64,000 bases of DNA from Pacificimonas pallii (GCF_019204005.1 NZ_JAGSPA010000003.1:124001-188000); one strand, 5' to 3'; shown: positions 1-64,000, numbered from the stretch's first letter. A program made the numbers and translations. The notes: generated from the sequence alone by a model not told the origin.

Positions 1-2499
1 ACGGATGGTGGCAACGTTCACCGACTGGATCTCGACAAAATTGGCAAATCCACTGCTCGCGTCCCGTCCGATCAGCGCGCAGAACTGGTTGTCCAGGGTC
101 GGCGCGTCATAACAGGCGTTGAAGATGGACTGCGTGTTCGGGCGAATGACCGCGTCCTCCAGTTCGATGTCGAAGTAATCGACGCTGAGGGTCAGCCCGC
201 TGATGAACGGTGGCCGCCAGACGGCGCCGACCGTTTTCGTCAGTGCAGTTTCCTCCTGCAGGTTCGGGTTGCCGCCGGTGAGCGCCGGGAAGAACGTGCC
301 AAGCAACGGATTGAAAGTCGCCGGATCGACGCCAAGTGCGTTCAGCGCGGTGGCGCAGTTGGCCTGCCGCGTTGCCGAACCCAGCGTGACGTTGGTCGTC
401 GAGCAGGGGTCGAACTGCCCCAGGCTGGTCGATGTATTGGTACGCGGCTCGAAAAGCTCCTGAATGTTGGGCGCGCGCACTGCGGACGAAATGGTACCGC
501 GCAACGTCAGCCCCGCGACCGTATCCCACTGCGCACCCAGCTTCCAGGTACTCGTATCGCCGATGGTGGAATAATGCGAGTAACGATAGGCACCATCCAC
601 GACCAGGCTGCGGAATACCGGCCCCCGCCCCTCGATCAGCGGCAGCGACACCTCTCCGAACAGTTCGACCACGTTGAAGCGGCCTTCGATGTCGCGTCCG
701 GCAAAGGAGGCGACGGTACGGGTGGACCCTGACAGCTCGTCGAAATCGGTCGCGGATGTCTCCTTGCGGTACTCCGCGCCAGCCACGAAAGACGCCGGAC
801 CACCGGGCAGGTTGAAAAAGCCGCCCGTATCACCATTCACATAACCCTGGAGCACGAATTGTTCGTTTTTCGTGCTGACGGTCGTCGGAATCCATATCCA
901 CGCACGTGCAGCATCATTCGCGGCGTCGTTCTTCGTGAATGGATCGAACGGCACGCATCCACCGCCAGCACCGGGGCTAAAGCTGACCGCCCCCAATGCC
1001 GGATCGAACGAGGTCGCCAGAAAATCGCTGCTCAACCCGGTGAAACTGTTCGGATCGATTGTGCTACGGCATACGACCTGGCCGGTCACCGGATCGACGA
1101 CGGAATCGATGGCGGCGATGTACCGGTCGAACATGCGATTGTTGGTGACCGTTTGCAGCCTGTCGACGCGGCCGAAGTTCGCCGAAACGTCATACCCCAG
1201 ATGTTCGGTCATCTGACCGCGGGCGCCAACGACGGCGCGCAGTGTTTCCTTGTCGATGATGGAATTTTCGAACCCGCTGTCGATGTCCCATCGGTTGAAG
1301 AAAATGGGCGCGCCGCCCGCTGCCGTGACGATATTCGCCGGCAGGAACGCGTTGTCGACCGCGGTCGGCATGCCCACCGTCAGCGTGTGCTGATCGACCG
1401 CTTGGTTCTGCACATCTGAATAATGGAAATTCACATAGGGTGTGAAGGCCTCCGATACCTCGAATTGGCCGATGGCTGTCACGATGTGCCGCTCGTTCGA
1501 CGGCCGGATGCCCTGGGCAAACAGGATCCAGTTGGGCAGGCCATCGCCGCCGATTTCACCCGTGCCGGCAAAACTGCCGATATTGACCCCATGTTCGAAC
1601 GGCGTGCCGTCACCGTTGAACCCGTTGGAAAAAATCGCAAACGGGTCAATCCGCGCGCCGCCCTCGGTAAAGAAGGATTCCCGCGTGCCCGGCGCCAGCA
1701 CGAACTCCGGCGTCGATCCGTTCAGATTGTCGATCTGCTCATGCACATCGACGCTCGACTGCGGACGCGCCGTCGCCAAGGTCAGCGGCCGTTCGCCATA
1801 AGTGTAGTTCAGCGTAAGGTTGCCGCGCCCGTCGGCGAAATTCTTGCCAGCGGTCACTGCGTAGACCTGATCGCGGAAATCGCCGTCCTCGGCATCGCCA
1901 TATTGCGCGTCGAAGGCCAGGCCGTCAAAATCCTTCTTGAGGACGAAATTGACAACGCCGGTCACCGCATCGGCGCCGTAAATGGCCGAGGCGCCGCCAG
2001 TCAGCACGTCGACCCGCTCAATCATTGCCGGGGGGATGACGTTGGTGTCGACGGCGGTGGATCCGGCAAATCCGCCGATGAACCGCTGTCCGTCAATCAG
2101 AACCAATGTGCGGTTCGCCCCCAGATTGCGAAGGTTGAGGACATTCTCGCCCGAACTCACTTCGCTCTCACCTTCAGATCCGACCAGCGAGCCGACTTCC
2201 TTTACCATCTCCTGCACACTGGTTTCACCCGTATAGGCAAGCGCCTGACTGTCGAGCGACGTCACGGGGTTCGGCGATTCCAGATTGGGCGAACGGATGC
2301 GCGTACCGGTGACGACGATCTCTGCGTCGTCTGCCTCACTCGGGGGAATTTCCGCAGCTGCTACTGGCGCCTGGCCGGGCGGGACGTCAGCACCAGCTCC
2401 ACTGGTCGGCTCCTGCTGCGCGAAGGCTGCGCTTGCCGTGGCGACCGCCATGATCGACGCACTGGTTGCGAACGCTTTAAAATACACAGATTTTTTCAT
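1..2499 (-). CDS. TonB-dependent receptor, 3' end missing (window edge)
   Basis: Outer-membrane, TonB-energised importer; the substrate is unknown. The frame is open from the ATG at 2499 to base 1 (833 codons, no stop), so the C-terminal barrel end lies outside the window. Residues 1-28 form a signal peptide ending AAFAQ. A TonB-box-like EIVVTGTRI precedes a plug domain with VLIDGQR and GGASAIYGADAVTGVVNFVLK. The barrel includes SSAVRAPNIQELFEP. There is no N-terminal signalling (STN) domain. It diverges from an AraC-type regulator that probably controls it. I see no iron- or vitamin-specific signature, so the ligand stays open. Confidence 0.93.
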   Translation of the reverse strand, partial: MKKSVYFKAFATSASIMAVATASAAFAQQEPTSGAGADVPPGQAPVAAAEIPPSEADDAEIVVTGTRIRSPNLESPNPVTSLDSQALAYTGETSVQEMVKEVGSLVGSEGESEVSSGENVLNLRNLGANRTLVLIDGQRFIGGFAGSTAVDTNVIPPAMIERVDVLTGGASAIYGADAVTGVVNFVLKKDFDGLAFDAQYGDAEDGDFRDQVYAVTAGKNFADGRGNLTLNYTYGERPLTLATARPQSSVDVHEQIDNLNGSTPEFVLAPGTRESFFTEGGARIDPFAIFSNGFNGDGTPFEHGVNIGSFAGTGEIGGDGLPNWILFAQGIRPSNERHIVTAIGQFEVSEAFTPYVNFHYSDVQNQAVDQHTLTVGMPTAVDNAFLPANIVTAAGGAPIFFNRWDIDSGFENSIIDKETLRAVVGARGQMTEHLGYDVSANFGRVDRLQTVTNNRMFDRYIAAIDSVVDPVTGQVVCRSTIDPNSFTGLSSDFLATSFDPALGAVSFSPGAGGGCVPFDPFTKNDAANDAARAWIWIPTTVSTKNEQFVLQGYVNGDTGGFFNLPGGPASFVAGAEYRKETSATDFDELSGSTRTVASFAGRDIEGRFNVVELFGEVSLPLIEGRGPVFRSLVVDGAYRYSHYSTIGDTSTWKLGAQWDTVAGLTLRGTISSAVRAPNIQELFEPRTNTSTSLGQFDPCSTTNVTLGSATRQANCATALNALGVDPATFNPLLGTFFPALTGGNPNLQEETALTKTVGAVWRPPFISGLTLSVDYFDIELEDAVIRPNTQSIFNACYDAPTLDNQFCALIGRDASSGFANFVEIQSVNVATIR

Positions 2500-2570
2500 G
2501 AGCCATCCCTGATAATTTGCTCTCCACCGGCACAATCCACGCCCCGCGCCTCAATGAAGAGAGTTGATCG

Positions 2571-2586
2571 TGTCATTTCTATGACA
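2571..2586. promoter_or_regulatory. Inverted repeat between divergent receptor and AraC gene
   Basis: TGTCAT-N4-ATGACA is a perfect 6-bp-arm inverted repeat in the 214-bp spacer between the receptor start (2499) and the regulator start (2714). A second short palindrome, AATTGCGCAATT, lies at 2629-2640. The position suits an operator. The binding protein is not known, and AraC proteins more often use direct repeats. Confidence 0.4.
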
Positions 2587-2713
2587 ATTTCACCCCACGT
2601 CATGATGCAAACCAAAACAAAAATGATGAATTGCGCAATTTTGCTGCATACAGGTGCGAAACCAGCTATCTCTCGGCGATGCCGCGACTGGTGGGAGGAA
2701 ACGCGACCTAAAT

Positions 2714-3745
2714 ATGACCGAAATATTCGATATGGCCCGCATGCAGACGGTCTACGGCGCATTCAACGCGGCGCTTGGTAGGCGCGAAAGTCCTGTGTCC
2801 CCCGTTCATGTCGTCAGCGACCCAAACGCCAATGGCATGCTTTTGATGAACAGCATCGGCAGAAAGGCAAAGACTGCTGATCGCGGATATTGGGAAGTAC
2901 TGCGCGCCGATGACGACCTCCTGATCTGCGCTGCGAACGACTATTATGATGAATGTTTCCATTATGATGTGCAGACGGGCATGGATGTTTTATCGATCCG
3001 TTTCATCTATGCTGGGGAACTGGGTATCCGTGCCCCGGGCGAACCTGACGATGTCTGTTTCAGTGCGCGAACCGCGTCGGTTCTCAGCGTCACCGAGGAG
3101 ATGCCCTACGAACTGTTGATCCGGGAACGGCGGCAGCTGCTGTCGGTCACCCTTCATCTTTCCGAACAGAGATTATGGGAGGAGGTGGGGTTCGATCTCG
3201 ATCAGGGCGCAGCCCTGCTCAACGCGCTGCAAAGCGGTGGCATCCAGGGCGTCGTCCCCATGACGGCAGGCATGAACAATGGCGTTCTCGATATTCTGTC
3301 CAACCGTTTCAGCGGCGGTCTTCGCGGCCGCTATATGATGACCAAAGCGCAGGAATTGCTCTGCCTGCTGGTCGACAGCGCCCAGCGGACCGCCGGCTTA
3401 GGTTTCGAACCCGCAGCACTGACCGGGCATGACCGCGAACGGGTCCGGCAGGCACGTTCGATCCTGCTCGACAACTTCATCGAGCCGCCCAGCGCGGATA
3501 GCCTGGCGCGCCAGGTCGGCCTCAACCGCACCACGCTACGCCGCGGCTTCAAGGAGCAGTTCGGACAGACCATCGCGCATTTCTGCCACCAGCGCCGTAT
3601 GCACCTCGCGCGTCAGTTGCTGGCAGATCCGATTTGGAACGTGGCGGCCGTTGCCGAGGAAGTAGGGTATAGTCAGCCGACCAACTTCACCGCTGCCTTC
3701 CGGCGTTATTTTGGCGCGCTCCCAAAGGATTTCCGGCGCCACTAA
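2714..3745 (+). CDS. AraC-family transcriptional regulator (PchR-like)
   Basis: DNA-binding regulator of 343 aa. The C-terminal ~100 residues hold two helix-turn-helix units (SLARQVGLNRTTLRRGFKEQ and AAVAEEVGYSQPTNFTAAFRRYFG), the AraC/XylS signature. The N-terminal ~220 residues are a ligand or dimer domain I cannot assign. I chose the ATG at 2714; a GTG 20 codons upstream is also in frame. A GGGAGG (2693-2698) sits about 15 nt before the ATG, a little far. Divergence from a TonB receptor is the usual arrangement of PchR-type regulators of siderophore or nutrient uptake, so control of that receptor is the likely job. Confidence 0.85.
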   Translation: MTEIFDMARMQTVYGAFNAALGRRESPVSPVHVVSDPNANGMLLMNSIGRKAKTADRGYWEVLRADDDLLICAANDYYDECFHYDVQTGMDVLSIRFIYAGELGIRAPGEPDDVCFSARTASVLSVTEEMPYELLIRERRQLLSVTLHLSEQRLWEEVGFDLDQGAALLNALQSGGIQGVVPMTAGMNNGVLDILSNRFSGGLRGRYMMTKAQELLCLLVDSAQRTAGLGFEPAALTGHDRERVRQARSILLDNFIEPPSADSLARQVGLNRTTLRRGFKEQFGQTIAHFCHQRRMHLARQLLADPIWNVAAVAEEVGYSQPTNFTAAFRRYFGALPKDFRRH

Positions 3746-3905
3746 TCCGCGAAGCCTGGCTGGACGACATATGCGTCCGGCATAACGAGTGTTGCGCCAT
3801 CCATCATTCATATTGCGGCGGGCATCCACGCCCGCTTCGTAACGGGGGGCGTGTGGTGCTAGGACGCACGGATTGCGACATGGGGGAGGACTGGTCTTGT
3901 CATAT

Positions 3906-4571
3906 ATGAATAACTTCACGCGGCGGACCATGCCGCACATTCTTGGCGCCGGGCTCTTGCTCCAGGCCTGCTCCGTGTCGGTGCCGACCGACAAGCAGGC
4001 CGACAATGTCGTCGTCGCGGATTTGCCGCAGGTCGTTCTTGATACCTCGGCAGGTGAGATCGTGCTGGAAGTCGACAGCAAACGCGCGCCCGTCACTGCC
4101 GCCAATTTTCTTGGCCATGTCGAATTGGGCGCCTATGACGGCGGCAAATTTTACCGGGCGGTGCGGCTCGACACCGATCGCGGCACACCGCCTATCGAGG
4201 TGATCCAGGGCGGCCGCGGTCTGGAGTTCGAGGACGATATTCCCGGCATCGCGCACGAACCGACCAGCAGCACCGGCCTGCGCCACCTCGACGGCACCAT
4301 CTCCATGTCGCGTAGCGAACCGGGCAGTGCGACGACGGAATTCTTCATCACCATCGGCGACCAACCCGCACTCGATGCTGGCGGGACGCGGGCCGCAGAC
4401 GGTCTCGGCTTCGCTGCATTCGGCCGCGTAATCCTCGGCATGGATGTCGTGCGCGCCATTCAGGCTATGCCCGCCAATGGTGCGGCGCCCGACCCTTATG
4501 TCGAGGGACAAATGCTTGACCCCGTCGTCACCATCACCACCGCTTCCCGCCGCAAGGGCGCTGCCAAATGA
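3906..4571 (+). CDS. Cyclophilin-type peptidyl-prolyl isomerase, lipoprotein
   Basis: Prolyl cis-trans isomerase of 221 aa, probably lipid-anchored in the periplasm. The N-terminus MNNFTRRTM followed by GAGLLLQAC is a lipoprotein signal with a lipobox. The cyclophilin domain starts near residue 40 (VVLDTSAGEIVLEVD, KFYRAVR, VIQGG) and includes TEFFITIGDQPALD and FGRVILGMDVVRAI. The ATG at 3906 lies 15 nt after GGGGGAGGA; an in-frame TTG at 3897 has better spacing (6 nt) and could be the true start. It overlaps the FKBP gene by 4 nt (ATGA), so the two isomerases are translationally coupled. Confidence 0.9.
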   Translation: MNNFTRRTMPHILGAGLLLQACSVSVPTDKQADNVVVADLPQVVLDTSAGEIVLEVDSKRAPVTAANFLGHVELGAYDGGKFYRAVRLDTDRGTPPIEVIQGGRGLEFEDDIPGIAHEPTSSTGLRHLDGTISMSRSEPGSATTEFFITIGDQPALDAGGTRAADGLGFAAFGRVILGMDVVRAIQAMPANGAAPDPYVEGQMLDPVVTITTASRRKGAAK

Positions 4572-5113
4572 GGATACCCGCTATGCCATGCTGCGCGATT
4601 GCCCCTTACGCTGCCGCCTGCGCACTGATCGCGCTAACGACCGCCTGCGCCCCGCGTCCCGCCAGGCCGGCGGCGACCGATGCGCCGCCCGCGGCAAGCC
4701 TTGATCCCGACAGCGCCTGGCTGCACGACAATGCGGCAAAGGTCGGCGTGCGAACGCTGCCCGGCCTGCAATATGAAATCGTCGAATCCGGCCCGGAAGA
4801 TGGCGTCCCTCCCACGCTCTCCGACGATGTCACTGTCCATTATGAAGGGCGGCTGGTGAACGGGGAGATATTCGATTCCTCCTTTGAGCGCGGCGAGCCG
4901 TCCACTTTCCCGCTTCGCCGCCTGATCCCGGGCTGGGGCATCGCCCTGCGCCTGATGCGCCCGGGCGATGAATGGATCGTCACCATCCCGCCGGAAATGG
5001 CCTATGGCGCGAAAGGGGTCGGCCCGATTCCGGGGGACAGCGTCCTGATCTTCCGCATCCGCCTGATCGAACACAGCCCGACGCCCAAGACTCCGTCTCC
5101 CCCCGAGGAATGA
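4568..5113 (+). CDS. FKBP-type peptidyl-prolyl isomerase, lipoprotein
   Basis: Second isomerase of the pair, 181 aa. A signal segment ending ALTTAC gives a lipobox cysteine, so this protein too should be membrane-anchored on the periplasmic side. A Pro/Ala-rich linker leads to one FKBP_C domain (about residues 85-168) with VTVHYEGRLVNGEIFDSSFERG, a PLRRLIPGW segment and a PEMAYGAKGVGPIPGDSVLIF ending, all hallmark FKBP active-site regions. It lacks the dimerisation domain of FkpA/Mip proteins. The start overlaps the cyclophilin stop. Confidence 0.92.
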   Translation: MRIPAMPCCAIAPYAAACALIALTTACAPRPARPAATDAPPAASLDPDSAWLHDNAAKVGVRTLPGLQYEIVESGPEDGVPPTLSDDVTVHYEGRLVNGEIFDSSFERGEPSTFPLRRLIPGWGIALRLMRPGDEWIVTIPPEMAYGAKGVGPIPGDSVLIFRIRLIEHSPTPKTPSPPEE

Positions 5114-5308
5114 TTGGGCAGTTCCCTTATCGTGTGAACCCGATGGGGTAGCGGACCGCCAATCTACTTGTGGACCGGCTTCGCGCCGCTCGGAGTTCGC
5201 CTTCCGCATTCCCTCGGGGGCATCTCGACATGAAATTCCGGATTTATTCTCTTTTTTTCCTAAAGCTTTGCGATCATCACAGTCTCGCCGCCAGTTCAAA
5301 CATTGATG

Positions 5309-5324
5309 AAACCGTGAACGGTTT
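5309..5324. promoter_or_regulatory. Inverted repeat upstream of second TonB receptor
   Basis: AAACCGT-GA-ACGGTTT is a perfect 7-bp-arm inverted repeat followed by two further T. It lies 85 bp before the receptor ATG at 5410 in a 296-bp spacer with no gene. It could be an operator, perhaps for the response regulator encoded downstream; that assignment is inference. Confidence 0.35.
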
Positions 5325-5409
5325 TTCAGCGATGCGAGCCCCATTCAATCTTTGTGCAAGCAACATGCGTCAGCCATGTTCAATCATAATTGTCAGGGGG
5401 ACTTCCGGA

Positions 5410-8298
5410 ATGAAAAACAAGTTAAAAGAAAACGCACCGATGGGCGTGTGCGCCGCACTTCTAGCTACGTCATTCTTGGCAGTTGGTGGGATCACGCCTG
5501 CTTTGGCTCAGGCAATACCGGAAACGACAGAAAAGGATGAGCCGGAAGAGGTCATCGTGGTTACGGGCTCGCGCCTCGAAGGCGTGGTCTCGACGTCCCA
5601 AACCATTACCATCGACAAGACTGAGATCGATGCGCGGGGATATAATAGTGTCGAGGATATCCTTTCCGGGCTCCCGCAGAATTTCAATTCCATCAACAGC
5701 GCGACGACCAGTCTTGCGGGCACTGGACAGCCGGGCAGTAGCGTCGGCAACGCGCAGCGGTTCGGTGGCCAGTCGGCAGCAAATTTGCGTGGGCTGGGTG
5801 AAAACAACGTCCTGGTTCTTGTAAACGGCCGCCGTCAGGCCTCCTCGGCAAGTATCGAATTCGAATCGCTGGGGCGTGTTGGCGCGGTCAACCTGTCGAC
5901 CATTCCCTTCGCGGCTATCGAGCGGGTCGAAATATTGCTCGACGGGGCGAGCTCCATTTACGGTTCCGACGCCATTGGCGGCGTCATCAATTTCATCCTG
6001 AAGCGCGATTTTTCCGGCTTTGAAATCTCCGGCCGCCACGAAATTGGAAAGAATGGGGGCGATTCCACAACGATCGATGCTCTCTTCGGCACAAGCTGGG
6101 GTACCGGCAACATCACCGTGAGCGGCAGTTGGCGGCGCGAGGATCCCGTTTCCACCGCGAAAGCTGGCTTCACGACTCTCGACAGATCGGCGCTCGGAGG
6201 CGTGGACGGGCGTCAATTCGGACAGCCCGCCCTGATTTATCTGCCATCTGACGACTTTAACTCAATCGGCCAATTGGCGCTGGACGATGATGGAACCACA
6301 CCTTTGACAGCGGCTGATCTGGCTGGGGCGACGGGTAGGTTGATCTCACCCACGGCAACGGTGGATACCGTACAGCCCTTCTTCGGCGCGGAGGGCGAGA
6401 ATTGGTCGACCACCGCAACCTTCGAGCAGCATTTTGGTGACCGTCTCAGGGTTTATGCGGATGCCCAGCTTTCAAAGGATCGGTCGCTCGTGATCTATCC
6501 GTCGGTCGGATATATTTATTCGTTCTCATTGGCTGATGACGATTATGGCAGACTGCTGGTCATTCCCACGACCAACGCTTTCAACGACACGGGGCAGGAC
6601 CTTCTGATTGAGGCCGTTCTGGAACGCGAATCATTGGAAGGTATCGCGCCGGAATCCGAGCGTATGACTTCCGATTTGCGTTATGGAGGCGCAGTGGGAT
6701 TCGAATATCAGATTTCGGATACATGGTCGGCGGATATTTCCGCGGCCATCAGCAGAACCGAAACCGACTATGACAACGATTATTACCTGCTCAATCTCAG
6801 GAAACTTCAGGAACTCGCCAATAGCAGCGACCCGGCGGTTGCATTCAATCCATTTGGCAACGGCACGGCACAGGTCGATCTGACGAGCGTATTCGACACC
6901 GAAAGCGGGCCGGATTCCCTCGATCAGAATTACGTCACGTCCGTAAAGACGTTGCAGGCCACTTTCAAAGGCGAGTTGTTCGATCTGCCGGGGGGCCCTG
7001 TTCGCACGGCGGTCGGCGGCGAACTTCGCTGGGAGTCCATGACGTTTTCGGACAGGAACGTTTTCGGTTCCGGTGATACCCGGGGTATCTTCGCTGTCGC
7101 CTCGCCGAAACGTGAACTGGCGGCTGCTTATGCCGAACTTAGCGTTCCGCTGGTCGGCCAGGCGAACGATGTCCCCCTTATCGACAGTCTCGAGATCAAT
7201 CTGTCGGGCCGTTACGACAGCTATTCTTCAAAAGTGACAACGCCCGACACGACTATCGACAATCAATATAATGAATTCAGTCCAATGATCGGCGTGGCCT
7301 GGTATCCCATACGCGGATTGAAAATTCGCGGCAATTGGAGCCGTGCATTTCGTGCGCCGACCATAACACAGGTGTTTCAGGCGCGCCGGTTAAGTGTGAC
7401 GTACAGTCCCTTTGTTGCATATAACTTCATTCTTGATGATCCGTTTCTTCCAGACGGCGTAACCGATCCAGCTGCGGTCGCACCGCCATTGGAACTCTAC
7501 AATGGCTCGAACAATAATCTTAAAGGTGAAACGTCCGAATCCTGGTCTGTCGGCGCCCATTGGAATTTTGACTTCCTTGATAGCGCTTATATCAGCGTGA
7601 ATTTTAACGACATCACAATCAGAAATCAGATTTCGGGAACCTACAGTATCGTTCGCGATCCCGAGACCTGGTTGGCCGGTGGCTTTGGTCCGAACGGCCC
7701 TGCCAATAGCGTCGAGCGTAATTCTGAAGGGTTTATCACCGCGATCAATTCGATACCGTTCAACATCAACGGGACAGAAAGCCAGTCACTGGATCTGGGC
7801 GCAGGCTTCGGCGTCCATACCGATGTCGGCCGCCTGTTCTTCGACTGGTCGGCAACGCATACGATCAAAACCGAGCGCGATGCTCTGGGTGTGGTTTCGC
7901 GTTTGAACGACACCGATATTGGCCTACCGAGCTGGGCGCATACTTTTACGCTGCGCTGGGACGCAGAAAAATACGGTGCCGCTCTGACGATCAATCATAC
8001 CGGATCATACGACAATCTGGCAGGTACGGCTAACATACTCAGCTTCCGCAGCAAACGCGTCAATTCCCGCTTCGTCGATGAAAATGATCTGTACGACAGG
8101 GTCGATTCCTACACGACGGTCGACTTGACGGGTCGCTATAAATTCGAATCCTTGGGAGCGGAAATTTCTGCTGGTGTGATCGATCTCTTTAACGCGGAAT
8201 TTCCTTACTATAATAATGTTTCCGGTGCGCCGTTTGATCTTCGTCACGTCGATCCGCGGGGTCGGCGCGTATTCGTGAAGTTGAGCAAGCGATTTTAG
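5410..8298 (+). CDS. TonB-dependent receptor
   Basis: Outer-membrane active importer, 962 aa. The ATG at 5410 follows a purine-rich AGGGGGA; the longer in-frame reading from 5170 has no ribosome site. The signal peptide ends PALAQ, followed by EEVIVVTGSRL (TonB-box region), a plug with VLVLVNGRRQ and EILLDGASSIYGSDAIGGVINFILKRDF, then a barrel ending in VFVKLSKRF with terminal Phe. There is no STN signalling domain. It is the first gene of a co-directional run with thioredoxin-fold, two-component, DsbD-like, cytochrome and M16 peptidase genes. Its DNA looks AT-richer than the flanking genes. The substrate is unknown. Confidence 0.95.
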   Translation: MKNKLKENAPMGVCAALLATSFLAVGGITPALAQAIPETTEKDEPEEVIVVTGSRLEGVVSTSQTITIDKTEIDARGYNSVEDILSGLPQNFNSINSATTSLAGTGQPGSSVGNAQRFGGQSAANLRGLGENNVLVLVNGRRQASSASIEFESLGRVGAVNLSTIPFAAIERVEILLDGASSIYGSDAIGGVINFILKRDFSGFEISGRHEIGKNGGDSTTIDALFGTSWGTGNITVSGSWRREDPVSTAKAGFTTLDRSALGGVDGRQFGQPALIYLPSDDFNSIGQLALDDDGTTPLTAADLAGATGRLISPTATVDTVQPFFGAEGENWSTTATFEQHFGDRLRVYADAQLSKDRSLVIYPSVGYIYSFSLADDDYGRLLVIPTTNAFNDTGQDLLIEAVLERESLEGIAPESERMTSDLRYGGAVGFEYQISDTWSADISAAISRTETDYDNDYYLLNLRKLQELANSSDPAVAFNPFGNGTAQVDLTSVFDTESGPDSLDQNYVTSVKTLQATFKGELFDLPGGPVRTAVGGELRWESMTFSDRNVFGSGDTRGIFAVASPKRELAAAYAELSVPLVGQANDVPLIDSLEINLSGRYDSYSSKVTTPDTTIDNQYNEFSPMIGVAWYPIRGLKIRGNWSRAFRAPTITQVFQARRLSVTYSPFVAYNFILDDPFLPDGVTDPAAVAPPLELYNGSNNNLKGETSESWSVGAHWNFDFLDSAYISVNFNDITIRNQISGTYSIVRDPETWLAGGFGPNGPANSVERNSEGFITAINSIPFNINGTESQSLDLGAGFGVHTDVGRLFFDWSATHTIKTERDALGVVSRLNDTDIGLPSWAHTFTLRWDAEKYGAALTINHTGSYDNLAGTANILSFRSKRVNSRFVDENDLYDRVDSYTTVDLTGRYKFESLGAEISAGVIDLFNAEFPYYNNVSGAPFDLRHVDPRGRRVFVKLSKRF

Positions 8299-8310
8299 GA
8301 CCGTCCTGAG

Positions 8311-8350
8311 CGGCCCGGAGGGTTTCAATTCTGAAAACTCGGGCCGTTTT
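8311..8350 (+). terminator. Intrinsic terminator or attenuator after TonB receptor
   Basis: CGGCCCG (8311-8317) pairs with CGGGCCG (8340-8346) and TTTT follows. The inner sequence can extend the hairpin (GTTTCA against TGAAAAC). It lies 12 nt after the receptor stop and 60 nt before the next gene, so it probably reduces read-through and sets a lower level for the downstream genes. Confidence 0.65.
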
Positions 8351-8409
8351 CTGGCAAGGGGCCGCCCGCTTTTGCCGGGCACACTATTTGATCCAAAGGA
8401 GATCATAAC

Positions 8410-9654
8410 GTGACGTTTTTGAATCGCATTGCGATTGGCGTATTTGTAGTTCTTGCCGCGCTCTCCGGGTGTGATCGGGCCCCAGTTACCGACACGGGAC
8501 AAGGCGGCGACACGGCTTTTGTCGAACCCGTTGCGGGTGACTATACGCTGACGATCAGAACCTCTGGATTTCCCGAGGGCTCCGAAGTGACGATTTATAA
8601 ACCGGCCCCTGTGACCAGTCCGGAGGCTGTGATCTTCATCCACGACAGGCAGCCTGTAGAAGAGCCGGTCATGACCTTTAACGGGTCGGTCGATGAGCCG
8701 ATGATCGCATCCATTGATATCAAGCCCCCAAGCGGCAGCGATGTGCGCTATCAACGATTTGGCTTCGTTCTCGAACCGGGAAATATTGACGTAATGGTCA
8801 ATGCGGAAACCCACGAGATAACCATCGAGGGCGGTGCGTATAACGACCAGACTGTCAACAGTTGGAAGCGTCACCCAGCCTATTTAGCGCTGGAGCGCGA
8901 CGCCAAGGAAGTCGACGATCAATATTATGCCTGGTATCAGAAAAACCGGCACATAGAGACGGGTCATCCAGAATTTGAGAAACAACTGGAAGATCTGCGC
9001 GTAAAAAAGGAAGATCTCAGGCACGAAATTCTCGCCGATATCATCGAAGGCACTGCCGATCCCTATGCGAAGCTTCACGCACTCGTTCAGGATCGAAAAT
9101 TGTCTGAGTCGGAGTATCTGGCGGGGCTCATAGAGTTGGAACCGCAATTGAAATATAGTGAGCGGTGGCAAGTCTACAAAGGTCGGATTGAAAATAGAAT
9201 CAAAGCGTTGGAGGCGCAAAGCGGCGTCGGCGTTGGCACGCAAATCAAGGATTTCGAAGCCAATCATCTGGACGGGCGCAAATTTCAACTGTCGGACGTG
9301 CTGGGCACGAAAGACTATATTCTGGTTGAATTTTGGGCATCATGGTGTGGCCCCTGTCGCGCGGAAATCCCGCACATGAAGCAGGCTTATGCGGAATATG
9401 CCGACAAGGGTTTTGAAATCCTCTCATTTTCACTCGATCACGAGATGGAAGCTTGGGAAGACGCCTCCATTCAGGAAGACCTTCCGTGGATCAACACAGG
9501 CGACCTGAAAGCCTTCACGAGCCCCGTCGCAAAAATGTACGGTGTTTTGGCAATCCCGCGTAACTACCTTGTGGATGGCAGCAATGGTGAAATCGTCGCC
9601 ATGGACCTGCGCGGAGACGATCTGGATACCAAATTGGAGGAGCTGCTGAAGTAG
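8410..9654 (+). CDS. TlpA/ResA-like thioredoxin lipoprotein with DUF4369-like N-domain
   Basis: Periplasm-facing thiol-disulfide protein of 414 aa. A lipoprotein signal with lipobox LSGC (Cys 21) is followed by a beta-rich region resembling DUF4369 (about 35-150), a charged helical stretch (150-270) and a redoxin domain (275-414). The redoxin domain has FWASWCGPCRAEIP (Cys313/Cys316) and a cis-proline region VLAIPRNYLVD. The GTG start at 8410 is preceded by AAGGAG. The DUF4369-plus-thioredoxin layout is best known from Bacteroidetes, where such genes often accompany SusC-type receptors; here it follows a TonB receptor. A reducing role toward a partner in this locus is likely; the partner is not known. 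Confidence 0.85.
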   Translation: MTFLNRIAIGVFVVLAALSGCDRAPVTDTGQGGDTAFVEPVAGDYTLTIRTSGFPEGSEVTIYKPAPVTSPEAVIFIHDRQPVEEPVMTFNGSVDEPMIASIDIKPPSGSDVRYQRFGFVLEPGNIDVMVNAETHEITIEGGAYNDQTVNSWKRHPAYLALERDAKEVDDQYYAWYQKNRHIETGHPEFEKQLEDLRVKKEDLRHEILADIIEGTADPYAKLHALVQDRKLSESEYLAGLIELEPQLKYSERWQVYKGRIENRIKALEAQSGVGVGTQIKDFEANHLDGRKFQLSDVLGTKDYILVEFWASWCGPCRAEIPHMKQAYAEYADKGFEILSFSLDHEMEAWEDASIQEDLPWINTGDLKAFTSPVAKMYGVLAIPRNYLVDGSNGEIVAMDLRGDDLDTKLEELLK

Positions 9655-9695
9655 TTTCATGCAGTCACGCACTGAAAGCTGGGGGTGACGGGTTA

Positions 9696-10370
9696 ATGCG
9701 TCTATTGCTGGTCGAGGATGAGGCAGAACTCGCGACCGTCGTCGCTCGACTGTTGAGCGCTGAGAATTACGTGGTCGACCATGCCCCCGACCTGGAAACC
9801 GCGTGGGAAGCGGTTTGTCTCACAGATTATTCTCTCGTCCTGCTGGACCGGCGACTGCCAGACGGCGATGGTCTTGAACTTATCAGGCGAAGCAAGCGTC
9901 TGTCGATCCCGCCCCGTTTTCTCGTTCTGTCCGCCCTGGGGGATGTCGAGGATCGCGTACAGGGACTCGACGAAGGGGCCGGGGATTATGTCGTCAAACC
10001 GTTCGTTCCGGAGGAATTGCTGGCCCGCATTCGGGCGGAGCTAAGGGTACCAGCCGCTGAACCGGCACAACGGGTGCGGTCCTTTGGTCGCCTTCAATAT
10101 GATGCAAGCCTACGGAGCTTCTCGGTGGAAGGACAAGTCGTTGTCATAAGAAGGCAAGAACTCATCATCCTCGAAAAACTTTTCGACAACGCAAATCGTG
10201 TCGTTACCCGCGAAAGCATCGAAAATGCGTTATATGGCTTTAATGACATGCCTGAAACCGTGACAATCGAACCGCAAATCTCGCGTCTGCGTAAATCTCT
10301 GAGCGCTCATGCAACGGGTGTCGAAATCCATTCGGTTCGTGGTTTAGGTTATATGCTTAAATGCTCTTGA
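9696..10370 (+). CDS. OmpR/PhoP-family response regulator
   Basis: Two-component transcription factor of 224 aa. The receiver (1-115) has the acidic pair VEDE near the N-terminus, phospho-acceptor Asp51 (VLLDRRLPDGDG) and the conserved Lys in YVVKPF. The C-terminal winged helix (130-224) has RRQELIILEKLF and SRLRKSL..VEIHSVRGLGYML. It overlaps the kinase gene by 10 nt, so the two are surely a pair. The probable targets are the neighbouring receptor and redox genes. Confidence 0.93.
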   Translation: MRLLLVEDEAELATVVARLLSAENYVVDHAPDLETAWEAVCLTDYSLVLLDRRLPDGDGLELIRRSKRLSIPPRFLVLSALGDVEDRVQGLDEGAGDYVVKPFVPEELLARIRAELRVPAAEPAQRVRSFGRLQYDASLRSFSVEGQVVVIRRQELIILEKLFDNANRVVTRESIENALYGFNDMPETVTIEPQISRLRKSLSAHATGVEIHSVRGLGYMLKCS

Positions 10371-11791
10371 AGACGCTCAACTTTCCTTTGCGCCAGAACA
10401 AACCGTATCGGTTGCAACGACGTATTCTTTCCCTTTCGATCATCTTCATGACGATCGTGTTCGTAACGCTGACAATCGGCGTCCCGATTTTCAATCACCT
10501 CACGCTGCATGATTGGGTCGATGAGGAGATTAATCGGGTTGCCTTCAGCCTTCAAAGCCTTTTGCTCGAAGAAGTAAGCACTGAGGAAAAGGTCCGGTCG
10601 AGGGACATTCTAGAAGGCGTCGCCGCGGAAAATCCGGCTTTCTGGTACTATGCCGAAGGCGGTAACAGAGTGATTCACAGTGCTGGCAACAAATTGCCGC
10701 TGTACCGGGACAGAGTTACCGCCTCGACCACCATGGTGGATTATGATGGAAATCTGCAATGCATGAATGAAGGCGTATATTTTCAATTCCAGGGCCAGCG
10801 GCCAGGGATGACTACGGTATGGCGCATCGATTGTGACGACCGACATTTATATGTCGAGTTCGGGGGTGTCGTGGAAGCTCCATTATTGTTCTGGGATAAG
10901 GTTCTTTATGAATATTCCCAGTCAAATCGGACAAAAAGATCGTTTCTACCCTTCGTTATTCTAACGGTGTTTCTCACTGGATTCATTATTGTTGCATTTC
11001 GCAGCCTGATGTTCCGCGTAACGGAAGTTGCCGCAAATGCCAGACGGATCGGATCGGACGGGGAATATCGACAACTCCCGACCGAGCGGCTTCCGGCGGA
11101 GATTCTACCTCTGGTAGAGGCCTTCAACGATGCCATGATCCGCTTGCGAAAGGCGAAGGATCGACAGGACTTTTTCCTTGCGGCGGCGGCGCATGAAATC
11201 CGCACCCCGCTCACCATCTTGCGAACCAGGATCGCCGGTTTTCCAAAAAGCACATTGAAAGAGGAGGTTGCCGCCGACCTTGACCGAGTCGCGTCACTTG
11301 TGTCTCAATTATTGGCTTTGTCACGGCTGTCGTCGAGCGAGATCGTCGCGGAAGATGTCGATTTCGTGGATGCAATCAAACGCATCTGCATCAATCGGAC
11401 TCCCTTGGCCATTGAACAGGGCCGCGACCTGTCCTTCACACTCAAGGGTGCCCCTGTGAGTGTGTTGGGTGACCGCCGACATATCCAGAGCGCGGTCGCG
11501 AACCTGATCGACAATGCGATTATGCACACCCCTCCGGGAACTACGGTGCAGATTACGATCGGCGGCGCTTCTGTATCTGTTTGCGATGAAGGACCCGGCG
11601 TGGACGAAGGCACCAAAGCCCAGATTTTCGAGCCGTTTTTCAAACATCCGCCCAACAAGAAAGGCCAGGGTCTCGGATTGGCATTGGTCAAGGAAATCAT
11701 GCAATTGCACGGAGGGCGCGTGACGGTCGATTCCGCCCCCGGTGGAGGGGCATGTTTCAAGCTGACCTTTCGCGAAAAATCGACCCAATAA
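10361..11791 (+). CDS. Sensor histidine kinase
   Basis: Inner-membrane sensor of 476 aa. TM1 is about 22-45 and TM2 about 195-217, flanking a periplasmic domain of roughly 145 residues whose only cysteines are Cys134 and Cys158. A HAMP-like linker follows, then a HisKA domain with His278 (AAAAHEIRTPLTIL) and a HATPase domain with N, G1 and G2 boxes (NLIDNAIMHTPPGTT, DEGPGV, GQGLGLALVKEI). The cognate regulator overlaps upstream. The signal is unknown; the cysteine pair plus the thioredoxin-like and DsbD-like neighbours make redox or thiophilic metal sensing worth testing. Confidence 0.92.
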   Translation: MLLKTLNFPLRQNKPYRLQRRILSLSIIFMTIVFVTLTIGVPIFNHLTLHDWVDEEINRVAFSLQSLLLEEVSTEEKVRSRDILEGVAAENPAFWYYAEGGNRVIHSAGNKLPLYRDRVTASTTMVDYDGNLQCMNEGVYFQFQGQRPGMTTVWRIDCDDRHLYVEFGGVVEAPLLFWDKVLYEYSQSNRTKRSFLPFVILTVFLTGFIIVAFRSLMFRVTEVAANARRIGSDGEYRQLPTERLPAEILPLVEAFNDAMIRLRKAKDRQDFFLAAAAHEIRTPLTILRTRIAGFPKSTLKEEVAADLDRVASLVSQLLALSRLSSSEIVAEDVDFVDAIKRICINRTPLAIEQGRDLSFTLKGAPVSVLGDRRHIQSAVANLIDNAIMHTPPGTTVQITIGGASVSVCDEGPGVDEGTKAQIFEPFFKHPPNKKGQGLGLALVKEIMQLHGGRVTVDSAPGGGACFKLTFREKSTQ

Positions 11792-11893
11792 TTCCTGCGC
11801 AACCCCTGTGCAAACTTCCTTCCGTAGCAACGCGCACGAAACAAGGGCGACCTTGCCGACTTCAAGAGCGCCGCGTGAACGAAGGTATGATGA

Positions 11894-14038
11894 ATGATGC
11901 CACCGGCAAGCGAACCACGACTGCGTATCATGGAACCGGCGATCCTGTTCCTTATGGCGATGCTTTTCGGTGCGATTGGTACTCACGCCGCAACCGCCCA
12001 GGAAATGAAGACCAGCCTATCGACCGTTGAACTCGTCAGCGAACAGTCGACCGTACCATCGCAAGGCGGCGAGATCACGCTCGGCTTCCGGCTGACGCCG
12101 GATGAAGGGTGGCATGCCTATTGGACCAATCCCGGAGATGCCGGGCTCGCGGTTGAGATCGAATGGGATCTTCCGAGCGGATTTTCCGCGGCACCGCTCG
12201 AGTTTCCCACACCTCACGTCATTCCATTCGGCCCTCTTATAACCTATGGCTACAACGAGGGAATTCTTGTTCTTTCTCGGATTAAAATCCCCTCGGATCT
12301 GGCACAGGGGCAGCGCGTGCGGATTGGCGGAACGGCCAATTGGATCGTCTGTGATGACCAGACATGCGTGCCGGAAAGTGCCACTGTATCGACCGTGCTG
12401 GAGGTGGGCGATGGAAAGAAAAACCCGGCCACGACGGACAGATTCGAGGCTGCACGCGAACTCTTGCCTGACGCGGTCGATTGGCCTGCCACGCTTTCCG
12501 TCATGGACAACAAAGTTCGGCTTTCGATCAACCTTCCGGACGGCATAACCGATCCGCAATCCCCCTATCTGTTCGTTGGCGAAAAACGCTTGGTCAAATA
12601 TGAAGACCAGCTTGTCTCCTATCGTCCCGGCGAGATCTTCTTCGATTTCGAGGCTGCCCGCGGAGCGGATGACATCGACCAGACCGGCTTCGTCCTTTCC
12701 TTCGAGGACGCCGACGGTAACCGGCAGGCGATCGCGGGACATACCGGAACACCAGGGCGCGCATCGGGCGGCCCGGCAGACAGCGTGGCTGTAGATACGT
12801 CTGGTTTGCTGACGGCACTTCTGTTTGCCTTTTTCGGCGGCATCATCCTGAACCTGATGCCATGCGTTCTGCCTGTGCTCAGCATCAAGGCGTTGAGCCT
12901 CGTCAAGCTATCACATGGCGACCGCAGCCTCGCGCGGGAGAGTGGTTGGCTCTATACGGCGGGCATATTGATATCCTTCGCATTGATCGGCATCGGCCTC
13001 GTCGCGCTGCGCTATGCAGGGCAGGCGGCGGGCTGGGGTTTCCAGATGCAATATCCGCTGGTCAACCTGTCATTGGCGCTCCTGATGGTCGGCGTTGCCT
13101 TGAACCTGTTAGGCGCGTTCGAGATTGGCGGCTCATTGATCGGCGCCGGTCAAACGCTCACCAAAGGCGGAGAACGAAAAAGCGCGTTCTTTACGGGTTT
13201 CCTGGCAGTTGTCGTCGCAACGCCGTGCACGGCACCGTTCATGGCCGGGGCGCTGGGTTTCGCGATGACGCAGCCTGCCGCGGTGTCTCTGGCAATTTTT
13301 CTGTCCCTGGGGTTCGGCCTCGCCCTGCCCTATCTGCTTCTCAGCCATTACCCGGGCCTTTCCAGGTTCATGCCCAAACCAGGTCCCTGGATGGAGAGTT
13401 TCAAACGCATTCTGGCTTTCCCGATGCTACTGACAGCCATCTGGCTTCTGTGGGTTCTGGGGAAGCAATCCGGGGTCAACGCGCTGGCTCTGGGCCTTGT
13501 CGCCGCAACATTGCTCGCATTCGGACTGTGGTGCTGGGGCCGCTCGGCATACTCGGCGCGCAAAGCGTGGTGGTGGATTGTATCCCTGCTGGCGCTGGGC
13601 GGCGTTATTTACACGTCTTATCTGGTGTATACTCATGCACAGGCGGGCAGTACCGCTTCGACCCGACAGGGCGGCGAGTCGCGGACGCTTGGGTCGATGG
13701 ACTTGGAACATTTCTCATCGACGAAGGTCGCCGATTACGTTGAAGCGGGCCAGCCGATATTCGTTTACTTCACAGCGGATTGGTGTGTGAGTTGCAAGGT
13801 GAATGAGCGCGTCGCACTCGCCTCGGACGAAGTGGGCAAGTCTTTTGAAAAGCGCGGCATCAAGGTGATCGAGGGCGACTGGACCAACCAGAATCCGGAA
13901 ATCACGGAATGGCTTCAGAGGTTCGGCAGGATCGGCGTTCCTTTATATCTCTACTTTCCAGAAGGAAGCAGTTTGAACGAGCCCGTCATCCTGCCGCAAC
14001 TCCTCACTCCAAAGCTCGTCATCGAACTGACTTCGTGA
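11894..14038 (+). CDS. DsbD/ScsB-type thiol-disulfide interchange protein
   Basis: Inner-membrane reductant transporter of 714 aa that carries electrons from cytosolic thioredoxin to periplasmic thiols. After a signal segment (about 12-36), the periplasmic N-domain (37-290) has Cys153 and Cys158 in NWIVCDDQTCVPES. The membrane domain has about eight helices with the two DsbD cysteines in NLMPCVLPVLSIK (Cys324) and VATPCTAPFMAG (Cys445). The C-terminal thioredoxin domain has ADWCVSCKVNE (Cys631/Cys634). GAAGG precedes the start by 8 nt. The N-domain type points to ScsB rather than classical DsbD. It probably reduces the upstream thioredoxin-like lipoprotein. Confidence 0.9.
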   Translation: MMPPASEPRLRIMEPAILFLMAMLFGAIGTHAATAQEMKTSLSTVELVSEQSTVPSQGGEITLGFRLTPDEGWHAYWTNPGDAGLAVEIEWDLPSGFSAAPLEFPTPHVIPFGPLITYGYNEGILVLSRIKIPSDLAQGQRVRIGGTANWIVCDDQTCVPESATVSTVLEVGDGKKNPATTDRFEAARELLPDAVDWPATLSVMDNKVRLSINLPDGITDPQSPYLFVGEKRLVKYEDQLVSYRPGEIFFDFEAARGADDIDQTGFVLSFEDADGNRQAIAGHTGTPGRASGGPADSVAVDTSGLLTALLFAFFGGIILNLMPCVLPVLSIKALSLVKLSHGDRSLARESGWLYTAGILISFALIGIGLVALRYAGQAAGWGFQMQYPLVNLSLALLMVGVALNLLGAFEIGGSLIGAGQTLTKGGERKSAFFTGFLAVVVATPCTAPFMAGALGFAMTQPAAVSLAIFLSLGFGLALPYLLLSHYPGLSRFMPKPGPWMESFKRILAFPMLLTAIWLLWVLGKQSGVNALALGLVAATLLAFGLWCWGRSAYSARKAWWWIVSLLALGGVIYTSYLVYTHAQAGSTASTRQGGESRTLGSMDLEHFSSTKVADYVEAGQPIFVYFTADWCVSCKVNERVALASDEVGKSFEKRGIKVIEGDWTNQNPEITEWLQRFGRIGVPLYLYFPEGSSLNEPVILPQLLTPKLVIELTS

Positions 14039-14045
14039 TCCGGTG

Positions 14046-14519
14046 ATGACAAAGAGGAATGTCCTCGTCCTGTTAAGTCCGATCCTCGTGATTGCCGCGC
14101 TTATCGTGGCGAACGGATTCCATATTCCAGAAAGATCCGCTCCCGAACCGGACGGAACCGGCATCGAGCGCGCAACGATTACCCACGGCAGATTATTATA
14201 TTCGGGTCACTGCGCATCCTGCCACGGAGAGAATCTTGAGGGAGAGCCGAATTGGCGAACCCGCAAGCCGAACGGCCGGTTGCCCGCGCCGCCTCATGAT
14301 GAAACGGGGCACACCTGGCATCATTCCGACGAGATGTTGTTCAATCTTACGAAATACGGAATGGCCGCGACCATCGATGCGGACGGCTATGAATCGGACA
14401 TGCCTGCTTTCGAACATACTCTGAGTGACAAGGAGATCGAGGCCGTCCTTGCCTTTATAAAAGACAGCTGGCCCGCCGATGTGCAGACGACACAAGAACG
14501 CTTGAACGAGAAACGCTGA
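14046..14519 (+). CDS. Membrane-anchored c-type cytochrome
   Basis: Monohaem cytochrome of 157 aa. A hydrophobic N-terminal helix (about 6-23) is either a membrane anchor or an uncleaved signal. The haem site is GHCASCHG (Cys56, Cys59, His60), and MPAF near residue 121 is the probable axial methionine. A GTG three bases upstream is an alternative start. It follows the DsbD-like gene by 7 nt and so is in the same transcript. It may accept or pass electrons linked to the thiol chemistry of this locus; the direct partner is not visible. Confidence 0.87.
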   Translation: MTKRNVLVLLSPILVIAALIVANGFHIPERSAPEPDGTGIERATITHGRLLYSGHCASCHGENLEGEPNWRTRKPNGRLPAPPHDETGHTWHHSDEMLFNLTKYGMAATIDADGYESDMPAFEHTLSDKEIEAVLAFIKDSWPADVQTTQERLNEKR

Positions 14520-14598
14520 ACCGTTTTCACGGGCTCTGCAATCTCGATGCAAGCTTGCCGTGATTGCTCGCTCCTGATGCTTCAATCGGGAGAATATC

Positions 14599-17340
14599 AT
14601 GAAAAAGTCGGTTCAGTTGGCACTTCTCGCCGCGTCGTGCATGGGGCTGCCCGTCGCGGGATTCGCGCAGGACAATGCGACCGCGAGCGAAATCCCGACG
14701 CTTGACATGAGCTACGAGAAGTTCGTGCTCGATAACGGACTTACCGTGCTCGTGCACAGCGACCATTCGGTGCCGACCGTCTTTGTCGGTCTGTGGTACG
14801 GTGTCGGTTCCAAAGACGAGCCGACCGGAAAGACAGGGTTTGCCCATCTTTTCGAACATCTGATGTTCAAGGGGTCGGAGCATCACGATGGCAGTTTCAT
14901 GACCACCCTGATCGCTGCGGGTGCGACTGATTTCAACGGCACGACAAGCACGGATCGCACGAACTATTATCAAATGGTGCCTTCTGGCGCCCTCGACACG
15001 GTGCTGTGGATGGAAAGCGACCGCATGACCTATCTTCTTGGGGCAATTACGGAGGAAAAGCTCGTCGAGGAACGGGAGGTCGTGAAAAACGAGCTGCGCG
15101 ATCGCATCAATCAACCTTACGGCAAAGTGCCCGAAAGAATTTCCGCTGGACTATATCCGGTGGGGCATCCGTACAGGCATCCCGTGATCGGTTCGATGGA
15201 AGACCTCGCCAATGCGTCGATAGAGGATGTGAAAGGCTGGTTCAGGAAGTATTACGGTGCGACCAATGTCGTTCTCGTTCTGGCCGGTGACATTTTGGCT
15301 GAGGACGCAAAAGAAAAAGCCGTCAGATATTTCAGCGCTGCGCCTCCCGGCCAGCCTTTGGCGAAGATGGAGCGGTGGCTGCCGGTCCTCAATGGCAAGA
15401 AGATCGAAGAGATGTACGACCATGCGCCGCAGCCGGTGGTCAGCCGGAACTGGGTCATCCCTACCAATGGAGAGCGCGACACGACGCTTCTCCAGCTTGC
15501 TTCCGCGACCTTGGCGGAAAGCGAGAATTCGCCATTGCGGAAAGTGCTGGTGGATGACCTTCAGCTCGCGCAATCGCTATACAGCTATGCTTCGGGCAAC
15601 GAATTATCTGGCGTTTTCAATATTACCGTCATGGCCCGCCCCGGTGCTTCGATTGAGCAAATATCCAATGTGATCGACGAACAGGTCGCCGCTTTCCTCA
15701 ATGACGGGCCGTCTTCTCAGGCCGTGGCCAACGCGAAGCTGTCCCGCGCCATGGGATCGATCTCATCCATGGAGCATAAGGGCAATATCGCAGGCACCCT
15801 GGCCGAGGGGCAGCTCTATCACGGCGATCCTGCCTTTATCGAAAAGCAGATGGAATGGATTGACGCCGCCAATGCCTCCTCCGTACAGGCCGCTGCGCGC
15901 CGGTGGCTGACTGACAATTATTATCAGATCAACGTCAGGCCATTTCCAACACTTGCCGCCGGACCGGAATTGGCCGATCGTTCCGTTCAGCCCGCAATTG
16001 TCGATAGCGGAAGCCTCAGCCTGCCCGATCCGGTAGAATCCCGTCTGTCGAACGGTGCTCGTCTGTTTGTTATATCAACGCAGTCCCTGCCGCTTGTCGA
16101 CGTGCGTATCGATTTCGACACCGGATCAAAGGATGATCCGGACGGAGCCTTGGGAATTGCTTCGGCAGTGTTCAACATGATGTCTCGCGGGACAGCGTCA
16201 CGCTCGGCTTCTGAACTCGCCGAAGCGATGGAGACGAATGGATCGCAAGTTTCCGCTGTGGCAGGCCGGGACAGCAGCACAATATCGTTTCAGGCGCTTT
16301 CATCGAATCTGCCGATGGCGCTCGACATCGCGCAAGACATGATTATCAGCCCGGCCTTCCCCACCGACGAGCTCGAAAAACGCAAACTGGACTGGCGCAC
16401 TGCCGTCAGCGCGAGCGAGAGCGATCCGGCTGCCAATGCCGCACTGTTGCTGGAACGCGCCATTTTCGGCGCCGGGTCGAGACGCGGACGGATCAGCAAG
16501 GCCGAAGATGTCGACGCGATCAGTCGCGATGGGATAGTAGACTTCTACAACCGCCAACTTTCTCCAGACAAAATGACGGTTTACGTTATCGGAGATGTCG
16601 ACGTTGATGAAGCGACCGCACAAATCGAACGCACGCTAGGTTCGTGGCAGGCCCGGTCGACGCCCAATCCCCGGCGGGCTGATACCGATACAGTTCAGAG
16701 GCCTCGCATCATTCTTGTCAATCAACCCGGTGCCGTCCAGACGACGATCCACGTCGGGCACGCATTGTCACCGTTCACCCGGGAGAATGAAGATTATTAC
16801 GGTCTTATCAACAGGGTATTTGGCGGCGGCTTGGATGCTCGGGTCAATATGAATCTGCGCCATGACAAGGGCTGGTCCTACGGAATTGGCTCTAAACTGA
16901 AAAAGGCGGTCGACGAGCATCAGCTCTTCTCCGTGTCCGGCACGGTTCAGATGGACAAGACCGCGCCGGCAATGACTGAACTGCTGTCCGAGTTTCGCGC
17001 GATGGCGGGAGAACGCCCGATTGACGAGCTGGAGCTAAGACGGGCGCGTGAATCGACGATCCGGTCCCTTCCTGCCCGCTATTCCGCCAATAGTGCGCTT
17101 TTGCGTTCCTGGGCCAATCTTCGACAGCTTGGACTGCCGTTTGATCATGACGAACGCATGCGTGAACGTATCGGGTCGATAACCACCGATGAATTGAACA
17201 CCGTCGCTGCCGAAATGATCGAACCTGAATCGCTCAGCTGGGTCATCATCGGCGATCTTTCGAAAATCGAACCTGATATTCGCGCGCTCGATATGGGTGA
17301 AATAGAGGTCTGGGACAGTTACGGCGAGAGAGTGCGATAG
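14599..17340 (+). CDS. M16 (pitrilysin-like) zinc metallopeptidase, two-half form
   Basis: Exported peptidase of 913 aa. The signal peptide ends VAGFAQ. The N-terminal half carries the inverted zinc motif HLFEH (His83, Glu86, His87) with a downstream glutamate in EEREVVKNELRD. The C-terminal half lacks the zinc motif but keeps the substrate-contact region (FGGGLDARVNMNLRHDKGWSYG). This is the usual active/inactive pair folded into one chain. GGGAGA lies 6 nt before the ATG. M16 enzymes degrade peptides enclosed in a chamber, so a role in processing a peptide brought in by the TonB receptor fits, but is inference. Confidence 0.92.
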   Translation: MKKSVQLALLAASCMGLPVAGFAQDNATASEIPTLDMSYEKFVLDNGLTVLVHSDHSVPTVFVGLWYGVGSKDEPTGKTGFAHLFEHLMFKGSEHHDGSFMTTLIAAGATDFNGTTSTDRTNYYQMVPSGALDTVLWMESDRMTYLLGAITEEKLVEEREVVKNELRDRINQPYGKVPERISAGLYPVGHPYRHPVIGSMEDLANASIEDVKGWFRKYYGATNVVLVLAGDILAEDAKEKAVRYFSAAPPGQPLAKMERWLPVLNGKKIEEMYDHAPQPVVSRNWVIPTNGERDTTLLQLASATLAESENSPLRKVLVDDLQLAQSLYSYASGNELSGVFNITVMARPGASIEQISNVIDEQVAAFLNDGPSSQAVANAKLSRAMGSISSMEHKGNIAGTLAEGQLYHGDPAFIEKQMEWIDAANASSVQAAARRWLTDNYYQINVRPFPTLAAGPELADRSVQPAIVDSGSLSLPDPVESRLSNGARLFVISTQSLPLVDVRIDFDTGSKDDPDGALGIASAVFNMMSRGTASRSASELAEAMETNGSQVSAVAGRDSSTISFQALSSNLPMALDIAQDMIISPAFPTDELEKRKLDWRTAVSASESDPAANAALLLERAIFGAGSRRGRISKAEDVDAISRDGIVDFYNRQLSPDKMTVYVIGDVDVDEATAQIERTLGSWQARSTPNPRRADTDTVQRPRIILVNQPGAVQTTIHVGHALSPFTRENEDYYGLINRVFGGGLDARVNMNLRHDKGWSYGIGSKLKKAVDEHQLFSVSGTVQMDKTAPAMTELLSEFRAMAGERPIDELELRRARESTIRSLPARYSANSALLRSWANLRQLGLPFDHDERMRERIGSITTDELNTVAAEMIEPESLSWVIIGDLSKIEPDIRALDMGEIEVWDSYGERVR

Positions 17341-17431
17341 GCACTTCCACGAGAAGCGCTGGTTTGCGTCCGTTTTTCGGGCTCGCCGCCGGAGGTACCG
17401 AAGGAGGGCTGGACCGAACGGGCGATCATCA

Positions 17432-17453
17432 AGGGGCCGGTTTTCCGGCCCCT
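17432..17453. terminator. Bidirectional hairpin between convergent genes
   Basis: AGGGGCCGG-TTTT-CCGGCCCCT is a 9-bp perfect stem placed between the M16 gene (ends 17340) and the convergent cytochrome gene (ends 17476). No long T-run follows on either strand, so efficiency is uncertain. Confidence 0.55.
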
Positions 17454-17475
17454 CTCCTCGTCGGCGATCTTTGGG

Positions 17476-18057
17476 TCAGGCGGGATTTTGCAGATATGCG
17501 ATGACGTCCGCGCGTTTTTGCGCATCCTTCAGACCTGGAAACACCATCCTTGTCTTCGGCATGACCCGCCGCGGGTCTTCCAAGTAGACATAGAGTTGTT
17601 CGGGCGTCCAGGTGAGTTCGCTATTCTTATTGGCTTTCGAATAGTTAAAATTGGGGACGGACCCGGCCGCTTGGCCGACGATACCGGCAAGCGATGGCCC
17701 GACACGGTTGACGCCGGGTTCAAGCACATGACAGGCGCGGCATTGTGCGAACACGGCCTTACCCGCGGCAGCATCTCCGGTCAGGCTGGCGAAGGCGACG
17801 CCATCCTTTGTTGTCATGTCACCCGGTTCGGCAGCATCCGGTTCGGCGCTTGCCATTTCAGGTTCTTCCGTCGCGGCGGGGTTTTCGATCGTCGGAGCGG
17901 ATTTTTCGGGCAGCGCGGCTTCAACGACCGCGGCATCTTCCGTGGCGGAGGTTTCAATGGCCGTCGATGTCTCTTCGCCGCCGCTGTCGGAACAGGCGAC
18001 TGTCAATGCTGAAATTGCAACCGCGCCCATCAATGTTTTCATGACCGTCATACCCAT
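17476..18057 (-). CDS. Cytochrome c lipoprotein (class I)
   Basis: Electron carrier of 193 aa, probably lipid-anchored in the periplasm: the signal ends ALTVAC with lipobox Cys22. A Glu/Ala/Pro-rich spacer (25-85) leads to a cytochrome c domain with CRACH (Cys106, Cys109, His110), RVGPSLAGIVG and an axial-methionine region VMPKTRM. AAGGA lies 7 nt before the ATG at 18057; an ATG two codons later also has a good AGAGGA. The frame is open 54 codons further upstream, but that part has no signal-peptide logic. It converges on the M16 gene. Confidence 0.88.
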   Translation of the reverse strand: MGMTVMKTLMGAVAISALTVACSDSGGEETSTAIETSATEDAAVVEAALPEKSAPTIENPAATEEPEMASAEPDAAEPGDMTTKDGVAFASLTGDAAAGKAVFAQCRACHVLEPGVNRVGPSLAGIVGQAAGSVPNFNYSKANKNSELTWTPEQLYVYLEDPRRVMPKTRMVFPGLKDAQKRADVIAYLQNPA

Positions 18058-18450
18058 TCCTCTATCCTTCAAGGCTCTGAAATCCACTATTCCATGGTTG
18101 AACCGCAGGTCAAATACTCCCTTCGGTTTCATCGCAAAAAGCAATTCGGATCGCGATTTATCCTTTTCCCTCAACATCGTTCTCCGCAAGCACCGAATAA
18201 GGAAGAAGTTGAAGGGCAATCGCGGGGCAAAGTGATGGTGCCCGCGCGCATATTCGACTGATATGGAAATGCTCTGAGCCCGTCGCGGTCACGGAAACGA
18301 TGCGGCGGCCGCCATGGAGAAGTCCGCTGAACAGGAATGCCGGATACCGTTTCGGCACCCATGGGTCCTGGCGAACTTCGCGATTGGCATATCAGGCGCA
18401 AATCTGTTTAGTCGCGCCGTCATCTTCATCGGGATATTGGGAATTGGTTC
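18058..18450. other. 393-bp spacer between divergent cytochrome and acylase genes
   Basis: It must carry the promoters of both neighbouring genes. I see no convincing coding frame, strong hairpin, long repeat or recognisable factor site in it. Confidence 0.5.
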
Positions 18451-20628
18451 ATGCGTTTTGTGAAATGGGGCCTTGCGGTTCTTGCCATTATCGCCGCTGG
18501 CCTCGCTATCTGGCTATGGGATCCGCTTCCCTCCGCCGATGTCGACGATCTGATGGCCCGGTCGGAAGGTTATAACGTTGAAATCATTCGGGACAATTGG
18601 GGCGTTCCGCACATTTACGGCGACCGTGACGCCGATGTCGCCTTTGGTATCGCCTATGCCAATGCCGAGGATGACTTCCAGACCATCCAGGCCAGCACGG
18701 CCGCAACCCGCGGCGATCTTGCACGATATCAGGGTTCTGGCGCGGCAAAGACGGACTACCTGGTCAGCCTTTTTCGTACCTGGGAAACCATTGCCGAGCG
18801 TTATGAAACCGATGTTCCGCAAGATGTAAAAATCTATGCCGAGGGCTATGCCGCCGGCCTCAACCGCTATGCCGCCGAAAATCCCGATGAAACATGGGAC
18901 GGCCTGACCCCGTTCACCGCCGAGGACCTGATCGCGGCAACGGCTTTCAAAACGCCGTTCTTCTATGGCTTCGACAGCACCCTGCTTGCACTCTATGCCG
19001 ATGACCGCGAAGCCGAAATCGCCCTCGACCCGAGCGGCGGCGCGCAGGCATTCCACACGCGCGCCACCCGTGCGCCTGAACGCGGCTCCAACGCCATCGC
19101 CGTCGCCCCGGCACGATCCGGCGACGGCCACACCCGGCTCATTATCAATTCTCACCAGCCCCTCACCGGTCCTGTCGCCTGGTGGGAAGCGCATGTTGAG
19201 TCGGGCGAAGGCATGAATATGTCCGGCGGCCTGTTCGCGGGCAGCGCCTTTGTCCTGCACGGTTTCAACGATAATCTGGGCTGGGCCAATACAGTCAGCA
19301 AGCCGGATCTGGCGGATATCTACCGCCTCACGGTGAACCCTAAGAATAGGATGCAATATCGGCTCGATGGCGAATGGCGCGATTTTGAAGTCGCCGAAGC
19401 GAAAATCCGTATCAGACTATTCGGCCCCTTTGCCTACACTGCGAAACGCAATGTCATGCGAACCGCCCATGGACCCGTTATCGAAGGTCCGACGGGCACC
19501 TTTGCCGTCCGCTATGCAGGTATGGACGAAATCCGCCAGTTTGAGCAGTATTTCCGGCTCAACCATGCGCAGACTTATGAGGAATTCATGGCAGCGATGT
19601 CGATGACAGCACTGCCAAGCATCAATTATATTTATGCGGACAAGACCGGTCGCATCGCTTTCCTGCATAATGGCCAATATCCCGATCGCCTGGAGGGCTG
19701 GGACTGGTCGAAAGACCTGCCCGGCGACCGCTCGGACCTGATCTGGGCCAGCTACCGCCCGTTCGGCGACGCGCCGCTGCTGACTGACCCGCAGTCCGGT
19801 CTCATCTTCGATGCGAACAACACGCCTTTTTCAAAGACCGATGGCCCGGACAATCTGCGCGCGGAGAGTTTTCCGCGGTCGATGGGATTGCAGACGAACG
19901 AAACCAACCGCTCCCTGCGCCTGGCAGAGCTTAGCTCTGCACATGAGATTATCGACCGGGAGACGCTGCTCAGGATCAAGTTCGATACCGCCTATTCCGA
20001 ATCCTCTGTCGCAGCGAAGCTGGTTGCCCGGATTCTGGCAAAGGACTGGTCCGGCGAACCGGCCTACGCGAAGGCCGCGGAGCATCTCGCGGGGTGGGAC
20101 CTTCAAACGGACATCAACAACACGCACGCTGCCCTCGGCGTGCTCAGCGTCATGCCGGAAATTACCGGGCAGTTTACCGGCATCGATGCGCCCGCGCCGG
20201 AGCAGGCCTTCCGCGAGGCGGTTGACTATCTGATCCGGCATCATGGCCGCATCGACGTCCCCTGGGGCGAGGTCAATCGGCTCAGCCGCGGCGACCAGAG
20301 CTGGCCACTGGACGGTGCGCCCGACATCTTGCGCGCCGCATATCCCGCTGAAATCGCTGATGACGGTATGTTGCGGGCCGCGACCGGCGACAGCTGGATT
20401 GCGGTGGTGGAGTGGGACGAGGAGGGAAACATGTCGGCGGATGTCATCAATCAGTTCGGCGCGGCTACTGTCGATCCGTCGTCTCCGCATTATGCGGATC
20501 AGGCCCCCTTGTTCACGCGGAAGCAATTCCGCCCTGCCCTGCGCGCCCGGGCGGATATCATGGCGAATGCAAAGTGCATCTACTATCCCGGCAAGACCAC
20601 ACAGGAACAGTGCAGCACCGCAAACTAG
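18451..20628 (+). CDS. Penicillin-acylase-family (Ntn) amidohydrolase
   Basis: Amide hydrolase of 725 aa made as a precursor that cleaves itself into two chains. An N-terminal hydrophobic helix (4-23) directs export or anchoring. The alpha-chain starts with VEIIRDNWGVPHIYGDRDADVAFGIAYA. The predicted nucleophile is Ser213 in ERGSNAIAVA, the new beta-chain N-terminus. Downstream are SPGG-like and N-rich segments typical of the S45 family (NDNLGWANTVSKPDLADIY). Family substrates include penicillins, acyl-homoserine lactones and cyclic lipopeptides; the sequence does not decide which. It ends 10 nt from the convergent aminotransferase. Confidence 0.92.
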   Translation: MRFVKWGLAVLAIIAAGLAIWLWDPLPSADVDDLMARSEGYNVEIIRDNWGVPHIYGDRDADVAFGIAYANAEDDFQTIQASTAATRGDLARYQGSGAAKTDYLVSLFRTWETIAERYETDVPQDVKIYAEGYAAGLNRYAAENPDETWDGLTPFTAEDLIAATAFKTPFFYGFDSTLLALYADDREAEIALDPSGGAQAFHTRATRAPERGSNAIAVAPARSGDGHTRLIINSHQPLTGPVAWWEAHVESGEGMNMSGGLFAGSAFVLHGFNDNLGWANTVSKPDLADIYRLTVNPKNRMQYRLDGEWRDFEVAEAKIRIRLFGPFAYTAKRNVMRTAHGPVIEGPTGTFAVRYAGMDEIRQFEQYFRLNHAQTYEEFMAAMSMTALPSINYIYADKTGRIAFLHNGQYPDRLEGWDWSKDLPGDRSDLIWASYRPFGDAPLLTDPQSGLIFDANNTPFSKTDGPDNLRAESFPRSMGLQTNETNRSLRLAELSSAHEIIDRETLLRIKFDTAYSESSVAAKLVARILAKDWSGEPAYAKAAEHLAGWDLQTDINNTHAALGVLSVMPEITGQFTGIDAPAPEQAFREAVDYLIRHHGRIDVPWGEVNRLSRGDQSWPLDGAPDILRAAYPAEIADDGMLRAATGDSWIAVVEWDEEGNMSADVINQFGAATVDPSSPHYADQAPLFTRKQFRPALRARADIMANAKCIYYPGKTTQEQCSTAN

Positions 20629-20638
20629 CCGGTCGATC

Positions 20639-21814
20639 TTAGTCGAGCATGGCCCCGACGGCGGCGACCAGACGGGCGGCATCGCCGTCACGCAGCCCGG
20701 CAATATTGATCCGGCCAGACGCGGGCATGTAAATCGCATGCCGCTTCGCCAGTGCCGAGACATGTTCCGGCTTCAACGGCAGCAGCGAGAAGATCCCCTT
20801 TTGTGCCATCACGCGGGAAAACGCGGCGTGTCCGCCACCTTTCTCCACCAGCTCACAGCGCAGGCCATATAGACGCGCACGCATTTCAGACAGCTCTGCG
20901 CGCCAGTCCGCAGCCAGTGTCTCGTCGCTCAGAATGTGCCCGATGACTTCCGCACCATGCGCAGCGGGCATCGAGTAAGTAGCACGTGCAATGGACTCCA
21001 GCGTTTTCTGCACCGCATGCCGCGCTGTCTCATCACTGGTACGCACGAACAGGATGCCGATGCGGTCGCGGTAGAGACCGAACGATTTCGATCCCGACAT
21101 GGCGATGCAGATTTCAGGCGCGGCGCGCATCATTTTCACCAACAGCGCCAGATCGTCGTCCAGCGGATTGGCCAGTCCGTAATAGGCACTGTCGATCAGC
21201 GGCACGACGCCCCGCGTCGCCGCTTCCCTGATCAGCTCCAGCAGCGTTTCATCATCCAGATCCTCGCCCGTCGGATTGTGGCAGGGGCCATGCAGCACAA
21301 TCATATCACCCGGCCTGGCACGCACTATTGCCGCCCTGATCTGGTCGACGCATAGCCGGTTCTCGATGCTGTCATAATAAGTGAAGGACTGCGCCGGGAC
21401 GTCCAGCACTTCGCAAATCCCGAAATGATTTGGCCAGGTCGGCGTGCCGATGTGAACGGTCAGACCTGGATTGGCGCGCTTCGCCATCTCCACGGCAAGA
21501 CGGACGCCGCCAGTGCCGCCCACGGTTTGAACACTGGCATGCTGCGGTAGGGGCCCGGCGGCCTGCGCCAGCAATGCGGTCATCGCGTCAATGAAACCCA
21601 TATGCCCGCGAAGGGACAGATATGCCTTGCTATCGCCCGTCTGAGCCAGTGTTGTCTCCGCCGCCTTTACCGACCGCATAATTGGCGAATGCCCTGACGC
21701 ATTGCGATATACGCCAACCCCAAGATCCATTTTGTCGTCACGTGGATCGGCCGCGAAACGGGCCATCACGCCATGAAGGGCGTCTTCAGCCGGTGACGGT
21801 ATCGCTTCGAACAT
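20639..21814 (-). CDS. Aromatic amino acid / aspartate aminotransferase (class I)
   Basis: PLP enzyme of 391 aa that moves amino groups between aromatic or dicarboxylic amino acids and 2-oxoglutarate. It starts MFEAIPSPAEDALHG, matching the MFE start of enterobacterial AspC/TyrB; the frame is open 14 more codons, but those are not conserved in style. It has LGVGVYRNASG, the substrate-binding HGPCHNPTGED, DSAYYGL, and the PLP lysine Lys243 in SGSKSFGLYRDRIG. AspC and TyrB cannot be told apart here; the nearby Lrp-type regulator suggests a role in amino acid metabolism. Confidence 0.9.
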   Translation of the reverse strand: MFEAIPSPAEDALHGVMARFAADPRDDKMDLGVGVYRNASGHSPIMRSVKAAETTLAQTGDSKAYLSLRGHMGFIDAMTALLAQAAGPLPQHASVQTVGGTGGVRLAVEMAKRANPGLTVHIGTPTWPNHFGICEVLDVPAQSFTYYDSIENRLCVDQIRAAIVRARPGDMIVLHGPCHNPTGEDLDDETLLELIREAATRGVVPLIDSAYYGLANPLDDDLALLVKMMRAAPEICIAMSGSKSFGLYRDRIGILFVRTSDETARHAVQKTLESIARATYSMPAAHGAEVIGHILSDETLAADWRAELSEMRARLYGLRCELVEKGGGHAAFSRVMAQKGIFSLLPLKPEHVSALAKRHAIYMPASGRINIAGLRDGDAARLVAAVGAMLD

Positions 21815-21905
21815 AGTGAAGGGTCCCCGCCAACGCCGCACCGATGCAGCTGGCACGCGTCAAATGTAACATCAGTCTTGCGGTATCCGCCGAACGAATA
21901 CCGGC

Positions 21906-22142
21906 CTACTCCGCGGAAATGTTCTGCGTATTCGTCACGCGCGAGCGATTCACCACCATGCGGTCGTGCAGGTTCGTGACGCAGCGGCTGCCGGTCCTGG
22001 TGAACAGGAACGGGAAGATACCGTGAAGCAGACAGGCGATGCTCGTCAGGAACATGGTACCGCCAAAGCTGAACGCCGCCATCATATGCTCTCCATAGCT
22101 CTCACCGACCTCCTTGGGATGCTGAGTGAAAAGGCGCTGCAT
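21906..22142 (-). CDS. DUF6356 small membrane protein
   Basis: Protein of 78 aa and unknown function with the pattern MQRLFTQHPKEVGESYGEH, then a hydrophobic stretch (FGGTMFLTSIACLLHGIFPFLF) and TRTGSRCV..LHDRM. I recognise this as the DUF6356 family seen in sphingomonads. The ATG at 22142 is chosen because AGGGA sits 7 nt upstream; an in-frame ATG five codons earlier has no such site. It diverges from the Lrp-family gene with a 128-bp spacer. Confidence 0.75.
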   Translation of the reverse strand: MQRLFTQHPKEVGESYGEHMMAAFSFGGTMFLTSIACLLHGIFPFLFTRTGSRCVTNLHDRMVVNRSRVTNTQNISAE

Positions 22143-22270
22143 GTCGATATCCCTCATATTCGATACACATAGACGATAGTCGGAAGCGGTCGAAAAATGT
22201 GACCATAGTTGCTAGGCTTCTTGATAAAATGTAGTCGTATTTTCCAATATTTTGCACGAATGAGGAAAAT

Positions 22271-22735
22271 ATGGACAAGATTGATCAACGGATTCTGACC
22301 CTTCTCCAGAAGGATGCCACCCTCACCATCGCCCAGATCGCCGAACAGGCCGGAATTTCGTCCACGCCCGCCTGGCGCCGCATCCGCAAGATGGAGGAAG
22401 ACGGCGTCATCGATCGCCGCGTGACGATCCTGAACCCGGAAAAGCTGAATTTGGGACTGACGGGTTTTGTGCTGATCCGGACATCGGACCATAGCGATCA
22501 GTGGCTGAAGGACTTCGCCGCCGCCGTCTCGCAGGTGCCAGAGGTTGTCGAGGCTTACCGGACGACGGGTGATGTCGACTATATCTTGAAGATCGTTGCG
22601 CCTGACGTTGCAGGCTATGACCAGATTTACAAACGACTGATCGCCGCTGCGCGCATGAACGACGTCAGTGCCAGCTTCTCTATGGAAAGGTTGAAGGATA
22701 CGACGGAACTGCCGCTGACCTATGCTGCCGGATGA
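22271..22735 (+). CDS. Lrp/AsnC-family transcriptional regulator
   Basis: Amino-acid-responsive regulator of 154 aa. The N-terminal helix-turn-helix is ILTLLQKDATLTIAQIAEQAGISSTPAWRRIRKMEEDGVI, followed by an AsnC ligand/oligomer domain (70-150) with VVEAYRTTGDVDYILKI. GAGG lies just before the ATG. Neighbours are an aromatic aminotransferase, a DUF6356 protein and a DUF819 transporter-like protein, any of which may be targets. Confidence 0.93.
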   Translation: MDKIDQRILTLLQKDATLTIAQIAEQAGISSTPAWRRIRKMEEDGVIDRRVTILNPEKLNLGLTGFVLIRTSDHSDQWLKDFAAAVSQVPEVVEAYRTTGDVDYILKIVAPDVAGYDQIYKRLIAAARMNDVSASFSMERLKDTTELPLTYAAG

Positions 22736-22902
22736 CCGGCGGCCGATCCCAAAAAGCCCTCTTTCGGGAACGCGGGCGCAGCGACGGCCATTCCCGGCCT
22801 ATCGGCGACACCACTCCAGTCGTCCCTGCATCGATCAGCCCTGAGAAACGGCGAGACAGATGAACCACTGGCGCAGCACCATGATATTGCGCCCCAACGG
22901 GA

Positions 22903-24141
22903 TCAGACCGGCGCTACCATCCGCATCAGCTCTGCACAAAGGATGGCACCGTAGGTACCCAGCGCATAGCCAAGGACGGCCAGCAAGACGCCAACAGGTG
23001 CCAGCGCCGGATGAAACGCCGCGGCGACGACGGGCGCCGACGCTGCGCCGCCAACATTGGCCTTGCTGCCAACGGCCACGAAAAAGAACGGGGCCCGCAC
23101 CAGCTTCGCGACGAGCAGCAGCAGCGCGACATGGACCAGCATCCAGATCAGACCGACGATGAACAGGGTTTTCGCTTCACCGATCCTGAAGATATCCATC
23201 TTCGTGCCGATGATGGCGACCAGCAGGAAGATGAAGGCGGAGCCGATTTTCGACGCCCCTGCCCCTTCCAGATTGCGGGCCGGTGTAAAACTCAGCGCCA
23301 TCCCGATGGTCGTCGCGGTCACGACGATCCAGAAAAAGCTGCTGGTCAGGATGCTGCCCGCGAATACCGGTGAGGTTTCGAGCGCCGGAACCAGCAGGTC
23401 CGCCACCAGATGCGACGCACCGACAGCGCCAAAGGCAACCGCCATGATCAGCACGAAATCCTTCGCCTGTGACGGCCGCTCGCTTTGCAGCGAGAAGGAC
23501 TCCATTTTTGTCTTCAGCGTTTCGATGGCGCTTGTATCGGCCTTCAGCCAGCGGTCGATGGGTTCTGGATTGCCCGCACCATAAAGCAGGAACACCATCC
23601 AGATATTGGCAACGACGATATCGATCGCGATCATCACCGAATAGCGTTCGGGGTTAAAACCATAGACCTCCAGCATGGCGGCCTGATTGGCGCCGCCGCC
23701 GATCCAGCTGCCGGCAAGGGTGGCAAAGCCGCGCCAGACTGCGTCCATACCCTCACCGCCCACCGCTTCGGGACTGACCAGTGCGACAAGAAAAATGGCG
23801 ATCGGACCGCCGATGACGATCCCGATGGTCGCCGTGAAGAACATGATCAGCGCCTTCGGACCAAGGCCGATAATCGCCTTCAGGTCGATGCTCAGGATCA
23901 TCAGCACCAGACTGGCAGGCAGCAAATAGTCTCTTGCGATCGGCCACAAATTCTCGCCGCCGGGTGCGAACAGGCCGAAAGTCGCCATCAGTGACGGGAT
24001 CAGATAGCAAACAAGGATGATGGGTACGAACGTGTAGAATTTGGTCCACCCGCCGCCCAGCCCGCGCGTATAAAAGACACCGCCCAGCACCGCCACGAGC
24101 AGGCCAAGCGTAACGGCGTCATTCGTAATCAGTGGTTCCAT
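22903..24141 (-). CDS. DUF819 family integral membrane protein
   Basis: Polytopic inner-membrane protein of 412 aa with about ten to twelve hydrophobic segments (for example FVPIILVCYLIPSLMATFG and AIDIVVANIWMVFLLYGAG). It has the glycine-rich LAGSWIGGGANQAAM and SKANVGGAASAPVVAAAFHPALAPVGVL, features I associate with the DUF819/YjcL-like family, proposed to be transporters. The substrate is unknown. The start is the ATG at 24141. Confidence 0.85.
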   Translation of the reverse strand: MEPLITNDAVTLGLLVAVLGGVFYTRGLGGGWTKFYTFVPIILVCYLIPSLMATFGLFAPGGENLWPIARDYLLPASLVLMILSIDLKAIIGLGPKALIMFFTATIGIVIGGPIAIFLVALVSPEAVGGEGMDAVWRGFATLAGSWIGGGANQAAMLEVYGFNPERYSVMIAIDIVVANIWMVFLLYGAGNPEPIDRWLKADTSAIETLKTKMESFSLQSERPSQAKDFVLIMAVAFGAVGASHLVADLLVPALETSPVFAGSILTSSFFWIVVTATTIGMALSFTPARNLEGAGASKIGSAFIFLLVAIIGTKMDIFRIGEAKTLFIVGLIWMLVHVALLLLVAKLVRAPFFFVAVGSKANVGGAASAPVVAAAFHPALAPVGVLLAVLGYALGTYGAILCAELMRMVAPV

Positions 24142-24244
24142 CGTGCGCTTTCCCCCCCGGCATTCGCCAATGTGCTTTCATCGGCGCCTGCCCTTACATC
24201 GCCGCGCATACCCTTCTCCGTCCAGCAGAAGTTTCAGAAAAAAG

Positions 24245-24268
24245 GCGGATGAACAAAAAAACATCCGC
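24245..24268 (-). terminator. Minus-strand intrinsic terminator
   Basis: GCGGATG and CATCCGC form a 7-bp perfect stem around a 10-nt A-rich loop. Read on the minus strand, the stem is followed by CTTTTTTC, which makes a rho-independent terminator for leftward transcripts. It would stop read-through from the fliD-fliS operon across the antisense of the activator gene, before DUF819. Confidence 0.6.
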
Positions 24269-24342
24269 ATTCATTTAAGCGGGCGCGCGCGCGGTCGTAT
24301 TAGGAAATACAGAGGTTCCACAAAGGGGGCCATCCGATTGGC

Positions 24343-24360
24343 GCGTCATTAAAATGACGC
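24343..24360. promoter_or_regulatory. 18-bp perfect palindrome
   Basis: GCGTCATT-AA-AATGACGC lies about 140 bp before the flagellar activator ATG. Perfect 8-bp arms suggest a dimer-binding operator; the protein is unknown. Confidence 0.4.
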
Positions 24361-24373
24361 TGGAAACCGTCTC

Positions 24374-24389
24374 CACGGCCGCGGCCGTG
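24374..24389. promoter_or_regulatory. 16-bp GC-rich palindrome
   Basis: CACGGCCGCGGCCGTG is a perfect 16-bp palindrome, 13 bp from the previous one. It may be an operator or a cruciform; in GC-rich DNA such runs can also arise by chance. Confidence 0.3.
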
Positions 24390-24419
24390 TGCGCGTCCCG
24401 TTGAACAAAACCCCAGTTT

Positions 24420-24435
24420 TTAATGCTTAATTAAC
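24420..24435 (+). promoter_or_regulatory. CtrA-type binding box
   Basis: TTAA-TGCTTAA-TTAAC matches the full consensus TTAA-N7-TTAAC of the alphaproteobacterial response regulator CtrA. It lies 65 bp before the activator ATG, in the range of a promoter. CtrA itself is not encoded in the window. Confidence 0.65.
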
Positions 24436-24499
24436 TCTGCCGGCACAATTGTGCGTCAAATTGCTGGCGGCATGATGCTGCCAGAGCAGGGGAATAAGC

Positions 24500-25684
24500 A
24501 TGGCGAAGATGAGCGCAGCACGGCTTCGGGACAATCTTTCGAAGATCCTCATTGGCCAAAGCGCCGCGATGAGGGACGTGCGCGAACTGATCTGCCGCAT
24601 CTCCGCAACCGATTCCTCTTGCCTGATCACGGGACCATCAGGCTCGGGCAAGGAAGTCGTCGCAACCGCGCTTCACAACATGTCCGGGCGCAGCGGGCAT
24701 GCGATTGAAACACTGAATTGCGGCGCGGTCCCCCATGATCTCATCGAAAGCGAACTGTTCGGTCACAAGAAGGGTGCCTTCACCGGCGCGATCGAATCCC
24801 GCTCCGGTCGCTTTGAACGTGCCAATGGCGGCACGCTGTTCCTGGATGAGATTGGCGACATGCCCTTCGACATGCAGGTAAAGCTTCTGCGCGTTCTGGA
24901 AACGCGGCGCTACGAGCGCGTTGGCGGCGGCAAGGCTGAGCATGCCGATGTCCGCATCATCGCCGCGACACACACAAATCTCGAAGATGCGATCACCAGC
25001 GGAAAATTCCGTGAAGATCTCTACTACCGGCTAAACGTCCTCCCTATCTGTCTGCCCGCACTCGCGGATCGCAGGGAGGATATTGAGGAGCTGGTTCGTC
25101 ATTTTGCCGGCCAGGATAATCACAACAGGTTCAGTGTGGGCGCAGACGCCATCGCAGTCCTGACCAGCTATGACTGGCCGGGTAATGTTCGGGAATTGCG
25201 CAATTTTTGTGAACGCGCATCCGTGCTGCACGCTGGACGCACGCTTTCAGGCGGAGAGGCGCAGTTCCTGCTGTCTCTTGGCCGTGCCCATGCGATGACC
25301 GTAGATCCGCGCCCCGCGCGTGAAATTGCCGCGCCTGCATCCGGCGCCAATATTCCGGTGACTTCAGCGCGCCCGGTCGCGGCCGTTCACACCGCAAAGA
25401 ATGTCGTTCCGCTGCTCCCCGCGCTGGCAGCGGCACCTAGCGAAGCAAGCTCGTTTCTGCCGTCGCCGGGCGACGATATTCTTGGGGATAGCGGCGTCAA
25501 TCTGCGGACGATCCTCGCTGACATCGAGCAGTCCTATATCGAGGCGGCGCTTCTTCGCTCGGACCATGTCATTGCGGAGGCCGCCCGGCTTCTTGGCCTA
25601 CAGCGCACGACGCTATGTGAAAAAATGCGGCGCTATGACATCGCTCGCGAAACGGACATCGGCAGTCACGCTGCCAAGGGCTAG
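24500..25684 (+). CDS. Sigma-54-dependent flagellar activator, no receiver domain
   Basis: AAA+ enhancer-binding protein of 394 aa that remodels RNA polymerase bound to sigma-54. It begins almost directly with the AAA+ domain: Walker A GPSGSGKE (45-52), the sigma-54 contact loop GAFTGA (92-97), Walker [14 protein letters not shown] and a [11 protein letters not shown] segment. A Pro/Ala-rich linker (270-330) joins it to a Fis-type helix-turn-helix (about 350-380, [21 protein letters not shown]). It has no N-terminal receiver, unlike FlbD. The four sigma-54 promoters inside the cluster are its obvious targets. AGGGGA precedes the ATG. It converges on fliS, 7 nt apart. Confidence 0.92.
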
Positions 25685-25691
25685 CCCTGCC

Positions 25692-26081
25692 CTATTTGCT
25701 CTGACCGATTGCTGCCCAGCCGCTGGCGATCTCCGCAAGGATACCGTGCGCTTCCCGTGCCGCATTGCCGTCACGTGTCGTCACGGCGTGGGTAAGACGA
25801 TTTTTGCAGTAATCGTAGATCGCGGCCAGGTCGTCGGCGATCCGTCCCCCCTGTTCGAAATCGAGCGAGCCCGACAGCGCGTCCAGGATTGCGCGTGCCT
25901 TGCTGGCTGCCGTACCGGCCAGATCGCCCGCGTCGTTCATCAGCGATAGCTCGACCCGCTTCAGGCAGGTCAGGCATTCTTCGAACAGCAGCGCGACAAG
26001 GCGGTGCGGGTCCGCGCCTTCCGCTCGCGTGGAGGCGGCGACACTGGCATACTGGTTATGGGCCTTGATACGGGTCTGCAT
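25692..26081 (-). CDS. fliS: Flagellar export chaperone FliS
   Basis: Cytosolic chaperone of 129 aa that holds flagellin before export. It starts with the family pattern QYASVAASTRAEGADPHRLVALLFEECL and is helical throughout (YDYCKNRLTHAVTTRD..EAHGILAEIASGWAAI). It begins 16 nt after the fliD stop, so both share the promoter upstream of fliD. It is the last gene of the leftward late operon. Confidence 0.92.
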   Translation of the reverse strand: MQTRIKAHNQYASVAASTRAEGADPHRLVALLFEECLTCLKRVELSLMNDAGDLAGTAASKARAILDALSGSLDFEQGGRIADDLAAIYDYCKNRLTHAVTTRDGNAAREAHGILAEIASGWAAIGQSK

Positions 26082-26097
26082 GAATCTATCCTACGGG

Positions 26098-28068
26098 CTA
26101 GTTGTTCTGGTTGGTCCAAAGGTCGATCTGTTGCGTGAGGAACTCGCGCGTAGACCGGAATTGAGCGACGGCAGCCTCCATCGCGCCAAACTGGCGGCGG
26201 AGACGTTCCTCGTAATTTTCGCTGCGCGATTCGATGCGCTGTTCTGTTTCCGCGAAGGCGGCCTGTTCGCGCTGCAGGCGGGCAAGCCCCGCGCCGATCG
26301 AGCCGGAGGGAAGACCGGCGGCATCGGCGATGCGCGATAGGCGCGTCGCTAGGCCATCAAAAATGCCGATATTTGCCTCCGCGACTGGAATTCCAATCGC
26401 GAATGAAATCACCGTCCCGTTTTGGGCGGTATAGCTCAGGCTGTTGCCGTCCCCCGTCAGGGCTTCGCCATTGACGGTACCGCTGGCATCCGTACCCGGG
26501 GTTGCCGTTGGCGCCAGCAGACCAAGGTCGCTCTGCAGCGCCGCGTCCATCGCCGCGAATGAGACACCGGAATTGCTGCCCGCGCCTTCCGACGTGAATA
26601 CGAATTTATTGTCCGTGAACTCGACATTCACTTTGTCACCAAGCGCGGTCTGGAATGCCGCCGCCAGCTCCGTGCCGCTGGCATATGAACCATTTGCCAG
26701 CGTGAAGCTGGATGTGACGCCGTCGATGTTCAGATCGACGACATTGTTGGAATCGGTGATGGAGAGCGGCAGGACAAACGCATTGCCGACATCCTCGCCG
26801 GTCAGGAAACCGCTCGTGCCCGGGACAAGATTCTCGAATTTATAATCGCCTGCGGGCAACCCGTCCAAGCCAGAGAGATTCTGAAGGCCCGCAATCTGCG
26901 TGCTTTGGCTGTCGATGAACAGGTCGCTGATGCTTGCCGGGTCGGAGGACGCGAGCGCCGACAGACGGGTATTGTCGACAACCAGCTGGCCGTTGCGCGT
27001 GCTGCTGATGCCGATATCGGCAAGGCGCGACGGACCGATGCCGTCGCCAAGCAGCTGGGTTGTCAGACCGCGCAGCTCCGCCGTAATCGCGCGCAGGGCC
27101 TGCGACCCCGCCAGCGGACCTGCATTGTCAGGGCCGATGCCGCCGCCAAGTTCACTCAGCAGACCCTGCACCTCGTTGAAGGCACCGACAAAATTGCGAA
27201 TGCCGAGAGTCAGTTCTTCCACATCATATGCATTGTCGAGCGTGATCTTCGTACCCGGTTCAGCCTTATTCAGATCAAGGCGTACGCCCGCGACTAGATC
27301 ATCGATGGAATTCGAATCGCGCGTAACCGTGACCCCCTCGACATCGAGGATCGCATTGGCCGCGGATGACTGAAGCGACAGCTGCGCATTACCGACATTG
27401 AACGACAGTTTTTCCAGGTCGCTGCCGGGAACGTCGGCGGCGACATCGACGGTGAATCCGCGAATTTCGCCTTCGGCTCCTTTCAGGATCAGCCGGGCTT
27501 CATTGCCGTCATTGACGACCGTGGCGGAAATGCCTTCGTTCGCTTCGTTGATCAGCCGGGCAACGCCGTCCAGCGTGCCGTCACTTTCCGTTACATTCAA
27601 GACCAGCGCTTCGCGGTCGGCGTCGGCTGTGAAGCCAGAGATGCTGCCATTGCCATCGCCGGTGACGTTACCAAAGGTGATGGTCAACGAGCCGGTGCCA
27701 ATGGCGGCGTCGCTTGACGCAAAGCCGCTCGACGCGGTCGACTGCCGCGCTGCCAGTTGCTCGATCGAAAAACTGATATTGCCGACCGCCGGACCATCAT
27801 CGACACGCGTGATGCTGGCGAGGTCGTCGTTGCTCAGGCGGGGAAGGACGCCAAGGACACCGCTATTGCCGAGCGCGCTGAGCGCCTGCGAGAAAGCGCT
27901 GACGCCGGCGCGAACCTGGCCGAGCGCGGAAATCCGCGCTTCGGCTTCCTCGCGCTGGCCATTCAGACGCGCAATTGCCGGATCGCGCTCTGCCGCAACC
28001 AGGCCCGCAACGATAGCGCTCGTATTGAGCCCTGACCCTGCTCCCAGACTGGCGAGAATGTCGTTCAT
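26098..28068 (-). CDS. fliD: Flagellar cap protein FliD
   Basis: Filament-capping protein of 656 aa that helps flagellin subunits fold at the tip. The N-domain has GAGSGLNTSAIVAGLVAAERDP (FliD_N). A long middle region follows with a GDGNSLSYTAQNGTVISFAIG segment, and a C-terminal coiled coil ends in FGAMEAAVAQFRSTREFLTQQIDLW. The length is typical of longer family members. It has its own putative sigma-28 promoter overlapping the end of flhB. Confidence 0.92.
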   Translation of the reverse strand: MNDILASLGAGSGLNTSAIVAGLVAAERDPAIARLNGQREEAEARISALGQVRAGVSAFSQALSALGNSGVLGVLPRLSNDDLASITRVDDGPAVGNISFSIEQLAARQSTASSGFASSDAAIGTGSLTITFGNVTGDGNGSISGFTADADREALVLNVTESDGTLDGVARLINEANEGISATVVNDGNEARLILKGAEGEIRGFTVDVAADVPGSDLEKLSFNVGNAQLSLQSSAANAILDVEGVTVTRDSNSIDDLVAGVRLDLNKAEPGTKITLDNAYDVEELTLGIRNFVGAFNEVQGLLSELGGGIGPDNAGPLAGSQALRAITAELRGLTTQLLGDGIGPSRLADIGISSTRNGQLVVDNTRLSALASSDPASISDLFIDSQSTQIAGLQNLSGLDGLPAGDYKFENLVPGTSGFLTGEDVGNAFVLPLSITDSNNVVDLNIDGVTSSFTLANGSYASGTELAAAFQTALGDKVNVEFTDNKFVFTSEGAGSNSGVSFAAMDAALQSDLGLLAPTATPGTDASGTVNGEALTGDGNSLSYTAQNGTVISFAIGIPVAEANIGIFDGLATRLSRIADAAGLPSGSIGAGLARLQREQAAFAETEQRIESRSENYEERLRRQFGAMEAAVAQFRSTREFLTQQIDLWTNQNN

Positions 28069-28100
28069 GAACTGCGCGTACCTTCCTTTGTCTCAATAAA

Positions 28101-28127
28101 GGGAACGACCCGTACGGGGCTCGGTTA
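28101..28127 (-). promoter_or_regulatory. Putative sigma-28 (FliA) promoter of fliD
   Basis: On the minus strand, TAAC then 14 nt then GTCGTTCC. The same GTCGTTC core, with TAAA 14-15 nt upstream, precedes fliC and flgM. The TAA of the upstream box is the flhB stop codon. The -10 resembles GCCGTTA/GCCGATAA of known FliA promoters, but the match is partial. Confidence 0.5.
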
Positions 28128-29276
28128 AGCGCGGCCGCGATGTTTTTTCGGGATTTGCCCATTTGCGTCGAAGCGCACCTGCGGCGGGACCACGACACTC
28201 GGCTTGTCGGCTGCCATTTTCCTATCCACATCAAGGACAAAGGCCAGCACGACGGCGACAGCGACGAACAGGTCACCGCGCACCGCTTCACCGACTTTAC
28301 TGGTGAAATAGATCGCACGTGTCAGCTGCGGATAGCTTAGCACCGGCTTGCCCATTTCGGCGGCAACTTCGCGGATCGCTAGTGCGATGTCCCCGGTACC
28401 TGCGGCCACCACCATCGGTGCGGCGTCCTTCGCGGGGTCATAGCGCAGCGCAACCGAGAAGTGCGTGGGGTTGGTCAGGATCATATTGGCCTCACCCACG
28501 CCCTGCCTGACACCGCCCTTGGCCGCTGCACGCTGGCGCGCGCGCATGGCGGCCTTCACCTCTGGCGACCCCTCGGACTGCTTGTGCTCGTCCTTGATTT
28601 CCTGCTTGGTCATGCGCAGCTTCTTCATGCGCTGCATATGCTGGATCGGTACATCGACCAGGGCGACAATACCCAGTCCGGCGCACAGGATCATCAGCAG
28701 CAGCGCCAATATGCCGCCCGTCAGACCAAGGGCGCCGCCCAGCGTATATTTTCCCAATGTTCCAATCTGATCGACCCACAGCAACAGGAACCCGACGCCC
28801 ATGCTGCCCGTCAGCAGCACCTTCAGGATCGATTTGCCAAGCTCCGACAGCGCGTTCATGCCGAACATACGCTTCAAGCCCTTGAACAAGCTAAGCTTTC
28901 CGCCCTGAAACCGCGCCGAGCGAATATTGAACTGGATTTTGCCCAGGACGGCCTGACCGGCGACGGCCGCGACCATGCACACGCCGAACAGGCCCAGCAT
29001 CGACATCGACAGACCCTCGAGCATGCCAACCGCACGCATGCCCGGCTGAAAATCGCGCGCATCGTTCGGCCCCAGGGTCAGCCCCGCCGCCAGCAAATCC
29101 ATCAACGATGTGAAAAAGGAATATCCCATCAGCACAAGGTAAGCGCAGCCCCCCAGCGAGACCGTCGCCACCAGCAGTTCACGGGATTTCAGAATATCGC
29201 CGTCTTTGGCCGCCTTCTCTTTTCGCTTGAAGGTCGGCTCTTCGGTTTTCTGGTCGGGATCGGAATCGCCGCTCAT
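28125..29276 (-). CDS. flhB: Flagellar export gate protein FlhB
   Basis: Export-apparatus membrane protein of 383 aa and substrate-specificity switch. The charged N-terminus is DPDQKTEEPTFKRKEKAAKDG; about four membrane helices lie between 34 and 210. The cytosolic domain carries the self-cleavage motif Asn269-Pro-Thr-His272. It overlaps fliR by 4 nt and ends the fliK operon. With FliK it should control the hook-to-filament switch. Confidence 0.95.
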   Translation of the reverse strand: MSGDSDPDQKTEEPTFKRKEKAAKDGDILKSRELLVATVSLGGCAYLVLMGYSFFTSLMDLLAAGLTLGPNDARDFQPGMRAVGMLEGLSMSMLGLFGVCMVAAVAGQAVLGKIQFNIRSARFQGGKLSLFKGLKRMFGMNALSELGKSILKVLLTGSMGVGFLLLWVDQIGTLGKYTLGGALGLTGGILALLLMILCAGLGIVALVDVPIQHMQRMKKLRMTKQEIKDEHKQSEGSPEVKAAMRARQRAAAKGGVRQGVGEANMILTNPTHFSVALRYDPAKDAAPMVVAAGTGDIALAIREVAAEMGKPVLSYPQLTRAIYFTSKVGEAVRGDLFVAVAVVLAFVLDVDRKMAADKPSVVVPPQVRFDANGQIPKKHRGRA

Positions 29277-30058
29277 CTACCGGTCTCGCCAAACGCGATC
29301 CGGCGGACCTCGGTCAGACCGTCATCGACCACGCCTTCGATCATCGGCGTGATCGCGGGAAATGTCATTGCCAGCATGACCATACCGATCAGCAGCGTTG
29401 CCGGGATGCCAACCGCAAAAATGTTCAGCTGCGGCGCGCTTCGCGTGACGAAACCGATGATCACGTTCACGGAAAACAGCGCAAAGCCCACGGGCAGCGC
29501 GATCATCAGGCCGACGCGAAACATGATGCCGCCAAAGGCCGCCACGTTCACCATCATGTCGGCGCTCAACCAGTCCCCGCCGATGGGCAGCCGTTCATAA
29601 CTCAGCATCAGCGTTTCGATGAAAATCAGGTGTCCGCCCGAGCCAAGGAAGATCAGACTGGTGACGATGAGCAGGAAATTGCCCAGCACAGGTACCTGCA
29701 CGCCGCCCTGCGGATTGATTGCGGAGGCGAACCCAAGCCCCATGCTGTTGGCGATATAATCACCGGCCAGAATGGGCGCGGCAAATGCCACCTGCAGGAC
29801 GAAACCCATGGACAGGCCCAGCAGGATCTCCTGCACAGCGATGGCCAGCATCGCAAACGACAGCGGGTCGACGTTCACTTCGATGGGCGTCATCTGCATG
29901 ACCGTGAAGGCAATCGCCGCCGCCAGCAGGATGCGCACCATCAACGGCAGGCCCATGGCTGAAAAAATCGGCGCGATGATGAACGCTCCGCCAACCCTCA
30001 GCATGGCCGTCAGCAGCAGGATGAACGGGGCCTCGATATCGCCGGTCGGAAAGATCAT
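29273..30058 (-). CDS. fliR: Flagellar export protein FliR
   Basis: Integral membrane export-gate component of 261 aa with about six helices. Family features include FIIAPIFSAMGLPLMVRILLA, the GLSMGFVLQVAFAAPILAGDYIANSMGLGFASAINPQ region and LNIFAVGIPATLLIGM. It lies 10 nt after fliQ and overlaps flhB. Confidence 0.94.
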   Translation of the reverse strand: MIFPTGDIEAPFILLLTAMLRVGGAFIIAPIFSAMGLPLMVRILLAAAIAFTVMQMTPIEVNVDPLSFAMLAIAVQEILLGLSMGFVLQVAFAAPILAGDYIANSMGLGFASAINPQGGVQVPVLGNFLLIVTSLIFLGSGGHLIFIETLMLSYERLPIGGDWLSADMMVNVAAFGGIMFRVGLMIALPVGFALFSVNVIIGFVTRSAPQLNIFAVGIPATLLIGMVMLAMTFPAITPMIEGVVDDGLTEVRRIAFGETGR

Positions 30059-30068
30059 CGCGTGACGA

Positions 30069-30335
30069 TCATCGCGTGATGTTGGCCACCGTCGCGAAAA
30101 TACCTTCGGTGAAATCCGTCAGCAGGCCGAGCATGGCCGTGCCAAAGAAACCAAGGCACACAAGCGCGATCAGCAGTTTGGGAACGAAGCTAAGCGTCAT
30201 CTCATTGATCGACGTCGCCGCCTGCACCATGCCGATGACGAGACCGATGACCAGCACGGGCAGGATCATGGGCGCCATCACGTAAACCAGCAGCCACAGC
30301 ATATCGCCGATCTGGCTTTCCAGCGCGGCGGTCAT
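30069..30335 (-). CDS. fliQ: Flagellar export protein FliQ
   Basis: Two-helix export-gate subunit of 88 aa. It has APMILPVLVIGLVIGMVQAATSINEMTLSFVPKLL, the FliQ signature, and a second membrane segment VCLGFFGTAMLGLLTDF. It overlaps fliP by 4 nt. Confidence 0.95.
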   Translation of the reverse strand: MTAALESQIGDMLWLLVYVMAPMILPVLVIGLVIGMVQAATSINEMTLSFVPKLLIALVCLGFFGTAMLGLLTDFTEGIFATVANITR

Positions 30336-31105
30336 GACAGGAAACTCGATGTCAGCGAGCTCATCGTCAGGGCCCAGCCATCAACCGCGACAAACAGGAG
30401 CAGTTTGAAGGGCAGCGAGATCAGCGTTGGCGACAGCATCATCATGCCCAGCGACATCAGAACGCTGGCCACGACCAGGTCGATCACCAGGAACGGCAGG
30501 AAGATCAGAAATCCGATCTGGAATGCCGTCTTCAGTTCGCTCGTCACAAAAGCGGGCAGCAGCACGGTGAACGGCACATCCGACGGATCTGCGTACGCCT
30601 CTTCGCCCGCCATATCCGCAAACATCTTGATGTCGCGCTCGCGCGCCTGCGTAATCATGAACCCGTGCAGGATTGCCCCGCCGGACTCGACACCCGCGTC
30701 AATGCCGATTTCCCCCGCCGTATAGGGCTCGATGACCGTTTCATTCAGGTCGCTGAACACAGGTGCCATCACGAAAAACGTCAGGAATACCGACAGCCCG
30801 ACCAGCACCTGGTTGGGCGGCGTCTGCGCCAGGCCCAGTGCCTGCCGCAGGATCGACAGCACAATGATGATCCTCGTGAACGCCGTCATCATCAGCAATA
30901 CGGACGGCAGCACGGACAGCAGCGTCATCAGGATCAGCACCTGAAGCGAGAAGGAGAGCGGCTCGCGGCCCTCTGCACCCCCTGCTTCGCCGTCTCCCGA
31001 CAATAGCTCGGCCGCCATGTCCAGCGGTCCTTGCTGCGCGAATGCCGCGTCCGCGCCGAAGGCTACAAACGCGATTGCAAAAGCAAAAATCAATGCGCGC
31101 ATCAT
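30332..31105 (-). CDS. fliP: Flagellar export protein FliP
   Basis: Core export-gate subunit of 257 aa. It carries a cleavable signal ending DAAFAQ. It has the conserved LMTLLSVLPSVLLMMTAFTRIIIVLSILRQALG, the TPPNQVLVGLSVFLTFFVM segment, and LPFLVIDLVVASVLMSLGMMML near the C-terminus. It overlaps fliO and fliQ by 4 nt each. Confidence 0.96.
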   Translation of the reverse strand: MMRALIFAFAIAFVAFGADAAFAQQGPLDMAAELLSGDGEAGGAEGREPLSFSLQVLILMTLLSVLPSVLLMMTAFTRIIIVLSILRQALGLAQTPPNQVLVGLSVFLTFFVMAPVFSDLNETVIEPYTAGEIGIDAGVESGGAILHGFMITQARERDIKMFADMAGEEAYADPSDVPFTVLLPAFVTSELKTAFQIGFLIFLPFLVIDLVVASVLMSLGMMMLSPTLISLPFKLLLFVAVDGWALTMSSLTSSFLS

Positions 31106-31371
31106 GACACCACGTCCTCATCGATGGCCAGCCGGTGCATGCCCTGCTTGTCGATGCCAACCAGCACGCGCTTGCCGGCAAAGCCAATGACGGCAAGCTT
31201 CACGCCTGGCGAGACGCCCTGCACCTCGACGACTTCCGCCATGCGTTCGCCGCGTTTCGTACCAAGCGCCAGCGTGCGGCCCTGCAGGCGCTTTGCGATC
31301 CACAGGCTCGCGACGATCATGCCGCAGATCAGCGGCAGGACAATCAGCAGGCGGACGACATACTCACTCAT
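31102..31371 (-). CDS. fliO: Flagellar biosynthetic protein FliO (short form)
   Basis: Small membrane protein of 89 aa that assists FliP assembly. One N-terminal helix (LLIVLPLICGMIVASLWIA) is followed by a basic stretch and a small beta-rich domain (VVEVQGVSPGVKLAVIGFAGKRVLVGID), typical of FliO. The assignment rests on this layout plus its place between fliN and fliP, which it meets or overlaps. Confidence 0.85.
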   Translation of the reverse strand: MSEYVVRLLIVLPLICGMIVASLWIAKRLQGRTLALGTKRGERMAEVVEVQGVSPGVKLAVIGFAGKRVLVGIDKQGMHRLAIDEDVVS

Positions 31372-31697
31372 CAGGCGGCACCCGGCGCAGAGTCCTTGTC
31401 CGGCGTTTCCGCCAGATCGGTGACGCGTACGACCAGCTTGCCCTCCTGCTCGATCAGTTCGCCATAGGCGAATAGCGTGCCATTCGCGTACAGAGCCATC
31501 GGCGCATCGATATCATTATCCAGCTCGATGATCGTACCATCGCGAAACGCCATCAGGTCGCTCAGCTTCAGGCTTGCGGAGCCGAGCTCCACGCCAACGC
31601 GCACGGCGATGCGGTGCATGCCAAATGCCTGCCTGCGCACCGGCAGGTCGCCTTCCGCATTCCCATTTTCTGGAACGTCTGCTGTCGTTTCGGTCAT
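31371..31697 (-). CDS. fliN: Flagellar motor switch protein FliN
   Basis: C-ring protein of 108 aa with a SpoA (FliMN_C) domain: VRVGVELGSASLKLSDLMAFRDGTIIELDNDIDAPMALYANGTLFAYGELIEQEGKLVVRVTDL. It forms the lower C-ring with FliM, whose gene it overlaps by 4 nt. The N-terminal 25 residues are acidic and probably disordered. Confidence 0.9.
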   Translation of the reverse strand: MTETTADVPENGNAEGDLPVRRQAFGMHRIAVRVGVELGSASLKLSDLMAFRDGTIIELDNDIDAPMALYANGTLFAYGELIEQEGKLVVRVTDLAETPDKDSAPGAA

Positions 31698-32641
31698 GTG
31701 AGGATGCCTCCTGAAATCTCGTCGCGGCCCTGAATGCAGATGGCCCGTTTATTTTCTTGCGAACCTGAAACGGCGTTGCCGACGATGGCATCGCCAACTG
31801 TCAGCACCGCCAGCGGCAGGCGTGCGATGGGAAAGGTGTCACCGGGCTTGATGCCGTCAAGCTGGTCCACTGTCAGTTCGCCCTCTGCGACCCGGCAGGC
31901 CAGGCGAACCCGAATCATGCCTGCGAATGTCTCCATTCGTGACGCTGCGACCTGTTCCGGCAGGCGGCTTCTCTGCTTCCCCTTCTCACCGAAGAGTGTC
32001 AGCGAGGGACCCGCAACGGTGAGAGAAATCTCGCAATATTCGGTGGCAAAATCATCATTCTTCAGGTCGATGACCACGTCATCGGGCGTTGGGATCCAGC
32101 CTGCGCCGTCATCTTCCGAAACCGTCTTCAGCCGAAACCTGTCCGCGCTTCCGGGGACGACGTGGTTCAGCGCCTTCACGGTCAGTTCCGCCAGCCGGTT
32201 CGTGCCGACCTTGTCCGTCTGCGAGAACGCGATACCGCCCTGCGGCCTGAGCGCTGTAAGATCGTCGTCTGTGCCGCCCAGGATTGCGGCGACGAAACGG
32301 CGCGCGGCGGCTTGCGATATGTTGAGTTCCAGCGCGGGTTCACTTGACGTCGTTTCCACGATCAGACTCGTCAGCGCATCGGCCGGCGTCATGGGAAGCT
32401 GCCGTTCCTCGGATACGACAGCGCCGTAAAGCGCATGTCCGCATTCCCGCTTCATCAGGTCGGCGAGCGCCGCCGCGATGCGCGCGCCGAGCTTGCCCGA
32501 TATCGCCATCTTGCGATCTGTCAGGCGTTTGCGCAGCAGCGCCTGGGTTCCCGTCGCCGCTGAAGCGACGGGTTCTTCCACCGCGTCCGTATCAGCCGTC
32601 TCGTCGACAATTTCGGCAAGCAGATCGTCAAGATCGTTCAT
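31694..32641 (-). CDS. fliM: Flagellar motor switch protein FliM (divergent)
   Basis: C-ring protein of 315 aa linking FliG and FliN. The C-terminal SpoA domain (about 225-300) is clear: VRLACRVAEGELTVDQLDGIKPGDTFPI. The central CheC-like domain is divergent, with ILGGTDDD in place of the usual GGxG environment. The N-terminus reads MNDLDDLLAEIVDE, only loosely like the EIDALL CheY-binding tag. It overlaps fliL and fliN by 4 nt. Assignment is by the SpoA domain and by position. Confidence 0.85.
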   Translation of the reverse strand: MNDLDDLLAEIVDETADTDAVEEPVASAATGTQALLRKRLTDRKMAISGKLGARIAAALADLMKRECGHALYGAVVSEERQLPMTPADALTSLIVETTSSEPALELNISQAAARRFVAAILGGTDDDLTALRPQGGIAFSQTDKVGTNRLAELTVKALNHVVPGSADRFRLKTVSEDDGAGWIPTPDDVVIDLKNDDFATEYCEISLTVAGPSLTLFGEKGKQRSRLPEQVAASRMETFAGMIRVRLACRVAEGELTVDQLDGIKPGDTFPIARLPLAVLTVGDAIVGNAVSGSQENKRAICIQGRDEISGGILT

Positions 32642-33144
32642 TGGATGATGACATCCGTGAAGAAAACTTCCTCGATACCGCCTTCGCCGGTGCGGGCGTC
32701 GAGCTCGGTATTCATGACTTTTTTCAGCCGCTCAAGCAAAGCCGTGCGCGATTTGACATCGTTCAGGTCTTCACGGGTGACATCCATCAGGGTCTGCAGC
32801 AGCGCAGAGCGCATCGCTGACTCATGCGGGGCGATACGATCGGCGATGGGCTCAGGCCCATGGGCCGATATCGACAGGCTCAGCTGGATCAGTCGCGAAC
32901 CCTGACGCTCGTTGAAAGTGAACGCGCGTTCAAAGGCGTGATAGGTCAGTTCGGGCGGCAGGTCCTTGGCAGCCGCCGCCTCAGCCTGATTGCCCAGCAT
33001 GCCGGACGAGAATGCGTAAAAGCCGCCGCCGCCAGCGATGCCGCCGACCAGCACAAGGATCATCAGCATCTTCTTCATGCCGCCGCCCTTTTTCTTGCCA
33101 GCGTCCTCGCCGTCAGTGTCTTCAACTTTTTCTTTTTTGGCCAT
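32638..33144 (-). CDS. fliL: Flagellar basal-body-associated protein FliL
   Basis: Inner-membrane protein of 168 aa around the stator. A Lys/Asp-rich cytosolic N-terminus precedes one helix (about 23-46, KKMLMILVLVGGIAGGGGFYAF). The periplasmic domain has LSLSISAHGPEPIADRIAPHESAMRSALLQTLMDVTREDLND..LKKVMNTEL and ends VFFTDVIIQ, the usual FliL finish. It lies 2 nt after fliK. Confidence 0.93.
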   Translation of the reverse strand: MAKKEKVEDTDGEDAGKKKGGGMKKMLMILVLVGGIAGGGGFYAFSSGMLGNQAEAAAAKDLPPELTYHAFERAFTFNERQGSRLIQLSLSISAHGPEPIADRIAPHESAMRSALLQTLMDVTREDLNDVKSRTALLERLKKVMNTELDARTGEGGIEEVFFTDVIIQ

Positions 33145-33146
33145 GA

Positions 33147-34703
33147 TTATGCGAACAGGCTAATGCGCCCGTCTCCCTGTGGTCGTGGATTCAGTTCTGG
33201 TTCAAGGTCGCCGACCTCCACAGCCGACGCGCCGCCGCTGGGTTGATTGCCAAGCCGCTCGGAGGATGAACGTGCTTGCGAGTCGGCAAATTGCTGCGCC
33301 ATCTCCTGCAGGTCCTCGCGGGCGCGATTCTCGCTATTCGCCAGTTCCTCGCGCAGCCGCTCGATCAGGCGCGGCATATGCCGCTCCAGTTCGTTTCGCG
33401 CCGCATCGCTGCCCGTCATGATCTCGACCCGCAGACCAGCGTCATCATTGCTCATTTCAATTGAAAGCTGACCAAGCTCGGGCGGATTTAGTTGAAACCG
33501 CGCTTCCTTGCCCGCCGCGACTCCCGCCATCGCGATCACGGCTGCGGCATCATCCGGCCAGGCGGCACTGGTCATTGCCGGTAGCGAGACGGCTGGTGCG
33601 ATAGGCTGCGGCGCCGGTGCGCTGAAATCTGTGGGCGCGGCCGCGGACACCGAGAGCGCGGCTGGCGTCGATGACGGTGTTGATGTCGATGTGGCTGCGG
33701 GTTTCGATCCGATATCCATCAGCGGCTTCTGATCCTGGGCGGTCACGTCGATCCCGAGCTCTGCGCCTGGCAGTTCACCCTCTATCGGCTGCGCGCCAAG
33801 TGAATCGGCTGCCACCGAGGCGATTGGCGGTGCCATTTCCGCCGTCAGGACTGGCGGCGCCCCCGCGCGGGAAGGTGTAGGCGTTATGATGCCAGGGGAT
33901 GGTGCCATCGCGGTGACTGGCGTCGGTGCCGCCTCGTCGGTGGTGGCGGCGGCACGTTCACTGCGTGAAATGTCCGGGGAGGATGTCGGCACGGATGCCA
34001 GTGCGGATGTCGGCGCTGCTGTGCTGTTCGGTGCCGCGGCCTCCGGCCCGGCCGGCAGCGCTGTTTCTGATTGAGAAAGCGGCGCGACCGCTGGCTTGGC
34101 CGACGCTGTCTTCTCTGCCGGGATCGCCGCTTTAACGGTCCCCGCCAGGAAGCGCGGCTCGAGTTCCTGCGCTGCCGGCACGCTCGGCGGCGCAATCGGC
34201 GCGCCCACCGGCTCTGGCGCTTCAATCGCATTTAGGTCGGCACCCCCATGTGCCGCCATCTTATCGTCTGCAATCTCGACATTGGCTTTATCGACATCGG
34301 CCTTATCGACATCGGCCGCTGAGATAACGGCCGCCTCCGTGTCAGCTACCACCACACCCTCCAATTCGGCAGCGGCCAGATCGGCGATGGCGTTCTCGGT
34401 ATTCTCCGCCCGCACACCGGCCTTCTGGATATCAGCCTTGCTGTAGACCGCCGTGCTGGCCTCATTGAAATCGCCGGTCAGGACGACGGTTTCCGCCGTT
34501 TGGATACCACTCTGAACGAGCGGCTGCTCAGGGGCTGGCAGGTTGTTGCCATCCGCACCTTGCTGCGATGCTAGATTTCCCGCGAACAGCTTTGCAAACG
34601 CGTCGCTCTGCGGCGGCGCGTCTCCATTTTCTAATTTTCCGTCGCCGCCAAGCTTCAGCTGCGCAATCGGCGGGGCCATCGTCACTGAGAGTAAATTCGA
34701 CAC
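33147..34703 (-). CDS. fliK: Flagellar hook-length control protein FliK
   Basis: Exported molecular ruler of 518 aa. Residues 1-390 are Ala/Pro/Ser-rich and unstructured. The C-terminal Flg_hook domain is clear: FQLNPPELGQLSIEMSNDDAGLRVEIMTGSDAARNELERHMPRLIERL. It contains a short tandem DKADVDKANVE-type repeat near residue 130. The start is GTG at 34703 with a GGGA 8 nt upstream; an ATG nine codons on is the alternative. It is the first gene of the fliK-flhB operon, behind a sigma-54 promoter. Confidence 0.9.
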   Translation of the reverse strand: MSNLLSVTMAPPIAQLKLGGDGKLENGDAPPQSDAFAKLFAGNLASQQGADGNNLPAPEQPLVQSGIQTAETVVLTGDFNEASTAVYSKADIQKAGVRAENTENAIADLAAAELEGVVVADTEAAVISAADVDKADVDKANVEIADDKMAAHGGADLNAIEAPEPVGAPIAPPSVPAAQELEPRFLAGTVKAAIPAEKTASAKPAVAPLSQSETALPAGPEAAAPNSTAAPTSALASVPTSSPDISRSERAAATTDEAAPTPVTAMAPSPGIITPTPSRAGAPPVLTAEMAPPIASVAADSLGAQPIEGELPGAELGIDVTAQDQKPLMDIGSKPAATSTSTPSSTPAALSVSAAAPTDFSAPAPQPIAPAVSLPAMTSAAWPDDAAAVIAMAGVAAGKEARFQLNPPELGQLSIEMSNDDAGLRVEIMTGSDAARNELERHMPRLIERLREELANSENRAREDLQEMAQQFADSQARSSSERLGNQPSGGASAVEVGDLEPELNPRPQGDGRISLFA

Positions 34704-34752
34704 GCCAAAATCCCGTCACCATCGCCGACAATCCGGCATTTGATGATGGTTA

Positions 34753-34768
34753 AGCAACGTCCGTGCCA
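34753..34768 (-). promoter_or_regulatory. Sigma-54 promoter of fliK operon
   Basis: Minus strand TGGCACG-GACG-TTGCT: perfect -24 (GG) and -12 (GC) elements with 10 nt between them. It lies 50 nt before the fliK GTG, in an 87-bp gap after fliJ, and should drive fliKLMNOPQR-flhB. Confidence 0.9.
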
Positions 34769-34790
34769 ATTCCTTAATGCACCGCCAAAC

Positions 34791-35198
34791 TCAGGATTTC
34801 GGGCGAGAGCGGACGGTGGGGAACGTCGCCTCCATGCGCGTATCTTCCTGCTTCACCGCCATCTTGTCGGCGGCTGTCGCCATGCGCGACACGGCATCAT
34901 GCCGCGCCGCCTCGCGCGCGGCCATTTCACGCGCAGAGCTAACGGTCTCGGCCAGGGTGCAGGTCCGCATACGCGCCGCCTTCTCGGCAGCGAAAATGCC
35001 CTCCCGCTGACGCGCTTCAGCCGCCAGCTGCCAGGCGGGGCTGATTCCCTTTCGCGGTTCGTAATTCACATTGAGGGATGCCAGCCGTGCCTCGATATCC
35101 GCCGCCGCCAGCCGTTTCTGCTCTGCCTGTGCCAGCTTGATGCGCGCAATGCGCTCCCGCGTCTTCAACAGCTCGGCGATGCGCCCGGGGCTTCGCAT
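34791..35198 (-). CDS. fliJ: FliJ-like export chaperone
   Basis: Coiled-coil protein of 135 aa, rich in Ala, Arg and Glu (RERIARIKLAQAEQKRLAAADIEARLASL), directly following fliI, the standard place of fliJ. FliJ binds the FliI ATPase ring. Sequence conservation in this family is too low for a motif-based call, so the assignment is by position, size and helical character. The ATG overlaps the fliI stop. Confidence 0.75.
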   Translation of the reverse strand: MRSPGRIAELLKTRERIARIKLAQAEQKRLAAADIEARLASLNVNYEPRKGISPAWQLAAEARQREGIFAAEKAARMRTCTLAETVSSAREMAAREAARHDAVSRMATAADKMAVKQEDTRMEATFPTVRSRPKS

Positions 35199-36538
35199 CA
35201 GCTACCGCCGGTCAGCGCCATTAAATTGGCGACCGCGTCATCGGTCGTAACAAACTCGTCGGACGGCTGACCCAGGAAACGCTGGATCTCGACATGTTTC
35301 TTCAGCGCCATATCCAGATCGGGATTGGTGCCTTCGACATAGCCGCCCAGCATCAGCAAATCCTGGTTGTCGTCATGGATTTTCAGCATGCGGCGCAGCC
35401 GCCGCGCAGCGTCGGCATGCTGCGGGGGAACAATGTGATCCATCACGCGGCTGATCGAGCGCGTCAGATCGATGGCGGGATAAATCCCCCGCGCGGCCTG
35501 GTCCGGCGTCAGCAAAATATGTCCGTCGAGAATGGCGCGCGCACTATCGACGACCGGATCGTCGCCGACCTCGGCGCTATCGGCAAGAACGGTGTAGATA
35601 CCGGTCACCGACCCGCCACCTACATCGGCGCCAGCCCGCTCGATAATCCGCGGGATAAGGCTGAAGACCGAGGGCGGATAGCCCCGCGCGGTCGGCGGTT
35701 CCCCCATGGCAAGGCCGATTTCCCGCTGCGCATGTGCCAGCCGGGTCAGACTGTCCAGAACCAGCAGGACATTCTTGCCCTGCGCCCGAAAATAATCGGC
35801 AATCGCCGTGGCCCGGTCCGCGCCCCTCAGACGCCGCAGCGCCGAGCGGTCGGCGGGCACCGCAACGATGATACAGCGTTTGCCATGTTCGGAGCCAAGA
35901 TGCGTTCCGATGAAATCGGACACTTCGCGGCTTCGTTCGCCAATCAGCCCCATGACGATCACATCGGCGCTCGAAAAGGACGCCATCATACTGACAAGGG
36001 ATGTCTTCCCCGTGCCGGCCGGCGCAATGACGCCAATGCGCTGCCCCGCCCCCAGCGTCAGTGCCGCGTCGATTGAACGAATACCGGTTGCAAACGGCTT
36101 CTCGACGCTGGCGGATCCCCTGCGCTGCGCACCGGATAGCGGCCATTCCTCTTCACAGCGAATGGTGCCCAGTCCGTCGATCGGTAGGCCGCTATCATCA
36201 ATGGCCCGGCCCAGGAGAGCGCCGCCAACCGGAATATTATCATGCGCCCGTGCCAGCGTGACCCGCATCCCTGGCGCGACTTCCGCCTTCAGGTCCAGCG
36301 GCATCAACAGCAGGCTATCGCCGCGAAATCCGGTAACGACGGCCTCGCCGCAGGGGCGATCCGGCGGACCGATCCTGCACAGCGCGCCAGCCGGCGCTTT
36401 CAGGCCGATGGCTTCCAGCGAAAGTCCATCCGACGCCGCCAGCCTGCCGACCGCGCGGGCCGAGGGCCTGCGTGTCGCGGGAAACCGGTCGCGCAGCCGC
36501 GTCGCCGCATGTTCAGCCAGGGATGTATCTGTCGTCAC
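35198..36538 (-). CDS. fliI: Flagellar export ATPase FliI
   Basis: Export ATPase of 446 aa, related to the F1 beta subunit. Walker A is APAGTGKT (172-179), Walker B is NVLLVLDSLTRLAHAQREI, followed by GEPPTARGYPPSVFSLIPRIIERAG and SVTGIYTVLADSAEVGDDPV, all strong FliI/YscN signatures. It overlaps fliH and fliJ by a few bases within the fliE operon. Confidence 0.96.
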   Translation of the reverse strand: MTTDTSLAEHAATRLRDRFPATRRPSARAVGRLAASDGLSLEAIGLKAPAGALCRIGPPDRPCGEAVVTGFRGDSLLLMPLDLKAEVAPGMRVTLARAHDNIPVGGALLGRAIDDSGLPIDGLGTIRCEEEWPLSGAQRRGSASVEKPFATGIRSIDAALTLGAGQRIGVIAPAGTGKTSLVSMMASFSSADVIVMGLIGERSREVSDFIGTHLGSEHGKRCIIVAVPADRSALRRLRGADRATAIADYFRAQGKNVLLVLDSLTRLAHAQREIGLAMGEPPTARGYPPSVFSLIPRIIERAGADVGGGSVTGIYTVLADSAEVGDDPVVDSARAILDGHILLTPDQAARGIYPAIDLTRSISRVMDHIVPPQHADAARRLRRMLKIHDDNQDLLMLGGYVEGTNPDLDMALKKHVEIQRFLGQPSDEFVTTDDAVANLMALTGGS

Positions 36539-37188
36539 GCGTCTGCGGTCAGCACGGTGTCGATGCGCGCGGTTATGATGTCTTCAGCGGCATAGGCACC
36601 GCATGTGATTCTGAAATCCCCGCGTGTCAGCGCCGGATCGGCAACGACGCTCACAACCCTCAGGTCGCAAAGCAGGGCGACATCATCCTCGTGCACATGA
36701 ACGGTCGCCCCGTCACCGCGCAGATCGTTATTATCGGCAAAGGCCTGATCGACGCGCGCACGAATGGCCGCCGGGTTCTGCGACAGCTCCTCGCCGATGA
36801 CGGCGGTTGCCAATTCAATGACCAGCGCTTCGGCGGCGGCTGCCAACGGTTCCGATGCGGCGCTGATCTGCGTTTCCAGCTGATTCTGCAGGGAGGCAAG
36901 CAACTGCTTCGCGGCCGCCAGCTCGGCCCCGAGTTCATTCTCGGCCGCCTTGCGGCCAGCGGCGAACCCCTCTTCCCGCACCGTTGCCAGTTCGGCCTGG
37001 TGATCATCCTGCTGCTGTGCCGCCAGCGATTTCGTGATGGAGGCGCCGACAGGCGAACTACGGGCGATGGCCTCGCTCAGCGCGTCGGGGTCCAGCGTGG
37101 CTTCCGCAAAGGGATCCGGTGTGAACGTCCTTTCGGCCTGAACGAACTCATCCGGCTGAAAGGCCAGCGCTATATTAGACGAGATCAT
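36535..37188 (-). CDS. fliH: FliH-like regulator of export ATPase
   Basis: Protein of 217 aa between fliG and fliI. The N-terminal part is disordered; the middle (about 80-130) is an Ala/Glu/Gln-rich helix (EEGFAAGRKAAENELGAELAAAKQLLASLQNQLE), and the C-terminal part resembles the FliH/HrpE domain (ELATAVIGEELSQNPAAIRARVDQAF). It should hold FliI in the cytosol and dock it to FliN. It overlaps fliG by 14 nt. Confidence 0.85.
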   Translation of the reverse strand: MISSNIALAFQPDEFVQAERTFTPDPFAEATLDPDALSEAIARSSPVGASITKSLAAQQQDDHQAELATVREEGFAAGRKAAENELGAELAAAKQLLASLQNQLETQISAASEPLAAAAEALVIELATAVIGEELSQNPAAIRARVDQAFADNNDLRGDGATVHVHEDDVALLCDLRVVSVVADPALTRGDFRITCGAYAAEDIITARIDTVLTADA

Positions 37189-38185
37189 CTCCGCCTCCGA
37201 TCATGATGTCACCCTTATCGGCAAGCTGACGCACGGTCCGCATGATTTCCGAACGTGCGCGTTCGACGTCGTCGCGGCTGGCGGGCTTGGCACTCTTCAT
37301 TGTGTCTTCCAGCGTTTGCGCTGCACGTGTGGACATACCCTTAAGAATATGCGCCTTCAGATCGTCCCCGGCCCCGCGCAGTGCGGATGCCAGCAGATCC
37401 TGTGGCACCGCGGCGATGACCTGCTGCATGGCGCGGCCGTCGATGGTCAGCAGATCCTCGAAGATAAGCATGCGCTCGTCGATGGTCTCGGCAAGCTCCT
37501 TGTCGGACTCCATCATGCGTTCCTGCAATGCCTTCGCCTGTGCCGGAGGCAGCATTTTCAGGATATCGACGGTCACATCGATGCCGCTGATCTGATTGAT
37601 CGGGATAGAGAAGCCAACCGGAAGGACACCGCCGCTGTAGGCCTCGCGGATCAGCGCGACGGCGGCGGACGAAAGTTCGTCCATGCGCGCCAGTCGCATC
37701 AGGCAGTCGGTCTGCACATCGGCGTCCAGATGCGGAAGAATATCGGATGCCACATTGGCAGGCACCAGGCTTAGTGCCGCCGCGATCGCCTGCGGATGCT
37801 CCTGCGTCAACAATTCCGCCAGCTGCGCGCGCGCGATCCACTGCAATTCCGGCGCATCTGGCGGTGTGCTGCTCGGCATGGCGGCGCCCAGCATCTGCGC
37901 GGCGCGGGCGTCGCCAAGTGCGCGGGAAAACATCGTGCGCGCCGCGCTCGCACCGCCGCTGACCGGGGCGGCCTCACCGACATTGTCGAGGAAATTGGCG
38001 ATCACGGAACTCGTCGCGGTCTGGTCGACCTCGGCGATCTGCACCATGGCCGTTCCCAGCGCTTCGGCCTGCGCAGGCTCCAGCCCGCCAATAAACGCGG
38101 AACTCTGTTCCTCATCCAGCAGCATCAGCAGCACGGCTGCCTGCTGAACCGGCGTCATACCATCCATGGACGAGGAATCAGCCAT
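37175..38185 (-). CDS. fliG: Flagellar motor switch protein FliG
   Basis: Rotor protein of 336 aa linking the MS-ring to the C-ring and taking torque from MotA. Family features include AAVLLMLLDEEQSSAFIGGL, LLTQEHPQAIAAALSLVPANVASDILPHL, the middle-domain LKMLPPAQAKALQERMMESDKELAETIDERMLIFEDLLTIDGRAMQQVI and a C-terminal DVERARSEIMRTVRQLADKGDIMIG. I chose the ATG at 38185 (AAAGG 9 nt upstream), which overlaps fliF by 8 nt; an ATG at 38203 is also in frame. Confidence 0.94.
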   Translation of the reverse strand: MADSSSMDGMTPVQQAAVLLMLLDEEQSSAFIGGLEPAQAEALGTAMVQIAEVDQTATSSVIANFLDNVGEAAPVSGGASAARTMFSRALGDARAAQMLGAAMPSSTPPDAPELQWIARAQLAELLTQEHPQAIAAALSLVPANVASDILPHLDADVQTDCLMRLARMDELSSAAVALIREAYSGGVLPVGFSIPINQISGIDVTVDILKMLPPAQAKALQERMMESDKELAETIDERMLIFEDLLTIDGRAMQQVIAAVPQDLLASALRGAGDDLKAHILKGMSTRAAQTLEDTMKSAKPASRDDVERARSEIMRTVRQLADKGDIMIGGGDDLV

Positions 38186-39854
38186 TCGCGGCGGCCTTTC
38201 CATCTGTCTTCAGCAGCTTTGAAATCGATCCGAACGCGCGGTCGCGATCTTCATTCACCAGTTCCCGCAGCTTTTCTATCTTCTCCGTATACGGGGTCAT
38301 CTCACGCGGTGCCTGCAAGGCCTGTGCCTGCGTGGCCGCAAGCAGCTGCGCGGCATCGTCATCGCCGCCGCCCGCCTTCGCAGCGGGCGCCGTGACCGCG
38401 CGCAGCAACGGCTTCGCAACCACGAACAGCGCGACCAGGCCCAGGATCAGAACAACCGCCAGCGACGCCCAGTCCTTGACCCAGCCCTGCTCATAAATGG
38501 GCAGCGGTTCGACTTCGGCGGTGTTCGGGCCAAAACTGTGCGCCTGTACAACGAGGCGGTCGCCGCGCTCCTCATTGATACCAAGCGCACCGCCCAGCAG
38601 GGCCTGCGCCGCCGCGATGTCGCTATCGGTGATCTTCTTTTCGCCATCGCGGATGACAACCGCGACGGATGCGTTCATGATCGTCCCCGTCGGCGCGCGC
38701 GTTACCGCAACCTGCTTGTCGAGTTCGTAATTTCGCGTGTAGCTTTCATCCATGCCACTTGCCGATGCGCGTGCGGCGTCAGGCGGTGTTTCACCCTCGC
38801 CGCCATCTTCGCCGCCGCCTTCGGTCAGCTGCGCTGCCGGTGGCGGCTGGTTGCTGAGTGTGCCGGGAATTCCCCGCGCCGCACCGTTACCGCCGTCTCC
38901 CGCTGGCCTTGCGCTGCGCTGTTCACTGCGCAAAGCCGCCGCCTTGCCAAAGGTCTCACTGGTTGATTCCGTCGCGGTGAAATCGATGGCGAGCGCGACT
39001 TCGGCCGTATATCCGCCCTGCCCATATAGCGGCGTCATGATCGCCGCGATCCGGTCGCGCCACTGCTGCTCCAGCCGCTCGCGATAGTCGAGTTCACGGT
39101 CGGCAATCGCCCCGCTGCCGCCGCGCTGCGACATCAGCGTTCCGCGCTGATCGACGATGGAAACCCGTTCGGCGACAAGGCCGGGAACGGAGGAGGACAC
39201 AAGATGTCCGATGGCCATGATCTGCCCCTCGCCAAGCACACGGCCATCGGCGAGTTCCAGAAATACCGACGCGCTGGGTGCGGCCGTGGACCGTACGAAT
39301 GCGCTCGGTTCCGCTACGGCGATGTGCACACGCGCGGCCTTCACGCCGCGCATCGCCTGAATGGACTGTGCCAGTTCGGTTTCCTGGGTCTGACGCAGGC
39401 GGGCGGATTCCACCGCCCGGCTGGTTCCGAACGGCATTTCCGTCAGCAGATCGTAACCGCTCGCTCCGGATTCGGGTAACCCGGCAGCGGCCAGTGTCAT
39501 GCGGGCGCGGTGCAGATCGGCACGCGGTACGGACGGCGCGCCGGTCGCCGGGTCCAGATCCGCATCGAACCCTGCCGCCGTCAGACTTTCCATGACAGCT
39601 GACTTCTCCGCATCGGGGAGCCCGGCGAAGACCGGGACACGGTCTGGCGTCCGCAGCATGTTCACGGCGAATAGTATCGCGGCCACCACCAGAAGCGCGG
39701 CCGCCGTCGGCCAGATGCGCTGGAAAGCACCGCTGGAAACGGCCTGGCGCACCGGCTCTGGCAGCTTGGCCATCGCGGCGCTGCCTGTGGCGACCATGCT
39801 GCCATCATTGGACCGGCGCTGGGGGATAATCGCCGTGCCTGCTGTATCACTCAT
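38178..39854 (-). CDS. fliF: Flagellar MS-ring protein FliF
   Basis: MS-ring protein of 558 aa. TM1 is about 50-68 (WPTAAALLVVAAILFAV). The ring-building domains follow with VPVFAGLPDAEKSAVMESL, TEMPFGTSRAVESARLRQTQETELAQSIQAMRGVKAARVHIAVAEPSAF and SASVFLELADG. A Gly-rich loop (about 325-365) carries GGNGAARGIPGTLSNQPPP. TM2 is about 465-485 (WASLAVVLILGLVALFVVA). The C-terminal tail should bind FliG. It starts 53 nt after fliE. Confidence 0.95.
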   Translation of the reverse strand: MSDTAGTAIIPQRRSNDGSMVATGSAAMAKLPEPVRQAVSSGAFQRIWPTAAALLVVAAILFAVNMLRTPDRVPVFAGLPDAEKSAVMESLTAAGFDADLDPATGAPSVPRADLHRARMTLAAAGLPESGASGYDLLTEMPFGTSRAVESARLRQTQETELAQSIQAMRGVKAARVHIAVAEPSAFVRSTAAPSASVFLELADGRVLGEGQIMAIGHLVSSSVPGLVAERVSIVDQRGTLMSQRGGSGAIADRELDYRERLEQQWRDRIAAIMTPLYGQGGYTAEVALAIDFTATESTSETFGKAAALRSEQRSARPAGDGGNGAARGIPGTLSNQPPPAAQLTEGGGEDGGEGETPPDAARASASGMDESYTRNYELDKQVAVTRAPTGTIMNASVAVVIRDGEKKITDSDIAAAQALLGGALGINEERGDRLVVQAHSFGPNTAEVEPLPIYEQGWVKDWASLAVVLILGLVALFVVAKPLLRAVTAPAAKAGGGDDDAAQLLAATQAQALQAPREMTPYTEKIEKLRELVNEDRDRAFGSISKLLKTDGKAAANG

Positions 39855-39907
39855 CTAACGCGTTCCTCTAGAAGACTTGATCATGTGCGATCCTCTGGCG
39901 GTCGGGA

Positions 39908-40234
39908 TCACACCGGCATGTTCATGATGTCCTTGTAGGCGGACAAAAGCTTGTTGCGGATTTGCAGGGTTGCCTGAAAGCCGAGCGAAGATTTCTGCCG
40001 CGCGACCATCATGGAAGCCACATCATGGCTTTCTCCCGACTGGAAGGCGCTGACGGCCTTTGATGACTCCGCTTGCAGCGCCGCGACATTGTCGACGGCC
40101 GATGAAATGATCTTGCCGAAGCCCGCATCGTCCGCGCCGGGTGACGTTTTATTGGCGCTCGCCGCCGCCAGCGCATTGTTTCGCGCCAGCACATCGGCGC
40201 GAATGCTCATCAGTTTTGATGGGTCGACCTTCAT
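39908..40234 (-). CDS. fliE: Flagellar MS-ring/rod adapter FliE
   Basis: Rod-base protein of 108 aa joining FliF to the proximal rod. The C-terminal half is diagnostic: SGESHDVASMMVARQKSSLGFQATLQIRNKLLSAYKDIMNMPV. It is the first gene of the fliE-F-G-H-I-J operon, 47 nt downstream of a sigma-54 promoter. The ribosome site before ATG 40234 is weak (AGGA 13 nt away). Confidence 0.94.
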   Translation of the reverse strand: MKVDPSKLMSIRADVLARNNALAAASANKTSPGADDAGFGKIISSAVDNVAALQAESSKAVSAFQSGESHDVASMMVARQKSSLGFQATLQIRNKLLSAYKDIMNMPV

Positions 40235-40280
40235 GGCTGCGTCAAAATCCTGTCACTTGTTTCTATACAGGAGGACACTC

Positions 40281-40296
40281 AGCAAGGCGCGTGCCA
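40281..40296 (-). promoter_or_regulatory. Sigma-54 promoter of fliE operon
   Basis: Minus strand TGGCACG-CGCC-TTGCT: perfect -24/-12 elements. The start of transcription is expected near 40270, just before fliE. It lies back to back with the fliC promoter region. Confidence 0.9.
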
Positions 40297-40329
40297 GTTC
40301 CGCGGCGAGGCCAATCGCGATTTCCGCCT

Positions 40330-40355
40330 TAAACTTTTTCCGCGTTCGTCGTTCC
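40330..40355 (+). promoter_or_regulatory. Putative sigma-28 (FliA) promoter of fliC
   Basis: TAAACTTT at 40330-40337 and GTCGTTCC at 40348-40355, about 57 nt before the flagellin ATG. The GTCGTTC core is shared with the elements before fliD and flgM. The spacing is 14 nt between TAAA and GTCG. Confidence 0.55.
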
Positions 40356-40412
40356 CTTGATTGCGGGGAGAAACCCTTCCGCTTTTCCGATGATGAACAA
40401 GGATGAGTATCA

Positions 40413-42071
40413 ATGTCGATGATCAACACAAACGTGAATGCGCTGCGTGCGCAGTCCGCAGGTTCCATGGCCAGCAAGGACCTGGGAACCACCATGGAGC
40501 GCCTGTCCACGGGCAAGCGCATTAACAGCGCGAAGGACGACGCCGCCGGTCTCGCCATCTCCCAGCGCATGACCTCCAACATCCGCGGTACGGCTGTTGC
40601 CATTCGGAATGCCAATGACGGCATCTCGCTCGCACAGACGGCGGAAGGCAGCCTCAACGAAGTCACCAACATGCTTCAGCGTGTTCGTGAACTCGCCGTG
40701 CAGAGCGCCAACGGCACGCTAAGCGGCTCCAACCGCACCAGCCTGCAGTCAGAGACGGACCAGTTGCTGGCCGAAATCAACAACATCGCAAAGACGGCCA
40801 ATTTCAACGGCCTGAACCTGCTTGACGGTTCCGTGAAGAACCTCAGCCTGCAGACCGGCGTCAACGCGTCTGACAAGGTTTCGGTATCCCTCGTCGAGGT
40901 CAACACGAACTCGCTCGGCCTGACGGCTGGTGGCCGTGACGGTCAGACGATTTCCGGCCGCGTCGGCGACCTTTCGTCCATCGCATCCGGCGACGTCACC
41001 ATCAACGGTGCCAGCGCTGTCGCAACTGACTTCGCGAGCGGCATCACCGTTGACACCGCAAAGGTGCTTGCGGAAGCCATTAACGCCAACAGCGCGCAGA
41101 CCGGCGTAACCGCAACGGCGTCCAACAACGTCACGAGCGCAAAGCCGACGGCTGAAACCTTCGCTGCTGGCGACCTGGTGATCAACGATGTCGCTATCGC
41201 AGCATCCGCGAACGTCAACGAGCTGGTTTCGAACATCAACCGCGCCGACACCGGTGTTCTTGCCACGCTGAACAAGGACGGTACGATTACGCTCGCCAAT
41301 AGCGGCGGTAAGGACATCAAGATTGCGTCGACCAACGCAGATGATGGCTTCACCAGTGCAACCAACACCGGCTTCGTCTCTTTGCAGTCGAACGATGGCA
41401 AGGACATCAAGATTGGCGGTACGACGGCCGACATCAACAATTTCGGCTTCAACGCATCGACTGACGGCGTCAGCTTCACTGGTGCCGATGTGACGCAGAA
41501 CGTCGCGCTGAATGCTGGAGACGTGATCATCAACGGCATTTCGATCGGTGCTGCCCTTGCTGACAATACCAATGCCGCGACACAGGCCGGCCTCTACATC
41601 GATGCGATCAACGCAGAAACGGATCGTACGGGCGTGAAGGCTGTGGCTTCGGACTCTGGTGACGGCGTATCGCTGGTCTCCACCACGGGCGGCGCGGTCC
41701 GCGTTGAAGGTCCCGGCCTTTCAAAGGTCGGCTTGGTAGCTCAGGGTGGTTCCGACAAGTTCACGACGAAACTGGACATCTCCAGCCAGGAAGCCGCAAC
41801 GAGCGCGCTTTCCGTGATCGACGCGGCGCTTGAGAGCGTGACGACTTCGCGTGGTGAGCTCGGTTCGGTTCAGAACCGCCTCGAGAGCACGGTGAACAAC
41901 CTCACCAACACCACCAACAACCTGTCGGCTGCACGTTCGCGGATCGAGGATGCGGACTTTGCCGCAGAGACGACCCAGCTCGCCAAGTCGCAGATCCTGA
42001 CGCAGGCGGCGCAGGCCATGCTTGCACAGGCCAACCAGTCCCAGCAGGGCGTTCTGAGCCTGCTGCGTTAA
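40413..42071 (+). CDS. fliC: Flagellin
   Basis: Filament subunit of 552 aa and the only flagellin gene here. The conserved D0/D1 ends are clear: MSMINTNVNALRAQ, LSTGKRINSAKDDAAGLAIS and the C-terminal SRIEDADFAAETTQLAKSQILTQAAQAMLAQANQSQQGVLSLLR. The exposed middle (about 190-435) holds three repeats of the flagellin-IN type, beginning GDVTING (193), GDLVIND (253) and GDVIING (369), each followed by a helix and a strand pair. AAGGA precedes the ATG. It sits on the plus strand between two leftward operons, with its own promoter and a strong terminator. Confidence 0.97.
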   Translation: MSMINTNVNALRAQSAGSMASKDLGTTMERLSTGKRINSAKDDAAGLAISQRMTSNIRGTAVAIRNANDGISLAQTAEGSLNEVTNMLQRVRELAVQSANGTLSGSNRTSLQSETDQLLAEINNIAKTANFNGLNLLDGSVKNLSLQTGVNASDKVSVSLVEVNTNSLGLTAGGRDGQTISGRVGDLSSIASGDVTINGASAVATDFASGITVDTAKVLAEAINANSAQTGVTATASNNVTSAKPTAETFAAGDLVINDVAIAASANVNELVSNINRADTGVLATLNKDGTITLANSGGKDIKIASTNADDGFTSATNTGFVSLQSNDGKDIKIGGTTADINNFGFNASTDGVSFTGADVTQNVALNAGDVIINGISIGAALADNTNAATQAGLYIDAINAETDRTGVKAVASDSGDGVSLVSTTGGAVRVEGPGLSKVGLVAQGGSDKFTTKLDISSQEAATSALSVIDAALESVTTSRGELGSVQNRLESTVNNLTNTTNNLSAARSRIEDADFAAETTQLAKSQILTQAAQAMLAQANQSQQGVLSLLR

Positions 42072-42096
42072 GTCCAATAGCGTAAGCTTAAGGGAG

Positions 42097-42130
42097 ACCC
42101 CCGGTGGCGCAATCCACCGGGGGTTTTCTT
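42097..42130 (+). terminator. Intrinsic terminator of fliC
   Basis: ACCCCCGGTGG-CGCAAT-CCACCGGGGGT is an 11-bp perfect stem followed by TTTTCTTTT, 25 nt after the flagellin stop. It is very strong, as expected for a highly expressed gene. Confidence 0.93.
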
Positions 42131-42317
42131 TTGGCCAACATAAATGACCGGCAAGGCGGCGTTTTCGTTGCCAGAATGTGGCAGGATGGCAAGGGGAAAG
42201 GCCCGGCGTGCCGTATCGCGCCGACCTTACATGCCTCTGGTTGTCACAAAAAGGGAATGCCGCACATGGGGAGAGTATATCGGACGCCGCGGCGATCGCG
42301 GTCCGCGACACCGCAAT

Positions 42318-43052
42318 TCAGTCCCCGGAAAGACGATCCCGCAGGGCTTTCAGCGCCGAACTTTTCAATTGACTGACACGCGCAGGCGTCACGCCCAGAA
42401 CGTCGCCAACTTCGGCAAGGTTCAGTTCCTCAACGAAATAGAGCTGCAGGACGAGCCCTTCCCGTTGGGGAAGATTGGCGATCTCGCCCGCCAGCCGGTC
42501 ACGCAACTGGCCGCGCAGCGCCATATCGAACGGGCTCTCGTCATCGGTGGCAAAGACGGTGGAATGATCGTTATAGACTTCATCCAGACTGTCATACCGA
42601 ATGCCGCCCACCTCGTCGCACAGCGACAGAAAGGCCGACATGTCCATGCCCATATATTGCGCCGTCTCGTCATCGGTAGGGTCTCGGCCCAGCCGCTGCG
42701 AAAGCGTTTCGCGGACGGTAATCAGTTCGCGCCGGCGGCGCAGTGCCCCCCGGGACATTGTCGCGCGGCGGCGCATTTCGTCCAGAATTGCGCCGCGGAT
42801 GCGCGTCTTTGCATAGCTTGGAAAATTATCTTCCACATCGTCCGCTGAGGGATCGTGCGACTGCGCCGCCTCAATGAGCGCGACCGTGCCGATCTGCATC
42901 AGGTCATCGATGGTGAGGTCTGCGCTGGCGCTGCCGTTGAGGTGCCAGGCAATCCTGCGCACGAGCGGCAGATATTGCTGGATCAGCTCAGCATTTGTCG
43001 GCCTGCCCGGCTCGCCATAGGCGGCAGCGGCACGTTTATGTTGGGCAGTCAT
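42318..43052 (-). CDS. fliA: Flagellar sigma factor FliA (sigma-28)
   Basis: Sigma factor of 244 aa for late flagellar genes. Region 2 reads IQQYLPLVRRIAWHLNGSASADLTIDDLMQIGTVALIEAAQSHDP, with FPSYAKTRIRGAILDEMR. Region 3 reads TVRETLSQRLGRDPTDDETAQYMGM. Region 4 reads LPQREGLVLQLYFVEELNLAEVGDVLGVTPARVSQLKSSALKALR. Its start overlaps the flhA stop (TGATG), so it is made with the sigma-54 class. FlgM, encoded nearby, is its anti-sigma factor. Confidence 0.96.
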   Translation of the reverse strand: MTAQHKRAAAAYGEPGRPTNAELIQQYLPLVRRIAWHLNGSASADLTIDDLMQIGTVALIEAAQSHDPSADDVEDNFPSYAKTRIRGAILDEMRRRATMSRGALRRRRELITVRETLSQRLGRDPTDDETAQYMGMDMSAFLSLCDEVGGIRYDSLDEVYNDHSTVFATDDESPFDMALRGQLRDRLAGEIANLPQREGLVLQLYFVEELNLAEVGDVLGVTPARVSQLKSSALKALRDRLSGD

Positions 43053-45160
43053 CAGGCCGCCTCCTCAAGTTTCTGCCCCGCACCTACCACGCCAAGTATT
43101 TCCACAGGCTTATCATCCGGCACTTCATCGAACGAAAGCACGGTCAGGCCGGGAATATGATGCTTCAGCAGCAGGAACAGCCCGCGGCGCAGGCGCGGCG
43201 CCGTTACCAGCGCGAATGTCCGCTCGGCCGTGGCGAGATCTTCGGCGGTCTTGGTCATGGCCGCGATGATATCCTGCGCCAGGCCCGGCTCGACATTCAG
43301 CCGGTCAAGGTCGGCCACAGGGTCGGGTGTGATAAGCAGCCGCTCCAGTTCGCCTTCCAGCGTCACGACGCCCAGTGTCTCTCCAATGGGAGCGACGTCC
43401 TGCACCAGGATCGGCGCCAGTGAACGCCGTACGCGCTCGGAAAGAATGGCGGCGCTGTCACCGCCATTGGCATCCGCGCAGATCGTTTCCGCGATGCGCC
43501 GGAAATCGCCGAGGCCGACACCTTCTTCCAGAAGACGGCGCAGCACACCCGTCAACATCTGCATCGACACCGTATCAGGAGTGAGGGCCTTGGCGAGCAG
43601 CGGCGCGTCGTCCGCCAGCCGTTCGACCAGCTCGCCCGCCTCGTCCTGGCCGAACAGCAGGTGCATGCGGTCCGCCAGCAGGTCGCTCAGATGCGTGGCC
43701 AGCACGGTGCTCGCATCGACGACCGTATATCCGGCCAATTCGGCGCGTTCCTTGTCTTCCGGGCCAATCCACAGCGCGGGAAGGCCAAAGGCCGGCTCGA
43801 TAACCGTCGGACCAGGAAGCTTCTCGTAAAGTTCGCCCGGCTCAATGGCCAGATAACGCCCCGGCTCAAGGGAGAAACGTCCAAGTGTCTGCGTTCCGAC
43901 CGAAATTCGGTAATCGCCTGCGGACAGCTCGACATCGTCGCGAATATGCACGCGCGGCACCAGAAATCCGAACCGCTTGGAAAGCTGTTTGCGGATACCC
44001 GAGATGCGGCCGACAAGCGGCGCGCCTTTGGCGTCGCTCACCAGATCGATCAGGCCAAAGCCGATGTCGACCCGCAGCTGGCCATTGTCGACAACGTCCT
44101 CCCAGCTTGCCTCCTGCGTTTCCGGCTTGGCCTGCGGCATGGGTTCGAGTTCAGCTGGAATATCCGTCTTGCGCATCAGTCGCCACGCCACATATCCGCA
44201 GCCACCGGCAAAGCCGAGCAGCAGGAAGTGCGGCATGCCCGGTAGCAGTGCGAGCAGGAACACGATGGCCGCGACGGGAATCCATGCGGCCGCATTGGAA
44301 AATTCCTTTGTCAGCTGGCCTTCCAGCGCGCTGCCGGAATTTACCCGCGTGACGATCGCAGCAGCGGCGATCGACAGGAGCAGCGACGGCACCTGCGCGA
44401 CCAGGCCGTCGCCGATGGCAAGCGTGATATAGGTGGCCGCGGCTTCACCGATCGGCAGGTCATGCTTGACCGTCCCCAGGATCAGCCCGCCGCCAATATT
44501 GATGAACAGCACGAGCAACGCCGCGATGGCATCGCCCTTCACGAATTTCGAGGCACCGTCCATGGAACCATAGAAGTCAGCTTCGGTCGAGATTTCCTGA
44601 CGCCGTGCCTTGGCCTCTTCCGCCGTCAGCAGACCGGCGGCAAGGTCCGCATCAATGGCCATCTGCTTACCGGGCAGCGCGTCCAGCGTGAAACGTGCGC
44701 TCACCTCTGAAATGCGTCCCGCGCCCTTCGCGATCACGACCAGATTGATGATCACCAGAATCGCGAACACGAAAAGCCCGACAATGTAATCGCCGGAAAT
44801 CAGAAACGCGCCAAAGGCCTCGATAACCTTGCCCGCCGCCTGCGGGCCCTCGTGACCGGCGACCAGAACCACGCGTGTGGAGGCCACGTTCAGTGCCAGC
44901 CTCAGCAGCGTCGCGAACAGGATGACAGTTGGAAAACTCGAAAAATCCAGCGGCTTGGCAGCGCCCAGCGCGACCATCAGCACCAGCAGCGAAACGGCAA
45001 TGTTCAAAATGAAGAACATGTCCAGCATGCCCGCCGGAATCGGGATCACCAGAAGTGCGATCAACGCAAGGATGAGAACCGGAAGCATCGACGCGCGCGC
45101 GCCGCTGCCCAATTGCGGCAGCTGCGTAAGTTTCAGCGACGAAAAACTGGCACTTTGCAT
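43052..45160 (-). CDS. flhA: Flagellar export gate protein FlhA
   Basis: Large export-gate protein of 702 aa. About eight helices lie within residues 25-330. The FHIPEP-family signature GAGRISEVSARFTLDALPGKQMAIDADL is near 145-175. The cytosolic docking domain (about 350-690) has FGFLVPRVHIRDDVELSAGDYRI and ILSERVRRSLAPILVQDVAPIGETLGVV. GGAGA lies 8 nt before the ATG, and a sigma-54 promoter lies only 27 nt upstream, giving a very short leader. Confidence 0.96.
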   Translation of the reverse strand: MQSASFSSLKLTQLPQLGSGARASMLPVLILALIALLVIPIPAGMLDMFFILNIAVSLLVLMVALGAAKPLDFSSFPTVILFATLLRLALNVASTRVVLVAGHEGPQAAGKVIEAFGAFLISGDYIVGLFVFAILVIINLVVIAKGAGRISEVSARFTLDALPGKQMAIDADLAAGLLTAEEAKARRQEISTEADFYGSMDGASKFVKGDAIAALLVLFINIGGGLILGTVKHDLPIGEAAATYITLAIGDGLVAQVPSLLLSIAAAAIVTRVNSGSALEGQLTKEFSNAAAWIPVAAIVFLLALLPGMPHFLLLGFAGGCGYVAWRLMRKTDIPAELEPMPQAKPETQEASWEDVVDNGQLRVDIGFGLIDLVSDAKGAPLVGRISGIRKQLSKRFGFLVPRVHIRDDVELSAGDYRISVGTQTLGRFSLEPGRYLAIEPGELYEKLPGPTVIEPAFGLPALWIGPEDKERAELAGYTVVDASTVLATHLSDLLADRMHLLFGQDEAGELVERLADDAPLLAKALTPDTVSMQMLTGVLRRLLEEGVGLGDFRRIAETICADANGGDSAAILSERVRRSLAPILVQDVAPIGETLGVVTLEGELERLLITPDPVADLDRLNVEPGLAQDIIAAMTKTAEDLATAERTFALVTAPRLRRGLFLLLKHHIPGLTVLSFDEVPDDKPVEILGVVGAGQKLEEAA

Positions 45161-45186
45161 CGGATGGTTCTCCTGCAGATGCAGGA

Positions 45187-45202
45187 AGCAAAGGGCGTGC
45201 CA
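45187..45202 (-). promoter_or_regulatory. Sigma-54 promoter of flhA-fliA
   Basis: Minus strand TGGCACG-CCCT-TTGCT: perfect -24/-12 elements. Expected transcription start is near 45175, about 15 nt before the flhA ATG. Confidence 0.9.
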
Positions 45203-45306
45203 GTTATGGGAAGCGGCCGAATGGCTGTTCAGAATTGTTTAACGATTAACGAACGGCGCGCGCGGGTGATGGCATTTAGCTGGTGCATTCAACTTACTGA
45301 ACAGGG

Positions 45307-45630
45307 TCAAACAATCTGGCCGTTGCGGCCGTAAGTCTGTGTCCCTCCCGAGATCAGCGACGACATCGCGGCGCGGCGGCGGCGAACCCCGGCCAGCGCG
45401 ACGGAAAGCCTGCGTCCGGCCAGGTCATTGCGGTCCCTCAGCGCGCTCAGACGGGTCACGAAATTCGGGATCGCCGTGATCTTCTTCTGCTCGATCGTCT
45501 GCATAACCCCCTGTTGCGCCGTAACCGCCGCTTCCAGTGCCTCCGGACTGCCGCTTTCGGCCGCCTTGATCGTGCTTTCGACCGCCTCCTCTAGCGCGCT
45601 CAAGGCGTCTCTTTCAGGCTGCATCGTCAC
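45307..45630 (-). CDS. flgN: FlgN-like export chaperone
   Basis: Helical protein of 107 aa following flgM, the usual place of the hook-associated-protein chaperone FlgN. It shows heptad-like Ala/Glu/Leu patterns (DALSALEEAVESTIKAAESGSPEALEAAVTAQQGVMQTI) and a basic C-terminal part. No decisive motif exists in the family, so the call rests on position and size. GTG 45630 overlaps flgM by 17 nt; ATG 45624 is an equally good start. Confidence 0.65.
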   Translation of the reverse strand: MTMQPERDALSALEEAVESTIKAAESGSPEALEAAVTAQQGVMQTIEQKKITAIPNFVTRLSALRDRNDLAGRRLSVALAGVRRRRAAMSSLISGGTQTYGRNGQIV

Positions 45631-45910
45631 CGAACTCCATCCGGATCATCGCCTTGGCGATCTCACCTGGCTCCATCGGGTAGCGGCCTTCCGCAATCGC
45701 CTGCCGGATTTGCTGAATCTTCGCGCTATCGATGGGGGCGTCGGACCGCATTGCCTCGACGGCAAGCGCGGACAGCTCGATCGCATTGGCGAGGCCTGAC
45801 GCCGCGCCCTTCGCTGGCACCGCCGTCGCTGCCTGCTGCGGGGCTTTGCTATTCGCGGCGACATTTGTCGCCGCCGTCGCGCCCGTGATTTTCGTGCTTA
45901 TCTTGTCCAT
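45614..45910 (-). CDS. flgM: Anti-sigma-28 factor FlgM
   Basis: Inhibitor of FliA, 98 aa, secreted through the finished hook to release late gene expression. The N-terminal half is Ala-rich and disordered, as in the family. The C-terminal part carries IDSAKIQQIRQAIAEGRYPMEPGEIAKAMIRME, the FlgM helix pattern. It is preceded by a candidate FliA promoter, which would give the known feedback. Confidence 0.9.
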   Translation of the reverse strand: MDKISTKITGATAATNVAANSKAPQQAATAVPAKGAASGLANAIELSALAVEAMRSDAPIDSAKIQQIRQAIAEGRYPMEPGEIAKAMIRMEFGDDAA

Positions 45911-45942
45911 GGTCTTTATCCAAATGGCTCCTACGGACTATA

Positions 45943-45968
45943 GAACGACCCCATCGGGAAAAGCTTTA
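45943..45968 (-). promoter_or_regulatory. Putative sigma-28 (FliA) promoter of flgM
   Basis: Minus strand TAAAGC then TTTTCCC and, 15 nt after TAAA, GTCGTTC. The core matches the fliC and fliD elements. The TAA is also the flgA stop codon, as at flhB-fliD. Confidence 0.5.
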
Positions 45969-46649
45969 GCGATTTATTTTTATTTTCCCCGAATCCGTTA
46001 CGAAGCCACTGATTTTCTTATGCGATGAAGCGTTAACAACTTCAATACGCGCGCCCGTCGAACCGCTTTGACGCGCTGTTCCGGCCATACTGACCTGAAA
46101 TCCGCGGCCATTTGAAACGATTTCCACCGGATCGCGGCGGTGTACCCGCAGTGCGGGCTTTATCATCGCCGTCGAAATCGGCATGTCCGGCTGGATCGTG
46201 CGCGTCGCTGCCGCTCCGATCACAACGTCACGCTCCAGCACATAGGCCGGGCGAAGGGCACCTTCCTTGGGTCTGATATCCTGCGGCCGGATGACCGCGC
46301 CGCGCAGGATCGGCCGTACCGCGACCAGATATGTTCCCTGCGGCGCGGCGGGACGAACGGCCGCGCCAGCGCTCGTCAGGCGGACGTTGACCTGCCAGCT
46401 CCCCGGACAGGAAATTCGCAGACCACCGCGCACGTCATCGACGCGCAGCGTCGCGCCGCATTCGTCGAAACGCAGTCGCGGATCCACGGGGATTGTGGCC
46501 AGCCCACTCCCGCGCGCCGCCAGCGTATCTGCGGCGATTGCATCAATGTCGGCCGCGGAAAACCCGGTCGCCGCCGCCGGTCTCGGCATCAGCCCGAGAA
46601 GGAGCAGACCCAGAATGGTCGCCGCGCGCGCTGTGTGTGTATTCATCAT
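45966..46649 (-). CDS. flgA: P-ring assembly chaperone FlgA
   Basis: Periplasmic chaperone of 227 aa for FlgI. The signal peptide is MMNTHTARAATILGLLLLGLMPRPAAA. The SAF-type C-terminal domain has YLVAVRPILRGAVIRPQDIRPKEG, VLERDVVIGAAATRTIQPDMPI and GFQVSMAGTARQSGSTGARIEVVNASSHKKISGFV, clear FlgA traits. The ATG at 46649 (or the next codon) is chosen because the signal peptide starts there; the frame is open 39 more codons. It diverges from flgB. Confidence 0.92.
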   Translation of the reverse strand: MMNTHTARAATILGLLLLGLMPRPAAATGFSAADIDAIAADTLAARGSGLATIPVDPRLRFDECGATLRVDDVRGGLRISCPGSWQVNVRLTSAGAAVRPAAPQGTYLVAVRPILRGAVIRPQDIRPKEGALRPAYVLERDVVIGAAATRTIQPDMPISTAMIKPALRVHRRDPVEIVSNGRGFQVSMAGTARQSGSTGARIEVVNASSHKKISGFVTDSGKIKINR

Positions 46650-46809
46650 ATCCGGCCAATAGCAAATCCCGTGCCAGCCCGGCCCCGCCCTCGGCCGCGC
46701 GCCGACCCATGGCAAGACCGCCAATATCCTGCCGCCGGGTACCGACAAGAATTTGACGCTCGTCAATCACATTCTCGTAATACATTGCTATTGTTTAATA
46801 TTTTTATTG

Positions 46810-46825
46810 TGGCACGATTTTCGCT
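46810..46825 (+). promoter_or_regulatory. Sigma-54 promoter of flgB operon
   Basis: Plus strand TGGCACG-ATTT-TCGCT. The -24 GG and -12 GC are 10 nt apart, with one change from the other three copies (TCGC for TTGC). An AT-rich tract (46783-46809) lies just upstream. It is 47 nt before the flgB ATG and should drive flgB through flgL and perhaps motAB. Confidence 0.82.
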
Positions 46826-46871
46826 TGGCCTCGCCTGAATAGACAGGGCCGCATTGGCAGGGAGCGTAACG

Positions 46872-47267
46872 ATGAACGCGATCGATAAATATCTGGATGG
46901 AAGCGCAAGGGCGCTCGGCGTTCACAGCCAGCGCCTCGATCTGATCGCTTCCAACATCGCCAACGCGGCGACACCTGGTTTCAAGGCGCGCGACATTGAT
47001 TTCGCCAGCGCACTCGGCGCGGCGCGTGACGGCATGGGTACACTTGCCAAGTCGAACGGTCGCCATCTCGACGCCAGTGCCACAGGAGCAGGCGGTGCCA
47101 TGGAGGCGAAGTACCGTGTGCCCAACCAGACCTCGCTCGATGGCAACACGGTTGAGCTCGCCAGCGAACAGGTCGCCTTTGCCGAGAACGCAGCCCGCTA
47201 CGAGGCAACGATCGGCATTCTGAATGGCCGCATCAAGACACTGATGTCGGCGATCAAGGGAGAATAG
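46872..47267 (+). CDS. flgB: Proximal rod protein FlgB
   Basis: Rod subunit of 131 aa. The N-terminal rod signature is LDLIASNIANAATPGFKARDIDF; the end has NTVELASEQVAFAENAARYEATIGILNGRIKTLMSAIKGE. GGAG lies 7 nt before the ATG at 46872; the frame extends six codons to a TTG with no ribosome site. It is the first gene of the rod/hook operon, 2 nt before flgC. Confidence 0.95.
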   Translation: MNAIDKYLDGSARALGVHSQRLDLIASNIANAATPGFKARDIDFASALGAARDGMGTLAKSNGRHLDASATGAGGAMEAKYRVPNQTSLDGNTVELASEQVAFAENAARYEATIGILNGRIKTLMSAIKGE

Positions 47268-47269
47268 CG

Positions 47270-47674
47270 ATGACCATGAGCATCTTTGACGTCAGCGGAA
47301 AGGCCATGTCGGCGCAAATGGTGCGTCTCAACGCCACTGCCAGCAACCTTGCCAATGCGGGCACCGTCGCGGGCAGCGCCGAAACCGCATACCGCTCCCG
47401 CCGCCCGATCTTCGCCGCCGCGCTCGACCAGGCATCCTCCGCCCGCGCGACCGTCGAGGTCGAGCGTGTGGTCACAACCGATCTGGAGCCGACGCGCCGC
47501 CTCGAACCTGGCCATCCGCTCGCGGACAAGGACGGTTATGTCTGGGAAGCCGCGGTCGATTCCAATGCCGAGCTTGTCGATATGATGGAGGCCGCCCGGC
47601 AATATCAGAACAATGTCGAGGTCCTGCGCACCGCCAAGGGCCTGATGATGTCAACGCTGAGGCTGGGACAATAA
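47270..47674 (+). CDS. flgC: Proximal rod protein FlgC
   Basis: Rod subunit of 134 aa with the family N-terminus SIFDVSGKAMSAQMVRLNATASNLANAGTVAGS and the C-terminus NAELVDMMEAARQYQNNVEVLRTAKGLMMSTLRLGQ. GGGAGAA lies 6 nt before the ATG. It is followed by flgD after 1 nt. Confidence 0.95.
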   Translation: MTMSIFDVSGKAMSAQMVRLNATASNLANAGTVAGSAETAYRSRRPIFAAALDQASSARATVEVERVVTTDLEPTRRLEPGHPLADKDGYVWEAAVDSNAELVDMMEAARQYQNNVEVLRTAKGLMMSTLRLGQ

Positions 47675-47675
47675 T

Positions 47676-48332
47676 ATGGAAGCCGTTGCTTTTTCGAACA
47701 TTGCGAACGCCCGAACGGCGTCGTCTTCCGCCACTGGCGAGTCGCTTGGGCAGGCCGAATTTCTGCGTCTGCTGACAACCCAGCTCACCAATCAGAGCCC
47801 GCTCGATCCGATGGATAACGAAGCGTTCGTCGCGCAGATGGCGCAGTTTTCCAGCGTTTCCGGCATCGCTGAGATGAACGAGAGTATTAAGGGACTCCGC
47901 AGCGACCTTTCCGGTGACCGGCTGGGTGAGGCGGCGGCTTATGTCGGCCGCACCGCCCTGGTGCCCGCCGCCCAGATCTCGCCTGGCGGAGAGCCCGTCA
48001 ACGGCGCCGTCAGTCTGGCCAGCTCGGCGGCACGGCTCCTGGTCGAGATTACAGACAGGGCAGGCAATTCCGTGCGTAAGCTGGAGCTTGGCCCGCAGGA
48101 TGCGGGTCCCGTCGGCTTCCGCTGGGACGGCCTTGACGCGGACGGCAGAGCGGCGGGCGATGGTCCATTTCGCATCAACGCCACCATGATGTCCGAACAG
48201 GGGCGCGAGCTCCCGGCCCCGCTTTATGTCGAAGGTCATGTCGCCTCCGTCGCCCTCGAGAACAACACCACGATGCTCTCCATCACCGGCATCGGTAGCG
48301 TCCGCGCCGATCAGGTGAAGGCCCTCTCCTAA
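47676..48332 (+). CDS. flgD: Hook-cap scaffold protein FlgD
   Basis: Hook assembly scaffold of 218 aa, not kept in the finished flagellum. The conserved N-terminal motif is QAEFLRLLTTQLTNQSPLDPMDNEAFVAQMAQFSSVSGIAEMN. The C-terminal part has the FlgD Ig-like/Tudor segment with ARLLVEITDRAGNSVRKLELGPQDAGPVGFRWDGLDADG. Confidence 0.95.
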   Translation: MEAVAFSNIANARTASSSATGESLGQAEFLRLLTTQLTNQSPLDPMDNEAFVAQMAQFSSVSGIAEMNESIKGLRSDLSGDRLGEAAAYVGRTALVPAAQISPGGEPVNGAVSLASSAARLLVEITDRAGNSVRKLELGPQDAGPVGFRWDGLDADGRAAGDGPFRINATMMSEQGRELPAPLYVEGHVASVALENNTTMLSITGIGSVRADQVKALS

Positions 48333-48346
48333 CCAAAGGAAAATCC

Positions 48347-49633
48347 ATGTCTCTTTACATTGCACTCACTGGTCTCAAGGGCGCACAAAGCGCACTCAGC
48401 GTGACCTCGAACAACATCGCGAACGCCAACTCGATCGGCTTCAAGAAATCGACGACGACGTTCGCCGATCTCGTGGCCTCTTCGGGCATTCGTTCCAACC
48501 AGGGCGGTACGGGTACCGTGCTTCAGGAAACCGAACAGCAGTTCCAGCAGGGCGTTATCGAATCGACCGGCAATACGTTCGACCTCGCCATTTCAGGTCA
48601 GGGTTTCTTCGCGACGCGGCCGGATCTGCTCGACACGAATATTTCATTCACCCGCGCGGGTGCCTATTCTCTCGACAGGGACAATTTCGTGCGCGGCCCG
48701 GGCGGCGAACACCTGCTTGGTTACACCGTCAGCCCCGACGGCCGCACGGTTTCGACAGGTCCGGATTCGCTCCGTCCACTCCAGCTTCCCAATACGTCCG
48801 GCGACCCGATCGCAACCTCGCAATTGCAGGTTGCCGTGAACCTGCCGGAAAGTTCGACGGTTATTCCCGAACAGCCACGCTATGCTGGCGGCACCTACGC
48901 TTTCGACTCGCGTGATCCGCTGACATATAACTTCAAATCACCCGCAACGCTTTACGATACGGGCGGAAATCCGCAGCTTGCCGAAGTCTACTATGTGCGG
49001 ACGCAGGCACCGTCGGTAGGCGATCAGCGCAGTCTATGGAATATACACGTCACCATTAACGGCGAGGATCTGACGCCGGCGGACGGCAACCCCATCGTCG
49101 CCGAATTCGACATTAATGGCCGGAATACCCCCGCCGTGCCGCCAGTGCTTTTCGATCCCTATGATCCGGGCAATGGCACGCTTCCGACCCAGCTGACCCT
49201 GGAACTCGGGACGGCGACGGAACTGTCTGACGCGCCATTCTCACTGCTTTCGGTACAGCAGGATGGTTTCCCCGCCGGTACGCTCGACGGTGTTTCCATT
49301 GATGCCACCGGCCTGGTCTCGGCGGGTTATTCCAATGGTACGACCGTGAACCTCGGACGCGTCGCCATCGTGAATTTCTCGAACCCCGAAGCCCTTGTCG
49401 GGACGGGCGGGTCACGCTTCCAGGCCACCGGTGAATCGGGCGATCCGCAGTTTCTGATCGCCGGTTCAGACGGCGCGGGCAACATCCTGTCGGGTTCCAT
49501 CGAGCGCGCCAATGTCGATCTTACTGAAGAGCTTGTCGGCCTGATCGTCGCGCAGCGTAACTTTCAGGCGAACGCCAAATCGATAGAAACCGACACCGCC
49601 ATGACCCAGTCGATTCTGCAGATCAGGGGCTAG
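48347..49633 (+). CDS. flgE: Flagellar hook protein FlgE
   Basis: Hook subunit of 428 aa. N-terminal MSLYIALTGLKGAQSALSVTSNNIANANSIGFKKSTTTF and C-terminal NVDLTEELVGLIVAQRNFQANAKSIETDTAMTQSILQIRG are canonical. The middle holds the FlgE D2 domain. AAAGGAAAA precedes the ATG. Length is in the usual range. Confidence 0.96.
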   Translation: MSLYIALTGLKGAQSALSVTSNNIANANSIGFKKSTTTFADLVASSGIRSNQGGTGTVLQETEQQFQQGVIESTGNTFDLAISGQGFFATRPDLLDTNISFTRAGAYSLDRDNFVRGPGGEHLLGYTVSPDGRTVSTGPDSLRPLQLPNTSGDPIATSQLQVAVNLPESSTVIPEQPRYAGGTYAFDSRDPLTYNFKSPATLYDTGGNPQLAEVYYVRTQAPSVGDQRSLWNIHVTINGEDLTPADGNPIVAEFDINGRNTPAVPPVLFDPYDPGNGTLPTQLTLELGTATELSDAPFSLLSVQQDGFPAGTLDGVSIDATGLVSAGYSNGTTVNLGRVAIVNFSNPEALVGTGGSRFQATGESGDPQFLIAGSDGAGNILSGSIERANVDLTEELVGLIVAQRNFQANAKSIETDTAMTQSILQIRG

Positions 49634-49638
49634 GGTAA

Positions 49639-50373
49639 ATGGATCGTCTTTCCCACAGCGCGCTTAGCGGTATGCGGACGGCCATGGCTTCGCAGACAAT
49701 CACTGCGAACAATCTGGCCAACGCATCGACGACCGGCTTCCGTCGCGATTTTGCCAACATCTCTGCGCTCGCCGCCACTGAGGCGGGCAGCCGCGACCGG
49801 ATGTTCGCAAATGAGCGCGGAGCCGGCGTCGATTTCACGCCGGGGACGACGATCAAGACCGACCGGCCGCTCGATATCGCCTTGCAGGGCGATTCCATGA
49901 TCGCCGTTCAGTCGCCCGGCGGCGGCGAAGGCTACACCCGGCGCGGCGACCTCAACGTCAATGCCGGCGGCCTTCTTGTGAACGGCGCGGGACATCCCGT
50001 CATCGGCACGAACGGTCCGATCACATTGCCGGCTGCGGATCATGTCATGATCGCGGCGGACGGGCGCATCAACATCCGTCCCCAGGGCGGGGCCATCGAC
50101 GAACTTGTTGAGATTGGCCAGCTGAAGCTCGTCACCCCCACCGACGATGATCGCATGCGCCGCGAGAACGACCTGTTTCGCACCGATGGCGACTTGCAGG
50201 CCGACGCTGGTGCCCGCCTTGCGTCAGGCGTCCTTGAATCCTCCAACGTCGATAGTGCCGCCGCCATGGTGGAACTGATCGAACAGGCCCGGCGGTTCGA
50301 AATGAATGTCGGCCTCCTCACGACCGCACGCGATCTCGACGCGGCGGGCGCATCCCTTCTCAGGCAGGAGTAA
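49639..50373 (+). CDS. flgF: Proximal rod protein FlgF
   Basis: Rod subunit of 244 aa. It has LSHSALSGMRTAMASQTITANNLANASTTGFRRDF at the start, the central GYTRRGDLNVNAGGLLVNGAGHPVIG, and VDSAAAMVELIEQARRFEMNVGLLTTARDLDAAGASLL at the end. The order before flgG and the shorter size distinguish it from FlgG. It starts 5 nt after flgE. Confidence 0.94.
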   Translation: MDRLSHSALSGMRTAMASQTITANNLANASTTGFRRDFANISALAATEAGSRDRMFANERGAGVDFTPGTTIKTDRPLDIALQGDSMIAVQSPGGGEGYTRRGDLNVNAGGLLVNGAGHPVIGTNGPITLPAADHVMIAADGRINIRPQGGAIDELVEIGQLKLVTPTDDDRMRRENDLFRTDGDLQADAGARLASGVLESSNVDSAAAMVELIEQARRFEMNVGLLTTARDLDAAGASLLRQE

Positions 50374-50379
50374 CAACTT

Positions 50380-51165
50380 ATGTCATCCGCTCTTCACATC
50401 GCCCGCTCGGGCCTTGACGCGCAGGACACGCGCATGCGGGTCATCTCGAACAACCTGGCCAACGTCAACACGACCGGGTTCAAGCGCGACCGCGCCGACT
50501 TCGAAAGCCTGATGTATCAGAACATGTCGCAGGCCGGCTCGCCGACTTCCGGCGAAACCGAGCGCGCCGACGGCCTCAACATGGGGACAGGCGTACGCAC
50601 CATGGGTACCGAGCGCATGCTCGGACAGGGCGAACTGATGCAGACCGCCAACCCGCTCGACATCGCGCTGGACGGCCCCGGTCATTTTCAGGTCACGCTA
50701 CCCGATGGTTCGACCGCCTATACCCGCGACGGCGCCTTCCGCCTCAGCGATCAGGGCGACCTCGTCACATCGTCGGGCTACCGCCTGGAACCGCAGATCA
50801 CGATTCCCGAAGGCTCGAACGGTATCAGTATCGGGACCAACGGCGTCGTCAGCATCACGCTTCCCAATCAGCCCGAGCCTGTCGAGGTCGGCACCATCGA
50901 CGTCGCCAGCTTCCTCAACGAGGCTGGCCTGCAGGCGATCGGCGACAATCTCTTTCTCGAGACTGGCGCCAGTGGCCCAGCCGTCATTGGCGAAGCGGGC
51001 ATCGAGGGGCGCGGACGTATCCGTCAGTCCTCTCTGGAGGCCTCGAACGTGAACGTGGTCGAGGAGCTCGTCCAGATGATCGAGACCCAGCGCGCCTATG
51101 AAGTAAATTCGAAAGTCATTTCAACCGTTGACGGGATGCTGCGCTATGTCACCCAGAACATTTAA
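50380..51165 (+). CDS. flgG: Distal rod protein FlgG
   Basis: Distal rod subunit of 261 aa. It starts MSSALHIARSGLDAQDTRMRVISNNLANVNTTGFKRDRADFESL, continues with GTGVRTMGTERMLGQGELMQTANPLDIALDGPGHFQV and ends EASNVNVVEELVQMIETQRAYEVNSKVISTVDGMLRYVTQNI. The length of 261 aa is standard. CAGGAG precedes the ATG. Confidence 0.97.
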   Translation: MSSALHIARSGLDAQDTRMRVISNNLANVNTTGFKRDRADFESLMYQNMSQAGSPTSGETERADGLNMGTGVRTMGTERMLGQGELMQTANPLDIALDGPGHFQVTLPDGSTAYTRDGAFRLSDQGDLVTSSGYRLEPQITIPEGSNGISIGTNGVVSITLPNQPEPVEVGTIDVASFLNEAGLQAIGDNLFLETGASGPAVIGEAGIEGRGRIRQSSLEASNVNVVEELVQMIETQRAYEVNSKVISTVDGMLRYVTQNI

Positions 51166-51916
51166 GATCGGCCACGCCGAAACGCTGGTGTTTCCGAAAC
51201 CGGTACCGGCGGAGAGCGCTCCTGCTCCTGCTCCCGCCGCTATCATCGCTTCGGCGCTTCGCCCCGCCATGGCGGGCGCGGCCATGCTCGCCCTGACCGC
51301 ATGCGGCGGCCTTTCTGGCGACGAATATCGTCCTGATCCTCAATTCGCGGCCGCCCTGCCCCCCCCGACGTCCGCGCCCGTCACCACTGGCGGCGCCATC
51401 TTCCAGGCAAGCGCGTATCAGGCGCTCGCCAGCGGCCGTCAGGCCCGCCAGATCGGCGACATACTGACCGTGCGGCTGATCGAACGCACCCGCGCCTCGA
51501 AATCACAGGGCGCCGACGCCTCGCGTTCATCAAGCACGGCGGTCACCTTGCCCGGCGCCTTGCCCAGCTTTGTACCGCGTGATGCGCTGGAGGGTGGGTC
51601 CAGTACGGATTTCGACGGCTCCGGCAGCGCCAACCAGCAGAATTCCCTGTCCGGTGACATCACGGTCACCGTTGCGGACGTCCTGCCCAATGGCGTGCTG
51701 AAGGTGCGCGGTGAAAAACGCGTTCAGGTCAGTCGCGGCGAGGAATATATCCGCCTCTCGGGCCTCGTGCGGCCAAGCGATATCGGCATGGATAATAGCG
51801 TGCCCTCAACCAGGGTTGCCGACGCCCGCATCACCTATGCCGGAACAGGCCAGGTCGCCGCCGCGTCCAAACAGGGCTGGCTACAGCGCTTCTTTACTTC
51901 GATCTCGCCATTTTAG
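51146..51916 (+). CDS. flgH: Flagellar L-ring lipoprotein FlgH
   Basis: Outer-membrane L-ring protein of about 256 aa. The lipobox is AMLALTACGG; after it come GDEYRPDPQF, GGAIFQASAYQALASGRQARQIGDILTVRLIERTRASKSQGAD, the NSLSGDITVTVADVLPNGVLKVRGEKRVQVSRGEEYIRLSGLVRPSDI core and the C-terminal WLQRFFTSISPF, all FlgH signatures. The start is uncertain: ATG 51146 overlaps flgG by 20 nt and gives an unusually long stretch before the lipobox, while ATG 51269 gives a compact lipoprotein signal but has no ribosome site. Confidence 0.92.
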   Translation: MSPRTFKIGHAETLVFPKPVPAESAPAPAPAAIIASALRPAMAGAAMLALTACGGLSGDEYRPDPQFAAALPPPTSAPVTTGGAIFQASAYQALASGRQARQIGDILTVRLIERTRASKSQGADASRSSSTAVTLPGALPSFVPRDALEGGSSTDFDGSGSANQQNSLSGDITVTVADVLPNGVLKVRGEKRVQVSRGEEYIRLSGLVRPSDIGMDNSVPSTRVADARITYAGTGQVAAASKQGWLQRFFTSISPF

Positions 51917-51926
51917 GGGCCCGACC

Positions 51927-53063
51927 ATGATGATTTCCCGCTCCAGATTCATATCGGCCGTGTATCTCGCCGCGCTCCTTACCGGCTTTCTCGCGATCGT
52001 CATCACGGCAGTCACTCCGGCGCAGGCGGCACGCGTAAAGGATCTTGGCAGTTTCGCCGGCGTCCGCTCCAACCAGCTCACGGGCTATGGCATTGTTGTC
52101 GGCCTTGCCGGCACGGGCGATGATAATCTCGCCTACACGATCGAAAGTATGAAAAGCACAGTCTCGCGCTTCGGCCTGACGCTTCCGGACGGTGTCAATC
52201 CGTCCGTCAAGAACACGGCCGCCGTGATCCTGACCGCGGAAATTCCTGCTTTTGCAAAGCCTGGCCAGACCATCGATATCACGGTCTCGGCACTTGGCAA
52301 GGCGAAGTCGCTGCGCGGCGGCACGCTCATTCTGTCTCCGCTTATGGGCGCTGACGGACAGGTTTATGCCATGGCGCAGGGCAATGTGGTTATTGCCGGC
52401 CTCGGTGCGGAAGGCCGTGACGGCTCCCGCATCCAGGTCAACGTTCCCTCCTCCGGGAGCATCCCGGGCGGCGCGACGGTGGAGCGCATGGTGTCTTCAC
52501 CTCTCGGCTCCTCGGCAGCGTTGGTATTCAACCTGCACCAGGCTGATTTTTCGACCGCGATGAACGTTTCGAAAACCATCAACAACGCTTTTGGTGACGG
52601 CACGGCGACACCGATGGACGCGGTTTCGATTCAAGTTTCTGCGCCGGCGGCCGTTAAAGATAGAGTGGCTCTTATTGGAATGATCGAAAGCCTTCAGGCA
52701 GAGCGCGCGGCGGCGGCGGCGAAAGTCATCGTCAATTCCCGCAGCGGCACTGTCGTGATAGGGCAGGACGTGCGGATTACGGCAGCCGCCGTTTCGCATG
52801 GCAGCCTTATCGTGCGCGTGGACGAGAATCTCGACGCGTCGCAGCCCGAACCGTTTTCGGATGGTGAGACCGTCGTCCTTCCCGACAGCGAGATTTCCAT
52901 CGCCGAAACGGGCGGCCGCGCATTCGTGTTCGAACCGGGCGTGTCGCTTGCCGACCTGGTGAAGGCAATCAACGATGTGGGCGCCGCACCCTCCGATCTG
53001 GTGGCCATATTGGAAGCTTTGAAAGCGGCCGGTGCGATGACAGCGGAACTGGTGGTAATCTAA
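51927..53063 (+). CDS. flgI: Flagellar P-ring protein FlgI
   Basis: Periplasmic P-ring subunit of 378 aa. The signal peptide is MMISRSRFISAVYLAALLTGFLAIVITAVTPAQAA, followed by the family hallmark RVKDLGSFAGVRSNQLTGYGIVVGLAGTGDD and MKSTVSRFGL. The ATG at 51927 follows AGGGG by 7 nt; the frame runs 72 codons further up inside flgH but lacks support. The stop overlaps the flgJ start by one base. Confidence 0.96.
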   Translation: MMISRSRFISAVYLAALLTGFLAIVITAVTPAQAARVKDLGSFAGVRSNQLTGYGIVVGLAGTGDDNLAYTIESMKSTVSRFGLTLPDGVNPSVKNTAAVILTAEIPAFAKPGQTIDITVSALGKAKSLRGGTLILSPLMGADGQVYAMAQGNVVIAGLGAEGRDGSRIQVNVPSSGSIPGGATVERMVSSPLGSSAALVFNLHQADFSTAMNVSKTINNAFGDGTATPMDAVSIQVSAPAAVKDRVALIGMIESLQAERAAAAAKVIVNSRSGTVVIGQDVRITAAAVSHGSLIVRVDENLDASQPEPFSDGETVVLPDSEISIAETGGRAFVFEPGVSLADLVKAINDVGAAPSDLVAILEALKAAGAMTAELVVI

Positions 53064-53371
53064 TGGAAACCACTTTTCAGCCAATCATCCCGAATGGACA
53101 ATCCACCGACAAGGTTCGCGATGTCGCCTCCGGCAATGACCTCGACTCCGCAGCTGCGGAATTCGAGGCCATTTTTGCGCGTATGATGCTCGCATCCATG
53201 CGCCAGGCAAATCTCGGTGACGACATTCTTGGCGGCAAGGGGGGCGACATGTTCCGCGGCCGTTTCGACGGCGAGATCGCAAGCGTCATGGGCGAACGCG
53301 GCGCGCTTGGCATTGGCCGCGCGCTGTCGGAATTTCTGGCGCGCGGTAAACCGGAAGGACCCAAGGAATGA
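53063..53371 (+). CDS. flgJ: Rod-binding protein FlgJ, without muramidase domain
   Basis: Rod cap/assembly protein of 102 aa. It matches only the N-terminal FlgJ domain: AAAEFEAIFARMMLASMRQANLGDDILGGKGGDMFRGRFDGEIASVMGERGALGIGRAL. The peptidoglycan-hydrolase domain of enterobacterial FlgJ is absent, as is common in alphaproteobacteria, so a separate hydrolase must open the wall. It overlaps flgI by 1 nt and flgK by 4 nt. Confidence 0.9.
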   Translation: METTFQPIIPNGQSTDKVRDVASGNDLDSAAAEFEAIFARMMLASMRQANLGDDILGGKGGDMFRGRFDGEIASVMGERGALGIGRALSEFLARGKPEGPKE

Positions 53372-54774
53372 CGTCTGATCTCTTCGGTGTTGGCCTCAGC
53401 GGCCTCAGGGCCGCGCGCGTACAGCTTGAGGTTTCCAGCAGCAATGTCGCCAATGCCAATACGCCGGGCTACACGCGCCGCAGCGCGCTTCTTATTTCCG
53501 ACGCGGCGACGGGCGGCGGTTATGTCCAGTATAGTGGCATAACCAGCGGCAGTGCCGGCGTACGTATTGATGGTATTGAACGCGGTTACGATCAGTTCCT
53601 GACTCAGGATGTCCGCATCACCGGGGGGCGCGCCGCCAATACCGATGCGCGCGCCCAGTGGCTGGGCGAGATCGAAGGCGCTCTTGGCGGCCGCGAGGCT
53701 GGTATATCCGGTGCCATCGCGCAATTCGTCGACGGTATCGAGCGCCTGTCCGCGGCGCCGACGTCAACCCCGCTTCGCGGCGAGGTTCTGGCTGCGGCTG
53801 ACAATCTCGCGGCCGCTTTTCGCGAAACCGCCAATCGCATGGAAAACATAGAGGATGGTATTGAGGGTACGCTCGAAGCGTCCGTCGGCACCGTTAATGC
53901 GAAGCTGGAACAGTTGCAGGAAATCAATCGCCAGCTGGCGCGGACGCAGGAGGGAACGGCCTCCGGTGCCGCCCTGCTTGATCGCCGTGACGCTGCGCTT
54001 GACGAACTCTCTCAGGAAGTACCGATCCATATCGAATTTCTTTCGAAAGGGCGCGTGCTTGTACGCATGTCCGACGAAAGCGGGCCGGAACTGGTTGGCG
54101 AGACCAGCGTGTCTGCACTTGCGCTCGGCGACCCGGGCGGAGACGGTCTCCCCACGCTGCAGTTCAACGCGAACTTCGCGCCGCAGGACGCGCCCATTCC
54201 CACAGGGGGGCGGATCGGCGGGCTTTATTCGGCGCTTGCGTCGACTCTCTCAGCCAAGGAAAACCTCGACAATTTCGCCGTGCAAACCGCTGATCTTGTC
54301 AATGGCCAGCATGCCGCCGGTGTGGATCTCAACGGTGATCCCGGTAGCGCCATATTCGGGACGACCACTGGCAATCCTGTGACCGGCGCCGCCGACATCA
54401 TCATGGCGTTGACCGACCCCGAACAGATCGCGTCTGCCGCCGCCCTCCTTGAGGATGGCGTGACACCCACGCCGCCCAATCAGGAAGACAATCGAAATCT
54501 TCTCGCCATGTCGGCATTGGTCGACGCTCCCTTGACAGCCGGCATCGCCCGCCAGAGGGGCGATGCCTCCACAGCGTTCTCCGCGGCCCGCGACCGCGCA
54601 AATATCGCAAATGTCGCCGCGGTCGATGCGGACACCACGCGGGCCAATATGACCGGCGTCAGCCTCGACGAAGAGGCCGCCAACCTGATCCGCTACCAGC
54701 AGAGCTACGAAGCTGCGGCGCGCATCATCGCTACGGCCCGAGACACTTTCGACACTCTCTTGCGGATCCGGTGA
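53368..54774 (+). CDS. flgK: Hook-filament junction protein FlgK
   Basis: First hook-associated protein, 468 aa. N-terminal GVGLSGLRAARVQLEVSSSNVANANTPGYTRRSAL and C-terminal GVSLDEEAANLIRYQQSYEAAARIIATARDTFDTLLRIR are canonical. The middle has LEQLQEINRQLARTQEGTASGAALLDRRDAALDELSQEV. AAGGA precedes the ATG, which overlaps flgJ. Confidence 0.95.
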   Translation: MTSDLFGVGLSGLRAARVQLEVSSSNVANANTPGYTRRSALLISDAATGGGYVQYSGITSGSAGVRIDGIERGYDQFLTQDVRITGGRAANTDARAQWLGEIEGALGGREAGISGAIAQFVDGIERLSAAPTSTPLRGEVLAAADNLAAAFRETANRMENIEDGIEGTLEASVGTVNAKLEQLQEINRQLARTQEGTASGAALLDRRDAALDELSQEVPIHIEFLSKGRVLVRMSDESGPELVGETSVSALALGDPGGDGLPTLQFNANFAPQDAPIPTGGRIGGLYSALASTLSAKENLDNFAVQTADLVNGQHAAGVDLNGDPGSAIFGTTTGNPVTGAADIIMALTDPEQIASAAALLEDGVTPTPPNQEDNRNLLAMSALVDAPLTAGIARQRGDASTAFSAARDRANIANVAAVDADTTRANMTGVSLDEEAANLIRYQQSYEAAARIIATARDTFDTLLRIR

Positions 54775-54784
54775 GGACAGACTG

Positions 54785-55720
54785 ATGCTACGTATATCCA
54801 CGGCTTCCTGGTATGTCGGACAGGTCAATCACATGGCCCGGCTCCAGGGTGAATCCTCACAATTGCAGACCAGCATCGCGACCGGCAAGCGCATGATATC
54901 CGCCGCTGACGATCCCGTCGCCAGCGCGCGCGCGGATCGATTTGCCCGGCTTGAGGCGGACTCCGCGAACTGGAAAGCCAATGGCGATGTCGCCTCACGG
55001 CGCCTCGAAAGCTCCAGCGATGCGCTGTCCGCAATGGCCTCCGATATCACGCGGATCCGCGAACTTGCCTTGGTTGCCGCGAACGATACGCAGACGCCCG
55101 CCGATCGCCACATCGTCGCTGCCGAAATCGAGCAGTTGACCGATGGCCTGCTGTCCCTCGCAAATCGCCGCGATTCCGACGGTCGCTATGTCTTTGCGGG
55201 CGCGGCAAGCGGCCAGCCCGCCTACGCCCGCGACGGCGGTGGCAGCATCGTCTGGCAGGGCAGCGGCACCGCGCCGCTCGCACCCATTGGCGCTGACCGT
55301 ACCGTGTCGGTCGGCGACCGCGGTGATGTGTTGTTCGCCGCGGATGACGGAACGTCGCTGTTCGCCGCGGCGGAAGAACTGATCGCCGTCCTGCGCGCCA
55401 CACCTTCGGATCAGGCCGAAACAGACAGCGCGCGCGCCGATCGCAAGCTCGGCATGGGTACCGCGCTTGACCGTCTCGACAGCCTTCAGTCCAACCTCAG
55501 CGAGGCCAGCGCCACGCAGGGCGCGCGGCTGCAGCAGCTGGACGCGACCACTGAACGTCTGGACATCGACATCCTTGAGGCATCCATTGCGCGCGGCGCG
55601 CTTGAGGACACCGACATTACCCGCGCCATCGTCGACCTGGAACGCACGCTGACGCTGCTTCAGGCCGCACAGGCTGGTTTCACGCGTATCTCCGGCCTGT
55701 CGCTGTTCGAGCGTCTCTAG
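54785..55720 (+). CDS. flgL: Hook-filament junction protein FlgL
   Basis: Second hook-associated protein, 311 aa, related to flagellin. It has LQTSIATGKRMISAADDPVASARADRFARLEAD near the N-terminus and SIARGALEDTDITRAIVDLERTLTLLQAAQAGFTRISGLSLFERL at the C-terminus. GTGAGGA precedes the ATG by a few bases. It is 10 nt after flgK. Confidence 0.94.
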   Translation: MLRISTASWYVGQVNHMARLQGESSQLQTSIATGKRMISAADDPVASARADRFARLEADSANWKANGDVASRRLESSSDALSAMASDITRIRELALVAANDTQTPADRHIVAAEIEQLTDGLLSLANRRDSDGRYVFAGAASGQPAYARDGGGSIVWQGSGTAPLAPIGADRTVSVGDRGDVLFAADDGTSLFAAAEELIAVLRATPSDQAETDSARADRKLGMGTALDRLDSLQSNLSEASATQGARLQQLDATTERLDIDILEASIARGALEDTDITRAIVDLERTLTLLQAAQAGFTRISGLSLFERL

Positions 55721-55731
55721 AAAGATAGATC

Positions 55732-56598
55732 ATGCTCTTCGGCATCGGCTTTGTAGTTCTTTTTGTCATGGTTTTCGGCGGCTATATGGTCGCCGGCGGC
55801 TCACTTGGACCTGTCCTCGTTGCATTGCCGTTCGAATTCATGATCATTGGCGGTGCCGCCCTCGGCGCAACGCTGATGGGCAATAGCGGACATCTGCTGA
55901 AGGGCCTGGGCAGCTCCGTGAAAAAGATCTTTTCCGGTCCGCGCTGGACGTCGGAGGATTATAATTCTTCCATCCTCCTCACCGCGCGCCTGCTGAAATT
56001 GATGAAGAACGAAGGTCCGGTTGCGGTCGAATCCCATGTCGAGGAACCGGAATCGAGCGAGCTCTTCGCCGATTATCCGAATCTGATGCAGGACCCGTTC
56101 CTCATCCGGCTGATCACCGACACGCTGCGCCTGCAGGTCATCTCGCCCGGCGGCCTTGAACCGCACATGGTCGAGGAAATCATGGACAATGCCATCAAAT
56201 CCGAAGTGCACGAGGCGGAGGAGCCGGTTCATGTCCTGCAAACACTGGCCGACGCCCTCCCTGCCCTAGGTATTGTCGCGGCCGTCCTTGGCGTGATTAA
56301 GACGATGGGGTCGATCGACCAGCCACCGGCGGTGCTCGGCGGCATGATCGGCGGCGCACTTGTCGGGACCTTCCTCGGCGTTTTTCTTGCCTATGGCATC
56401 GTTGGCCCGATGGCCTGCAGGCTAAAGCAGGTGCTGCACGATGATCTGATGATCTATCAAATCGTGAAACAGATGATTGTCGCCTCGCTTGCCGACGCGC
56501 CGCAGGCGGTGGTGATCGAAGCTGCGCGTACCAGCATCTCGCCGCACCATCAGCCAAGTTTCTCTGAAGTCTTCGATGCGCTGCGAGAGGCTGCCTGA
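55732..56598 (+). CDS. motA: Flagellar stator protein MotA
   Basis: Proton-channel stator subunit of 288 aa. Four helices: about 3-22, 33-50, 172-192 and 205-226. The cytosolic loop (70-165) has the charged region that contacts FliG. Family patterns include ALPALGIVAAVLGVIKTMGSIDQPPAVLGGMIGGALVGTFLGVFLAYGIVGP and VIEAARTSISPHHQPSFSEV. It is followed 2 nt later by motB. Confidence 0.95.
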   Translation: MLFGIGFVVLFVMVFGGYMVAGGSLGPVLVALPFEFMIIGGAALGATLMGNSGHLLKGLGSSVKKIFSGPRWTSEDYNSSILLTARLLKLMKNEGPVAVESHVEEPESSELFADYPNLMQDPFLIRLITDTLRLQVISPGGLEPHMVEEIMDNAIKSEVHEAEEPVHVLQTLADALPALGIVAAVLGVIKTMGSIDQPPAVLGGMIGGALVGTFLGVFLAYGIVGPMACRLKQVLHDDLMIYQIVKQMIVASLADAPQAVVIEAARTSISPHHQPSFSEVFDALREAA

Positions 56599-56600
56599 CC

Positions 56601-57455
56601 ATGATCGAGCTCGCCTCAAATCAACAGCCGCGGCCGATCATTGTCAAAAAGGTAATCCCGCCCGCGACGGAGGCGCATCACGGCGGCGCGTGGAAGATCG
56701 CCTATGCCGACTTCGTAACCGCCATGATGGCGTTCTTCCTCGTGATGTGGATCATCGGCGCCACATCGGAGGATCAGCGCAAGGGCATCGCCGACTATTT
56801 CCGGCCGACGCTCGCCGACACATCGAAGGGCGGCGGCGCCAATGGCCTGCTCGCGGGCCGCTCGTCCCGCGCGATCGATGGCACGAATGTTTCAGACGCC
56901 AAGGCGCTTGATGAGATCAACGCCCGCATCGGCACCATCGACCGCTCGCTGGAAAGTACATCCGAATCCCAGTTCGCCAAGGACGGCGACGAGGATTTGC
57001 TGACCGACCTGCGCGCCGCGCTCCTTGCCGCCCTTGCCGAATCCCCCCAGCTACAGGCCATGGCAGACCGGTTCGAGATCTACGAGACACCCGCAGGCGT
57101 CCATCTTGAGCTGATCGACAATGACAATGGCTCCATGTTCCCGGTCGGCAGTTCAGTGGCCAGCCATACGACGAGCCTTCTCTTGGATGCTGTCAGCAGT
57201 GTTATCGAGAACCAGCGCAACGCCCTTGTGATCCGCGGCCACACGGACGCGCGCAAATATGAAAGCACGGGCGGAATGAGCAACTGGCTGCTATCGGTGC
57301 AACGTGCGGACACTGTTCGTACCATGCTTGCGGAGAGACCTGCGATCGCAAATCGTATCATTCGTATTGAAGGCAGCGCAGATCGTGAACTTCGGGAAGA
57401 GGAAGATCCATTGTCCGGCAGAAATCGTCGCATTTCAGTTACGTTGCTTTATTAA
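56601..57455 (+). CDS. motB: Flagellar stator protein MotB
   Basis: Stator subunit of 284 aa anchored to peptidoglycan. The single helix is about 33-53, with the proton-binding Asp37 in AYADFVTAMMAFFLVMWI. A plug region follows, and the C-terminal OmpA/MotB domain (160-284) has ALVIRGHTDARKYESTGGMSNWLLSVQRADTVRTMLAE. The helix composition suits a proton rather than a sodium motor. Confidence 0.95.
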   Translation: MIELASNQQPRPIIVKKVIPPATEAHHGGAWKIAYADFVTAMMAFFLVMWIIGATSEDQRKGIADYFRPTLADTSKGGGANGLLAGRSSRAIDGTNVSDAKALDEINARIGTIDRSLESTSESQFAKDGDEDLLTDLRAALLAALAESPQLQAMADRFEIYETPAGVHLELIDNDNGSMFPVGSSVASHTTSLLLDAVSSVIENQRNALVIRGHTDARKYESTGGMSNWLLSVQRADTVRTMLAERPAIANRIIRIEGSADRELREEEDPLSGRNRRISVTLLY

Positions 57456-57908
57456 ATGAGTGGCAACTATTACGACCAGATCACGCCGCTTAAGCTGCTA
57501 CTCGTGGACGATTCCATAGTCATGAGAGCGTTATTTTCGGAAGTCTTCGAACGGGCCGAAGGCATACGTCTTGTCGGGGCCGCCAACGGCGCGGACGAAG
57601 CCCGAAAGATGATCAAGGCTTTCGACCCCGACGTCATCACTCTGGATATCGAGATGCCCAAGACGACGGGCCTCGAATTCCTGCAGGAACTCATGGAAAC
57701 AGACCCCCGTCCGGTGGTCATGCTATCGGCACGTATGGACGATGGCCGCGCAGCCAGGGACAAGGCCTACGAACTCGGCGCGTCTGCCTGTTTTCCTAAA
57801 CCCAAAGGCGACCGCGCGGAGTTCGCGCGCGTCTTGGCGGATCTCTGCCGTACCGTTACCGAAGCACATGAAAACTGGGCGCCGCCGGAATCCGAAGCGG
57901 CGAGCTGA
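57456..57908 (+). CDS. Stand-alone CheB-type receiver protein
   Basis: Response-regulator receiver of 150 aa. It has [39 protein letters not shown], phospho-acceptor Asp64 in [26 protein letters not shown] and the conserved Lys in CFPKPKGD. The IEMPxxxG pattern is that of CheB, but no methylesterase domain follows. The ATG touches the motB stop and no ribosome site is visible, so translation is likely coupled to motB. It could act like CheY on the motor, or be a remnant of a cheB gene. No other chemotaxis gene lies in the window. Confidence 0.85.
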
Positions 57909-57946
57909 ACGGCGGCGCCTGCACGGCGAACGCGTGGCTATTCAGC

Positions 57947-58026
<80 letters not shown>

Positions 58027-58094
58027 ACTGCGGCCCACGTAGGACCCGGACGTTGCAGGGTCAATGCATGTCCGTTCGCAACTGCAAAATAATC

Positions 58095-58742
58095 TTATCC
58101 GTAGCGCTGTTCCAGCCACGGATCGCCAACATTGTGATAGCCGCGGTCTTCCCAGAAACCGGGCTTGTCCGCGCTCGCAAATTCAATCCGCTTCAGCCAT
58201 TTCGGGCTTTTCCAGAAATAGTAGCGCGGCACCACCAGGCGCACAGGTCCGCCATGTTCCCGCGTGATCGGGTCACCATCATGGCTGTGCGCCAGCAGGC
58301 AGTCCTCATCCAGGAAATCGGCAAGGCGCAAATTCGTCGTATAGCCATCATAACTCGACAGCAGAACGTGCGTCGCCGTCTCCGAAACCCCTGCCATGCC
58401 CGCCAGGTGACGGGTGGTCACGCCCGTCCAGCGATTGTCGTAGCGCGACCACTGCGTCACGCAGTGAATATCGCTAAGCATTTCCACCTGCGGTTCCGCA
58501 GCGAAAGCGTCCCAGTCCAATGACAGTTCGGTCTTGACCAGTCCGGTTACCGTCAATGTCCAATCCGCTTTGGGAATATCAGGCTGGATTCCAAGATCGA
58601 GAACTGGCCAGTTCTGCACCAGGCGCTGTCCCGGCGGCAGGCGGTCGACACCGTGTTCCCCGCTTCTCCCGGTCAGCAATCGGCCGGCACGCGCCCACGC
58701 CTGCTTCGTTTCAACAAGTTTCGCTTTATATTCGTCCGCCAT
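58095..58742 (-). CDS. Sulfite-oxidase-fold molybdopterin oxidoreductase
   Basis: Soluble molybdenum enzyme of 215 aa of the YuiH/YedY-like group. It has WTLTVTGLVKTELSLDWDAF, the Mo-ligand Cys94 in SDIHCVTQWSRYDNRWTGV, VLLSSYDGYTTNLRLADFLDEDCLLAHSHDG and GGPVRLVVPRYYFWKSPKWLKRIEF, which all match the oxidoreductase molybdopterin-binding domain. No Tat or Sec signal is visible, so it seems cytosolic, unlike MsrP. The substrate is unknown. Confidence 0.88.
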   Translation of the reverse strand: MADEYKAKLVETKQAWARAGRLLTGRSGEHGVDRLPPGQRLVQNWPVLDLGIQPDIPKADWTLTVTGLVKTELSLDWDAFAAEPQVEMLSDIHCVTQWSRYDNRWTGVTTRHLAGMAGVSETATHVLLSSYDGYTTNLRLADFLDEDCLLAHSHDGDPITREHGGPVRLVVPRYYFWKSPKWLKRIEFASADKPGFWEDRGYHNVGDPWLEQRYG

Positions 58743-58751
58743 GGCAGCGAT

Positions 58752-59282
58752 TTAGGCTCGCCGCGCACGTCTCGCAAGCCGCGCCATCCAGCGCCGCGAC
58801 ACCCAGTACCGCCATAAAAAATGGATGGTCAGGAAACCCACGGCCCCGGATATGGCGCCGAAACAGATCGTTCCCAGAATAACCGGCACCGACGCCCCCT
58901 GCGCGATCATCAAAATATTCGCGTCTGGCGCCAGAACACTTGTCTCGCGGCCAAGCATCCAGTCTCCGGTTTTCAGGGCGGCGATATAGATCGGAACGAC
59001 TGTCACCGGGTTTGAGACGGTCGTGAACAGGGCCGCCACGGCAATATTCGCGCGGGCGGAAACCGCCACGAAGGCGGCTATAAATACTTGAAATCCTATA
59101 GGAATGACAAACCCTAGAAACAAACCCAGCGCAACGCCGCGGGCGATGCTGTGGCGGTTGAAGTGCCAGACATTCGGGTCGCCGATATAGCCGGAAATCG
59201 GCCGCAACAGACGGTTCCGCGCCAGAACCTCCTGGCGCGGTGCGTATTTCATCAACCAGCGCGCGACGCGCTTTCTGGCCAT
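58752..59282 (-). CDS. DUF2062 membrane protein
   Basis: Inner-membrane protein of 176 aa and unknown function. It has the family sequence WHFNRHSIARGVALGLFLGFVIPIGFQVFIAAFVAVSARANIAVAALFTTVSNPVTVVPIYIAA and a second hydrophobic pair (VPVILGTICFGAISGAVGFLTIHF). The ATG at 59282 has GGAG 8 nt upstream; the frame is open 17 more codons without support. Confidence 0.88.
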   Translation of the reverse strand: MARKRVARWLMKYAPRQEVLARNRLLRPISGYIGDPNVWHFNRHSIARGVALGLFLGFVIPIGFQVFIAAFVAVSARANIAVAALFTTVSNPVTVVPIYIAALKTGDWMLGRETSVLAPDANILMIAQGASVPVILGTICFGAISGAVGFLTIHFLWRYWVSRRWMARLARRARRA

Positions 59283-59435
59283 GATCGCAACTCCCTGTTT
59301 CACGTGCCGACTCGAATAGCACCACGACTTCACTAAAATATGAACTTGGCAGTGATGTTACCACTGCGGTGCGGCAAGCCGCCATGATCTGCGTCACGGC
59401 ACCGGGCGGTTGCGTTGAATGCCCCGGTCCGGCGC

Positions 59436-59906
59436 TCAGCCCCGCTCGCGCAGCAGCCGCGCCTTGTCGCGCTTCCAGTCGCGGTCCTTCTGCACGGCGC
59501 GCTTGTCGTGCAGTTGCTTGCCCTTGGCCAGCGCCAGTTCGACCTTTGCCCGGCCATTATCGTCGAAATACATGGACAGCGGCACCAGCGTCATGCCCTG
59601 GCGCTGTATCGCCCCGCCCAGCTTATCGATCTCACGCCGCTTCATCAGCAGCTTGCGCGGCCGTTTCGGCTCGTGGTTTTGCCGGTTGCCGTGGGAATAT
59701 TCCGGAATGTTCGCGTTCACCAGCCAGGCTTCATCATTCCTGATCTCGGCATAACTCTCGCCGATTGTCGATTTGCCATCGCGCAGGGATTTCACCTCGG
59801 TGCCGTGCAGGACGATACCGGCCTCGAATGTGTCCTCGATATAGAATTCGAACCGCGCCTTGCGATTCTCCGCAATCATCCGGTGTTTGGATGCCGTATT
59901 CGCCAC
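59436..59906 (-). CDS. smpB: SsrA-binding protein SmpB
   Basis: tmRNA partner of 156 aa for ribosome rescue. It has [60 protein letters not shown] and the C-terminal [29 protein letters not shown], canonical SmpB. The start is GTG at 59906, overlapping the dapA stop, so dapA and smpB form an operon. The tmRNA gene itself is not in the window. Confidence 0.96.
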
Positions 59907-60790
59907 TAGTCGAGGCCCGCCCGCGTCATGGCGGCATCCACGACCTGTTTCTGCGCATCGGTACAGGCCAGCATCGGCAGGCGCACCTCCGGATCGGGAA
60001 TGATGCCCAGTTTCGCCATGGCGTATTTTACCGGCGCAGGGCTTGGCGCGGCGAACATGGCAAGGTGCAGCAGATGCAGCGTCTCCCCCATCGCCCTCGC
60101 GTCGCTCCAGCGGTCTTCGTCACACGCCGTCATGAAATCGGCGCACGCCCTTGGCGCGACATTTGCCGTCACCGAAATCAGCCCGCGGGCGCCCGAGACC
60201 ATCATCCCGAGCGCCAGCTCGTCATTGCCTGACAGCACGGTGAAATCCTTCGGACAGTCGATCTGCGCCTGGACACAGCGCGCGACATCGGCGGAGGCAT
60301 CCTTGATACCGATCACGCCCGGCAATTCCGCCAGCCGCCTCACCGTATCCGGCTTCAGATCGGCAATCGTGCGTCCCGGCACGTTGTACAGGACGATCGG
60401 CAGGTCCGAACATTCGCTCACCGCCTTGAAATGGGCATACATTCCGTCCTGATCCGGCCTGTTATAATAGGGTACGATGACCAGCGCCGCATCGGCGCCC
60501 GCCTTCGCGGCTTCCTTGACATGCAGGCACGATGTCGCGGTGTCGTTCGACCCCGCGCCCGCGATGACGGGCACGCGTCCGGCGGCGACCCTTACCGTGC
60601 GCGCCACGATCTCATGATGTTCATCGATGGTCAGCGTCGGCGATTCGCCCGTCGTACCGCAGGGCACCAGGCCGCGCGATCCTTCCCGGATCTGCCAATC
60701 GACGAGTCTTTCCTGCGTGTCCCAATCCACCTTGCCGCCCGACATTGGGGTGACGAGTGCCGGCATTGAGCCAGAAAGAGAAATTGTCAC
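59906..60790 (-). CDS. dapA: 4-hydroxy-tetrahydrodipicolinate synthase
   Basis: Lysine/diaminopimelate pathway enzyme of 294 aa that condenses pyruvate with aspartate semialdehyde. The Schiff-base lysine is Lys163 in [11 protein letters not shown] and the catalytic Tyr135 is in [22 protein letters not shown] is also typical. The GTG at 60790 is chosen because GGAG lies 7 nt upstream; the frame is open 22 codons more. In E. coli the same residues are Lys161 and Tyr133, which supports this start. Confidence 0.94.
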
Positions 60791-60831
60791 GGTGTCGCTC
60801 CAACTTTTCGCGCTAATGTGCGTTGACGCAA

Positions 60832-60845
60832 GTGTATTCATACAC
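60832..60845. promoter_or_regulatory. Inverted repeat between dapA and lytic transglycosylase
   Basis: GTGTAT-TC-ATACAC is a perfect 6-bp-arm inverted repeat in the 107-bp spacer between two divergent genes. It could be a shared operator; the protein is unknown. Confidence 0.3.
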
Positions 60846-60897
60846 GCGAAACGCATATGTCTTCATATAGAACAGCTCTATGAACACGAGGAACCCC

Positions 60898-62895
60898 ATG
60901 TCCACCCCTTCCCGTTTGCTGACGACCGCCGGTATTGGCGCGATGCTGCTGGCCCTGCCCGTCGCCGCGATGCTGCAATCGCAGCGCGAAGCGCCGGTCT
61001 CGGTACCTCAGGAGGCCGCCCCTTCCGTGCCTGCCGAGGTCATTGTCAGCCGCTGGGAACGACTGCTCAGTCCGCAGGCCGCGCCTTCGCTTGGCGAAAT
61101 TACCGACTTTCTGCGCCATCATCCCGGTTTCCCGAACGATGTCGAGATTCGTCAGCGCGCTGAACGTGAGATCACGGTGACGACACCCGTGGAAAGCCGC
61201 CTGGCCTTCTTTGCCGTCTCCGAACCGCTGTCCGCGACAGGGCGATTCCGCTGGGCCGATGCATTGATGCAGGCTGGCCGTACGGACGAGGCGACCGAGC
61301 AGGCACGGATCGCGTGGCGTTCGGGGGGTGTTACCGATGACGCGCGGCCGGCCTTTCTGACCCGATTCGCGAACGTCATGAGGGCCGAGGATCACGCACA
61401 GCGCGCCGACATGATGCTGTGGGACGGCGACCTTGACGGGGCCGCCGCCATGTTCTCCCTGCTTGGCCCGGAGGATCGCACGCTGACATCCATCCGCATC
61501 GCTTTGCAGCGCGGTACGAAGCGCGGCGGCGACATTGCCGCCGCGCGCGCCGCGATCCAGAGCGCGCCCGATGCCGTACAGCGCCATCCCGGCTACATTC
61601 GCGACCTCTACAGTTTTTATCGCAATAATTCGGCCAGCGCGCAGGCACGCCGCCTGCTCGCGGGCGCCACGATCGCGCCGGGCAGCGCCGGGCACAAGAA
61701 TGCCTGGATGCTCGCTCATCTCGAGGCCGCGCGCGCTGCGGCCGCGGATCGTCAATATCAGCTCGCCTACGACATCGCCGCGCATCATGGCGGTCTCAGC
61801 TTTTCGCAGCCCCTGCTTGAGAATAGTGCCGCGGAGCGTGATACGTTTACCAGTATCGAATGGCTTGCCGGTTGGACGGCACTTCACGACCTCGGCAAGC
61901 CCGCCGATGCCGTCCGCCATTTCCAGAATTTCTCCAACGCGGCGAAGTTCGCCAGCACGCGCGCACGCGGCCTCTATTGGGCAGGCCGCGCGGCGGAGGC
62001 TGCGGGCCGCGCGGATGCGACGGCTTTTTACGAGCAGGCCGCACGCTATAATCTCGTATTCTATGGCCAGCTCGCGCATGAAAGGCTCGGCCGCGAGCTT
62101 GTCATCGCAACGGGCGACACGCCGACACCGGGTCCGGACATCATCGCCGGGTGGAACGCCGATCCACGTGTGAAGGCCGTAGAGATTTACGGCACGCGCG
62201 GTGACACCGGAAAGCAGAGAATGTTCATGGCGGCGCTCGCGGACGGCCTGACGCGCGCGCAGTTCCCGCTTTATGCGCAGCTCGCCGATCGCTGGGGACA
62301 TGAACGCTTTGCCGTCCTCAATATGCGCGGTGCCGACACGACGAAGCCCGACGCCGTCATCGATCTGAGCTGGCGCCAGATGACGCTGCCAGCGGAGGCG
62401 CGCCATATGTGGACGATGGTGCACGCGCTCACCCGGCAGGAAAGCCAGTTCGAGCTCGACGCGGTCAGCCCCGCCGGGGCACGCGGTCTGATGCAGTTGA
62501 TGCGTCCCACCGCGCGCGAAACGGCAGGTAAGATCGGCCTGCCCTACCGGCCCGACGCGCTGACACGCGACCGCGGCTACAATATCCGCCTCGGCTCCAC
62601 CTACTTCGCCAATATGCTCGATAATTGGGGCGGCAGCCATGTACTTGCCATCGCCAGTTACAATGCCGGTCCAGGCAATGTCCGCCGCTGGGTCCGTGAA
62701 AATGGCGACCCCCGCACACCGCAGGTGGACGTGCTGGAATGGATCGAGGAGATCCCTTTCCACGAAACAAAAACCTATGTCCGGAACGTCATGGAAAACG
62801 CGGTGATCTACGACACCATCGCGCCTGAAAACAGGAAAGGCGGACCTCAGCAGGCTCGCCTGAGCTGGTACCTGGGAAAGAACGACCGGGGTTAG
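60898..62895 (+). CDS. Soluble lytic murein transglycosylase (Slt-like)
   Basis: Periplasmic wall hydrolase of 665 aa that cleaves glycan strands. After a signal (about 8-28, LLTTAGIGAMLLALPVAAML), an alpha-superhelical region (50-490) forms the Slt70-like ring. The SLT domain has catalytic Glu515 in ALTRQESQFELDAVSPAGARGLMQLMRPTA and IASYNAGPGNVRRWV. ATG 60898 has GAGGA 5 nt upstream; ATG 60880 is in frame but has none. It divides divergently from dapA. Confidence 0.93.
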   Translation: MSTPSRLLTTAGIGAMLLALPVAAMLQSQREAPVSVPQEAAPSVPAEVIVSRWERLLSPQAAPSLGEITDFLRHHPGFPNDVEIRQRAEREITVTTPVESRLAFFAVSEPLSATGRFRWADALMQAGRTDEATEQARIAWRSGGVTDDARPAFLTRFANVMRAEDHAQRADMMLWDGDLDGAAAMFSLLGPEDRTLTSIRIALQRGTKRGGDIAAARAAIQSAPDAVQRHPGYIRDLYSFYRNNSASAQARRLLAGATIAPGSAGHKNAWMLAHLEAARAAAADRQYQLAYDIAAHHGGLSFSQPLLENSAAERDTFTSIEWLAGWTALHDLGKPADAVRHFQNFSNAAKFASTRARGLYWAGRAAEAAGRADATAFYEQAARYNLVFYGQLAHERLGRELVIATGDTPTPGPDIIAGWNADPRVKAVEIYGTRGDTGKQRMFMAALADGLTRAQFPLYAQLADRWGHERFAVLNMRGADTTKPDAVIDLSWRQMTLPAEARHMWTMVHALTRQESQFELDAVSPAGARGLMQLMRPTARETAGKIGLPYRPDALTRDRGYNIRLGSTYFANMLDNWGGSHVLAIASYNAGPGNVRRWVRENGDPRTPQVDVLEWIEEIPFHETKTYVRNVMENAVIYDTIAPENRKGGPQQARLSWYLGKNDRG

Positions 62896-63042
62896 GCCTT
62901 GCCCGCCCCTGGTCATCTCGCGCGGGGGTCCTGCCGTTCCTCCGTGGATGCAATCCAAATAATCGCGATTTGATCGGGCTTTATCGTTAACCTCTTATTA
63001 CCTTCTGTCAGTCATCAGGCTCTTGAAAGAAGGGCTTTGTCC

Positions 63043-63564
63043 ATGACCACGAAACTCACCGCAATCTCCACCCTTGCAGTATCCGCATGCCTGCTCGCCG
63101 CGGCGCCCGCGGCCGCCAACCTTATCGACACGAGCGTCCGGTTTCAGTGTCTGAATTGCGGACCGCCAACCGACGACACCTTCACCGTTGTGAAGGGCGG
63201 CCCGCCGGAACTGACGCTGTTTGACAGCATCATCATCGACGTGGAGGCCAACACCCTCCGTATCGCGTGGGATTTCGAATCCACCAGAATCATCAATGGC
63301 ATTGAACTGCTTTTGAGCGATTTATCTGAAACGCTGACCGGGGCGAGCATCAATCAGGTTTCCACCTATGCCATTGGCGACGAACTCATCGTCACCCCCT
63401 CATCGGTCCTGCTGATTGGAACGGATGAAAGCGTTGCGGTCGGCGATTTCGTGCTCATCGATCTTGAATTCGGACAGGTTTCAGCGCCGCCGGTCCTCGG
63501 GCTGTTCGGGCTCGCGCTGATTGGCGGCACGCTGCTGCGACGCGGTAAAAACAGCTGTGGCTGA
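63043..63564 (+). CDS. Exported protein with PEP-CTERM-like sorting tail
   Basis: Protein of 173 aa and unknown function. It has a signal peptide (TLAVSACLLAAAPAAAN), a beta-rich middle with CLNC early on, and a tail APPVLGLFGLALIGGTLLRRGKNSCG: a Pro-containing start, one hydrophobic helix and a short basic end, as in PEP-CTERM exosortase substrates. The canonical PEP is replaced by APP. The ATG at 63043 has AGAAGG 9 nt upstream. No exosortase gene is in the window. Confidence 0.7.
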   Translation: MTTKLTAISTLAVSACLLAAAPAAANLIDTSVRFQCLNCGPPTDDTFTVVKGGPPELTLFDSIIIDVEANTLRIAWDFESTRIINGIELLLSDLSETLTGASINQVSTYAIGDELIVTPSSVLLIGTDESVAVGDFVLIDLEFGQVSAPPVLGLFGLALIGGTLLRRGKNSCG

Positions 63565-63605
63565 GGCTCGGCGCCCGCCAATCCAGATATGACAGCGATA
63601 AAAAT

Positions 63606-63630
63606 GGGCGGGCATCCCGAACGCCCGCCC
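63606..63630 (-). terminator. Terminator between convergent genes
   Basis: GGGCGGGC-N9-GCCCGCCC is an 8-bp perfect stem; on the minus strand ATTTTTATC follows. It ends the EF-hand gene and may also serve the convergent PEP-CTERM-like gene. Confidence 0.75.
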
Positions 63631-63650
63631 GTAATATCAGCGCCAGGCGA

Positions 63651-64000
63651 TCAACCCCGCCCATAAGAATAGCGATACTCGTCGCGCATTTCCGCAAGGG
63701 CGTCGTCAATCTCCCAGCGCGACAGATACCCGTCGCGGTCATAGTCGGCGAGCCGTTCAAAGGCACGGTTCGCGGCGCGGGCCTCCGACTTACCAAGTCG
63801 GCCATTGCGGTTGTAATCGTAGCGCCACATCACCCAGTGACGCGCGGCGGGGTCATCGCGCAGCCACGGATACAGCTTGCGCCATCCCGCGGAGAGCACG
63901 GGGCCATAATATCCGTATCCGGCGCGGTAATGCCGGCCATAATCAAAACCGCGATATCGATTGTCCCAGCCAAAGACGCCATTCCAGAAGTGCGGCCGAT
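63651..64000 (-). CDS. EF-hand calcium-binding protein, 5' end missing (window edge)
   Basis: The frame is open from the stop at 63651 to the right edge, so the true start lies outside. The visible part starts with a Gly/Tyr/Arg-rich region (FDYGRHYRAGYGYYGP) and ends with two canonical EF-hand loops, DYNRNGRLGKSE and DYDRDGYLSRWE, joined by a helix (ARAANRAFERLA). It is probably an exported or membrane-attached calcium-binding protein; no partner is known. Confidence 0.8.
   Translation of the reverse strand, partial: RPHFWNGVFGWDNRYRGFDYGRHYRAGYGYYGPVLSAGWRKLYPWLRDDPAARHWVMWRYDYNRNGRLGKSEARAANRAFERLADYDRDGYLSRWEIDDALAEMRDEYRYSYGRG

Follow-up and report, generated by a model that had tools for sequence, protein, structure and literature searches.

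A seven-gene envelope block of Pacificimonas pallii as a candidate receptor-coupled thiol-reduction module

Background

The known import systems that combine a receptor with a protease act on proteins such as ferredoxin. A TonB receptor gene clustered with the gene of an M16 protease is the hallmark of protease-associated import, as in FusA/FusC of Pectobacterium and YddB/PqqL of E. coli (PMC6793856). The protease is a periplasmic two-repeat M16 protein, the distribution of the clusters is sporadic, and some of them include redox-active di-haem cytochrome c peroxidases (PMC6793856). How is a disulfide-bonded substrate opened before proteolysis? This defining paper leaves the question unaddressed, and neither thioredoxin nor disulfide terms occur in its text.

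Reduction of envelope thiols is described in other systems. In Pseudomonas, the copper-responsive two-component system DsbRS controls dsbDEG (PMC10141476; PMC13101516). In Caulobacter, an ScsB-TlpA relay (Cho et al. 2012, cited in PMC5403849) offers, so far as the citing paper presents it, a precedent for electron transfer from a DsbD-type transporter to TlpA.

The locus described here touches on all of these systems. We analysed a stretch of 64,000 nt from Pacificimonas pallii (GCF_019204005.1, NZ_JAGSPA010000003.1:124001-188000), called the window below, in which coordinates count from the first letter. A block of seven genes occupies positions 5410-17340. A preliminary description of this DNA had found no named system to match such a gene set. 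That holds for the whole set, for which a search of openly licensed texts returned nothing, a weak piece of evidence. It does not hold for the parts, which are found in protease-associated import, in DsbRS-dsbDEG, and in copper clusters that contain ScsB/DsbD and cytochrome c.

Gene content of the block

ORF calls place the seven genes on the plus strand in one direction, and Pfam agrees with the identity proposed for each in the preliminary description (Table 1). The intergenic gaps are 111 bp between the receptor and TlpA genes, 41 bp between TlpA and the response regulator, 102 bp between the kinase and DsbD, 4 bp between DsbD and the cytochrome, and 79 bp between the cytochrome and the M16 peptidase; the response regulator and kinase genes overlap by 10 bp. 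A consensus scan of the gaps gave no terminator-like site on the plus strand. Because of the overlap and the 4-bp gap, the seven genes are likely cotranscribed as one operon; we go no further than likely because two gaps exceed 100 bp, and promoters could lie within these gaps.

Table 1 Genes of the block and the gene pair preceding it
Feature	Position	Strand	Support
Exported cyclophilin and FKBP prolyl isomerases, 4-bp overlap	3900..5113	+	ORF calls, Pfam
TonB-dependent receptor, 962 aa, Plug and beta-barrel	5410..8298	+	Pfam PF07715, PF00593
TlpA-like thiol-disulfide reductase lipoprotein, 414 aa, GTG start, N-terminal DUF4369, CGPC	8410..9654	+	Pfam AhpC-TSA, Thioredoxin_8, DUF4369
OmpR-family response regulator	9696..10370	+	Pfam Response_reg and Trans_reg_C
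Sensor histidine kinase, two TM segments and periplasmic domain	10361..11791	+	Pfam HisKA and HATPase_c
DsbD/ScsB-type thiol transporter	11894..14038	+	Pfam DsbD_N, DsbD_TM, Thioredoxin_7; Cys pairs
Membrane-anchored mono-haem cytochrome c, GTG start	14043..14519	+	Pfam Cytochrome_CBB3
Exported two-repeat M16 zinc peptidase	14599..17340	+	Pfam Peptidase_M16 and M16_C

In the block TlpA, DUF4369 stands ahead of the CXXC redoxin domain, the arrangement of DUF4369-TlpA lipoproteins. Its lipobox is LSGC21, and the remaining two Cys form the active site C313GPC316. The DUF4369 match is weak, though at 26.1 bits above the Pfam cut-off of 25, and a six-frame genome search with this family gave no match at E<=0.001. 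The DsbD has the three-domain form of ScsB/DsbD transporters (DsbD_N, DsbD_TM and a C-terminal thioredoxin domain) with all three Cys pairs, C153/C158, C324/C445 and C631/C634, and one extra Cys; the best PDB match of its N-terminal domain is 6c29, a 'putative metal resistance protein' (E 7e-5). The cytochrome has the haem motif C57ASCH, and the M16 peptidase has the zinc motif H83LFEH in the first half of the protein. Exactly two Cys, C134 and C158, lie in the periplasmic domain of the kinase, and the mature receptor chain contains no Cys, 3 Met and 8 His. Predicted structures were of low quality for fold searches (pLDDT 42 for TlpA and 27 for the receptor).

Origin of the block

The block has a GC content of 55.3%, and its two flanks have 61.1% and 61.4%. 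GC3 lies at 0.54-0.68 in the genes of the block, compared with 0.71 +/- 0.06 in the 36 other genes of the window. The cyclophilin/FKBP pair upstream probably lies outside the block, since it does not share the composition shift and is separated by a gap of 296 bp. In a sample of 289 genomes of the class, the receptor has no relative at E<=1e-100 and the N-terminus of TlpA was found only in the window itself. A TlpA search of 121 genomes of the family matched the redoxin domain only, and the sensor part of the kinase was detected in none of 240 other family genomes. Relatives of the M16 peptidase in the family are only 33-39% identical. The same genome encodes a second DsbD (36-39% identical to that of the block) and, elsewhere, a second, distinct M16 peptidase (37%). 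Apart from a single proteobacterial genome, it is Bacteroidota that supply the best full-length relatives of TlpA in the plasmid collection.

The block looks horizontally acquired, since its GC content is lowered and the sampled relatives lack its receptor, its TlpA N-terminus and its kinase sensor. On account of these absences, too, the seven families, which the preliminary description had suggested seeking together in Sphingomonadales, are not conserved there as a full set. Would failure to find them together in relatives mark the block as a chance grouping, as had been supposed? The sampled relatives do lack these genes, yet subsets are adjacent in distant genomes, and therefore non-adjacency in relatives is not decisive.

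The surroundings of the block were also recorded. Just upstream, window positions 1-3745 hold a second TonB receptor gene, which lies on the minus strand, and a divergently oriented AraC regulator gene. After the block, positions 17476-21856 hold genes for a cytochrome c (minus), a penicillin acylase family hydrolase (plus) and an aminotransferase (minus). The acylase and aminotransferase were sought in congeners for an empty-site comparison; no close orthologues were found, the matches being distant or none.

Relatives of the block in distant genomes

To find TlpA relatives, we scanned 84,980 species genomes (GTDB contig collection) with degenerate peptides. The one close relative came from an uncultured Pseudomonadales MAG (OX638346.1, locus L034). 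Here TonB receptor, TlpA and DsbD genes follow each other on one strand in the same order as in the window, with one opposite-strand gene, which reads like an FG-GAP/VCBS-repeat protein, between TlpA and DsbD. The two DsbDs are 54% identical over 709 aa, against 34-42% over comparable lengths between the window DsbD and other proteobacterial DsbDs or the second DsbD of its own genome. In the tree the two form a 100/100 clade apart from other proteobacterial DsbDs, the ordinary ones of the family included. In the MAG DsbD (L034 12852-16127), a further redoxin domain is fused to the C-terminus (residues about 953-1076), and at the level of sequence this fusion is a link between DsbD and redoxin functions. 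The identity between the two receptors, 24%, does not clearly exceed that to unrelated receptors, and they are not callable as orthologous. No M16, cytochrome or two-component system gene stands beside the MAG module on its strand; after DsbD, on the other strand, come genes for a MerR regulator, a histidine kinase, a response regulator and cation efflux. Among the matches listed for other proteobacterial DsbDs, none has a receptor-TlpA-M16 set beside it.

Elsewhere in the MAG, two more TlpA relatives have different surroundings. After one (L079 9048-15510) come a 1146-aa protein, which matches Golvesin_C weakly, and an amidohydrolase; the other (L080 8095-10791) is followed by an aspartyl-protease/TPR-like protein.

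In the Scs family the comparison is mixed. The block has a TlpA-like partner, as in the Caulobacter relay so far as that is recounted in the citing paper, but its DsbD falls in its own clade with the MAG protein. A ScsC or peroxiredoxin partner is absent from the block, and ScsC from its neighbours too.

A second parallel comes from Bacteroidota, where the preliminary description had seen a likeness to loci of SusC-type receptors, DUF4369-TlpA proteins and M16 peptidases. The likeness is real: a plasmid of Spirosoma oryzicola (NZ_CP089539.1) carries FecR-SusC-SusD-TlpA(DUF4369)-cysteine synthase-DsbD-M16-M3, all on one strand, and so has these three families and DsbD in the order of the window. 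Unlike the window, it includes SusD, FecR, cysteine synthase and an M3 peptidase and is without the two-component system and the cytochrome. With identities of only 23-41% to the window proteins, the locus may have been assembled long ago or in parallel and need not be the same module. Ahead of the Spirosoma DsbD, a pair of small ORFs (L112 7749-8197) resembles a broken gene for a DsbD N-terminal domain and has no Pfam match. Other TlpA loci on Bacteroidota plasmids were left out of the comparison, since their neighbours, VKOR and peptidase-domain ABC exporters, suggest peptide export.

Since the composition of the block stands out and subsets of three and four of its genes recur in order in two unrelated genomes, the block is, as judged from these sequence comparisons, more than a chance grouping. 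We consider it probable that the DsbD-to-TlpA reducing relay and the TonB receptor, the core shared by these loci, serve one purpose.

Reductive import or copper defence

What might this purpose be? The substrate would be a disulfide-bonded peptide or a target of copper or oxidant stress. Two models had been put forward in the preliminary description, one of uptake, reduction and degradation of such a peptide and one of ScsB-like copper or oxidant defence. The first has gained from protease-associated import and from the recurrence of the core, the second from the copper clusters of the cytochrome and from DsbRS, so that each has support of its own.

Our preferred reading, with a probability of roughly 0.4, is that the block is an acquired, receptor-coupled envelope thiol-reduction module for reductive import and processing. 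The TonB receptor would import a Cys-containing polypeptide, either disulfide-bonded or a metal-thiolate, into the periplasm. There the lipoprotein TlpA would reduce it through the CGPC site, and DsbD would recharge TlpA with electrons from cytoplasmic thioredoxin, following the Caulobacter precedent as far as it is reported in PMC5403849. Once opened, the chain would be digested in the periplasm by the M16 chamber protease. Expression would be controlled by the two-component system in response to a periplasmic signal (substrate, metal or redox), and the membrane cytochrome c may join in a redox or metal step.

This reading is preferred because the receptor-TlpA-DsbD core is conserved and because M16 follows it in the one parallel with four families. 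It is further supported by the pairing of TonB receptor and M16 peptidase, the hallmark of protease-associated import, by catalytic residues that are preserved in all the enzymes, and by the immediate neighbours of the block, among which no copper-handling gene was seen. The sporadic distribution is also as in protease-associated import. The proteins themselves are of another type. The best PDB match of the M16 peptidase is the zinc peptidase 3amj (167 bits), ahead of FusC 6b03 (70 bits) and PqqL (45-47 bits); 3amj/3ami is the M16B heterodimer of a Sphingomonas. The PDB matches of the receptor at E<=0.01 (phmmer) are CirA, BtuB, enterobactin and haem receptors, with FusA absent among them. As the block receptor and M16 are not homologues of FusA/FusC in this sense, the block may, by analogy, work like protease-associated import without belonging to the FusA/FusC type. 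M16 loci of Pseudoalteromonas and Aeromonas have none of the thiol genes of the block alongside.

Several points weaken the import reading. Apart from the mismatch to FusA, FusC and PqqL, the block has genes neither for TonB/ExbBD nor for a peptide transporter of the inner membrane, the M16 and cytochrome genes are missing beside the MAG module, and identities to the MAG receptor and to the Spirosoma proteins are low. Moreover, the cytochrome and DsbD associate with copper clusters.

It is from the relatives of the cytochrome that the strongest rival arose, namely a copper or oxidant envelope defence, DsbRS-dsbDEG-like in logic, which we regard as almost as probable as reductive import. The kinase would sense copper or thiol oxidation (C134/C158) and induce DsbD and TlpA; these would return periplasmic thiols that are oxidised or miswired to the reduced state. 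The cytochrome would act in periplasmic copper redox chemistry, the M16 peptidase would clear damaged proteins, and the receptor would deal with a metal complex. The block cytochrome is 46-60% identical to cytochromes of copper-resistance clusters; its relatives have in common the long signature GENLEG.PNWR..PNGRLPAPPHDETGHTWHH...YESDMPAF. Five of six neighbourhoods of these relatives, on plasmids of Indioceanicola, Roseivivax, Phaeobacter, Martelella and Azospirillum, are copper-resistance clusters (copper oxidase, Cu ATPase, SCO, PCuAC or CueR). The sixth relative (L152) is not in a copper cluster; it lies beside a TonB receptor gene and PepSY-like genes, named by inspection. The Indioceanicola cluster reads MCO-DUF411-DsbD-cytochrome-SCO-PCuAC and thus has the DsbD-cytochrome pair of the block, the two genes overlapping by 1 bp. 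On a plasmid of Sphingobium sp. CFD-1 (L151 5464-10088), a TonB receptor gene stands directly upstream of DsbD, followed by OsmC-CueR-Cu ATPase. Copper-resistance clusters of Alphaproteobacteria are marked by a cytochrome c family whose long signature includes PAPPHD.TGHTWHH (L143 5926-8471; L144, L145, L146, L148); in one case its gene and that of DsbD form an overlapping pair.

The kinase points in the same direction, its top NCBIfam match being the heavy-metal sensor subfamily, below cut-off. The heavy-metal regulator subfamily is among the matches of the response regulator, also below cut-off. The MerR, kinase, regulator and cation-efflux genes after the MAG DsbD also favour the copper reading. 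In composition the inner four genes of the window (TlpA-RR-HK-DsbD, 8410-14038) are close to the copper-responsive DsbRS-dsbDEG, in which a two-component system stands beside DsbD and a DsbE/TlpA-type reductase (PMC10141476; PMC13101516). However, the block TlpA differs in having DUF4369 and a lipid anchor, receptor, cytochrome and M16 are added, and no DsbG/DsbC-like gene is present among the genes of 3000-21000. A plasmid of Pseudoalteromonas sp. HL-AS2 (L142 5562-12489) carries a divergent HK-RR pair, TlpA, DsbG and a TonB receptor; its kinase has a lone periplasmic Cys at position 82. Cys82 of DsbS is, we assume, the copper-binding residue. The Pseudoalteromonas TlpA has an N-terminal LGT-like membrane part, and the locus is DsbRS-like with a receptor.

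Against copper defence, the sensor of the block kinase has no similarity to that of this Pseudoalteromonas kinase, the nearest DsbS-like candidate though not P. aeruginosa DsbS itself. The window DsbD is 29-32% identical to the copper-cluster DsbDs of Indioceanicola and Phaeobacter and 37% to that of Sphingobium, as compared with 54% for the MAG protein, and since it is therefore not of the Indioceanicola/Phaeobacter copper-cluster lineage, this counts against the copper reading. Copper ATPase, multicopper oxidase, SCO, DUF411 and CueR, which belong to the copper clusters, were not seen near the block (genes of about 1-22 kb; Pfam and inspection). OprC is a copper receptor; the Cys-free mature chain of the block receptor, with its 3 Met, is unlike it, and OprC is absent among the PDB matches of the receptor (phmmer). 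Finally, the M16 peptidase is left unexplained, as a dedicated one occurs in none of the copper clusters examined.

Could the seven genes simply have arrived together on an acquired island, with no function in common beyond this co-transfer? A unit of receptor, TlpA and DsbD would then lie next to an independent two-component system, cytochrome and M16 peptidase. Every family is common by itself, no locus with all seven was found, the 102-bp and 111-bp gaps may hold promoters, and the last three components are not beside the MAG module on its strand. We nevertheless hold this to be improbable, given four families in the same order in Spirosoma, the recurring DsbD-cytochrome adjacency (Indioceanicola), the recurring association of a two-component system with TlpA and a TonB receptor (Pseudoalteromonas plasmid), and the strand and lowered GC common to all seven genes. 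A last reading is that DsbD and TlpA supply reductant, in the manner of CcmG/ResA, to apocytochrome or CuA sites, the neighbouring cytochrome being their client. Members of the TlpA and DsbD/CcdA families take part in the maturation of cytochrome c and CuA, and the cytochrome gene is tightly linked to DsbD. We nonetheless regard this reading as very unlikely, as no haem lyase or oxidase genes are nearby, the organism already has another DsbD, and the receptor and M16 peptidase would be left unexplained.

Significance

Import and copper defence need not be entirely separate, as a metal-thiolate polypeptide as substrate would unite the two readings. If the copper reading is true, a DsbRS-type copper/thiol response would be extended to sphingomonads, with a receptor and a protease added. 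If instead the preferred reading of reductive import is true, the genetic linkage of a receptor to a dedicated reducing relay would explain how disulfide-bonded substrates are opened, and the combination of a TonB receptor, a DUF4369-TlpA and the specialised DsbD clade would serve as a search signature. It gives a scenario, which we propose only tentatively, of a thiol-dependent branch of protease-associated import, scattered among Proteobacteria and Bacteroidota and placed under a two-component system that senses periplasmic thiols or metals.
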